Source of the DNA: Nemopilema nomurai | Taxonomy: Eukaryota > Cnidaria > Scyphozoa > Rhizostomeae > Rhizostomatidae | Direction of reading: 5' to 3' | Assembly: GCA_003864495.1 (NCBI GenBank) | Contig: ML133410.1 | Coordinates: 930,001 to 994,000, forward strand | Length of the DNA: 64,000 bases | Notes under the pieces: model-generated | Seen by the model: only the letters and a program-made list of their open reading frames with translations | The model's database searches: none | Told to the model about the DNA's origin: nothing | Shown: positions 1-64,000 of the stretch, in pieces | How positions within the stretch are numbered: the first letter of the stretch is position 1 | Layout of the letters: every line of letters begins with the position of its first letter | Translations under genes and position numbers: made by a program

Positions 1-3000
1 AGAGACAGCCCATCTGCATTTTAAATCCCCTACTCTGATAGCGAACACAAAGCATACCATCTTATGAAACTCTTCGGAGAAGACTGCCTCTCTTGCGGTT
101 TCCTCACTGCTACTGGCGGTGGACTGGGGCTGCGCACGATCGCTGCGATGTTCCTCGGCTTATCCTTTATGTACTTGAGCTTTGCCTTGAAGAACTCGAA
201 CAGACCATTCTTCTCCCATCCACTACTGCCGGACGCAAATGAAATCATTTTAAAAATACATGCAAAAATATTTGATAACCAGAAGGAACAACAAGATCAA
301 TAAACGATATGAGCAAAAATGAGAAAAAATCTTGTGCCGCGATAAGCAAGGACTTCTGCAGTCAGGGGGTTACGGGGGCATTATTTTTTCAAATTTACTG
401 AGAAAACATGTCATATATAAAATTGTGTCTCCTTCCATAAAATTGTGAGCACCTGGATTTTTGTAAGTTAAACATTACTGCGCCTGATTGACGATTACTT
501 CCTACTTCGAGCACGGTGCAATTCAGAACGATTTCGACCGTCAAATGGCCTATAGAAGCAATAGTTTTAACAACAGATCCACCCTGGTTTGGCTGGTCAG
601 TTTAAAACGAACCTGTCTCTCGGGCGTTCATGTGACGGGGGACTGTAAAACGCTTCGACGGCAGCGAGCAATCTTTCGCCGGGGGGTTGTGGTACAGGAA
701 GCCGGATGTCCTTCGGGCTGATTGGCTTGTACTCAGAGTCCCAAAGCTACGGTTAAAAGAACTCAGTAAGATCCCATCAAGCAGTTCAATAACCTACCAT
801 TCTGTTGGCAATAACTACTAACAACTTGCATGAAGAAAAAATAATGAAAATTAATTTTCATTTTATTCCAATTTTTCTGCGTAGCTTGACATGGGCATCT
901 CAAAGCCTTGTTACTATTTCAATTTATGCAGAACAAAATTCATTCCGCTTCTTCAGAAATTCGTCACGGTTACTTTGAACTACCACCTGATTGGCTCGTC
1001 AAATCTCTACATCTACTCAAAGAGAGCCTTCTTATCTATCTTAAATATCCCACAATGCTGTGCAGCACGTGGCGATAATGCTGCAAATTAGAACAACGTC
1101 AGAAACTTAGAAATTTAGTCATAGGGAAGGTCATTTTTTCATTTCGTTTTTAAATACTTATACAGGTTTAGAAAGTTCAGTTAAAAAACTAGCTGTTTTA
1201 CAGATCGACCCGTGCGAGGACTTATAATAAATTAAAAATCAAAAGACTAAGTTAACATAGAATGTACGATAAATGGCATGATAAATGGAGTTGGTTAAAT
1301 AAAATTTCCATCAAAATGTAAGGAGAAAAGCGCCAATCACCTGAATAAGGGGCACCATTAGGCCGGCGGGTAAGTCGTGGTAGGGTGCAACGGGAACCGT
1401 CGGGTCCCGCACCTCCATCGGGGGCAAGCCCGGCCTAATTTCGGGACCGGCCCGGCCATGGTCATAGTCGAATGTCTGCGGCTGCGGATGTCCGCCGGGA
1501 TCTGGAAAAGGTGCACGGTGCTGATGGCCATAATCGAACTGCTGAAACTGCGGAGGCACGTGCCTCTGTTGAAACATCGGGTCTTGGAAACGAGGTGGTG
1601 GTTGATTGAAATCAGGCGGATGAGCCTAGGAAAACAAATAGTTTCAAGTTGTTGAAACGCAATTTAAGGAAACGCGTTGCATTTGAGGTGGGTTTTGGGG
1701 GCGGGGGAATTGCGAGAAAAATTACCTTACTCTTAACACATAAGTGGCGTCATTGAACGACGTGAGAAGGAAACAGTGATTAAATTGAGATAACAGAAAA
1801 TGCGAGCTAGTTGCTTTTTAGAGAAAGAGTGGGGAAAGTGCCTGCACCACAAAGCTTCAGTATGCATATGAAAAATGAAGGGCAATTGGTTGCTTTCTAG
1901 TTGAAAAAAGGCAAATATTCTTGTAAGGTTGTGGAAATGAATGCAAGCAAAGTTGGTCTATTCGGCATACCATAATTACAATGGTGTCAATAATAGATAA
2001 CAAATAACAAGTCTGGACTGGAAAGTACAAATAGGACCATACTCACCCATTGACCTGGTTGGGGACCGAATGGGCCTGGCCCTCTCGGAAAATTCCCTCC
2101 TTGATGTCCTGGATGCATAAAGCCCTATGGTATAGAAAAAGTCACTTAGGACGATATCAACTCAGCGGAATCTTAAGGTGGAACTGTAGGTCAATACGCG
2201 CTAATTCAATGTCGAATAGAACAAAAGCACTAATATGAAACCCAGCAGTGCCAACAACAGCAACCATGTCTTGTATAAGCTACCTGTGTTGCAATAATTG
2301 CGCTGTTTGGACTTCAGCAGAAAACAGTTTAAATGACTCTATGGCGTAAGGACGAAAGAGACATCCTCATGTTCAATAGAAGGTTCGTACCTCCGGCCTG
2401 CCGGCGTGTGGATGATCTCTTTGTTCCTCGTGCATTCGTCTCTCCGCCCCCGGATCCACATTGTCTCTTTTCACATCCATGTCTGGGTTCATTTCTTGCG
2501 AATTCGGTGCCTGACTCTGACCCATGTCTTGCGTCATCTGTGGTGCTTGTTGAAAAGGGTAAGGGAAGGATGAAGGAGGGGGCTGACCCCCCTGAAACTG
2601 TCCAAACGGCTGCGGGAACTGCTGCCACTAGAATAAACACACAGTTTTCAATGCAAATAACTGATAATACACTTTGCACTGCGCGCTTTTCTGACACACA
2701 GCTAAGGGTAAAAAACCTTCACTCCGCCCTTAAATATATCTAAAATCTACAGCTGAAATACCTGTGGTGGTTGCTGTTGCTGTTGAAAGTTTCCAAATCC
2801 TTTAAAGGAAAATACACCATATAAACAATAGTGATTCCTTTCACTTGTTCAAGACTGGAAGACATTAAACCGTCATGCTAGCAATCAATGTGACAGTCTA
2901 AAGAGGTCTCAAATGCTCTGATAACAGCTCAATAACATTTGATTACTTGTTATGAACTTCTTTGTTGAACAGAGATTTTTCGGATCTAACATCTGGACTG

Positions 3001-6000
3001 GGTAAGTGGGTGCACTCTAGTCACACTGAATATCCACTTGTAAATGATGAAACTGATAAGCAGCCTAATGGTAAGGTGATTTCACCTCGCTAATATATCT
3101 AGGCATGCGCTTGCCGACATAGGCACTAGGCCTAGTCAAACTGATTCCACACCCTCGTAAAATGATTTATGACAGGCTGGTAGTCAACAAAGTGAACATC
3201 AGACTGACAGATGTGTCCATTGGGTGTTTTCTAGAGAAGAATGCATTCATTATTACCAGGTGGTTGTTGTTGTGGCTGTTGTGGCTGTTGTTGTTGTGGC
3301 TGCTGCTGTAGCAAAACAGCTTGTTGTTGTTGTTGCAGTTGCTGTTGTTCCTCTAAAAGTTTAGCTTGATATTCTTCATAAGCCTTTTGAGGGTTCTTCA
3401 AGCTCTACAAAAATTGACACCACAAGTAATATACCACACTAGTGTGTATATTCTTCAAAGAACCATAGAGGGTTTCAATGCAAAGCATGTTCAGTGCATT
3501 TTGAAATTAATCACAAGAATTTAATAGAATGGATTTATTTGAAAATGTTTTCATTTCTGTGGTACAAGAAACATGTGATGTTATAAAAAGAACAACAGCA
3601 TAAACACAGTTTTTGCACATAAGGATAAAGCACTGCACATCAGTAATTTCAATAAGAAGGTTCCATTTTAGTTCACTTGCAACTGTTGAATAAAATCATG
3701 ATGAAAAACCACTTGCTTGTTAGCTTCTTTTACAAAATATCAAGCAATCAGGGTACACCTTGTCTAAGATATTAGTTCGTCAGAATGTGTTTCTTGTCTC
3801 TTAAATAAAGCAGATTTGAGAACTTTACCTCTATTACAGTGTCCTGGAAAACCTTGTTTGTCTCCCAAATCTTGATGACTTTTGTCACTTTCTCTTTGTT
3901 ATCTGCAGATTCATCATAGTGGGATATTCCAACAATGGAAGGCACCACTTCTCCCAGTGCTCTCTGCAAATCTGTCAAACTTTTTCTGGAGCAGTGATGC
4001 CCCACATCGTTGATAAGATACATGATGTGCAGCATGTGTGAGAAACTCTTCTTTTCTCCTGCAACTCTGATGACAATATAAGAACTTGACAACCAGAAGT
4101 GCACAACAAGCAAATGCAACGGGTATCTTGCATCCAGGGACATAGTCATAAAATTTTAACAAGTGGGATCTAAGAGCAATGATTTAAACAATTTTTAAGA
4201 GCAATGATTTAAACAAATTTAAACAAAGGGGGCTGCCCCCCCCTGAGCCATCCCACCACTTAATTCCTGTTGGCATCAGCTGGTAATTGATCCATAATGA
4301 TGCAAAAATTTTTGTGTGTTTCTATATGTGTGAAATAAATGTGTTTCTGTGAAAATAACAAAGCATTGGGTCCAATGAAAACCCAAAAGTTAACAATAAG
4401 GAAGTTCTAGTACTAACATGCTCTATTTTGATTAGATACCTAGAAAACTTAATAATTCAGTTTGCACTTACTTTAGAAGCAAATGCTCAGCAATATGACG
4501 ACAGTGGTGTGCTGATTTTGCATTGTTAATTATCCAGGTCTTCCCATTCTAAAAGATTTGAAAAGATTGTAAAAAGCATTGTTGAGTTTTATTTCAAAAA
4601 GGAAGACATTGGTTTTATTGGACAAAATTGCAGTTGTTTCTTGAATCCAAGTGCAAAGCCATTGGAACACACGAAAGGAAACAGGTAATAACAAATAAAG
4701 AAAGTTGGCTTGTAAAACAAATAGCACCAGAACTTCTGAGAATCTGAATTATCTTCCAACTTTGTGAAAATTAAAAAATCAAAAAAAGGAACTCAGATCT
4801 CAAAAATACTAAAATTCAAATGCAACAGTATTGAATACAAAACAACTTCACTTCTATTGGATTTGTATTGGTGATACAGCAATGCTCAGCAGATTACCTG
4901 AATGTTGTCTTTGGTACAAGAATCCATTAGCTTTACCAACAAGGCATCAAATTCTGACAAATTGAGATCACTTGGAGGTTGGGGTTTGGCTTGAATGTGT
5001 GCGGCTTGTTGCAGGTCCCCCTGTGGCTATTGAAAAGTTTGAAAGGTCAATAAGGGTATTCAAGTGGCTTGATAATCAATAAAGCAAATTTAGAGAGTGA
5101 TCTGATTTTGGAGACTTGTGAAGTGGTTATGCTAGTTCTGTGAAGCTTTCACATGAAAAAAAACTGACATGCCACAAAGAAAGGTAATAATTAACAAAGA
5201 CAAAGACATCTACCCCTTGTTGCCATGATGGGGTAGCATTAGCTTGTGATGTGGCCTGTTGACTAACTGTGTTTTGTTGATGAAGCTCTTGAGCCTTGAT
5301 ATGCTGGCCTTGAAAGAACAAAAATTTCCATCATTAGACAAGTATTTTACCTGATGCAGCGACAAGAGACAAACAGGTTGAAAACGAAACCTTTTCCCTG
5401 GCATTAAAATATATTGTCCATTAATGGACAAACACCATAAATGATAGTTAGCAAAATTTTAGCTGCCAGACTAACCTGAAAGTTAATTACTTATTTAGAT
5501 CTTTATAAATTTGATTTATAGAACCACTAGCATAATCAAAGAAAATAATAACTTCAAAAGATCTCCTTTAGGTTAAGAAACATAAAGATGCAGAAATATC
5601 TGATATAATAAAGGAAAATCAAGCATAAACAGTTTTATACCTTCTAAGTAAACTTTCCATTTATAATAAGCATGAAATTCGCCACCATATAAAAACTGGA
5701 ACTTTGGGTTTTCTCTCTGCTTTTCTTTCGTAAGCTCTTCAAATTGTGGCCCATTTCTGGCAACAAAGTTTGCCAATTTGTCAATAATATTTCTTTGATC
5801 CTGGTCTAAAAAAGAAAACTAAGACCTTTTAATGCACGAGGAAAAAAAATTTAAGTATAACTTTAAAATAACATAGAACAGTAGAATAGTGGAACTCTTA
5901 AAAAAAAATTATTTATAACTTCCTATGTATAGCATTTCAAAGACTTCTCAAACGCTTTGATTTCATATTTTAGAAGTTGCTGAGCAAAACTCAAGAAAAA

Positions 6001-6708
6001 GTGCCAATGTATATCAAGTCACATTGTCCTTTCAAACTTGAAGCCATTTTAGTGACTGACTGACTACCATTATTTTATGGTGCATTGAAAATAACAGGAG
6101 CTCTAAAAGTTAATACAAAATTAATTATTTGACTCAAACTGCTACTGCTTTAAGATGAAATGTCACCTTTATAGCTTGAAAGACAAATCTTTGCGATCTC
6201 AAAGCACAATAGCAGAAAGTCAAAGTAACTTTTTAAGAGAGAAATCATATTTAGGATGATCAATCTCAGAATAAATAAAAACCAAAATTTGTAGACCTCC
6301 CAAAAAGTTGTACATATTATTTTGAATTCCTGTTAAATTCAAAGTTTGCATTCAAGCAATGTTTTCTAAAATAGGATTGTGGAGACAAGAAGATTGTCAG
6401 CTTTCCAGCAGTTGAAAACACAGGAGCTCGCTTTGTTTATCATGAATATGATGCATGTCACTTAGATAGCCATGTTACAAAAAGCAAAGTAGAATAGGAA
6501 CAGGATGGTGTAGGAGGGGTTAGCATCAAACTAGCAGCCCGCAATTCCAGTGTTGATAATGATAGGAGCATAGCCTCGTTTATCTGTCTTGTTTCATTGG
6601 GGGTCGATGACAAATATAAGTATGTATTCTCATAGCGTAAATCAACAAAAGAAATACACTTTTAAAGAATAACTATTAGAAACCACATATACCTTCGGGA
6701 ATTATCAT
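1..6708 (-). CDS. CHERP: CHERP (SURP/CID splicing-associated protein), 3' end off the left edge
   Basis: Thirteen phase-consistent exons in transcription order: 6693-6708, 5641-5805, 5214-5308, 4898-5026, 4472-4548, 3829-4066, 3257-3404, 2762-2799, 2391-2627, 2047-2124, 1341-1625, 613-746, 58-225 (about 602 codons seen). CHERP is a nuclear RNA-binding protein of the U2 snRNP/spliceosome environment, first described as an ER calcium-homeostasis protein. Residues about 6-60 form a SURP module (FVARNGPQFE, NPKFQFLYGGEFHAYYK). Residues about 110-240 form a CID-like domain (NNAKSAHHCRHIAEHLL, MYLINDVGHHC). Then come a polyQ/P stretch, a Q/P/G-rich middle, the CHERP signature YHDLPAGLMVPL with YKPISPKDIRLP and ERLLAAVEAFYSPPSHERPR, and GWEKNGLFEFFKAKLK. 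The RS region and G-patch expected in the family would lie beyond base 1. The 16-nt first coding exon starts at an ATG matching the family N-terminus (PEDQDQRN). Orthology is nearly certain; single splice edges are manual. Confidence 0.95.
3257..3404 (-). repeat. CAA/CAG-rich polyglutamine-coding exon of CHERP
   Basis: Low-complexity CAA/CAG/CCA codons encode runs of Q and QP. The other CHERP proteins I recall are also Q-rich here, so this is coding sequence rather than an intergenic microsatellite. Repeat length may vary between alleles. Confidence 0.8.
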
Positions 6709-7041
6709 ATTTGCTACAGATTGCACAAACTTAACTATACGACTCCATGCAGCTCACGTTCCCTTGACTTCAATTGACGAGTGGGGTAGAGGCTGTCTAA
6801 AAAGGGCAATGCGCCTCTTAATCAAGATGGTCTGTTCCATATTTTACCATCTTGGAAGACTGATGGCGATCCTTTAACATTATAGGCAGGTAATTTGATA
6901 ATCGCCCTGTTCAGTAAATGACGGACCAGCCAGGCTGCCACCAGACAAGCTGATGACAGCGTTTCTTCAGACCTGTTGCACAACACTAATAAGAAATAAC
7001 GCATCAAGGAATTGCCAAGTTCATTGCATGCAACGAAAATA
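6709..7041. promoter_or_regulatory. Compact divergent promoter between CHERP and GCDH
   Basis: The CHERP start codon (minus strand) and the GCDH start codon (plus strand) are only 333 bp apart, so both 5'UTRs and core promoters must fit here unless upstream non-coding exons exist. I see no clear TATA box in either direction, as is usual for housekeeping divergent promoters. Shared regulation is inferred from spacing only. Confidence 0.55.
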
Positions 7042-10000
7042 ATGAATCACATATCAAAGATTTTTAGAGCTGGCTCGGTGCAGAAAGTAAATAGTATTTT
7101 TTGCAGAAATGGAAGTGCGTTGGCCTCAACCACACCGTTCCAAGATCGTATCCTTTTCAACGAATGTTGTTCCAAGATAAGTTATGCAATTTTATTTATG
7201 TCAAAAGAACTATTAGACTATTTGATGAATAAAATCGCATCATCGTATCAATATTCAAGTAACAACTACGAAATAACTTCATAATTTGCGCTAAATGTTA
7301 TGCAACTTTGGAGAGTATTTTGTTACTTTTGAATTACTGAATAACGTAGGCTTTAGCCAGACAAGGAACATTGATAAATGTCCAGAAATCTGTCCTATAT
7401 GAAGTTCGTTGTTTAGCCTATCTCCATACACAAGGGTCATTGGTGGGGGTGGAGGCAGAGTTGGGTTGATGTACCATGCCAAAAGTCTGGCATCAGTATT
7501 CTTTGATGTAAAAAATTGTAATATTTATTAAAAGCTATCTGTTTGTGCTTGATACATCTTGCAGTCGATAGTTGATGTTTTGTTAATGCCTGAAATTTTA
7601 AAGGAATTTCAAAATATGTCTCAGTCATAAGTAATAATGTATTAAGAGTCTAGCAAAAATTTTCTTCACACAATGCAAAGTTGCCACTCCAGATGGAAAA
7701 AAGAGGCAGCCAAAATTTGGTATGTCGATTCTTTCTGTTTGAGTTTATGCCCATACAAATGCAATTTTTATGTGATATATATATCACCTTTCACTGAAGA
7801 GGCATCTTCACATCTTTACAACACAAAACATCCAATTTATAATTTATGAGGTGTTTAACAGAAAGTTTTGTTTTAGCAAAATTCAACTATTCTGATGCAT
7901 TGAACTTGGAATCCAGACTGAATGAAGAAGAAATTATGATAAGGTATGATGATGAGCTTTGTAAATACACCGGTGTTAGCAAAAAAGAAGTAAGATGCTT
8001 AAGAAACATTATTTTGTAACTTGATTAAAACCTGGAAGTTGATAGTTCAGCCACATTTATCCTAAGAACCTTTTGAAAACTTGTTTAGGAACAATCCAGC
8101 ATTCTACTCAAGTCAGCTTGAATACTATGTTGCCTTTCCTTAACTGAAACATAGCAGAAGTAAAACAGCAGCATGTCAGAACAAATGTACTTTTTATTGT
8201 AACTACAATGTTCAGTGTAATGCATCTCACCCCTTCTTCCTCTTTTCTACCTAGGGACCAGGTGAGGCAATATTGCCAAGAGAAACTGATGCCAAGGATA
8301 TTGATGGCAAACAGACATGAGGGTGAGCATTCCTTACTTTGTTGTGATGACAAATAAATTTTGCTAATTGATAATTGAATTTACTAGTGCTAGGCTCCAG
8401 GAATTGATCATTTGCAAGGAATGATGATTATTTATGAGATCATGTAGTTTTAGTAAGTTTTGCGGTATTAGGTATAAATAAGTAATTATTAAGTATTTTA
8501 TTAAATATCAAGTAGCTTTTATTTTAAGAACTCTGGAGTACTCTAATGTACAGAAGAACTTCAATTTCAACTGTGTAAGATTATAATTTTCCCAATGAAC
8601 CTAGCCTTTGATTTGGGTGATTATTGAATTTTGTGGTAAATGTCAATTCAGACTGGTGTCTTCTCTCAAGATATCATGAAAAGAAAATTTAAAAGACATT
8701 AGAAAGCACCTTATAGCGCATCAATTTCAAAACAAATAAAGTGGTAAGCTATCTTGTATTTTCATTGGATGACTTTCAAGTTGTTCATTAACATCATCTT
8801 TTTTTCAACTCCAGAATTTGACCGCAATATTATGCACGAATTTGGACAGCTTGGAGTTCTTGGCTGTATGATTGATGGTTAGATTGATTTTCTGTGACCT
8901 TTTATTCCATACCTTCAGTTGTCATATGCAGACTGTGTTTCAATAGCTGAATAATCAACGACAGCAGCAGCAACAACAATTGTTTTGAAATGTTGTTGCT
9001 AACATCGCTCAACAACAGACTGTGTCATCTTCTTCTGCCATTCATATCATCAAACTTAATGCTCACTTCTGGTTACTAAGTATTTCTTGCCAATCTTTTT
9101 TAATCAATTCTTATACATCTCCTACTCCCAACATATTCTTTATTTTTCTTCTCACTCTCTGTTATATCATAGTTTTTTTTGCATCACCTTCTGTTTTAAG
9201 CTTTTGTTGTCCTTGTTACACCTCCATTTAGAAGTGCATTTGTTTTGTGCCTAATATATGTTGGTTTTGTTCAATTACCAGTGCACAAAGCTTGAAAACA
9301 TTTCTTATGCTGCATCAAATTTGATTTTGTTATCGTTGAGATTGTCCCTTTTCTAGGCTATGGCTGTTCAGGAGTTTCTTCAGTAACATATGGGTTAATT
9401 GCAAGAGAGGTGGAAAGGTATAATGAAGCCAACCATTATCATTTATAGTATAACGTTTCTTATTGAGGCAGGCCCTCAGAGGTTAAAGTTGTCCTCCAAG
9501 CAAATATGATACAAGCAAAATATTTGTTATAAATTAGAATCTTTTCTATTGAAAGAATGTTGGAAGCTGGATTATTTATCATCATTTTATTGAAACTTCT
9601 CAGAAAGTCAGAAAATATTGCAAGCTATCAGTTTTTCAACATATTTTCCTAGGGTAGACAGTGCATATCGTTCAGCAATGAGTGTCCAGTCTTCCCTTGT
9701 AATGTATCCAATTTACATATTTGGAACTGAAGAACAAAGACAAAAATTTTTGCCAAGACTTGGTGAGTTTCATCACTTGCATATAGAATTTTTAACTTTA
9801 TTTCAGAGAGAAATATTCTTGTATTGTACAAGAACAACATACTTGATTCCTCCTTTGTTTATTTAAACTTTCCTATTTATTTATTTATTTATGTCAAATT
9901 GTCACATAATGTTTCTTTTTTCAGCAACTGGGGAACTAGTTGGTTGTTTTGGTCTCACTGAGCCCAATCATGGCAGTGACCCTGCTGGAATGGAAACCAA

Positions 10001-13000
10001 AGCTGTTTACAACCCAGCTGGAAAGAGCTTTATTCTCAATGGTGCAAAACAATGGTGAATAGGAGTAGATTCTGATTTGTGTTTTGAAGCATAAATAAGT
10101 GGTAACCTTAATTTTTTACTGGGTTTTCTGAGATTCTAAACATTGAGGTTCATTTTTTGAAAAAAAATATTGTTACTTTGCAAAGCTAAAATTTATATAA
10201 TTCTTTTTGCTTTTTAACAGGATTACAAACTCACCCATAGCTGATGTTTTCGTTGTTTGGGCAAAGTGCGAAGATCAGAAAATAAGAGGTTTTATCCTGG
10301 AAAAGGTATCTTTTTGGTATATTTCTTTAACAATAGCATCAGAGTCATCAAAGAATTTCAAGTCTCCATTATAGCTATTCCAGAGATTTGTACAAATTTC
10401 TTCAAGATGAAATTAAGGAAGCGTTTTACCTCTTGATTGTGCTGGTTTTGAAGACCAATTTGATTAATTTTGTCATTTTTCATAAGGGTATGCCTGGTTT
10501 GTCAGCTCCAGTAATTGAGGGCAAGTTCTCATTGAGAGCATCAAAAACTGGATCAATTATTATGGAAGATGTTGAGGTTCCTGAAGAAAACTTGTTACCA
10601 AATGTTGAAGGTTTGAAGGTAAAAGTCCAGATTTTCTTGAAGTTTTTACCTTAAGATTCTTACAGAGAAAATTATTCTTTTTAGAAAATTTGAAAATTAG
10701 AAGAAAAAAATTCAGTTAGTTAATTTAATGCAAGCTAGTTATTCTGCCTGAGATGTTTGTCATAATCAAATTAAAGCATTTTGTTTTTTAAGGGCCCTTT
10801 CCACTGTCTGACAAGTGCACGATATGGCATTGCTTGGGGTGTGCTTGGTGCTGCTGAGTTTTGCCTGGAAACAGCCAGGCAATATACCATAGACAGGTAT
10901 GGTACTTTTAAAATGATCTTAAAAACTTGTGGCATTTGTCAATGGTAATTCATATATCATGATTTGATTTCTATAAATCAAAATGCAAGATATGCAAAGA
11001 AGAAATTAAAACTCTTTAATACTGAAGATAATTTGTAGCTTTTTCTATCTTCCTAATGTCAATCAGCGTAATTGTTACATCACTGTAAAAAATACAGAAA
11101 CAAAAATAAATATTCTTTCCTTTAGACGTCAGTTTGGAAAACCATTGGCTCAAAATCAGCTAATGCAGAAGAAAATGGCCGACATGACAACAGAGGTTAA
11201 AATTTTAATTTCTTTATATTTTCAAGTGCATAGCTTTCAATTCTGGCACGAGCAAAAATAATGTCTCTCTTGTAGAGATGAATCTCCGGATGCTGAAAAT
11301 TTTGTTGAAATTTCAAGTTTCATTGCTGAAATTGGTTGATCGTCTTGAGAAACTCCTTTAAGAACCAAAGTCCATTCTTATGCATCGCTTCGATGTTATT
11401 CCAACAAAATCATACAAAAATTCCAAGCCCTATTCCATCAGTTAATTGTTCCAATTCGAATATCGAAGAAACATTTAGTATCGTCAGCAACATACTTGCC
11501 GACAAACGCATCTCAAATAGTACCCTAAACAAAAGTTTGATTGTTAAGTAAAGATCATCGTAGGAAAAATCATCGAATTGCAAGCACTCAAAACAGTAGC
11601 CAAACTCAAAAGGGAGTCGAAGATAGGATGAGGGATTCAAGACATTTGACTTCCTCAAAGCAGAGCTTTACCATGTTTAGCAAACAAATGATTTCCTTTC
11701 TTGAAATATAGCATTTCAGTTTTTATAAACTCCTTTATTTCATGTTATGAAGTAAGTTTGAATCGCGCGGCCCACATCGTTTCGCAAATTTTCGCACCCG
11801 CGCTAATCTTAAACGTGAAAGCCCTGAGGTAGGTGCAATTGAAGAAGTGTTTTATATTTTTTTGATAAACTTATTGTATGTAAGTGAATCTTTGCATGAA
11901 GTTCTTGCACTTTGTTTTTAGATATCTCTTGGACTTCTATCGTGTCTGCAAGTGGGAAGACTTAAGGATGAAGGAAAGTAAGGGCACTTCCTCTTGGTTT
12001 TCTATATCCTCAAGTGATTTATCATTTATCGGCATCAGGCTGCTAAAATCTCATTTTCTTTATAGAAACCGTCAGATAGTAAAATAGGTCAATGTACTTT
12101 TTTAGTTTGTTATCGGAGATATTTTCCTCACTCTCCCGTATTTTTAAGAAGTTGCTCGATTGAACACTTAATTCATTTTTGGCAGACTCAGCACCGATAT
12201 GGTCTCATTAGTGAAGAGGAATTCTTGTGGAAAGTCACTTGAAATTGCAAGAATGGCACGTGATATGCTTGGAGGTATGATACAATTATTGTGACCTCAA
12301 GTTAAGCTAATGAACAGAGTAATTATTGATTAATTTATGTTGCTTCTTTACTGTTTGTTGTTTATGCCGTTTTGGTATGTATTTTAATTTATTCTCGTTA
12401 AGACATATTGGGACAAAGTTTGATTGAAGAAATTTCTTTTGTTGATAAACAATTTAAGCTGGTTGCTGGGCTCTCTGAATTTCCGGTTAACATTTTAAAA
12501 AGTCTAAATTTAGAAATAACTCTGTCTTTCAAAACGCACGGTCTTTAAAAGGGTTCGTTCCAGTTGGATTTTTAATATTCCGTTCATCTAGCCATCCGTT
12601 GTTTATGTTCGCTCTCTTCATGAGCAATGAAGCATTTTCCTGTATGATATCGATTCTCGTAGGAAATGGGATATCAGATGAATACCATGTTATTCGTCAT
12701 GTCATGAATTTGGAATCTGTCAATACATATGAAGGTAAGAGGTTTCAGCAAATGTTCGGTTCCCTTATTGCACCAATGTGGCTTAGCAGTTGCAAATCAA
12801 GTATAACTATGGCCAGCGAAAGGCCTACCCTGAGGAATGAATTCACTAAAAACAACTGAGCGGAATCTTTTTTGTAATTAAAAGTGGCAAAGTCAAGAAT
12901 TGCACTCCTCACCAGTAAAAGTTGTCACGTTCAACTGATAATGTTAAGAGGCCACATTTTGACAATTTTCGGGTACTGTCGAATGGATAGTAGAAATATT

Positions 13001-13361
13001 AAGAAGTAATTTTTGGCGATTCTAAGGTACTTTTATGTTGATGATATTCGGAATATTTAGGTGTCACTTTTTGGAAATTTTTGGTACCATTAAACATCGG
13101 GTGGTTTTAGATTCAACTTTATGGAAAGGTCCAATTGGAACAGAAATTGATGATGGAAAGTGATTTAATGCCACAAGCAGCGAAATCTCACAAATTACAA
13201 CTAGCCATATCTTGAATATTTTTCCTGTAGATAAAAACCAGTTCAACATTACTCGCTTGACGTTATCTTGTAATGATTTATTTGATCTTTTTTTAGGAAC
13301 CCACGATATCCATGCATTGATTCTAGGCCGCGCAATTACTGGACTTCAATCGTTTATGTAA
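7042..13361 (+). CDS. GCDH: Glutaryl-CoA dehydrogenase, mitochondrial (complete, 434 aa)
   Basis: Sixteen exons: 7042-7147, 7693-7719, 7877-7943, 8255-8322, 8815-8877, 9357-9417, 9653-9762, 9925-10054, 10221-10305, 10487-10618, 10793-10896, 11126-11195, 11922-11977, 12186-12274, 12663-12734, 13297-13361. All phases join. The FAD enzyme oxidatively decarboxylates glutaryl-CoA to crotonyl-CoA in lysine/tryptophan breakdown and passes electrons to ETF. The N-terminus ([18 protein letters not shown]) is basic, hydroxylated and free of acidic residues, fitting a mitochondrial presequence. Family blocks in order: [161 protein letters not shown]. Glu413, in NTYEG across exons 15/16, matches the catalytic base (Glu414 of the human precursor). 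Length is near the human 438. Least certain is the 27-nt exon 2 and the weak donor of exon 1. Confidence 0.96.
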
Positions 13362-13485
13362 ATTTTTGTGTTCTTTTGTTATCGTGTCAAACTGGGGCTT
13401 GTAGTGATTCTAGAAATTTAGGCCGTTTATGTTAAGAGCTGCAACAATAGTCTTGACTTAGAAGTAGCTTTATTTTATGCACTGA

Positions 13486-13491
13486 AATAAA
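13486..13491 (+). terminator. Polyadenylation signal AATAAA of GCDH
   Basis: AATAAA about 125 bases after the GCDH stop codon, followed by a second overlapping A-rich copy. Position suits 3'-end formation of the GCDH transcript. Confidence 0.6.
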
Positions 13492-15489
13492 AATAAAAAC
13501 TGGATTTCATATTGTGAAGGCTCCTTCTACTGTGGTACACTCACGCCATTTCATTGGATCCCTGTGTCAGAATACTTTTCAGCAAAATATGTATAATCTA
13601 TTTATTAGCTTCTTATTTGAATTTGCTGAGTAGTTTCAATGGTCGTGTGAATTGTTTTATTATGTTATTTAAACCTAACTGTTTCTTTATATAACTGTCG
13701 CCCAAATGATGTACATCTTTTCTTTTTCGATTTTATCTAAGAGAAAACAAGATTATTGTTGAGAACAACTGCTTTTTGAATCATCATTAATGCACTTTCT
13801 TTCTCATGGCGATCTTGATTTTTGTGACTTTTCGTGCCATTGTGTTTTGTTTTCTGACTTGTTCATGTGCGTTATCAAAATCAATCCTGACGTTTGTTCA
13901 TTTTGTATTCGTAATGAAATTTGAATGATAGCTTAATGTAGTTTATTTCTAGTATCACTCTTGCTTGGTAAAGTTAAAACTGAGATTTACAACAGCTGAA
14001 GAAATTGGTGGAATGCGAAGTACTTTCGGGCAAAACAGTAGTACCATATTAACTCGCTCCATGACGACCTACTAACGTGGCAGCGAGACATCTTCCCTTT
14101 CCAAAGTTATTCCATATGTTTTTTAATCGTGATTTTCAGAACACCATTCCCATTAATACCAAATTCCGATAAATGCGTTGGCCATTCAAACCGTTGTTTT
14201 CGGGATCCCAATTTTCTGGACAGAAAAGCGTACAATCAAAAGTGTTGCTGTTGCAAGAACGTTTGGGGCCTAACGTCAACACACGCTTCGAGTGTTGTGA
14301 AAAAGGGACTTGGTAGTGGCTTACAGAATCTGGTTTGGATGTGTCGCGGACAAAACATGGGCAACTACCACTCAGTTGGCCCACAATCGGCATCTTTATT
14401 GCATCAAAAACCAAATAACCTACTCACCGCACCATTCGTTATTTCAGTTGACCAAGACACTGTAATAATCCTGAAGAAATGTTGTAATAATCCTGAAGAA
14501 ATGTTCCTTGTGTGAATCCATGTGTGAACTGGAGCTGAGTCTAAACGTGTCTTCAGCCCTGGTCCTGAACTCAAAAGCAACCATAGTAAAGACAAAACCT
14601 TTGTTCCATCATCGACAAGGGACCTGCCAAACCACTTCTTACCTCCCTTGGGAGTTTAACCAGTACCTTGAACAATAGCCTACTTGTTTGCAATAATCGA
14701 AACAAAACATCGGGGAATGTCATAGGAATTGGCTATTACCCCAGCACAAAGCAACAAACCTATGATTGAGGCATTTGCATAAATCTTTCGCAACATGTAT
14801 ACTACACTATTTTAATGGTCCGTTCAAAACATTCTATGGGGAGGCTTGAAGCTGCTCAGAATAAGGACGAGTTTGTCTTCATGAAACCAAAGCATTTCTG
14901 AACAATCCTAGATTCATCATCGCAACTTCTCCAAATACACTTGATCCGTATATCACATGGATGCAGTGCTTCATCGTTTTACAAATCGTAAAACGGTGAA
15001 GAAAACCATACCGTTGTACTAATCACGATTTACCTTGTCTTAAGCTGTATCTCACCAGCGAAAGTAATATGTTTCACTCTAAGAAGTGACTACCCACCAC
15101 AAGTGAATTCAAAACGACCAAACAGCCTACTGTTGATTGGCAATCAACTTTAATTATTATGCTCAATTTCATTATCATCATTAACCAGTTCTTAAATACG
15201 ATCAAAAGTTGTGAGAAACTTGTCATAAGTAGAAACCGTGTCACAAAGAGGATCAAACAAGAATATTGTTTATAAAGCAACTTGCATAATTGTTGTGATG
15301 AGTTGTGCGTTAAAAAGATTTCCCGTGATTAGCCTTGCAAGATAGATGGACAGCGGAAATCAAGAGGTAAAGTTGCATAATTTTCCACTTTCTCAATCGA
15401 AATTCTGCTCCATCCTAACTTCATGAATTTTCAGAATTAATGTTCTGTGAAAGATATATTTGAACAAGTGCTTTGCAGTACAAAACTTC

Positions 15490-15555
15490 ACAATTGCTAG
15501 AAAAAGCGGAACTATTTTGTATGCGAAAAATAGTTCCGCTTTTTCTAGCAATTGT
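15490..15555. repeat. Perfect 29-bp inverted repeat (hairpin, 8-nt loop)
   Basis: Bases 15490-15518 are exactly the reverse complement of 15527-15555, with an 8-base loop between. The stem mixes all four bases and is not a simple palindromic microsatellite. It could be a small foldback element, a miRNA-like precursor or a replication-generated palindrome; the sequence alone does not decide. Confidence 0.85.
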
Positions 15556-16305
15556 AAAGATATATTTAGAGAATTTCTACCGCGATCTCGTCACTAAAAT
15601 AGAACACAATAAGACATTTATCATCGTACAAATCTAATAAATATTTCTACATTATAGCGAAGATATTGATGCCGTGATATGCTAACCAACACACAATTCC
15701 AAGACAGCGAATCATTAGATATTTGAAACTTGAAATTGTTCAAAAATACAATTTCCATCTACATTTGAAAACTAATTTCAATTCAAAATAACACTATTAT
15801 ATAGCTAGCAAAAACACAAATAAACTCTAATTTGACATAAGCTTTAATCACATTGGAAGTTCTCGATTCCCTTCAGAAGGTAAATGGGAATTTATGTCTA
15901 TGGGATTTGAATGCTACATAAATGACAACAACAAAAGGATTTGATACAACAACAACAACAAGTTTAATAAATTAAAAAAGGATTTGATAAAGTAAAAAAC
16001 AAACAGAAGTTAAATCTGAGTTAGCATTCTGAAATGTAAAAAGGAAACTATCTGTTTAGGCTTTCATCTAATTTTCATCTAAGTGTGTAGCTACACCGAA
16101 ATATTTTGGAACGCGAGATTATAATCCATTTAAACAGAGTTTCCCCTGAACCTTGCAGAAAGCATAACTTGGCCAAACGATAATAAAACAATGAGAGAAA
16201 GAATTCATCTAAGCATAAATCAACTAAACTGCAAACCATATTTAAACAGGGGGAAAGTCGAATAAGCATCACACCTAGAAAGAGGTGATATTCTGGCGAA
16301 TTCCA

Positions 16306-24455
<8,150 letters not shown>

Positions 24456-24478
24456 TTTTTGTGTTTCTCTAAAGCCTT

Positions 24479-26913
24479 CTACAAAAAATAATATTCAAAT
24501 ACTGACATAAGTGGGGCAGACGTAGGTGGTAATGCTCCTACATGACCTACATAAATGTTCCATGTTCTTTTAGGAAACACTACTTTGAGTTGTCAAAACA
24601 GAAACGCCAAAGTTGACTTGCAGAGTATTCCAGTAAGGAATGCTTCAAATTTGAGCTTCATTCTATACTCGTTGGTGAAAGGACATTGGGCATTCCCCTG
24701 CTCCATTCCAACAATGGTTAACAGGAAATATTTCCCACATTTTGGTCCTATTTTTTGCTGTGGATGTAATATTTTGACATATCATTTTGGCTTATGGAAC
24801 ATATCATTTTAAATTTAAAAACATTTCCTTTATTTCTACGAAATGCGATAATTATCATGATTACTGCGTAAAAAATGGCACGTTTCAGTATGCTGATAGC
24901 ACGTTCATGTGCCAGCATCCATGATACATGCATGCTCAATTAGCGATGCCTTTCGAAGAAATTAGAATTGTAGACAATATACAGCAAGTAAAGCCCGTAA
25001 ATTACTTCTCCGTGATAATACCTACTGACCTTGAAGATTTCAAGAAGTTGTCCGAGTTTGCATGTACAGCTCACTAACGTATTACTTAAGCTTTCGAAAG
25101 TTGCCAGATTTCCTACGTTTTAATAGCGAACCTTCGTGTCTTCTCATCTCAGAAAACGTAAGATTTCATCACCCTCCGAGAAACTTCGATCGAAAACAAC
25201 GCCATGTTTCAATGTCTGAAAACCTCCTGTGCAGCGCCACTGCGCAGGTCACAAGAGCTCACCAAAATACGATATGCACAAAATTGCTTCCTGAATTTAG
25301 GAATTTAAAACAAAAGGAACTGTTTCTTTTTCTAATTGATACCCTTCCATTCTCAGTTTTCCAGATTGGTAGGGTATTCTGGTAGCAGAAATGCAACCAT
25401 TGCATGACTTTACATACCAGTTCGTTTTGGGGTTCAAGCGAGATCGGGAACTTTTCAAAACCTTTCAGTTACATCAAAACAACTTTCGCTTTCGCTTGTG
25501 CATCCTGGAATATCGTATTTCCTAGAAAAAGCGTCACTGATTTTCAGTCCTGGAGATGCATCTTTAGCCACTTTAGAAAAGTACTAGCCCCAGTGACATA
25601 ACGAAACCCCTAACGCTACCCCAAAAAATCAAGCAGATTAGCCTTGGAAAGACAAGAGCTTCGAATCGAAGCCAAGAGTGACGTCACACACAAATGGAAG
25701 AAGCGAAAATTTGAAACCAACGTTTTCGGCAAATCAATTTCGAAAAAATAACTCGCCATCCTGCGCGTGCGTCACTCGCATTCCTGTGACAATCGCAAGT
25801 CCGGGGTTCGCAAAAAGAAGAAGGGAAGGGATTCGTGATGTGCTTGTATGTTGAAATTTGACAATTTTAGCTATTGCGTAGCCGGTTTTGTTTTTAATAC
25901 CCATACCTCAGTGGCACCGCCAGGAATTTTTTCTTTAGGGGGGGGGGCAGCATAGAAGGTCGGGGACACCGCCCCCCTTTCCCTTGCAGGCGCTACTGTC
26001 ATTTCGAATTTTCTAAAGCGACACGCAACACTAGTAAAGTCCGCTTTTGCATTTTTCATTCGTCAACTTGAATAGTATTTCCTGCAGGGCAAGAAGCCGT
26101 GTATGTGCGTGATAGCGTGATTGGGGCACTGAAGTTCAAATAGACGAAACACAGCAAAATTAAAAAATTCATAATGCTGCCAGGAAACGAAAATCTTGTT
26201 TACATAAACAGAAACTAAAGGATCAAGGATCTAAGTCTATATTAGTTCTGTTTGGCGTTTATCGATCAAAATGATTGACTTGTTAGAAATTTTAATGGCC
26301 TTGTAATTCCCTTTCCTTGTGCCAATTAAAAGTTTATATTTGTCGATTAGCTTCTTGATTTGAATAATTATTTTATTTTGACACGGTTCCAAGTGGTTGA
26401 AAAATACTTCTGATGATATGTCAACCAGATGGGCCAGAAGAACCGCAAGTTCATGTATCCTCCCTTCTCTCCCTTCTCTCCTTCTCTTAGATTATTTAGT
26501 GCCCTGTCAGGAGAAAATACCCCTGTCAAGTGGAACTCTCATTGCATCAATGCTCTTCCGTTGGAGCCACGTCATAATTGCTCCGTTCGCCTGGACATCT
26601 GCGTGTTTGTCTGTAACAAATTCGCTTTCAGTCTGTCAACCAGTTATATCGCCTGTTTGTTTGATAGCGTAAATAAATAATGCAAAAGTAAACAAACAGA
26701 GTAAAATGTTTATGTTAGCATCGCTTTTGAGTTGAACACATTGTTGTCACGCAGCTACGAGGATGACACTATGTTTGTAGAGGCCGAAAGACAATTGTCA
26801 TCAAACAGCAAGACATTGTATTGTGTGGCAGTTTATTTCTGTTGACGGGTAAAATAGAACAGGACCAAAGCTGTGTCAGCCTGAATTCGGAGCTGACGGT
26901 TGGTGTGGTTCTG
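24479..26913. other. Intergenic region between MKNK and the class C GPCR
   Basis: About 2.4 kb between divergently transcribed genes. It should hold the MKNK promoter and any upstream UTR exon: the MKNK start codon lies in an exon preceded by a splice acceptor, so transcription starts further upstream. I see no coding similarity. A C/T-rich tract lies around 26458-26490. Confidence 0.5.
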
Positions 26914-26921
26914 TATAAAAG
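26914..26921 (+). promoter_or_regulatory. TATA box (TATAAAAG) of the class C GPCR gene
   Basis: A consensus TATAAAAG lies about 100 bases before the chosen ATG, predicting a start site near 26945 and a 5'UTR of about 70 bases. With an intronless reading frame, this supports a compact single-exon gene. Confidence 0.6.
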
Positions 26922-27014
26922 CGGTTTTTGTTGTTGCGTGGCCTAACTGGAGCAAAAACCCTGTCACTGGTAGCGCAAAGTGATGGAGAGGTGCATTTTG
27001 GATCAGGCGTCGTG

Positions 27015-29759
27015 ATGTTTGCATTTCTGGTACTTTTCTTGCTGACGCAATCCCAGGGCCTAACAGACAAATGCAATACAAATTTACCAATTAAAGACCT
27101 GAACGGCGAAGTGATTATTGCAGGGCTTTTCCCATTGAATTATTACAGTTCTAAGAAGTCGACGTTTGTTCGAAACGACGTGGCCATAACTTGGGTGGAA
27201 GCATTCGTCTTCGCAATCAGACAAATAAACAATAACAGCGACATCCTACCTGGAATACGCATTGGCTATGACGTGCGAAACAGCTGCAACGAGGAGGAAA
27301 TTGCCCTCAAGAATGTCTTGGATTTCGTGCTGGACTTGAGTTTTCTTGATAACAGCACCCAGGAAGCTGGACAGAAATGTGGTTGTTTGGATGCCAGGAA
27401 CAGAATTGTGGCAGTTGTAGGCGGCGCATCTTCAAGTATATCCACGTCAGTGTCCAACGTTTTGAGCGTCGATGGCATGCCTCAGATCAGTTATTCTTCC
27501 ACAAGTGTTGCACTGAGCAACAAGGACAAGTACCCGAATTTCCTTCGCACATTGCCGTCTGACATTTACCAAGCCAAAGCAATTGTTGCATTGTTGAAGG
27601 AGTTCGGTTGGACGTATATAAACATACTCGCCTCAGACGATGATTACGGGAGGCTTGGGTTTTACCAATTGGAAAAGGAATTGAGAAGCGAGGGTATGTG
27701 TGTCGCGGAGTCAAAGATCTTCAAGAAATCTCTCAACAAAGAAAGGCTGCATGACATTGTTTATAGTATTGGTAAGGGGGTTCGAAAGAAGGCTAATGTT
27801 GTTGTGTTGTGGTGTCAGATCAACGCAGCGAAAATGATAATCGAAGAGGCATGGAAAGCGGGGCTGTGGGGCATCACATGGCTGGGCTGCGAGACGCTAG
27901 GTGACAATGTGGACTTGTTGGAGCTTGGGGACATTGTTGAGGGTTTCATAGGGCTGAAGCCGACGCTAAGCAAGGTACCGGCCTTTGAAGAGTACCTTGA
28001 CAATCTGGTTCAGCCCAACGACACCTCTGGGAACCCCTGGCTTGAGAGTTACTGGTCGTCCGGGCCCACGTGCCCGAATGGAAACTCTACGGAGAACTGC
28101 ACGCGTGCAAGGACGGGAAAGAATTTACCACGAAGTAAATACTCGCATGTAATCAGCGCAGTTTACGCAGTATCCCTCGCTTTGCACGAGGTTGCAAAGG
28201 CATCGAACGGCACTGTCCTTGAAATGCTGTCTACAATGACACCGGAAAATTTTTACAATGAAATCAAAGAAGTGAAGTACAAAGATACAGAGAGCGACAT
28301 GAAAATCAGTTTTGACGATGAAGGGGATCCAGAATTTGCATCGTACACCTTTACAAACGTACAAAAAGACGCACAAGGCAGGAAACTTGGCTTTGTTGAC
28401 ATTGGGCAATGGGATGGGGAAACAGGCGTGATCAAAATCAACGCCAAGAGAATTTCATGGGCGGGCAACCGGTCGTTTGTTAGCTCCGTATGCAGTTTGC
28501 CCTGTCAGCCGGGGACGTATAAGATCCAAGGAGATGTTCCTTGCTGTTGGTCCTGCATCAAATGTCAAGTCGATACCATAAGCCAGAGTGGCAACAGGAC
28601 GTCCTGCTTGTCCTGTCCGAGTTCAAAGATTTCCAATGCCAACAACACCAACTGCCTCCACCTCAAGGAGATCACTTTCTCTGCAAGCAGCATGATTTTG
28701 GAGGCATTCCTCTTCATCGCTTCGATTACCATCCTCTTCGTTATCTTCGTTTTTCTTGTATACCTGAAGAACTGGAACACTCCTGTTGTTAAGTCTTCCA
28801 ATCGAGAGCTTTCGCTTATCCAGTTGGTGATGCTGTTTGCCTCTTTCTGGTACCCAGCCTCGTTTGTTATGAAGCCTTCAAGATTCAACTGTACAATTCA
28901 ACCAATTTGGCTGGCAACATGTCCTACAGTAGTGCTTGCGATCACTTTCGTAAAAACATATCGTCTATACAGAATATTCAACAAAAAGACAACGGAGCAA
29001 TCGAAAATTCTGCATAACAAATATCAGTCGCTCGCTGTGTTTATCATACTGTTCCTCCAAATATTTGTTGTTGTCCTGTGGCTGCAGGAAAACAAGCTGA
29101 AAGTTGTACAAACTGTAAATCGCATCGAAATGTCGTTCATTCGACACTGTTGCGAGAAGGCGGGGACTTTGCTCGTAATCTCGCAAAGTTACAATGTAGC
29201 GATATCGATCGGTTGCGCCTTCATGGCGTTTCGAGCTCGCAAGTTGCCGAATGCATTCAACGAAGCTCGCTACATCGCATTCGGTACATTCACCTACTGC
29301 ATTCTATGGATGTTCTCTATCCCGCTCTTTCTCAGTGCTGACATCCTCGAAAAGAACCAGGTCATTTGCGCAGTGAGCACAATCGCGAACTTGTCGCTTC
29401 TTCTCTGTTTTTACGGCAACAAAATTCGCGTGATGCTCTTCGTGCCTGACCAAAACACGAAACACTTCTTCACAAGGCAAGCGACGGTCGATCAGTTTGC
29501 TCGGTCGAACAGGGATTCGTCGTGTATGACGTCATCCTGGCCTACACTGCCAAGCGCACAAGGATCAGCGTGGTATATACACGACTCTTCGTGCTCCATT
29601 GGCAAAAGAACAGCGACAGAAGGGTCCCTCGATACGCTGGTTTCTAGCAAGAGGCTAGCTGGAACGTGCAACCCTAGGATTATGAAGAAATATGCACCTT
29701 CTCCACTCGAAATGTTATTCCCACGATATGGGCGTGAAAGATCGCAGACTGTTGATTGA
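27015..29759 (+). CDS. Class C GPCR, calcium-sensing/metabotropic-glutamate receptor-like, single exon (914 aa)
   Basis: A plasma-membrane receptor with extracellular Venus-flytrap ligand domain, Cys-rich linker and seven membrane helices. The ATG at 27015 opens a signal peptide (MFAFLVLFLLTQSQG); in-frame codons upstream contain no ATG and overlap the putative 5'UTR. Flytrap (about 20-485): GGASSSIS, SYSSTS, FLRTLPSD, DDDYGR and CET line up with the CaSR/mGluR contacts for the amino-acid backbone (two Ser/Thr positions, Asp, Tyr, and the CaSR Glu in the S-E-A context). Cys-rich NCD3G module, about 490-550 (SLPCQPGTYK, PCCWSCIKC). 7TM about 558-808, with the TM6 signature RKLPNAFNEARYIAF and TM7 FYGNKIRVMLF. 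The C-tail is about 106 residues. The absence of introns, beside intron-rich neighbours, suggests a retroposed or lineage-expanded receptor. Ligand unknown; the CaSR-like pocket makes amino acids or cations the first guess. Confidence 0.93.
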   Translation: MFAFLVLFLLTQSQGLTDKCNTNLPIKDLNGEVIIAGLFPLNYYSSKKSTFVRNDVAITWVEAFVFAIRQINNNSDILPGIRIGYDVRNSCNEEEIALKNVLDFVLDLSFLDNSTQEAGQKCGCLDARNRIVAVVGGASSSISTSVSNVLSVDGMPQISYSSTSVALSNKDKYPNFLRTLPSDIYQAKAIVALLKEFGWTYINILASDDDYGRLGFYQLEKELRSEGMCVAESKIFKKSLNKERLHDIVYSIGKGVRKKANVVVLWCQINAAKMIIEEAWKAGLWGITWLGCETLGDNVDLLELGDIVEGFIGLKPTLSKVPAFEEYLDNLVQPNDTSGNPWLESYWSSGPTCPNGNSTENCTRARTGKNLPRSKYSHVISAVYAVSLALHEVAKASNGTVLEMLSTMTPENFYNEIKEVKYKDTESDMKISFDDEGDPEFASYTFTNVQKDAQGRKLGFVDIGQWDGETGVIKINAKRISWAGNRSFVSSVCSLPCQPGTYKIQGDVPCCWSCIKCQVDTISQSGNRTSCLSCPSSKISNANNTNCLHLKEITFSASSMILEAFLFIASITILFVIFVFLVYLKNWNTPVVKSSNRELSLIQLVMLFASFWYPASFVMKPSRFNCTIQPIWLATCPTVVLAITFVKTYRLYRIFNKKTTEQSKILHNKYQSLAVFIILFLQIFVVVLWLQENKLKVVQTVNRIEMSFIRHCCEKAGTLLVISQSYNVAISIGCAFMAFRARKLPNAFNEARYIAFGTFTYCILWMFSIPLFLSADILEKNQVICAVSTIANLSLLLCFYGNKIRVMLFVPDQNTKHFFTRQATVDQFARSNRDSSCMTSSWPTLPSAQGSAWYIHDSSCSIGKRTATEGSLDTLVSSKRLAGTCNPRIMKKYAPSPLEMLFPRYGRERSQTVD

Positions 29760-30815
29760 AAATTAAACAATCTTCTTGGCATTTTCAATTGGTTTGTAAC
29801 TGATAGGGGAAAGAGTTTATGGATTCTAGTGAATCCTTCTAGCGATATATACTTTTTTGACCCTAATAATTTCGGTCATTAGTTGTTTCCAAGAAGTTAT
29901 GAGAAAACATCCACATTCTGCATAGTTTATTGTTTTTCTAATCTTGTGTAAGTTGATGCTTCAAGTTTTTCTACGATTATCTTTTACTTTGGTAGTTCTG
30001 CAGATAGACAGTGCCTTTGAAAGATTCGTTTTGGAACACAGAACCAGAACGATTTACGATTCTGTTTTTTTAAAGGTAATTTGACCGCAAGGTTTTAGTC
30101 ATCTCAGAAGCATCATACAGTTGAAAATGTTTTTATTGTGATTTTCGCTCAAAGGGGCTCGAAGTCATCCTAAAAAATGGTTTTCGAACATTTAACGTTT
30201 TTTTCATCAGGAAGTGTAACTGTTAGCCTTTGTATTCGTGTGTCTATAATTTCATTGAAAATGGTAAAAGAAAATATTGGAGCGTGTCAGTGCTTGAAAA
30301 GTGCTAAACTGTTTTTTGATACTGATAACCGTGATATTTGCATTTATCTCGCGAATCAATGTTGATATTGATAATTACAGCCAATACTTTGCGGCGTCAC
30401 CTGATAAAACTAAAATGGCAACTAGGATTTGCCTCAGACATCTCTAAGCAAATGAGCTGTTTCTTCAGCTGCACATTTCTCGTCCAGAAAACTCAGCAAC
30501 GTTAGGTACAAGGCTGCTTGTAAACACGTGAGGAACGGTACAAGGAAGAATTGTTGTAGAATTTTGGAACATTGACAGCTATTTCACTGTTTTCGTTTGT
30601 CTGAATCAACGTCATCATCAGTACAATCACCACTTTGGTTTGAAGCAATCAAAGTTTTTCTTTACACGTGGGAAACTTGGTAGTTCGTTGAATGGGCAAT
30701 CGGCGCTTATTACGTAATTTGGCCTGGAGAAATACTAAGGGAGATCAGACATGGTTAAATCCAAACATTTGATTTGTAGAGCAAACTGTGTGAATCCCCC
30801 TTTGCTTCTCAGGCC
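29760..30815. other. Intergenic: GPCR 3' flank and lipase A promoter region
   Basis: About 1.06 kb of AT-rich sequence with no coding similarity. Its left part should be the GPCR 3'UTR; its right end leads into the lipase A TATA box. Confidence 0.5.
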
Positions 30816-30822
30816 TATAAAT
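30816..30822 (+). promoter_or_regulatory. TATA box (TATAAAT) of lipase A
   Basis: TATAAAT lies 71 bases before the lipase A start codon, a spacing that gives a 5'UTR of about 40-45 bases. Confidence 0.55.
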
Positions 30823-30892
30823 TGCACCCCTCCCAATCACCTATAAGTCAAATGCTTTGGTAATTTCTGGCATTTCCATCAACGATCCGTCA

Positions 30893-33800
30893 ATGAAGTC
30901 TTTTCAACCTTGCCTTGGATTTTTCGTCTTCATAATTTGGTCGACAATTGGTTTGTGTTTCTTTTTCAAATTTCACGTCTTTTAGAGTTTAGTATATCCT
31001 GTTCATTCTTTATATATTTATTACTCTCTATATACACCACTTCTTCCAATTACATTGAATATCTCGTTGTTGATGTATTTCTAAACCTGCTTTCTATGCC
31101 TTTATGCCCAATAATTTTGCTAAGAGTGGTTGATATCGAAGGTCCTCGCTCATTTGTGTCTTGCTGACTATCAAAGTATTACCCCATCACATGTTTACAA
31201 ACTACAGCTGCGTTCTCGAATCGTGATATCTCTTTTCCCAGCTTCAGAGGTCACTTACCCTCCGTATGGCAAATTCACAAGCGATCCACCGTTCCACAAA
31301 AAGTGGATGTCATTACCCCAATCTCCAAGCAGCGTTGGAACAGAGTTCTATTTATTCACGAGAGCAACGCAAGACGAGGGCCAACTGTTAGATCCACTGA
31401 AGCGATCAAACATACTTCTCTCGAGCTTTGCTGGGACGAAAAGAACGGTCTTCATTTCACATGGATTCACCGGTAAGTGCTATGTTTTGTTACTTTCATG
31501 CTTTGGATCATCGGCTGCACAAAAAGTTTCTCTCACTATGTATGCAGCGACCATGCTCGGCTCAAACATCTTGAATCGTGTCACCCACCAATATCGTCTT
31601 TCTATTATACTGGGCTGTACCTTACAGATTATACTTACATTACTATGTAAGGATTCTTCGTCTTTCTAAACTCCCGATGCCTTATTTTGGACACCAATTC
31701 TCAGAAACATTTGATAAGTAGGTACTAAACATATAATGTATATACAGGCACTTGACCAACGTGCTCTTAACGTAATTCTAGAACATATCAAGTGGCAAAA
31801 TGTGCTAGATCTAAAGCCTAAAATAAACGCTCTCCTCACGAATAAAATCTAAAACCTTTCACCAGTTGTTGAAGTCCAAATTGGCGGTTAAAAAGTAAAT
31901 GGATTGTCTCTGATTCTTCAAGTGCCATTTTTCAAAGACTGATGCCTTGTCAACTCTCTGCACTAATGTACGGACTTTAAAAAACAAAATTTGTAATATT
32001 TTCAGCCACACTGAGCCATATTTATGTCGAATTGCAGGCCTTGAAAAGTTGCCAGTGAATTTGTAACTCTAACACATAATGCTACACCCCCATCTAAACG
32101 ATAAACATTCAAAATACTGCCACCGATCTCATGATGCTGTTTTTAGGAACACTAGCGTCACGAATAACCAGAGTTTGCCCTGGGTTTGAATGTTATCTTT
32201 CTCCTTTCTCGGCAGGAGGCCTTGATTCGCCACTGAACAAACCAATGACAGATGCTTTGCTGCGAAGAGGTGACTTCAATGTCATTGTCGTGGCGTGGAA
32301 AAACGGCTCCTACGCATCATATAATAAAGCAGCAGCCAACTGCCGCTTGGTAGGCGCACAAATCGGATATCTTGTCGAGATGCTTCACAACGTCACAGGC
32401 ATTCCATTCTCGAAGGTGCACGTGATTGGGTACAGCCTCGGGGCGCACGTGGCAGGTTACGCTGGAAGCTATCTGAAGGGCATTGGTCACGTGTTGGGGA
32501 GAATAACAGGTAGGTGTTCCGATGGGAAATACACAGTTCATTGCCCCCTATAGAGTATAGGTCTGTGCTTTTTACGGAAGGCTAAGGCTTGTCTGTGCCC
32601 TCTCCTTTTGTACCGCTATGGACACATGCATGTTTAGTACTACTCTCTAATTTTCATGGAGTATTATGTACATTAAATTTTATGTATTTAATCTCGTAGG
32701 TATTTATTTGATGTAGTAGTTTTAACTGTTGGCTTGGATGAGCTCTTTTCACTCAAAAACAGTTTTTAAGCCGTTTTTAACCGCCATTTTAGCCGTTTTT
32801 AACACACCAGTTTTGAGCCGTTTTTTGCGTAGCACCTTGATCAAGTATTAATTATTATAATTATAATTATTTTGGGGCCACCCGTTTAGGCTTTATCCTA
32901 TTTAGGTCATTCCTTTGCAATTGTTGTGGATTCTTTCACTACCTTTTACATTTAGCATTGTTAGTACTTTCTTCCCTTGATACCTTGTGTCGTGATTTTG
33001 TTGTCATGGTAATGTTTCAGCGTTGGACCCGGCAGCGCCTCTCTTTGAACACGAGGACATTGCTGTCCGCATTGACAAGTCTGATGCAGAATTCGTTGAC
33101 GTGATGCACACAAATACACAAAAGGTTGCCATAGCAACTGGCATAGGCATGGCAACAGCCGCTGGCCATATCGACTTCTACGTCAACGGAGGAGGAAGGC
33201 AACCTGGCTGCTTGGACCTTGATGACGGTATGCCTCGTTCCAGTCCCTTCTCTTCCAGTCCCTTCTCTTCCAGTCGCTGCTCATTCTGTTGGCTACCTTA
33301 TGTTTAACCTACAAAAACACCCACTAAAACGAAGCAGAAATGTCCATTAGTTGATCATTTTGGAGGGCCTTCTTGAATCTCGAAGCACGATGAAGCTTTT
33401 GAATAAAATTGTTTCAACGAAATCGATTTGACAGTAGATAGAGAATTTCTTCAATGGTTGTGTACTTTGCTTGCTTCATTACAAAATTGAGCATCCCCCT
33501 TTACCTGTAAAAAGGATTTGGGGGCTTATTTACCTATTCTGTCTTTTAATGGTGATATCACCAGCACCTTTTCATCCAGTCCCCTGCTCTGTCTAGTCGT
33601 GTTCAGAAGATTATTGCATACCCGTTTTCAAGCTGATCTCGATGTAGTGGGTTTGTAGCTCAATCTCAAAGCTCCAACATAAACGGCAATACGACTTCTG
33701 GTTACAAGATACAACTTTATTTTAGGCGTTGCGAAGATGCTCAGCTGCAGCCACACGCGATCGTACGCCCTGTTCGTCGAATCGATTGCCACTGGCGACA

Positions 33801-35438
33801 CTTTGAAGGGCTACCCATGTGCCTCGTACTTGGACTTCGTAGAAGGGAAATGCACCAAATGCCAACCTCAACCTTGTCCCAGCTTTGGTTACGATTCAGT
33901 CAAGTCCAAAGCCCTTTCCAGTGGAAGTTTCTTCCTGAAGACAGCAAGTGAAGCACCGTTCTTGGGTGAGTTGTACCCCTGCCCCCTCTCTGCGCAACTA
34001 GGTATGATTCCTACCATTACAAACACAGGGGCGATTTACCCAACATCCTCAATCACTTCCAATGGTCTACCAATTTAAAATGAATAAGAAATCCGTTCTG
34101 GGAGAAGCAGAAGAGACATTCTGTTACACTGAAATTTATCTTAGGCCGGATTCCAAACGTGTTCGCCCTATTCGTGTTGCGCCCTGTATAATTCATTTGC
34201 ACGAGACATAACTGGTTTCCCAACATGCTGACAGGCTTAGTGCGTTCATTTCTAGTACCGAATTACAAGTTTACGTTCAAGACAGGAACTGCGATGTTCG
34301 GTGACTTGCTTGGAGGAGCCATACGAGTTATTCTCACAGGAAACAAAGGGGTATCTGGAAAAATCTCATTTGAAAGGTAAAAAGTTTTATTCTCTTTCAT
34401 AGAATTGAGATGAAATTAGCTAAACTAACAAAAAGGCTCATAGATGTTGCACTGACAGGGATTCCCCAAGAGCAGCTTATACATGTGAAATCAAATCACA
34501 TTTCTTAGTTAAGATTAAAATTCAGGATAATCTTCTAAATTTTTTTTAGGTAGTGAAATCAATTTTAAAAATTGTCAAAGTCAAAACCACCACAGAGTCT
34601 TTTTGCGGGACATCGAGTACCATTGTGTGTGGCACATTGTGCCCTAAGGATGCGTGGGGGCAACATTAAGATTGGCACAACATTTAGAATTAACCAATGC
34701 TCAATGCTTGTTTGCTTGGGTCCCAACGATCTTTATGTTTCAGCACTCAAAACTTTGAAGTTATTTTCTAGCCATAACGCGTTCTCCAAAAACCTTTTTC
34801 TTTCACATTTCTCAGGAGCAAATCATTTGAAAATGCTATATCAGTTCCAATTTTTAACTAGGAGAAGAATGGCTCTAGGAAAAACAGAATCATTTGTGGC
34901 TGGTCTGAGGGACGTTGGGGCTCCATCCTTTATCGAGATTTGGCACGCGGACCCGTTTCAGAAGTGGAACTTGAGGAAGGTTGTGGTGGAGCAGTTTGAG
35001 AGCAGCACAAGGTGTGATTTGAATTGTAAACAGCCTTTGGAAAATTTCTGAAGCCTGGTAAAGGAATCGAAGCTAATTAACATGCTATTTAGAAATGAGA
35101 TCATTTATTTGGTGTTTAGAAGTCTTTGTTGGACCATCAAACTTGCTGCCATTAGGGGAAGATAGAGGCATTTCTACCTTATGGGACGATGATTCTTCAA
35201 AGGCACCCGTGCCTCTTTCCAGCATGAATGGTTTCAAGGCTATTCTCTGGCAGGGAGAAAGGCAGCTGTAGAACAATTCATTCCCGTTCGTTTTGCTTTT
35301 AATGTGTCCCCACACTAGTCCTCATGATGACAAACATTATATTTCATTACTAGGTACTACGCATGCGTCAATGTTTGGTTGAATTCGAAAAATAACCGAT
35401 TCGACCTGGCAAGAAGCAACGAAGAAGATGACTGTTGA
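30893..35438 (+). CDS. Lipase A: secreted pancreatic-lipase-family enzyme with PLAT domain (complete, 468 aa)
   Basis: Eight exons with matching phases: 30893-30950, 31242-31472, 32216-32509, 33021-33227, 33726-33965, 34235-34376, 34862-35011, 35354-35438. Exon 1 encodes a signal peptide (MKSFQPCLGFFVFIIWSTIA). The alpha/beta-hydrolase triad is visible: Ser in GYSLGAH, Asp in LDPAAPLF, His in CSHTRSY; VFISHGF is the oxyanion-strand motif. The last three exons form a C-terminal PLAT/lipoxygenase-like domain, so the length matches vertebrate pancreatic lipases (about 465 aa). The lid between the two bracketing cysteines (PGC to SCSH) is only about 10 residues, unlike the roughly 23 of classical triglyceride lipases; this favours phospholipase/galactolipase activity. 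The N-terminal Cys pair of the family (VCY...GCF) is replaced by Thr and Lys. Unlike neighbours B-D, the signal-peptide exon splices directly to the lipase domain. Confidence 0.92.
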
Positions 35439-36793
35439 TAAAAGTCCAAATTTGAACCAATTTTAGCATTTATTGGCTTTATAATTTTGAATGACCTCAT
35501 GTTTTCAATTTTATCTAAGACGTGAAAAAGTATAGAATAAATGTTTTGGAAAGTTAATGGTGTACGATTATATTTATGAGCGATTGGATCATCAATTGTA
35601 AACATTCAACTCACTCGTGTTGGATGAGGGCAATTGTGAGGTAGACATGCGCTACGTCGTATTTTTCAGTGATGCATTGAAGGAAAGCAAATGGTTTGGA
35701 AACCTTATATCATTCGTCGATAAATCCGAACTACGGACATCTTTTGCCTACACCACTGTCGCCTTGCAACCTATTCAAGAGACGCTGCGAAGGTGTATAA
35801 TTTTATGTGACCATGGTGACAAGAAAAATTAAGTGTGTTGATGATGGGCCTATAAAAGAGGCCAAAGCAAACAACGATTTTCAGTCTTTTCCATCAAAAG
35901 CATTTCTGTTGACAAACTCTTCTTTATCAACAGAATAACACGCTAGAACAACCCCCTGTTCTTCTCTGATCAATTCTACTGATGAAAAGAAAAAGAAAAA
36001 CACAATAAGACGAATAACTGAATGTAAAGATAGAAAAAAGCCAAAAGAAAAACTGTGCAGTGTCTGAAATGTGCGAGGTTTGTTTGAAAGAGCAAGCCAC
36101 GTTTGCAATTCAGCATTTCGTTTTCCTAAAGAAAGAAAAATGAAAACTTGCAACTACCTTAAAGTGTATTGAATAGATTGAAAAGTTGGAGTAAAAAAAC
36201 CTTAGAGAATCTATTTTAAATTAGATCATTAATAATATAATCGTAAAACATTTCTAGACCACTGTTATAGTTCCCGGAAAATCACTTGATTGATGGTCAT
36301 TAACAAGTTCAAGTAAAAGCATTAAATTAAATGTAGCTTGACTAAATAATCAGGACTAGGTTCACCAAAGTCTGATGGGAAATTTTTTCAAGGAGTTTTG
36401 TAAGTCGATGGATGGGGAGGCTATTTCTGTCGAATTCGCGTTGGTTTCCAGCTCCCACTAATTGAAAGGCAATACCAAAATATGGCAACGAGGCATGGGA
36501 AATCAGGGCCGGCGATTTGTCTTATAACGTGGAAGGAGGGGGGCAAAACGTGAAGATTTTAAAAGGACTTAGTAAAGGCAGCCAGCCCTTTTAAAAGTTA
36601 ATGCATAGTCATGGTCCTACGAAACAAAATATATTACAAAATATTCAACCTCCTTTCTTTCTACTGATAAACTTTCTTCCATTTTTTTCCACATGGCCTG
36701 GAAAAATATTTTCCCCCTAAAAAGTGGGGGTCCATGGTCTTTCACCAGCCCTACAAATGCTTCGAAATAGAATAAAAGGCTGCTAGCCATCTT
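35439..36793. other. Convergent intergenic region between lipases A and B
   Basis: About 1.35 kb between the stop codons of lipase A (+) and lipase B (-). Apart from the lipase A polyA signal I see no gene or clear repeat. The frame at 35617-35832 lacks similarity to anything I recognise. Confidence 0.55.
35536..35541 (+). terminator. Polyadenylation signal AATAAA of lipase A
   Basis: AATAAA about 100 bases after the lipase A stop codon, in a suitable position for 3'-end formation. Confidence 0.55.
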
Positions 36794-39700
36794 CTACTTA
36801 CAGCAATATGGTGGATTCTTTCCTGTTTTGAGGTAGTACTTTCCTCTGGCACTTCTGTCTACGTCATAACCCAAACGGGTGGACCTTGCGTTTTTGCAGA
36901 AGCCAAGGCGGAACACAGTGTAACGCGAGCACTTGTACGAGCGGTATACACATGGCGGAATGATGCTTTTCATAAACAAGTACACTGCACGGAAGTGACT
37001 GCATCTTGCCGCGTCTACGCAAAGAAGAAGGCCTTTTGTTACAATTTGATAGCCCTACGCCTAAACTAGAATCAACAGCTAGAACTTGTTTTGCTGATTA
37101 TATAGCATGGTGCAAAATGTAGGAAAATTGCATTACGTCATTGCACTTTATTACGTCATTGAGAAATGCTCACGTTTTCCCCCACAACCAGGCTGAGCTC
37201 CTCCGCCATTCACGTAGAAGTCAATGTGACCGGCTCTGCCTTTGACTCCGATAAAGTACAAGAAGCTTGTGTGGATCACGTCGACAAATTTTGCATCCGT
37301 GGAATCGAGCCTTGCTTTTATTTGGGTACGAGCAAAAACAGGTCCAGCGGGATCAAGGCCTGAAAATAAAATGCTATTCTGCCTTATAAGGACCGAATTA
37401 GGAAAGACATCATCTGTGCATGCGGCTATGAGCAGATACGAGGCTGTTCGCCAATTCAAACCTGAATATCGTGAACTGATGTGCATAAAGCATTTTATTG
37501 TAAAAGAGCTCTTAGCTAGAGTGAACGGGTATTCACTAATGTACCAAGGGTAGCTACAACTTGAGGAGGTATGGTGCCTCTTCCTAGCCATGCCACTTGA
37601 GAATAAAGTTGGGGAGGGCAAATTGGTTCGGGTCAGGCTTCTTGTAGAAAAACAGGCTACGTTTTAATGAGAAAACCAGTTCGTTATAGCACAAACCTGT
37701 TATGCGTGCAATGGTGTGTCCCTTTTCGCGCAGCCTTCTGCCTGCGAACCCAGCAGTCTGGGCACCAAGACTGAAGCCAATCAGATGCACCTTATTAAAG
37801 CACAATTTCAGGTCCAGGTGAAGGCGCACTATAAAGTAGGCAATTTGTGCTCCAACTAGGCGAGTGTTTCCAGCGGCTTGGAAATAATTTCGAGAAGCAC
37901 CATTTGGCCAATTTACAATGAAGACATTAAAGTCACCCCTTTTCAAAAAGTTGTCTTTCATTTCTAGCATCCATTTTGAGTATTTCTCTGCAAGAAAAGA
38001 GAACTTTGACATTACATGAGACGATAACTTTGGGCTCGAATAAAAAGCAACAAAAAACGAAGCAAAACCTGTGTGGAGAGATAGCCTACCTGTAGGTTTC
38101 ATATGTAAACCTGCAAAAGACTATTAATGAAGGAAAGTCAAAAAATTTAGACAATAAAGTATCGAGTGGGTGGAGATGACGGAAAATCAAAAACATTTTG
38201 ACAACGTCTTTTTAATGGATGCCCTGTTATACATATATATGTAGTGTATATGCATATTTACATTTTTTACTCAATTTAAATGCGTTTTGACTTGAAGACC
38301 AATCCAGCTAGAATTAACGTTTAGGCGAGTTAAGTTTACTAACCCTTCCATCCATGGATTATGAAGACAGTCGGTTTGCCTTTTGATAATCTCGCGCGTT
38401 TGACATTGAAAATCGAAATCCGTTTTCCGCGTCGGTCCTTTCGCGTGTACAAAACGAACTGAGTTCCCATTTTTCTTGGTGGTTGTGGCAGGACATTCCA
38501 GATTTTGCTCCAAGGGTATTTGTTGTTAAAGCACCCAAACGGACGGTAACACACTGTTTTTTCTGGGGATTAAGTGAAAAGGAATTAGCTGGGCAGAGTG
38601 TTCTAAGCTACATTTAGTATTATGTACTTAGAACCTCGTTTATTCAGCAGAGCCAATTACTAACGAAAATATGGCAATAATCTTGTTAATGAGCAGCTAT
38701 CTAAAGAATGCGACTTTAAGCCCCGGCAAAACGACTGGACATTTGCACTGGTCATGCACTGAACATTGCTCACTTGTTCAGTGTGTGGACATCCAGAAAT
38801 TTTGGTGGTGGCAAAACGACTGATCATTGTCCAGTGAACTTTCACACTGTGGAAGAATGCGCGCGGGAAAACTAGCTACAAAACCCTCCGGGCTCGTAAA
38901 AATCGCCGTACTCGTGCTCTCTGTCATCACTTTCATATCGGAATTAAAGTTTATATCTTCAGAAGACTCGTCGTTACCAATGAAATGCCTTTTCCTGCTC
39001 TTCTTCGAATTGAAGTTTAATGTTGATTCCATTTCTTCCCACGGTGTTTAAAGCTTGTTGAAGATTTGAATATTGGAAATAAATTGGCGCCAAATCCAAT
39101 CCATTACATTCATTGCGCGTGCGCGAACTGGACAATGTTCAGTAGAGTGGCAAAACGACTGAACATTTCTCTACAACATCTATGAACAAAATAATTTTAA
39201 TCCTGTCCACTGAACATTTTTGATTACCTTCAAAATCGACTGAACAACACTCAACATCACTGAACAAGACTGGACAAGGTGGCAAAACGACGCAACATTT
39301 ACGCTGGACATTTGTCCAGTGCATGTTCAGTGAAAATGTCCAGTCGTTTTGCCGGGGCTTTACATTGCTTAACCCTTGGGCGTGAAATCAGTTTTAACAA
39401 CACTAAAAATCTCGACAATACAATACTTCATAATGTTGCAAGTTTTGCTTCACCGATCGACACCTGATATCCGTTTTTAGTTATCAAAATATAATCAAGA
39501 GCACTGGGGTACTCTGGGTACCAGAGCACTGGGGTACCCTGGGTACCAGACTCACGAAGCTTTACATTGGCTACACATTGGCTCTTCATCCTTTACTTCT
39601 GATCAGTACCCCTAGACTTAAAATTCTGCTTTTTGCCTTATAGCCGTAGTCGAGACTCGAGAGAGTATACTTCTTGTGGCTTACTCTAGAAGATATATTA

Positions 39701-42700
39701 CAGAACACCAAAACATACAGCGCAGCGGAATATAAGTAAATATAATTTAATAAGCAATGGTCCAGACATGGGGGTATAACCCTACATTTCCTCCCTCCTA
39801 TATATGAATGGCTGACCACGGAAAGTCATCTGGAATTTGGCGAGCTCTCCTGTTCCTCAACGGGTATCGTCGATGCTGGACTTGATGGTCTCTGTCTTGA
39901 TTATCGTCATCCGTATCTGGGCTATAGTCGTCGTTATCGTCACTATGCTGTCTGCTAAATCACTTTCATATTTTACGAACTTCGTAGACACGTAGGGTTC
40001 TCGTCATTTAATTCTACGTGTAAGATACGCCTACAAGGGCTCGAAGAAAATACGAGAGATGTATTTGTCTAATAATTAAAGAGGACTGTATATATATTCA
40101 AAAGCAACGAGAATCTTATAATCTAACAAGGCTAACAAACGAAATAAGCAACGAACAACTGGAACGCAAGAGTGTGAGAGTCCAAGAATGCGAGAGTTCT
40201 TTTCTTCAGAGTTTCTTCGACTATATCAAGCTTCAATCAATAAACGGAAAGGTTTCACCTGGTTTAATCATGTCTTTGTGCGAGAAACCTTTATCTTGCG
40301 AATTCTTCGAGTTCTTGAGTTTCAAGAGCGATAACGAAGAGTTTCAAGAGCGATAGTTCTTCGAGTGTCGATTCGAGCGCGAGAGTTCTCTCCTTCTTTC
40401 TAGGTGTTGACACCTACTTCCATGTTCCAACAACAAAACAAAAACCCAGCAGTAAACAAAAGATACATCAAAAAATAAACAAAGGAAACAAAATGAGGTT
40501 GGGGGCATTTCCGCACACATATGAGTTATCGAATTAATGTTCTTTAACAATTGTTTTTCCATTTATTTTGATGTCGTGAGATTCGCTATTATCCTTTGTT
40601 TGGCCATTCGTGATTTCAAAGTTAACTCCATTAGGCAGTTTCTTGGTGGCTGTCCACGGTTCCCGACGACGAGGTGCGAGTTTCCTAATCTCACCAGTTT
40701 TATAGTGTTTTACTTTCAGTCATACTCTATCGACTACTTGGTAATTAATGAAATTTTTTGATTGTACTGAGCTTGCATTCGTTTTTTGCTTAGTTGTAGC
40801 AGAGTGATTACCGTATTGTAAACATCCTTCACGGCAAAAATACGATCTTCGGCGTATTCTGCAGCAGTGTTTATATCCTTGGGGCAATCCAGAGGGTCAT
40901 GGTCGAATAAAACATCGACTGGTAGACGGAAGTCGCTTCCGAAAACAACTTTGAACGGGGTACAGTTTGTGGCTTTACTTTCACTTGTGTTCAGTGCAAA
41001 TACTAACTCTGGGAGGGAGCAACGAGGCCCATTTCGATTGATTCAGTTTTCGTTGTAACAATACTGTTCGTAGCATATCTTTAACATTGCGAATATTGCG
41101 CTCTGCAAACCCGTTGCCTTGAGAATGGTAAACCGAAGATCTTTGCTTTTCGACACCAAGGATATTACAAATTTGTTGGACGGTATTTCCATCAACATTT
41201 GATCCTTGATCGCTAAGGAGAAAATGTGGAGTGCCATGGATGTATATCCAACGGGTCATTAAAACATTTACGATTGTGGGTGCGGTTTGGTCTTTCATTA
41301 GCACTGCTTCACTGTCTTATATAGGCCTGACGATTCGGACGATTCGCTCTGACGATTCGTACCAAAACAACCGCACAGTTTACACTTTATAACTTTCGAC
41401 AGACGCAAGCTACAAACTTTGTTTTAAGTTTCTTTAGAAGAGTAGACGTAGGGTTAACTGTTTTCCATAGTCTACAAGATCGCATATATTTTTTTACCAT
41501 CACGACGGCGTTTGAAAACTAGCGAAATTTCGATTTTGGGCAAAACAGCCTTTCAGTTTACTCTTAATAACTTTCGCCACTATCAAGCTACGAATTTCAT
41601 TTAAAGTTTATTTAGAAGATTAAGCGAATGTCTAACTGTTTTTCATAGTCTAGAAGATCGGAAAAATATTTTTAACATCGTGACGGCGTTTGAAAACTAG
41701 GGAAATCGCGATTTTGGGCAAAACTGCCCTTCAGTTTACTCTTAATAACTTTTTTCAAAAATTTTTCTCAGCCTACAACCAGTGCTTATTTTGTTGGCCT
41801 TGAATAGTTCTAGCTGTTTTTTATAGTCTCGAGAAGAGGTTCACCGAGTTTCTGCATGGAACGACCCGACAAATGTTTGACATTTTCGAAACCTTTAAAT
41901 CGGCCGCAACCTTACTTCGGTTTAAAGCAAATAACGTCCGTGAAAAAGAACCCCTTCGAGTAATTTTTACTTTTTCCATTTGCTAAGACCCTACTACATT
42001 GGATTTTCATGGTTTTCCGTGAATTTAATGCAATTCACATCCTTCTGGGGCCACGAGAAGATAGGAAGATTTTTGGTCTTCGCTCTGCCAAAAACATCCC
42101 GCACAATCGTTTGAAAAAGTATTTTATAAGAAGGCTTATCAACTTTTCTAGACACCAAACAGAAAACCTTGGCCTCGCAACAACGTTCTATAGTTGTTTC
42201 TGTGGAATTCGCACTACCAGAGGCGATTTTATGGGACTTTGAAAATCACTAAAATCTTGCGACTTCGCTTAGAGTCGTTCAATTCTTGTGTGATCAGAGG
42301 GACAGAATCTCTGACGATTCGCACCACCCCTCTGACGATTCGAACCGAAACAGCCCTTCAGTTTACTCTTAATAACTTTCGCCACTAACAAGCTAAACAT
42401 TTCATTTAAAGTTTATTTAGAAGATTAAGCGTATGTCTAACTGTTTTTCATAGTCTAGAGATCGGAAAAATATTTTTAATCGTGACGGCGTTTGAAAACT
42501 AGGGAAATCGCGATTTTGGGCAAAACAGCCCTTCAGTTTACTCTTAATAACTTTTTTCAAAAATTTTCTCAGCCTACAACCAGTGCTTATTTTGTTGGCC
42601 TTGAATAGTTCTAGCTGTTTTTTATAGTCTCGAGAAGAGGTTCACCGGTTTCTGCATGGAACGACCGACAAATGTTTGACTATTTCGAAACCTTTAGAAT

Positions 42701-45700
42701 CGGCCGCGAACCTTACTTCGGTTTAAAGCAAATAACGTCCGTGAAAAAGAACCCCTTCGAGTAATTTTTACTTTTTACTCTTAATAACTTTTTTCAAAAA
42801 TTTTCTATTTGCTTATTGAGCTTACAAGATCATTGCTCTCACAAAGGAAGATTTATTCTGCTTCACAGACACCCCTCGCTTCCAAATCTTCGCAGGGGAA
42901 CGTTTTCCAGCTCTATTGAGAGTTTGTCCGCGGATTCCCCACGTACGTTTCGCTGCTCCATCCTGCAAAACTTTCTCAAAATTTAGCAATTCACTCATGA
43001 TTCGAATTCACGATACATTTCACATGACGAACGAACCGATAAACAACACTCAACGACAACGTTGACCTTGACAAATATTCGAAGCAAACAATTAAGTTGT
43101 CATTACATCAATTGTCAACTCTACTATCAAAAGAAAAACTGCCAAGGAATTCGATAATACAATTAAAATTCTTTAATGCATCAAGGCACTGCAAAATTGA
43201 AATACATTCAGCACTTGCGAGCTCCATGGTAACTGATTCAACCAGCTGTTTAACACGGAAGTATGTTCAGTAGCAGGGCCAGGAAAGTCAAACATTTGTC
43301 GGTCGTTCCATGCAGAAACTCGGTGAACCTATTCTCGAGACTATAAAAAACAGCTAGAACTATTCAAGGCCAACAAAATAAGCACTGGTTGTAGGCTGAG
43401 AAAATTTTTGAAAAAAGTTATTAAGAGTAAACTGAAGGGCTGTTTTGCCCAAAATCGCGATTTCCCTAGTTTTCAAACGCCGTCACGATATCAAAAATAT
43501 TTTTCCGATCTTCTAGACTATGAAAAACAGTTAGACATACGCTTAATCTTCTAAATAAACTTTAAATGAAATGTTTAGCTTGTTAGTGGCGAAAGTTATT
43601 AAGAGTAAACTGAAGGGCTGTTTCGGTTCGAATCGTCAGAGGGGTGGTGCGAATCGTCAGAGATTCTGTCCCTCTGATCACACAAGAATTGAACGACTCT
43701 AAGCGAAGTCGCAAGATTTTAGTGATTTTCAAAGTCCATAAAATCGCCTCTGGTAGTGCGAATTCCACAGAAACAACTATAGAACGTTGTTGCGAGGCCA
43801 AGGTTTTCTGTTTGGTGTCTAGAAAAGTTGATAAGCCTTCTTATAAAATACTTTTTCAAACGATTGTGCGGGATGTTTTTGGCAGAGCGAAGACCAAAAT
43901 CTTCCTATCTTCTCGTGGCCCCAGAAGGATGTGAATTGCATTAAATTCACGGAAAACGATGAAAATCCAATGTAGTAGGGTCTTAGCAAATGGAAAAAGT
44001 AAAAATTACTCGAAGGGGTTCTTTTTCACGGACGTTATTTGCTTTAAACCGAAGTAAGGTTCGCGGCCGATTCTAAAGGTTTCGAAAATAGTCAAACATT
44101 TGTCGGGTCGTTCCATGCAGAAACCGGTGAACCTCTTCTCGAGACTATAAAAAACAGCTAGAACTATTCAAGGCCAACAAAATAAGCACTGGTTGTAGGC
44201 TGAGAAAAATTTTTGAAAAAAGTTATTAAGAGTAAACTGAAGGGCTGTTTTGCCCAAAATCGCGATTTCCCTAGTTTTCAAACGCCGTCACGATATCAAA
44301 AATATTTTTCCGATCTTCTAGACTATGAAAAACAGTTAGACATACGCTTAATCTTCTAAATAAACTTTAAATGAAATTCGTAGCTTGATAGTGGCGAAAG
44401 TTATTAAGAGTAAACTGAAAGGCTGTTTTGCCCAAAATCGAAATTTCGCTAGTTTTCAAACGCCGTCGTGATGGTAAAAAAATATATGCGATCTTGTAGA
44501 CTATGAAAACAGTTAACCCTACGTCTACTCTTCTAAAGAAACTTAAAACAAAGTTTGTAGCTTGCGTCTGTCGAAAGTTATAAAGTGTAAACTGTGCGGT
44601 TGTTTTGGTACGAATCGTCAGAGCGAATCGTCCGAATCGTCAGGCCTATATAAGACAGTCACTGCTTCAATGTTTTTGGAAAATAGGTCACCAATAATTA
44701 GGAAGTATTCGTACCCTTTGTTGGTCTTTGGCATATAGGCGACATCAATGGCAATGAACTGCATCGGAGCATCGGGAATCAACATTGGAAGTAAAGGCGC
44801 CTTCGGTGGTGATGTCTCACATTTTGTCTGTTGGCAGTAAATGCACTATGAAACGAAACGTTTGACGTAGCCATACATGTTTGTCCCAAAAAAACGCTCT
44901 TTAAGAAGAGAATAAGTTTTGTCTGTCCCAAAGTGTGCCATATTATGTATTTCGGTTAATACAAACTTTCATAATAATGATGGGACAATTGGACGTCCGG
45001 ATTTTGTTAGGATGTCATTCTCAACTCGAAGTTGGTTTTGAACACGTTTAAGTCGCCCTTGTAGAATTACTTCACCATCTGCTACAAGTCATTTTGATCT
45101 ACTGATCACGGGGTCTGCATTTTGCTCTTGCCGTAATTGTTCCAGAAATGCAGTGTTGTCTACAATGGTAGTGTAAACTTTGTCGTCAGATGATGATAAT
45201 CGGTTGATCAGGATTTGCACATCGATCTCGAGACAGTAGATCTGCTTTGACATTATCCTTTCCACGAATATATGTGACAGTATAATCATACTCTTCCAGT
45301 TCTGATATCCACCTCCCGAATTTTCCTCTTGGATCTTTTTGTTTACGCAGATGAACAAGTGGATTATGGTCGGCATTCAGGATAAATTTAGGCCCCGTTT
45401 ACACGAGAGAAAAAGGAACGGATCCAAAAGATCCGGATCTTTTAGGTACGATATGGGTACGATGCACAACCGTTTACACGAGATCGGATCCTAAACAATA
45501 AAGCGTTTACACGGGAACGGACCAAAAGCGAATCTCTCTTTTTAAGCATGCGCAATGACAAGATGATCCGTATCCACCCGTTTACACGGCGCTGATGAAG
45601 GAACGGATCCAAATGGATTCGCTCTCTAATCGTACCCAAAAAGGTACGGATCTCTCCAAGAAAAGATACGGATCCTACCGTGCCCGTGTAAACGCAAGGC

Positions 45701-48700
45701 CTATCGTAGCCAGTTTTGGTACGGATCTATGCGGATCCGTTCCCGTGTAAACGGGGCCTTAGTACCCGCTAAATAGAAATGCCAGTGCTTCACAGCTAAA
45801 ACAAGAGCAAATGCTTCTTTGGTTGTTGGTGCCCATTGACGCTGTGAGCCTTTAAAAGCTGCGGAGAAATAGGCAACAGGATGTAGAAAGCCATCGTCTC
45901 CATGTTGAGATAACACCAGGGAGAAATCTAACTACAGCAAAGGAAGGGAATTTTTTTAGAGCCACGCCCTTCAGGCAGCCTAAAATGAAGGCCACACCCC
46001 TTTTATGTGAATACTATTTATGATCAAAATTTTAGTTAGTGGTCAGCGCTAAAATCATATAATAAAATCTAACAAAGGCTTTGAACCAGATCTACTTTCC
46101 CGATCCTCCCGATCACAGCATGTGCCCATTCAAAATAAGACTGTCAGCGACATGTCTCTCATCGATCCATGACGCATCGCAGGCAGCCTTCCGATTGTTA
46201 AGCCCTGGCCAAACGACTAGATTTTTCACTCGACTTTTCTCTATACAAAAATCTAGTGAGGAAATCTTGTCGTTTGGCCACCTTGTATAGAGTTGTATAG
46301 TGGATTTTTTTCATGTATAGCGTTTTTGATCTTGGTCAAAAAAATCTAGTGGATTTTCAAGCTGTATAGCGTTGTATTGTCGTTTGGCCGGTTTCTCGAC
46401 TTTTGTAGAGCGCGCGCATGCCCACTAATTGCTTTTCAGAAACTGCGCGCCAAACTGCTCGCTGTCGATTTTACTTGCTTACTTCACTGTTTGAGTTTCG
46501 CGGTTGTCGTTTTTTGCACCCGATTTGTTAAAGCATGGAGCTACTCGTTCATTATCATCATCAGATTCTAATAACAGTATCATTGCAAGTACTTTCCTTT
46601 GTCTGCCCTCCATTTTGCGATTAAGATTAAACTTTTTTGGCGCGCTGGGTGACGAGAATGAGATTTTCGCGAAAGCGAGATTCCAAGTTAGAAAGTCGAG
46701 CAAGTTGTATAGCGAAATGTCTAGCCGTTTGGCCACAACACTATACACCTTTTGATTTTTGGAATACAAATGTACAGCAAAAAGTCGAGTGAAAAATCTA
46801 GTCGTTTGGCCATTTTCAAAGGGAGATTGAACGCGACGCGAATCCCTACGCGGGGCCCCTAAAAATTAAGTCCCTATCTCAGGAAAAACATTTTGGGCTT
46901 TCGGTGCATCAGCCCTTGAATTGCCTGAGCAATGACATACTTTATGGTCGGTGTTTGATTCGAGGGAAAAAACTATCTCAGTTTTTTAACCCGCCAATCA
47001 TGCTGATACACCTGTCACGCAGTGAATACTGTGTGAAACTTAGCTGGAAGAGAGGGAGAAGGAGGTGTAGTAGGGGCAGGTAGGGAAAAAACAAAGTGAC
47101 AGAGGGGTGGGACTGGGTGGGGAAAAACGCATATACGTGGTGTGATCCACGTGCTGTGTAGCGGTCAATAACCAGATATGCTAGGGCACTGCCTTGTACG
47201 ATACCACGGGGTAATTAGTACACCAATAGTTAGCAAATTATGATTGACAGTCTTGTGGAGGTGGACGTGCAGCACGACACGAACCTCGAAATAGTTGTGA
47301 GGGCCTTCCCCGCGGCTATTAACTCGAATTAAAGATAAATTCCCATTTTACAAAGGTCAGTCTATCTGTTTATTGGTTAGTTAAACAAAAATTGCATAGG
47401 TCAACGTGTATCTTGATTGGCTATTTGAGTCTGCCCCATATTTTATTGGACACTTTTTACAACAATTGCATAGGTCAACTCGGCTTCTTATTCGACAGTT
47501 TAAATTTCACCTATGCTCGCGCCGAATTTAGCATAGCTCAACTTGCCTGGGATTGGCTTGACGAACGAAGCAACAGCAATAGCGGCAATAGGTTGTGATA
47601 TGATTTTTGTGGCATTGGGTGACGTTAATTGATGCAAAAAGAAATTGTTTTAGAAAATCTGACTTATGCTCGCGCAAAGGTTGCTAACGTCTAGATCCGC
47701 CCCTGAACACACCACCTGCAGCGTAATCACTAGCATCAACTTCGACTGTAAATGTTTCATTGAGCTTTGTTTTGATGTCACTTGTTGAGAATTTCTCCAT
47801 AGATTTGAGGATGCAGACCGCGCACGAAATAGTCTTTTGCCAACGTCGCGCGAGTCTCATTGTCGAAATCTGGGTAGGCTAATTTCACCAATTCCATCAA
47901 TTTGTATGCATAAGTATGTGCAGACTCCATTGCTTCCTCGCGATTTAACTGACCTTTCTCAAATTCTTTCAAGAGCTCTTGCTTTATTCTGTCAACTTGC
48001 TTGCCAAATTTTGCGCGCATTTCTCCTCGGTATACCCTTTGAGCGTCGAATGGAGCTCGACCTTGACGATGAATTCCTTTACATTTCCTTTGCCGTTAAA
48101 GAATTCAATTTTGTTTTCCATTTAGATTCTGTAGTAGAAATGTAGCCGTAGTCGAGACTCGAGTACACGCTTTTTTTAAAAGGAACCTTTCTCAAGGCCT
48201 AGTTCCAAAAGTTCCTTATTCGTAGACCTCAAATCGTCAGATTTTAGTACCAAAAGTTCCTTAAGTTCTCACTATTAGTGCTTTGACTTAAATAAGACTT
48301 AATACTTAATAGAGGGATGGGCGAGACAGCATATGCGGAAACTACTCAATGAAGCACTTGACACACAAATAGCAAACAATCTATGCGAGTATTGGCTGCA
48401 AATTAATGGAACGGGCTTTTTAGCTCTTGATGCTTGCAGTTATAAAAAGTTTTCAAATCGAAAAGTTCCTTAGGGATTTCGTTTTTAGTAGTATAAGTTC
48501 TTTATATATTTCGGCCTTCTACATGTAGGTTCCTTATAAAATGGTTCCTTATAAAAAATAAGCGTGTATACTTCTTGTGGCTTACTCTAGAAGATATATT
48601 ACAGAATACCAAAACATACAGCGCAGCGGAATATAAGCAAATGTAATCTAACAAGCAAACTTACTTTTGAAATGCCGCACAATTCCTTTTCCAAACTTGT

Positions 48701-50232
48701 TCATTTTTTTGCCAATCTCTTCCAATTTGTTTGCGACTTTCCCCAACTTTTTACCTACTTTTTTGAAGAGTTTTTTTGCTCTCCTGACCAAACGCTTAAA
48801 AAATGGTTTTGGATCTTTTCTGTAAATAAAGAGAAATTCAAAGGTAGGTTTCTATATTTCTGCATTTGAACGCTTGCGTAGAAATTAAAATCCATACCGA
48901 TGTCTGTACAGTACCCGCATTGATTAGCATCTATCTTCATTTATAACAAATATATTATACAGGGATTGCATTCAGCCTCAGGAACAAAAAAATTACTAAC
49001 ATCTATAATCCCTGTCGCTATAATGCAGGTTCGAATAACCACGTGATAATGCAGGGTCCACGTGATATAGAATTCCAAATCATCGAGTGCCTAGATTGAC
49101 AAAAAACCATTACCTTGCATTTTCCTCCTCTGCATATTCTGTCAAGTCGAGTTGCTGACCTTCTGCTTCTGCCAACATGAGATCTTTTTCGAAAGATTCA
49201 AGCGGCTCATTCTGTGTCGCCTCGCCTTCGTCGAAATCATCTTCTGTGGCGGCCGCAAGGAGGCGTTCCTCCGCAACTACGTCATTTTCGTGTCCAGAAG
49301 CCGCTGTACGAGAAAAGCCCGCGATGCTCAAAGTAAATGAAATATTTTGCATGTGTCATCTTTGCATTTTATTTTTGATACGTATTCAAAAGTTGACTGA
49401 ATGTGGTTACAAAGATAACTAGCTTTTACTATGCAGTCCTAATAGATTCAGCAAGCCCACTCTTTCAAACTGCTGCCCTTCCTATTAAAGTGTATCATGT
49501 TACTTAAAAGTAGACCCATTGTTGCTTATTTCTTATTATATTATTCAGAGGGGACACTGTTCAGCCAGAGGTACTTATTGATCCAGTTCCTTTACCCCAT
49601 TATCAGTACTGATGGATTTCTTTAGAGTTTGAAGGTGGCAAGGGGTTTTCTATCTGAATTACTAAAGTTGTAAACATTGAATATGGGTAATTCCTTGACG
49701 TAGGGCTCAAGCTTATTTGATTAGATTTGATATTCCTTTCAAGACTAAATTATCCAGCAAAAGCAGAGTGCTTTAAACTGGTTTTCCATTATTCTTGTTC
49801 CTTTATCCCTTTCTTCTATCGAGAATTTGCATTTTGCTTGTTATACTCCATTAAAGCATTAAAGCATTTGCTTGTTATACTCCATTAAAGCATTACCGTG
49901 TTTTGCGGGCGTTCCCAAAAGTGGGCATGGCCCTCTATCGAGTATAAAACGATTTTGAGAATGTCAGATATTTTCCTGGATCCGCCGCGGACTTCAAAGT
50001 TATGACAGAATCAAAGGACGGCTCTTGCGAACGTCGTTAGTCAAGCAATTGCAAAACATACCGGGTTCGTCCTTAGCACAGACAGACTATGGAAATGTTT
50101 ATCTTGACATGGAAGAAGAGATCATCCTTATAACAAACCAGTTGCAATCTCGCAAAACTCATTCTGCCATTGAAAATACTTACACAAGAAGGCGGCGTAA
50201 CCAAACAACAAGCAAATAGTCAAACACTTCAT
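36794..50232 (-). CDS. Lipase B: secreted PLA1-like lipase with acidic propeptide and cationic amphipathic segment (complete, 436 aa)
   Basis: Seven phase-consistent exons in order: 50184-50232, 49114-49303, 48665-48819, 38344-38562, 37697-37987, 37174-37359, 36794-37014. Exon 1 is a signal peptide (MKCLTICLLFGYAAFL). Exon 2 is a strongly acidic, about 62-residue propeptide with ESFEKDLMLAEAEG and LDLTEYAEEENA. Exon 3 adds 51 residues after an Arg, with 20 Lys/Arg against 3 Asp/Glu (net about +17) in a helix-like spacing (FFKRLVRRAKKLFKKVGKK). The lipase domain follows: VCYRPFGCF, VFIIHGWKG, nucleophile Ser in GFSLGAQ, Asp in GLDPAGPVF, His in CSHFRA. The lid between bracketing cysteines is 7 residues, as in phospholipase A1 enzymes. 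Translation stops at PPYCCK, so no PLAT domain. Intron 3 is 10.1 kb and packed with transposons; the joining phase (A + AA) and the near-identical exon layout of gene D justify linking the exons. The acceptor lies 3 nt before the ATG, implying a 5'UTR exon upstream. Confidence 0.85.
38719..39359. mobile_element. Harbinger-like MITE (641 bp, TTA target duplication)
   Basis: Terminal inverted repeats begin AGCCCCGGCAAAACGACTGG and are flanked by TTA on both sides (38716-38718 and 39360-39362). The interior is full of short inverted copies of ACTGGACATTT and CACTGAACA words. A 3-bp TTA duplication is typical of the PIF/Harbinger superfamily. No transposase is encoded. It lies in intron 3 of lipase B. 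Confidence 0.85.
39500..39550. repeat. Short tandem duplication of a GAGCACTGGGGTAC unit
   Basis: Two near-identical copies of about 26 bp (gagcactggggta, then ctgggtaccag) lie back to back beside the retroelement's 3' LTR. Simple local duplication. Confidence 0.7.
39639..39786 (-). repeat. 3' LTR of the gypsy-like element
   Basis: On the minus strand it starts TGTAGGGTTATACCCC directly after a purine-rich tract and ends at CTACGGCTATA. About 115 bp match the LTR at the other end, with scattered substitutions, indicating an old insertion. Confidence 0.75.
40800..41310 (-). pseudogene. Retroelement integrase, distal part (rve core and C-terminus)
   Basis: Reading minus-strand frames gives integrase core motifs (IHGTPHFLLSDQGSN, VYHSQGNGFAERNIRNVKD) and then, after a frameshift near 41010, the downstream segment (TPFKVVFGSDFRLP). 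The proximal half lies beyond a transposon inserted at 41311. Ty3/gypsy-type by motif. Not functional. Confidence 0.85.
41311..44659. mobile_element. Mutator-like foldback transposon with arms of about 1.4 kb and a 9-bp target duplication
   Basis: Bases from 41311 (ACTGTCTTATATAGGCC) inward are mirrored by the sequence ending at 44659; the arms run to about 42693 and from about 43277. The 9-mer CACTGCTTC flanks both sides exactly (41302-41310 and 44660-44668). Removing the element and one copy of the 9-mer restores a continuous integrase reading frame, which fixes the borders. A 9-bp duplication and very long inverted repeats point to the Mutator (MULE) superfamily. Each arm also has internal repeats of a segment containing CAGTTTACTCTTAATAACTT. 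No transposase is seen. Confidence 0.88.
42822..42998 (-). CDS. 58-codon open frame in the unique centre of the foldback element
   Basis: The single-copy spacer between the arms holds a 58-codon frame starting MSELLNFEKVLQDGAAKR and rich in basic residues (GKRSPAKIWKR). It may be a fragment of the lost transposase, a captured host exon, or chance. I do not recognise the family. I list it because it is the only non-repeated potential coding stretch in the element. Confidence 0.25.
   Translation of the reverse strand: MSELLNFEKVLQDGAAKRTWGIRGQTLNRAGKRSPAKIWKRGVSVKQNKSSFVRAMIL
44669..45390 (-). pseudogene. Retroelement RNase H end, integrase zinc finger and proximal integrase core
   Basis: Minus-strand frames show the RNase H tail (NADHNPLVHLR, GRWISELEEYDYTVTYIRG), then a linker, an HHCC-type zinc finger (HNMAHFGTDKTYSLL to CIYCQQTK) with two in-frame stops, and the integrase core start (MQFIAIDVAYMPKTNKGYEY). 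It breaks exactly at the 9-bp duplication of the foldback element. Confidence 0.8.
45391..45758. mobile_element. Harbinger-like MITE, GGCCCCGTTTACACG family, copy 1 (368 bp)
   Basis: Terminal inverted repeats start GGCCCCGTTTACACGAGA and are flanked by TTA on both sides (45388-45390, 45759-45761). The interior repeats GGATCC/GGTACGGAT words. Deleting the element plus one TTA restores the retroelement RNase H reading frame. A second copy lies at 60649-61067. Confidence 0.9.
45762..45916 (-). pseudogene. Retroelement RNase H, middle part
   Basis: The minus-strand frame encodes LSQHGDDGFLHPVAYFSA, then QRQWAPTTKEAFALVLAVKH and WHFYLAG, the typical Ty3/gypsy RNase H order. It is bounded by a MITE on the 3' side and by a larger insertion on the 5' side. 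Confidence 0.85.
45917..47705. mobile_element. hAT-like insertion in the RNase H remnant (1.8 kb, tentative)
   Basis: The segment begins CAGGGAGAAATC and ends GATCCGCCCCTG, short imperfect inverted ends of the CAGGG type common in hAT elements. The flanks share AACAC (left ATAACAC, right AACACACC); a larger duplication with a 2-bp indel is possible. RNase H sequence stops at one edge and resumes at the other. The inside has no recognisable transposase and holds another MITE. Confidence 0.5.
46201..46812. mobile_element. MITE with AGCCCTGGCCAAACGACTAG ends, nested in the hAT-like element
   Basis: Inverted ends (CCAAACGACTAGATTTTTCA and its complement near 46785-46812) enclose about 610 bp, with further internal copies of CGTTTGGCC. 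The left flank is TTA; the last bases of the right end have diverged. The ends resemble the 38719-39359 element (AGCCCCGGCAAAACGACT), suggesting one Harbinger-type lineage. Confidence 0.7.
47706..48121 (-). pseudogene. Retroelement gag remnant joined by deletion to the start of RNase H
   Basis: From the ATG at 48121 (MENKIEFFNGKGNVKEF) the gag frame is interrupted near 47990 and continues in another frame (DRIKQELLKEFEKGQL, YFVRGLHPQI) to a stop at 47778. Immediately after, in yet another frame, comes the RNase H opening (TVEVDASDYAAGGV). Protease and reverse transcriptase have therefore been deleted between them. Confidence 0.8.
48141..48658 (-). repeat. 5' LTR of the gypsy-like element, split by a MITE
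   Basis: Matches the 3' LTR on both sides of a 401-bp insertion (48166-48566). The outer end stops at GCAA, six bases from the lipase B exon 3 splice donor, and lacks about 29 bp present at the start of the other LTR. Confidence 0.75.
48166..48566. mobile_element. TA-flanked MITE (401 bp) in the 5' LTR
   Basis: Inverted ends CACGCTTTTTTTAAAAGGAA and TTCCTTATAAAAAATAAGCGTG are flanked by TA on both sides, and the uninterrupted LTR copy has TA at the same site. A TA duplication suggests a Tc1/mariner-type element. It contains several AAGTTCCTTA/TAAGGAAC words. Confidence 0.8.
49849..49895. repeat. Direct duplication of CATTTGCTTGTTATACTCCA-type unit in lipase B intron 1
   Basis: TTTGCTTGTTATACTCCATTAAAGCATT occurs twice around 49830-49895, about 34 bp apart. 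A small local duplication with no obvious role. Confidence 0.6.
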
Positions 50233-51211
50233 CTTCTGAAATCCTGAAAGGAGAAAACAAAATCAAATTTCTATATAAAACTGGATCGTGGCATTTGGAC
50301 TTTAGCTCCTTTCGAAAACACATTACATCGAAGATAATCGTATCATAATTTTGGATGTACTTTCACTATCCACATTCAGCTTCATTATCGCTAGAGTTGG
50401 TAGTACTTTCACCCAAAACTTCGTAGCTGATGACACCAGCTTGGAACTGCCTCGAAAATGTGGTAGCTCTCGAACCCCTATTCATCTTTGATACGGAAAA
50501 ATTGTCAGATGCAGAGAGATGGGGGATTTGAAGGTGGAGCGTGGAACCAAATCGATATCAAAATAACATCGTCCAAAGAAGGCAACTGATTGCATTGGCA
50601 TTCTCCCTTCGATTGGGACTTGCTCATTTGCAAAGCAGTGTAAAAATGGGAAAGGAGTTATAAGTGTGACAATGCATAGAAGGGGTTCTTACCCGCCTGT
50701 TTGGTTCGTCGTAGGGTGGTGCACTGAATTGCTCTGCTGCTTCGCTCGGTCTTTTATGTGGACATTACGCGCTGTGATTACGAGAATAAAGAAACAATAA
50801 GTCGCATTTAAGTTGAATGGCAGATCTGCCTCCAATCGTTTATTTTTTTTGTCTTGGACAATCAGTTTCTCATCTTTTGTTATCAGTAGGAAAAACGAGA
50901 GGATTGATAGGAAATTCTTTTGTTGTTGGTGGTTAAGGATTTTCGTTCCTTTAGAAGGGATTTTTTCCTGAATAAGCGAAGGAAAAAGGCAAACAAACTA
51001 TAGTAGAGGAAATACCTAAAGGTGTAGGAAGTTGATAATTAGCTAGACCCCTGCTTCATATTCCCACTACCAAATCTCGTCAAAAAATTCGTCCGTTTTG
51101 GGACGGTCAATATAAACGTCATAAGCTGGGACGAAAATAACGAAATGGTAAACACCGAAGTCGTGTAAGATGTAGTTCTTCCTGCCTGATGTAAATGAAC
51201 CATTTAGAATC

Positions 51212-51715
51212 TGATTATATGAGAGTTTTCAGCCCGGGCTGGAATTTCAGCCCGCCTAGCCGAGGTGAAATTGATGGGCGATTATATAAGAGTTTTCAGC
51301 CCGGGCTGGAATTTCAGCCCGCCTAGCCGTGGTGAAATTGATGGGCGATTATGTGAGAGTTTTCAGCCCGGGCTGGAATTTCAGCCCGCCTAGCTGAGGT
51401 GAGATTGATGGGCGATTATATGAGAGTTTTCAGCCCGGGCTGGAATTTCAGCCCGCCTAGCCGAGGTGAAATTGATGGGCGATTATATGAGAGTTTTCAG
51501 CCCGGGCTGGAATTTCAGCCCGCCTATCCGAGGTGAGATTGATGGGCGATTATATGAGAGTTTTCAGACCGGGCTGGAATTTCAGCCCGCCTAGCCGAGG
51601 TGAAATTGATGGGCGATTATGTGAGAGTTTTCAGCCAGGGCTGGAATTTCAGCCCGCCTAGCCGAGGTGAGATTGATGGGCGATTATGTGAGAGTTTTCA
51701 GACCGGGCTGGAATT
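51212..51715 (+). repeat. 67-bp tandem array, about 7.5 copies
   Basis: The 67-bp unit starts GATTATATGAGAGTTTTCAG and contains the palindrome-like CAGCCCGGGCTG plus a second CAGCCCGCC. Copies differ at a few positions (for example TATAAG/TATGAG, GCCGAGG/GCTGAGG). An inverted, shorter array follows at about 52010-52250, making the whole a foldback. Confidence 0.92.
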
Positions 51716-52009
51716 AACTACTGTTTTCGCGCGATTTAAAAATTGTTTCGCAAAAAATGGCGCGGAAGATGTTGTCCTTCTATGTTCTCCAATTCGGCGC
51801 TTTATTAGCTCTACAAGGTATTGCTTTACCTTGTCTGCGCTGAAGTAACTGTTATTTTATCTCCCGTTTTCCATTGGAAGCGTTCTTTGCTGCTTTCACA
51901 TGCTTCGGCCATCTTTGACGAGCTACTTTTTGGTATTTTGGCGCGAGCTGTACTCAAAATGCTCGTGCGCAAATTACATTCTCAGCCCAGGCTCGAAAAA
52001 TTTGCGATT

Positions 52010-52250
52010 ATATGAAAAATCTCAGCCCGTTCACCCGGTCTGAAAATCCCAGCCCGCCTGGCTCAAGGAGGGCAGAAATTCCAGCCCGGGCTGAAAACTC
52101 TAACATAATCGCCCATCAATTTCACCTCGGCTAGGCGGGCAGAAATTCCAGCCCGGGCTGAAAACTCTCACATAATCGCCCATCAATTTAATCTCGGCTA
52201 GGAGGGCAGAAATTCCAGCCTGGGCTGAAAACTCTCATATAATCATATAA
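52010..52250 (-). repeat. Inverted partner array of the 67-bp unit, about 3.5 copies
   Basis: The same unit as 51212-51715 but reverse-complemented (CAGCCCGGGCTGAAAACTCT, TAATCGCCCATCAATTT). The outermost copy at each side mirrors the other, as in terminal repeats of a foldback transposon with about 300 bp of unique centre. Confidence 0.85.
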
Positions 52251-53566
52251 TCCGCCCATTAGCCATTTTCAAATCAAGCAATTTCAGGTAAAGAAATTTC
52301 GAGTAGGAAGTTCTTTTCAATATTTGTTTCCTTGGAACAATAGAGATGCATAATGCACCAAATTATCTAAAGTACAATTCTTCGCTTTCTTCCTTCCTTC
52401 ATTTCTTTCTTTCTTTACTTCTTTCATCCTTCATATGTAACATGCCGCTGCCTCCGTGGTTTCGGCGCCCTTGCGTGTAATTCTTCCACCCTGGTGTAAA
52501 TGAAACATTTGGCCTTCTTAAGAGCCATTTTCAAATCAAGCAATTTCAGGTAAAGAAATTGCGAGTAGGAAGTTCTTTTCAATATTTGTTTCCTTGGAAC
52601 AATAGAGATGAAATTGAAGAATTCGGTGGCTCATTGGAAAATAAGTCACTGTCCTGATACCTTTTTATTGGAACCAGGCATGCAAAACGAGAGCTTATTC
52701 TCAAATCAAAAGGACAAAGAAGCAGCACTGATTGCCATTACAATGATTGGGGGCAACCCCAGAGCTATTTCAACCCAGGGTTTTGTTGCTAAACGGTCAT
52801 TTTGGACATTTCGTGTCTCTGTACAAACGTCTCACCTTGGTGTGCAGTCGCACGTGCAAACGGTAAAACAAGGTAAGGCCAGGTAATTTTCGGTGTTTCT
52901 TGCCATTTCTCACCAAATTCGATTTCACGTGTACTGTTGTGTAAATTCCCAGTCTTCTTTATTGTGCTGGTTCTTTTTTATTTTGTGGAAGCATCACCGG
53001 CGAAAATCAAAGGTTTCCAGAATTATAACTTTCACATCTATGATCTCAACGGTATGGGGTGATAAAGTCTAAAATGTTCACCACACTGCTGTAGATAACA
53101 CGTAGCCAATCTCCTCGGCGGAATTTCTAGGCAAACAGATAAGCAAGAAGTGCAACCTATAAGTATCAACGTCCACTTTGATCTTCGTTTTGAAATTTTT
53201 AGTTGAAACGACAAACTCTCTCTGTGCACAAAGAAGGTTGACAGAAAGAGTTCATCGCTTCACCTAGACCCTTAACCATGTTACACGGGGGCCAAGCGAA
53301 ATGAACAAAAATGCAACTGCTTCTATAGCAGAGGCAAAAGAGTACGGATGGCAATTCCGAATAGAACAGTCCCGCGGACACTTGATGCGCAAATGAATCT
53401 GTACTAGTTTTGAATCGGTTGTGCTCGGGTCTGCCATTTGGCTCCTGTCTGTTCCGTGCTATTTGGAACTTCTCGGTTTAAGACCGTGTTCATTATTTGG
53501 ATATGCATTTATTTTAGCTACTTAATTATAAGGTTGATATGGTATTGTCCTTTTAAATTTCAGAAG

Positions 53567-56500
53567 ATGAAGGCTTTGGTCATTTGCTTGTTGCTTGGTT
53601 CCTTGTCATTTTGTAAGTATTTCCAATGAGAGTAGCGGCATTTATTCAGAACTTAAGAAACTTTTATCTTTTACTTTAAAGTCAATACATGGTTAAGCGA
53701 ACATTTTATCATCAATCGATCGATTATAACGTGTGTAGCACTGGTAAGCTATTTATTAAAAGTGAATACCATAATTGAAAATCAAAAGGAAAGTCTCATC
53801 CTTGCAGAAGTGGCTTTTTCAGTAGAAAGATGAGGACCTTTTGGCAAGATTGGGAAGGGGCTGGATGGCCGGTGAACCGCTAAGCCAGTCCAACTCAGTC
53901 AACGTCATTTCAAATTAGATTTATACCGATCTTCTGGTTCTTCCATTCTCTCTCTTTCTTTCTTTCTTTCTTTCTCTCTTTCTCTTTCTTTCTTTCTCTT
54001 TCTCTCTCTCTTTATTTCTCCCTTTCTCTCTATCTTTCTTTCTCTCTCTCTTTCTCTCTCCCTTTCTCTCTATCTTTCTTTCTCTCTTTCTTTTTTTCTC
54101 TGTGCATGTTAACAAGATAAAATAAGAGAACCCTTTTTGATCTCGGTGTTACCCAAGACAGTTGAAGGGGGGTATTCTATCAGAATTTCAAGTTAGCAAG
54201 AACATGGACGATATCACTACGATTCGCGCCGTAATCAATAGTTTATTAAAAAATAAAAATTGATTGAGAAAATGAGCTGTAATCATTACTAGAGTTTAGG
54301 ATTGAATAAGCTTGAGATGATTGAAGTCATATGCATATGCAAGCAAAATGAAAATGCACCTATCAGGATATCGCGATATAAAGGCTCTACAGTTATTTAT
54401 TGGAGGCCCATATGCCATCATTATGTCCGTAAGTGCCCCACCCTCTCCGGAATAATTCTCATGGAGGCAATGAAAATTACCCTTACAGGTGCAGTTGCTC
54501 ATGGCAGCAAAGAAAATGACGCAACCCCCTCGCAGTACGAATTAGATGATATCTTGATAGAAAACAAGGCTACGGAGAAAGACCCATCCATAATGGAAAA
54601 CGACAGTGCGTACGGTCTGAGCGACGTTGGGAAGGAGGACGGTGTTACGTAAGCATGCCTTGTACTCGCAGCATTGAGCTATGAGAAAGGTTTAGCAGCG
54701 AATGCAGGTTTCAGGGAGCCACTGAGATGCACTTATTGTCCATTTCCATATTACGTTGATTGCCAAGCAAGGTGTGGCAAACCGCAGATCCAATCGGCCT
54801 GATTTTCTGCATAGTACACCTTTGGAAATTGATTTTGCTGAAAAATTCAAGCCATGTAATGTCTAGGCTTGATTGATACCGATTGCAAATATACAGAGCG
54901 TACGATAGGGTGAAATAAGTTGTCTACTTTCGCTGCACTCTCTTTCGCGCTTTGCCTGTCATTCATTAATACCAGCGCTTTGCCCTGTAATGCGTGACTT
55001 CGAAAGTGGAAACTCGCCTTCACACAGGTAGCCTATATATCTGACTTCTCTTCATTTGTAGAAAAGACGCAACGCAAGCCAAGTCTAAAATCGTGCAGTA
55101 TGGCATATATTTGGCCATGCTGGGGAAAAGTAAACAGACGTTCTTCCGAAGTAAGTACGCAGAATCGTGATTTAGTGAACAGCATATGCCGGCATGCGGT
55201 GCTCGGCCTTTCCTTCTTGCTGAAGAAAACTTGAGGCAAGGAAAGGAGTTTTGGAAACTGAAGTAGGATGTTTCAGTAGTTCAAATTGAAAGCGTTATGA
55301 AAGTTATTCTTTACCAATCGTGAATTGAGCGTCACGTGACTTTAGTTGTTGGTTCTTTTACTAACGATTGTATATGTATGACTTCTCACCTTAGCGTGTA
55401 CAGATGCAAATAGTCAAGACGACTTGTTTTTTGTCAATTATCATTTTAACTATCTACACGACTATAATAAAAACAATTCAACTAAGGGAAATAACTAAAA
55501 CAAAGCGAATAGAAAGCTAGGCTACAAAGCGAATGTAAATGCCATAGAAATATTAGTTGTTGTGTGCAAGTTTAATGTGTGGCTGAATATATGGCTGATT
55601 AAGTGCAAATAAAATGCTGTATTAGAATTTCACTTAAGCAAACATTCAAGCTCTTTGATACAAATCAAGTACTTTGGTGAAATGCTCTTCTCGTATTCTG
55701 TAAGGAAATGTGGTCTGCTATCGCCCATTTGGGTGCTTCAGCAAGGAACGTCCCTGGAATAGGGTCTACAACTTCATACCAAACCCACCATCTCAGATGG
55801 GAACAAAGTTCATTTTGTTCACACGAAAAGCCCCAAAAGGACAAGAAGTTCCTATTTTCAAAGTGAAAGCTTCGCGAATTTCTGGTCGCAAAAGGACCTT
55901 TTTCATAATACACGGATGGCAAGGTTGGTACTTTTTTGACTTCAATCATGCAACCGTCAGCTCTGGCTGAAATTCATTGGTGGAATTCATTCATTAATTG
56001 AGGCTGTTAGTTGAAGAGATGCTGGTTGGAATTCATTAGCATCTCGTTTTAGCCACGATGAGTTAAAATTGGCATCTTGCGTTTCAGAGACAGAAAAGTC
56101 AGCATTATGGATGATAGCAATGAAGAACGAGCTTTTGAAGAGAGCTGACGTCAACGTATTCATTGTGTATTGGACCCAGGGTGCCGCTCCTCAATATTTC
56201 TTGGCTGCAGCCAACAGTCGACTTGTGGGGGCACAAATTGCTTATTTCGTAGAGCGTCTCCACAAGGACAAGCGATTGTGCTACGACAACGTGCATTTGA
56301 TCGGCTTCAGCCTTGGTGGCCAAGTAGTTGCCTTTGCCGGCAAACAGCTCCGAAAGAAGGGACACCTCATTTCGCGTATAACAGGTTTGTATTACAGCTT
56401 TCATTGATCATTGCAGCAGTGATTATCAGCTGTCAAGGCTGCACATGCAGTCAAAGGAGGTTAGATAGAGAGAGGGATGTGTGCGAATAGAAGTTCATGA

Positions 56501-57707
56501 TGATGTTGGTTTATAGTGCCGGAGAAATGGCACTTTGGGTTCCATAGCCAAGGTTTGAGGCCTCTGGAAAACACCTGAAGCATGTTTGCTTGTGAAACTA
56601 CCAAAATGCTCAATACTATGAGGATAAAGTAATTTGTAAGCAACTTTTCTAAACTGTATACACCCATAAAGAGAATACAAAAGCAAAAATGCTTCAAAAC
56701 TTGCTTCCGTGTTTTAAAAAGAATACCATAATGTTTACAGTTTAAAGAACACACAAAAGCAGTGTCACGGTTGTGGAAATGGTGAAGGTACAATAATTTG
56801 CATCGAGCACGATTACCCAGAGGTCCATCCATGCTTGCCTACCTTGCACACCCCTCTGTACACACCCCACTGCTAAGCTTCTAAGTTGCCCTTTACCTCT
56901 AATTGACGCTGAAGTCTGTTTAACCAATGTGCTCCCACCAATGTGCTTAGGTATTATTCGAACCTTTCAGGCCTCGACCCAGCCGCACCCCTCTTCACTC
57001 ATGAGCCAAAGGAAAAGAGACTGGAGTCAGGCGACGCCAAATTCGTTGACGTCATCCACACTAGCTACTTGTACTATGTTGGAATCAAGAAAAGATCCGG
57101 CCACGTTGACTTCTACGTGAATGGCGGAGGAGCTCAGCCTGATTGCACAGGAACACGTAAGCATTTCTCAATGACGTAATAACGTGACGTAATATCGTAG
57201 TACTGCAAGCTGTTTGACAATTAATTGTAAACCAAATTAAACCTTTCAGCTGTTTATTTACAAAAGTTTCAGTTATAGGTCAGCAGGTAACATCATAACC
57301 TTACACAATTACCCTTTGACAAGCATTGTACTCCCCCCTTAAAGAACAGCAGACATTCAGCCTTAGTTCCCTTCGTGCGGTACATTCTTAATTGGGCTGG
57401 TCAGCTAGCAGATACTGGGGACGGGGGTGTGCCCGTGAAAATCGATCAATTTGTTTTACAAGTGAAGATGCAACACCATTTTTCTCCTGCAGATGCATCG
57501 TCGTGCAGCCACTTCCGTGCAGTGTACATGTTCATCAAGAGCATCAACAAAGGCTGCAGATACCGCGCGTACAAATGCCCGAGTTTCGTCGACCTCTGTC
57601 TTGGCCTCTGCAAAAATGCAAAGACGACTTACCTAGGCTTTGACACAAACAGAAGAGCCAGAGGGACCTTTTACTTGAAGACAACCCTAGTGCCGCCATA
57701 CTGTTGA
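53567..57707 (+). CDS. Lipase C: secreted PLA1-like lipase with diverged pro-module (complete, 403 aa)
   Basis: Seven exons with the same phase pattern as gene B: 53567-53612, 54489-54648, 55062-55150, 55705-55923, 56088-56384, 56971-57156, 57493-57707. Exon 1 is a signal peptide (MKALVICLLLGSLSF). Exon 2 is an acidic propeptide (DDILIENKATEKDPSIMEND). Exon 3 is only 89 bp (155 in B and D) and mildly basic (AKSKIVQYG, LGKSKQTFFR), so the cationic segment is reduced. Lipase domain: VCYRPFGCF, FFIIHGWQG, nucleophile Ser in GFSLGGQ, Asp in GLDPAAPLF, His in CSHFRA. The lid between cysteines is 7 residues. Translation ends at PPYC with no PLAT domain, as in B. Exons 4 and 6 have exactly the same lengths as in B. 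Predicted secreted phospholipase A1-type enzyme; the substrate is not known. The C-terminal half is Cys-rich and well conserved with B. Confidence 0.88.
53940..54105. repeat. CTTT/CTCTTT-rich microsatellite in lipase C intron 1
   Basis: About 165 bp of nearly pure pyrimidine (TTTC and TCTC words). The reverse frame gives a spurious Lys/Arg/Glu-rich peptide, which is not a gene. Confidence 0.9.
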
Positions 57708-59922
57708 AAGAAGGACTGTCTCCTTTAGATATAGACACTACAGGGACATTTGCTTAGCACTCTCCCAGTGCGAGTAGACTTCAAGGTTTTCTTCATATTA
57801 TCTTTCCTAGGAATTCAATCTGTTATTCTTGTTATTTGCATTCTCATTCTGTTAATACTTCCTTGTTTATGAAAATAAATTGAAAAGATCGGATTGACAA
57901 GCAAACACCGTTTCTAGAAATACCATACCCAAGAGGGGGCTGCCCCCAAATTGTTGAATGCCTGTCAAAATGCTTGGTTAGCGGCAATCTCTCTTGGTTC
58001 AACAGGGCTGAGCAACTCCCTCCTCAATTAACGTGGAATTTTCTATTCACATCACATCCCCTCAAAATTTCTGTAAATGTGAATTCTATAAATGTAATCA
58101 ATACCCTATGCCTGCGGAGATGTTTAAGTATTTTTGGAGATCTTGTACAAAATATACCCCAAAAAGTCACAACTTCGGATACTCAAATGAAAGCTCTCTA
58201 CAGGTTTTGACGATAGTGTTTGATCTATAGACGTGATGATGAAATGTTTTCTTCATTTAATAATACGTCTTGTATGCTTTGCTTTGATCTAATACAATTA
58301 CCAAAATACAATTAAATGAGTTAAATCTCTTCTTTTTAGTACACATTTAACCATTTCCGATACCATAGAGATCCTAACCTCTAAGTCGCTTGTTTCTGCG
58401 AAGTTTTATGCTTACATGCTTATATTAGTGTATGCTTATTCTCAAGGGAAAGTTGGTAGGGTTGAATACATGTTGCTTTGAGATAAACATTATTCCTTAT
58501 ATGTGCTGCTATTGAAGACGTTTTGAAGATTTTTTGTGTTTTTATCCTTTGTTTGTCGAATAGAAATCCAACTGCGTGGCAATGAGTCCTTCTCGACACT
58601 ATTGCAATTTGCTTTTCCTTATCTTTCAGCAACCATGAACTGATAATTACTTATTGCAACTAGAGATTATTTGCAAAAATAAATGTTAATTAGCGAGGAG
58701 GTCTACAATATTGTTTCTACTGAGGGGAAGTTGAAAGAACAAAAACCCTAGGGTGCCCCTTGGCTCAGGCCGAGAAAGCCCATGGGGAAATGCGTCACTG
58801 TCGCTAGCTATTCAAAGTCATTTTAGCATCCCACTTGAGAATATAAGCACTGCACTATATGACAAAAATTATCCTTATCTTAAACGGGACAAAAGACGCT
58901 TGTCGCTTTCACCATTAATCATACCAAAGCGACATCACTCGCAGTTATCAAAATCACTAGCTGAAATGATGGCTATAGTCTTCTCTACATCGAAAGAATG
59001 AAAATACAAGAAAAATCATACACAATAATGAAGCCTTTCCAACTGTATCACTCCCAGCTCTGGGTTGTCTTGCGAATATGCATTGACTCCTGTGATATGT
59101 GGCCACCTTTATAGTTTTGGGACAATAAACCAAACTTTAACGACCTGAGAGACCTTTAATAAAAATACTTAACTTTGTTTTCAGACACAGAAATGATCGA
59201 TTTGAATTATACTGCCTTTTTATCGAGGCACTCCCTGAAGAAGCAGATCGAAAGAATTTAAAGCATTTTCTCGAACCTGTCCTTCATTGACAAAGGACTG
59301 AAATTAAAACCAACTGGGAAATTTTTGGTGGCAGTAAGGCCGACTCGTTATCAGAGCGAGGTGCGTAACCAGTGCACGAGAGCAGTCTGAAAATAGGAGG
59401 AGGAGCTTGAATCCTTCAGGTTCTTAAACCAGAAAATAATGTACACCATTATCTATTTATGCCAGCTTATGGTTCCATGATAAACTTCCAGGTAGCATTG
59501 AAAATATGCAACAAACTCGACCGGGGATGAGAAAATGTCAAAGAGTTCAAGAAAAGGGCACAAGGCTTATGATTGGACTCCTGAGTCATCAAAGTTTTTA
59601 TGGTTTAAGATAGTATGAAGTTCGAAATTGATAAGGCTTTGATATGGTGATTGCAATCTGAATTTTTGATTGTAGTTTGATTATGATGCAAAACGATATT
59701 GCCGATTTACTTGTGGGAATATTGCTTGTGATTACGATCAAACATGATTGTCTAAAGATCACGATTGCATTGAGGAACAAAAGTGAGATTGTGACTGTAG
59801 TTGTAATCACAGCAGAGATATGTTTGATTGGTTGCCATCATGCGAAACATTTAAATCTCAAGCAAGAATGACTAAAAATCATCAGCACTACCATTTCGAC
59901 GACGTTCGGTTGCAGTCAGAAG
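57708..59922. other. Intergenic region between lipases C and D
   Basis: About 2.2 kb with no coding similarity seen. It contains the lipase C 3' end and should contain the lipase D promoter and an untranslated exon, because the D start codon is also preceded by a CAG|AAG acceptor. Confidence 0.5.
57874..57879 (+). terminator. Polyadenylation signal AATAAA of lipase C
   Basis: AATAAA about 170 bases after the lipase C stop codon, the first consensus signal downstream. Confidence 0.55.
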
Positions 59923-62900
59923 ATGGGGTTTCTGGTCCTCTGTCTTGTTCTTCTTTCTGCCCTGCATTATCCTGCATGTAAGTATACGTAGCTCCGCTAT
60001 ATATTATCTGATATCGGATTGCTGCCAATGACAGACCATGTTTTATTCGTTCGTGTCGATGCACACAGAAAAAGCAACATAAAACAGTCAGTTGCCCTCT
60101 TTCATAGAGAGGACAGCCATCTCTGCGTATCACCATAAAATATACCTTTGCTAGGCAGATGCCTAATAGCATGGTAGTGGGGTTTTGATTGTACTATTCA
60201 AGTCGCCCCAGGCTTGGTCAACACTGCCTTAATTCATTGCCATGCATAATATGTTTAACTTAAAAGGAGCCTATGAAAATGTCTGGATCAAAATGAAAGC
60301 TGCATAAAGTTGCAAACGGATGCCTCAATAAACCGTTACTAAGAAATAGAAGAAACCATTTGCTGTGAATTGACCTTTCAAACATCCACCACAAATGTAG
60401 CCGGTGTTCCGAGACGGACAAGCACTAGGCCTATTGGCAAAGACCTCTGCAACTCGAGATACGCTGCCCTCACGCCCTCCGTAAATTGGATCAGTTTTTC
60501 CGCTTTGCATTTTCCAACTTTTTTTTACCCTCTTCCCCTGAATATATACAGGCGTTGATGGCTCAGTTTTTTTATTCTTTGTTAAGACTTCTTTTAGACA
60601 TTATCATAAACAACTAAAAGGCGGTCCATAATAAAGCCTTAAAATTTAGGCCCCGTTTACACGAGAGAAAGAGGAACGGATCCAAAACATCCGGACCTTT
60701 TAGGTACGATATGGGTACGATCCACAAGCGTCTACATGAGATCGGATCTTAAACTATAAAGCGTTTACAAGGGAAAGGACCAAAAGCGAATCTCACTTTT
60801 TAAGCATGCGCAATGACAAGGTGATTGTTAATTTTCAATTTTTGTAGTCTCGTTTCACTGCCGTGCCTTTGCGGATCCGTACCCACCCGTTTACACGGCG
60901 CCGATGACGTAACGGATCCAAATGAATTCGTTTTCTATTCGTACCCAAAAAGGTACGGATCTCTCCAAGAAAAAGTACAGATCCTACCGTGCCCGTGTAA
61001 ACGCAAGGCCTATCGTAACCAGTTTGGGTACGGTTCTATGCGGATCCGTTCCCGTGTAAACGTGGCCTTAGTCCTCCCATAACTTGGATCCGAGAGAAGT
61101 CTAACTTTTTAAACTAGTAGAATAGGTGGTAGTAGTATAGGGTAAACTCCTCTTTGATCCACAGCTTTCGAGGGTCAAATAACAAAAGCATAAAAGCGTG
61201 GAAGAACTAGAAAGTTTGATCATAGCTGCTTTGTATTAATTGAAATATTCTGTTGTTGACCTGCTCTTTCGTTCAAAGGCAGATATGGCTATGCGCTGGT
61301 AAAGATCCATCTAAGAAACAGAACAATAGGAAGAGGTTGATTCGAATACTCTACCATGCTTTTTCAACAGTTCTGGAGAAGCAAGATTGTCGTTGAAAAA
61401 TTAGCTTGTTATTTCAGATGAATATGATTATAAGAAAGTTATACGAATAATGAACTAAAGCAAATAATAGGAATATAAATCAATAGCTGAAATTTGCAAC
61501 CAGAAATCATAAAAGAAAATAGCGCTAGCTTGAAGCATAATATGGTATCATTTTCCTAAAGCCTATCTTCCCTATTATTGGAATGCAGCACATTTGTTCA
61601 AGCGTTGGACGTGTACGTCGCGTAAGACTCGCGTAAAAGTTGCGTATAAGTCACGTAAGAATCGTGTAAGAATCGCGTAATAATCGTGTAAGAGTCGCGT
61701 AAGAACCGCGTAAGAGTCGCAGAAGAACCGCGTAAGAGTCGCGTAAGAATCGAGTAAGAATCGCGTGAGAGTCATGTCTTGCTTGCAGTTTGGACGCTTA
61801 ACTGAAAAAGCTTAGCTTGAAGTGAGAAAGTACCTGAGAACTCTCAAATTGGCCCACAGGTGCACGACGGCAGAAAGTCATAGAGGATGAAGATGAGCGA
61901 ATACTCGCAATAATCAACAGCCGACGCGCTTTGCGCAAAGATGAAATAAAAGACCCCATTGATGCTTTCGAAGAGAAGCTGATGCTAGCAGAAGCAGCGG
62001 GGCCCCGCTTGAACTTGACTGAAATTGCGGTGGAGGACTTGGGTGTACAAACTATGCCATCGGGGAGGTACATAACACATTCACTTGACACTGCGCAATT
62101 GCTGAACATGGGTATTCTTAGATGGTCTCAGTATTATTATCAGCATCGTACAGGCAGCCTTGTTCTACATGCCTTTTTCAAAGCCTCTCGCAGCCTTGTC
62201 TGTAGAACTGGAGTACAATATTCTTAGACCATAATTTTATTCAAGCAAAATGCATATAAGGAGCGATGCATTTGAAGGTTAATTCATGACCGCACACATA
62301 GCCAGTGATGAAGGAACCAGGGGGCCGGAGCAGGAACTACACACGTGTTCAGGTGTGGAGCATTTGCAAAGGCTGCGAGGCAGAAACTGCGTGGGTAGGA
62401 CCAGCTTAACAAAAGATTTAAACAAAAGTCGTGCCTCTAGTCCGTTCAATTTGGTTCGCATGTTATGAATGTGCTGGTTAGCTTTATGCAGGATCGTAAG
62501 AGGTACATAAACAGTTCCTAAGTTAAACAAAAAATGCTTGAATGGCTAAGAGAAAGAATGGTGGAGAAAGGCTAAAAGAGAAGGGGAATAAATCTCTGAT
62601 CCCGATTGCTTAAGCGATTATGAAATAGAGACGCAATTCTGTGCAAAACAGTCTACCGCCTAAGATTGCTACTTGAAAGGTAGTGTAGCATCAAGCTGAT
62701 TTCGAACCCTTCTCTGGTCACAGGAAATCTCAAGACTCTCTGTTCAAGCGGTTATCTATGAGAGCAACAAGCCTCTTCAATGCAGCGAAGAAAAAAGCAA
62801 AGGCATTCAAAAGTAAACTGGAGAGGATTGGTGAAAGTTTGTCCCATGGAGTAATAAGACTGATCAATACTTTCAAATGTGAGTTGTTGCCCTATACTTA

Positions 62901-64000
62901 CGTCTATCAAACTGTCATATATCAATGTCACAAAATATTATGAATTCGAAAAAAGTTTGCAATGGAAGTACGGAGCTGTTTCTTAACAACAAGAAATAGA
63001 ATGTCATTGATGAAGTTTCTTTACTTCCTTTTTCTAATTTCCAGCGGGAAAGGTTTGCTACGAGCCTTATGGATGCTTTACCAATCACAGCCCTTTCAAC
63101 AACGTCTGGAATTTGCTTCCAAAGACACCACGTGAAATAGGGACAGAGTTTGTTCTGTACACAAGGGAAAACTCCCAAGGCGAAACCATCACTATTTCCA
63201 GCGTCTCCTCAACAGATTCTTCAAACGATAAAGAGACTATCTTCATCATTCATGGATGGACAGGTCAGTTGGCTTGGAATTCGCTAGCAAAGGGGGCGTA
63301 GTCTCTAAAGTTTCTAATGAAGAGTAAATCTGGCTGGTCCTCTTTGTTCCTACTCTGGCTCGGTGAGCCATCTATAGATGATATCAGACAGTAGTATCTA
63401 GATGTGAAGCTCACACCTGCTCCAACCAAACCCATCCACAACATATATACAACAAAGAGAAAAGATTTTTGAAAATACTGCTAAAACACATTCATGATTC
63501 TTTACTGAGGGAAGAGAGAAGAGGGGTGGATGGGGTGGTACTTTAGTGCTTAAAAAACCAGGTTTTCATAAATTGTCAATTTCTACCATTCGATTTTCTA
63601 CAAGAAATATTGTATCAACAAAAGATTCTCATTAAGAATTTATAGACTGTGGAAAACACTTGCTTGGTGTTTTCCAGCTAAAAACAAGCCTATATGCAGG
63701 GAAAGTATTGCGGCAAATGTAACTTAGTTGGGCGGCAGGTCTAGTATCGCTAAGGGGGATACTCTATGCTGTCACTCAAATTGAATGCTCTAGAAGTCTC
63801 AGTTTTTCTAGATGTGAACGACACCCACTCACAGTTTTAGACTAGATTAATGGGCATTTACAAGAGCATTCATCTCATCTGCATTATCCTTTGCATTGTA
63901 GAAGGCCATAAAACATCTTGGATAAAAAAGATGAAAGACAAGCTTTTAGAACGCAATGATGTCAACGTGATTGGAGTGTACTGGGTAGATGGTGCAAAAG
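59923..64000 (+). CDS. Lipase D: secreted lipase with acidic propeptide and cationic amphipathic segment, 3' end off the right edge
   Basis: Exons seen: 59923-59977, 61860-62067, 62724-62878, 63045-63263, 63902 to the window end. Exon 1 is a signal peptide (MGFLVLCLVLLSALHYPA). Exon 2 is the propeptide, with IDAFEEKLMLAEAAGPRLN and LTEIA, the same block as in gene B. Exon 3 is 155 bp, exactly as in B, and encodes 51 residues aligning without gaps to B's segment (shared FKRL, RA, LF, KK, KLE, IG, FK); 13 Lys/Arg against 3 acidic, net about +10. Exon 4 is 219 bp, as in B and C, opening the lipase domain with VCYEPYGCF and IFIIHGWTG. Exon 5 (KKMKDKLLERNDVNV, GVYWVDGAK) leads toward the catalytic serine, which lies outside the window. 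Catalytic competence cannot be judged here. Intron 1 carries a MITE and a minisatellite. Confidence 0.85.
60649..61067. mobile_element. Harbinger-like MITE, GGCCCCGTTTACACG family, copy 2 (419 bp)
   Basis: The same ends and GGTACGGAT/GGATCC interior as the copy at 45391-45758, again flanked by TTA (60646-60648 and 61068-61070). It is about 50 bp longer because of an internal insertion near 60820-60875. It lies in lipase D intron 1. Confidence 0.9.
61619..61774. repeat. 11-bp minisatellite (CGCGTAAGAGT type), about 14 copies
   Basis: Tandem copies of an 11-bp unit, CGCGTAAGAnT, with scattered substitutions. Because 11 is not a multiple of 3, all frames read a periodic 11-residue pseudo-repeat, an artefact rather than a protein. 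It lies about 85 bp before the propeptide exon of lipase D. Confidence 0.85.

Follow-up and report, generated by a model that had tools for sequence, protein, structure and literature searches.

Pancreatic-family lipases of the jellyfish Nemopilema nomurai with an acidic propeptide and a cationic amphipathic segment before the enzyme

Melittin, the frog skin peptides and the Hydra arminins are made as precursors with a signal peptide, an acidic segment and a cationic amphipathic segment. Bees and wasps have comparable pairs of a peptide and a phospholipase, but the two partners are encoded by separate genes. Lipoprotein lipase, a member of the pancreatic lipase family, binds heparan sulphate. 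Among extracellular phospholipases A1 (PLA1), we know of no acidic/cationic module in PS-PLA1 or hornet venom PLA1. Human group IIA secreted PLA2, which has a charge of +14, acts on bacteria in a charge-directed way, its charge guiding it to anionic bacterial surfaces (PMC8658914).

The window analysed here is a stretch of 64,000 nucleotides of Nemopilema nomurai contig ML133410.1. It carries two genes, B and D, that encode in this order a signal peptide, an acidic propeptide, a cationic amphipathic segment of 51 residues and a lipase whose catalytic triad is intact. The coordinates, splice sites and frames of their propeptide and cationic exons (the module) are those given by the first-pass annotation, to which the signal-peptide exons of B (50184-50232) and D (59923-59977) are now added. 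A third gene, C (53567-57707), absent from that annotation, follows the same seven-exon plan. The features are as follows:

50184..50232, minus strand: gene B exon 1, signal peptide; the exon ends in phase 1
49114..49303, minus strand: gene B exon 2, acidic propeptide, net charge -18
48665..48819, minus strand: gene B exon 3, cationic amphipathic segment; 51-mer with net charge +17
38344-38562, 37697-37987, 37174-37359 and 36794-37014 (with stop), minus strand: gene B exons 4-7, lipase domain
36794..38562, minus strand: whole span of the gene B lipase domain, from Pfam Lipase PF00151 (E 1.7e-73) and exon models
53567..53612, plus strand: gene C exon 1, signal peptide
54489..54648, plus strand: gene C exon 2, acidic propeptide, net charge -9
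55062..55150, plus strand: gene C exon 3, short and degenerate basic segment of 29 residues, net charge +5, without amphipathicity
55705-55923, 56088-56384, 56971-57156 and 57493-57707 (span 55705..57707), plus strand: gene C exons 4-7, lipase domain
59923..59977, plus strand: gene D exon 1, signal peptide; top-scoring candidate of the exon scan
61860..62067, plus strand: gene D exon 2, weakly acidic propeptide, net charge -3
62724..62878, plus strand: gene D exon 3, cationic amphipathic segment; 51-mer with net charge +10
63045..63263, plus strand: gene D exon 4, start of the lipase domain
63902..64000, plus strand: gene D exon 5, truncated where the window stops

Read on the same contig and in window numbering, exon 5 of D extends to 64195 and the whole gene to 65851. 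The models of B, C and D all end at the lipase domain, with no further domain C-terminal to it. Gene A is a relative in the same animal without the module, and further N. nomurai lipase genes, compared by tblastn, lie on contigs C44 (about 465-473 kb) and C18 (about 43-46 kb).

Exon phases are compatible across the B and D models. In a frame test, the lipase of B and C is read in frame only with the full exon set. Joining the signal exon directly to the lipase exon, which the first-pass annotation had named as the event that would speak against it, gives a stop codon in B and C; in D it stays in frame, and a module-free form of D is therefore possible. Intron 3 of B, which lies between the module and the lipase exons and contains retroelement-like DNA, is 10.1 kb long and its retention would end the protein five residues past the helix. 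This is what could favour the reading of the propeptide and cationic exons as independent peptide genes beside the lipases, an artefact that is very improbable in view of the frame test, of the Rhopilema records, of two homologues that carry the whole architecture in a single frame and of an intron 3 of just 166 bases in D. In addition, single-sequence searches of the 213 Mb genome found no extra module copies; they missed the diverged module that gene C carries and would likewise overlook other strongly diverged copies. The same homologues make it unlikely that the module exons belong to separate non-lipase genes, the other objection raised at first, and the proposal of one precursor per gene is supported.

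Searching the module among relatives, as had been suggested, shows that it is not local. Rhopilema esculentum P0001 carries it and is 66% identical to B over the whole of B. A Rhopilema module used as a query retrieves both module exons of B, the propeptide at E 2.0e-11 and the cationic exon at 5.4e-9; of D it retrieves the propeptide at 2.6e-6, and the cationic exon at E 0.95 only. P0006 and P0007, encoded by short contigs (1521 and 1308 bases), have a diverged, Arg-rich module, each in one uninterrupted open frame. A search with the module region of P0001 returned five records (P0001-P0005); it missed P0006 and P0007 and therefore says little on diverged modules.

The wider comparison covers 186 lipases, namely B, C, D and 183 retrieved sequences; the latter come from the top of two match lists (1446 and 681 entries) and do not cover all lipases. 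An extension of at least 25 residues beyond the first 20 is found in 73 of the 186. In eight (B, D, P0001-P0004, P0006 and P0007) the 50 residues that immediately precede the lipase have a net charge of at least +8. The method misplaces P0004 and P0005, in which the beginning of the lipase is broken or absent; P0005 also has the module, though it is outside these eight. In this set of top-listed sequences, the module is not a general trait of animal lipases. In a tree of 48 sequences (47 of the 186 lipases plus gene A, with P0004 and P0005 left out), the module carriers, C and three weak-module proteins form one clade with a support of 100/100. Strong modules are spread in this tree over D, the B/P0001 group and P0006/P0007, while C and P0008-P0010 keep the enzyme, the strong helix having been lost or never present.

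The 51-mers of B and D align without gaps and carry the net charges first claimed for them; 18 of the 51 residues are identical, and the BLOSUM62 score is 69 against -33.4 +/- 15.3 in shuffles. The FExxLMLAEAxG block, initially noted in B and D, is present there and also in P0001 and P0003, and P0002 has LMLAEADD. The amphipathic character attributed to both segments is borne out by a mean helical hydrophobic moment above that of shuffles (p 0.0005 for B and 0.003 for D; p 0.028 for the peak moment of D). This holds for seven of the eight segments that entered the test, P0008-P0010 being left out (p 0.0005 to 0.003); the basic segment of C gives p 0.61. Among the 11,532 stop-free 51-residue stretches of the window in six frames, the B segment ranks first, and a stretch overlapping the D segment is third among separate places, behind a tandem repeat at 61602. 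Against solved structures, the B segment gave low-complexity matches of the kind of apolipoprotein A-IV and designed coiled coils.

In the alignment of 11 clade proteins, from which P0004 and P0005 were left out, the net charges of propeptide and helix are anticorrelated (r = -0.90, the proteins being mutually related). The lipase part is itself strongly basic in 10 of the 11 (+16 to +46) and has a net charge of 0 in D. The acid/base balance is strong in B and weak in D: the acidic propeptide of the first-pass annotation is found as such in B, and is weakly acidic in D. The order of signal peptide, acidic propeptide and cationic amphipathic peptide is found in B, P0001-P0003, P0006 and P0007, and in part in D, where the propeptide is weakly acidic, and in C, where the segment is not amphipathic. 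The Pfam scan of the N-terminal parts gave no peptide family for B or D and one match far below cut-off for P0006, and a known peptide family as the identity of the module was rejected.

Such a module could be an ordinary removable prosegment under weak constraint, with drifting charges and a functionless helix. Between B and P0001, the propeptide (55% identity) and the helix (51%) are indeed less conserved than the lipase (73%), and several clade members have no strong helix. This reading is improbable, as the P0006 propeptide shares 9 of 62 aligned residues with that of B and yet keeps the charges (-18 and +18) and the amphipathic pattern, and strong modules recur in D, the B/P0001 group and P0006/P0007.

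B matches Pfam PF00151 (E 1.7e-73, 248 bits for a cut-off of 27, profile positions 2-336), so its domain is a Lipase domain and not that of a group III PLA2; the lipase exons of C and D match the same family. The motifs GFSLG, GLDPA and CSH leave the Ser-Asp-His triad intact in all three. The lid has 7-8 residues and the beta-9 loop 12 in B, C, D, P0001, P0002, P0006 and P0007 (the lid of P0003 was left out), to be compared with 12/13 in PS-PLA1 and 22-23/18-19 in conventional lipases (PMC9031518), the two scales being one or two residues apart since the hamster lipase P0014 counts 17 for beta-9 on ours. P0024, P0027 and P0030, lipases from elsewhere in the set, have a short beta-9 loop as well. 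These short loops support the prediction that B, D and their Rhopilema relatives are phospholipase-A1-like. The P0001 model comprises a disordered region (40-87), a single 45-residue helix (90-134, pLDDT about 71-88) and a lipase fold from 137, directly after the helix. Hornet PLA1 (4qnn) aligns over its whole length to this model (TM 0.82, target length) and ranks 18th among its matches, behind pancreatic and lipoprotein lipases.

Taken together, we consider, with a probability of about 0.5, that B, D and their Rhopilema relatives encode a PLA1, secreted and in most members very basic, with a membrane-seeking helix that is masked by the acidic propeptide. The precursor would consist of a signal peptide, a disordered acidic propeptide, a cationic amphipathic helix of about 45 residues and a single catalytic domain. 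The propeptide would hold the helix and the enzyme, the latter very basic in most members, inactive through secretion; once it is removed, the helix could take the enzyme to anionic membranes, for instance bacterial ones or those of injured prey cells, or disrupt them, and helix and enzyme would act together. Gene structure, frames, cross-species architecture, triad, loops, charge polarity and predicted helix support this reading. The frame test in B and C, the amphipathicity above shuffles in 7/8 segments, the anticorrelated charges of propeptide and helix, the strongly basic lipase part in 10/11, the fit of hornet PLA1 to the P0001 model and the charge-directed action of group IIA PLA2 on bacteria speak for it. 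The nearly neutral propeptide of D and the net charge of 0 of its lipase part weigh against it, as does the module-free form that D could also yield, and C and P0008-P0010, which keep the enzyme without a strong helix, indicate that the helix is not required by all. The short beta-9 loops of P0024, P0027 and P0030 and the relatedness of the proteins in the charge correlation count against it too. The initial interpretation is supported in part, namely for one precursor, a charge-polarised module and phospholipase-like loops; the acid/base balance is weak in D.

A stronger form, compatible with masking, is a two-product precursor, in which the helix would be cut free as an antimicrobial or lytic peptide and released with its PLA1 partner. 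All 11 clade members have a basic residue among the three that precede the (V/I)CY lipase start, 7 of the 11 have an adjacent basic pair, and solved pancreatic lipases start here (alignments from chain residue 1-3). Judged from the residues alone, this border would permit release; yet Lys and Arg are so frequent throughout the segment that a basic pair where it ends says little. The order of the parts is that of many peptide precursors. Scorpion PLA2s are a case in which a phospholipase and a second chain come from a single gene (PMC12897845). The border between propeptide and helix has no conserved cleavage motif, the modelled helix continues right up to the lipase fold and the Pfam scan matched no peptide family, all of which argue against release. 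Two weapons from one chain, a cationic lytic peptide and a partner phospholipase A1 held harmless by a charge-matched acidic propeptide, are a tentative proposal and less likely than not.

The helix could also be retained for docking or sorting, binding sulphated sugars, mucus or an acidic granule or nematocyst matrix, with a propeptide that only aids packaging or folding. The continuous helix abutting the lipase fold, the very basic lipase part in 10/11 and the heparan sulphate binding of lipoprotein lipase would fit. PLA1 is named among possible nematocyst venom constituents of jellyfish in a Nemopilema and Cyanea study, without a link to B, C or D (PMC5331427). This role appears doubtful: amphipathicity above shuffles in 7/8 segments exceeds the needs of sugar binding, and Chrysaora lipases, named as families other than this one, are in the transcriptome and absent from the venom proteome (PMC4848628).

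The enzyme family is very well studied; what would be new is the acidic and cationic module on a lipase. The first-pass annotation knew of no pancreatic-lipase-family protein with this layout, and none was found in the literature searched, whose coverage left out most subscription journals. Delivery of a membrane-active helix and a phospholipase in one chain becomes directly testable, and one animal offers a natural series of related enzymes in which the helix is strong (B), less so (D), degenerate (C) or absent (A). Some jellyfish lipases may have a role in mucus defence, digestion or venom.

Among the closest known systems, the pancreatic lipase family (PF00151) with pancreatic lipase-related protein 2 shares the fold and the triad and gives the best matches in both sequence and structure. 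The jellyfish proteins differ by the acidic and cationic segments added before the enzyme and by a very short lid; moreover, solved pancreatic lipases have a C-terminal domain and the B, C and D models end before one. Extracellular PLA1s (PS-PLA1 and hornet venom PLA1) resemble them in the short lid and beta-9 loop, and the hornet enzyme in its TM of 0.82. Human group IIA secreted PLA2, likewise a basic secreted phospholipase, is compared by way of working only; its fold is unrelated and it is not known to have a separate cationic helix. The scorpion two-chain group III PLA2s, in which one gene also yields a phospholipase and a second chain, belong to another enzyme family, and their second chain is not known to be an N-terminal basic helix. 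Finally, in the precursors of melittin, frog skin peptides and arminins the peptide comes last, whereas in B and D it is followed by an intact-looking lipase.

Exons of the lipase genes were called by eye and by script, and their splice sites and frames were checked. Genes B, C and D share a plan of seven coding exons, those before the last ending in phases 1, 2, 1, 1, 1 and 1, which encode in order the signal peptide, an acidic propeptide, a cationic segment (these exons 2 and 3 form the module) and four lipase parts with intact catalytic Ser, Asp and His motifs. In gene A, whose terminal exons are modelled incorrectly, the signal and lipase exons, both of phase 1, are joined without module exons. 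Thus, the two exons of the module resemble a frame-neutral pair set within a phase-1 intron. The direct joining of signal and lipase exons, which the first-pass annotation had opposed to its proposal of an embedded module, runs into an early stop in B and C, as does dropping exon 2 or exon 3, the lipase being read through only with the full exon set. In D, dropping both exons keeps the frame, so that a module-free form is possible for this gene.

The Pfam Lipase profile, searched against the genome (212.9 Mb, 226 contigs), gave 22 exon matches, located in genes A-D, D extending beyond the window end, in two places (about 465-473 kb) of contig C44, which carries the window at 930001-994000, and in one place of contig C18.

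Lipase genes A and C, and lipase genes outside the window
30893-33965 (window): gene A, signal exon and lipase exon of equal phase, joined directly
53567-57707 (window, plus strand): gene C, third lipase, exon plan as in B and D, module shortened and non-amphipathic
Near 464980-473132 (C44) and near 43190-45858 (C18): further lipase genes from the Pfam search

An in-frame stop lies inside one match of these further loci. The window also holds a long open frame of 946 codons at 26919-29759, which by eye we take to resemble a class C G-protein-coupled receptor.

Net charges of the propeptide and cationic exons, border residues included, are -18 and +19 in B, -3 and +11 in D, and -9 and +6 in C. 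The segments themselves carry +17 and +10 (51-mers of B and D), as the first-pass annotation had estimated, and +5 (29-mer of C); the acidic propeptide that it had proposed for both B and D is strong in the former and weak in the latter. The B segment is identical to that of D at 18/51 positions and to that of P0001, a Rhopilema esculentum protein, at 26/51. The mean hydrophobic moment exceeds composition shuffles in seven of the eight segments tested (p 0.0005 to 0.003), including B and D, whose proposed amphipathicity is thereby borne out, that of C not being above them (p 0.61); the peak moment is weaker for D (p 0.028) and P0002 (p 0.022). Among the 11,532 stop-free stretches of the window in six frames, B ranks first by helical moment among separate places, and a stretch overlapping D third. 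The second is the translation of a tandem array (61618-61770, 13.9 copies of the 11-base unit TCGCGTAAGAA) immediately ahead of exon 2 of D. To judge from its exons, gene C is a natural degenerate form of a module lipase.

The best matches among proteins of named source came from Rhopilema esculentum. P0001 spans the whole of B with 66% identity (propeptide 55%, helix 51%, lipase 73%), and P0002 (Rhopilema) and P0003 span it with 60%. In P0005, recorded in Rhopilema as isoform X4, the module is present and the first lipase exon stretch absent, pointing to alternative splicing around the module. P0006 and P0007 come from contigs 1521 and 1308 bases long, each with a single frame that runs from a signal peptide through an acidic and an Arg-rich basic segment into the lipase; since six introns interrupt the jellyfish genes, both contigs are probably spliced messages. 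The P0006 propeptide shares only 9 of 62 aligned residues with B, yet the charges (-18 and +18) follow the B pattern, those of P0007 being -18 and +15.

A tree of 48 lipases unites B, C, D, P0001-P0003 and P0006-P0010 in a single clade (support 100/100), of which D is the first branch in the midpoint-rooted drawing. Among its 11 related, non-independent members, the charge of the propeptide is inversely correlated with that of the helix (r = -0.90). Strong modules (B, D, P0001-P0003, P0006, P0007) are intermixed with weak ones (C, P0008-P0010), two changes being needed; we read this as an ancestral module that would have been reduced twice, a direction that the change count does not prove.

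The net charge of the 50 residues ahead of the lipase reaches at least +8 in 8 of 186 lipases, all from the module group, including P0004, whose lipase start is disrupted; P0005 has the module and is missed by this count. The bivalve P0142 comes next (+7, a Thr-rich stretch). Searching the genome with the modules of B, D and P0001 matched only B and D; that of C escaped these queries, so diverged copies could hide. The first-pass annotation knew of no pancreatic-lipase-family protein of this build, and no description of it was found among the papers searched: "lipase" is nowhere in the main text of a mining study of cnidarian peptides (PMC11820242), and pancreatic lipase-related proteins are mentioned once in a review (PMC12250223).

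In B, module and lipase are 10.1 kb apart. Intron 3 contains two 98-base direct repeats (39660-39757 and 48561-48658) that share 93% identity and lie about 8.9 kb from each other. Repeated units of 178 bases also occur in this intron, as does an integrase-like frame with a weak match (E 0.0092; 16.7 bits, where the cut-off is 32.6). The second direct repeat starts 6 bases inside the intron, whose splice donor is intact. These features mark 39660-48658 as a retroelement-like insertion beginning six bases from the splice donor.

In the AlphaFold2 model of P0001 (40 aligned sequences, mean pLDDT 82.8), residues 40-87 have pLDDT below 50, residues 90-134 form a single helix and the first lipase strand begins at 137. 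The top Foldseek matches were pancreatic lipases and related proteins, followed by lipoprotein lipases, the hornet phospholipase A1 (PLA1) 4qnn ranking 18th (TM 0.82 by target length). B, C, D, P0001, P0002, P0006 and P0007 have a lid of 7-8 and a beta-9 loop of 12 residues; in PS-PLA1 the two measure 12 and 13 residues, and conventional lipases have a lid of 22-23 and a beta-9 loop of 18-19 (PMC9031518). A short beta-9 loop by itself is not special in this set, since P0024, P0027 and P0030 have 10-11 residues. The lipase part carries a net charge of +41 in B, +28 in C, 0 in D, +45 in P0001, +46 in P0006 and +45 in P0007. In P0022, a Rhopilema relative of gene A, the loops are longer (beta-9 17, lid 12).

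Most likely, we think, the module proteins are secreted PLA1s directed at anionic membranes, whose acidic propeptide would mask a membrane-seeking helix. Cleavage may free this helix from the lipase. A basic residue stands just ahead of the lipase start in 11/11 clade members, two being adjacent in 7/11, and this border aligns with the start of solved pancreatic lipases; release by cleavage there may be envisaged, but the segment is so basic throughout that these residues are weak evidence for it. A helix remaining as an attached arm would also suit the model of P0001, in which it extends right up to the lipase fold.

Such membrane-directed PLA1s may serve in defence, digestion or venom. PLA1 is listed among possible nematocyst venom constituents of N. 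nomurai and Cyanea nozakii, with no link to genes B-D (PMC5331427), and the Chrysaora lipases discussed from the transcriptome, absent from the venom proteome, belong to other families (PMC4848628). Human group IIA PLA2, in which charge can steer a phospholipase to bacteria (PMC8658914), would offer a precedent for charge-directed targeting. Scorpion PLA2s, in which a phospholipase and another chain stem from a single gene (PMC12897845), would be a precedent for a two-chain product.
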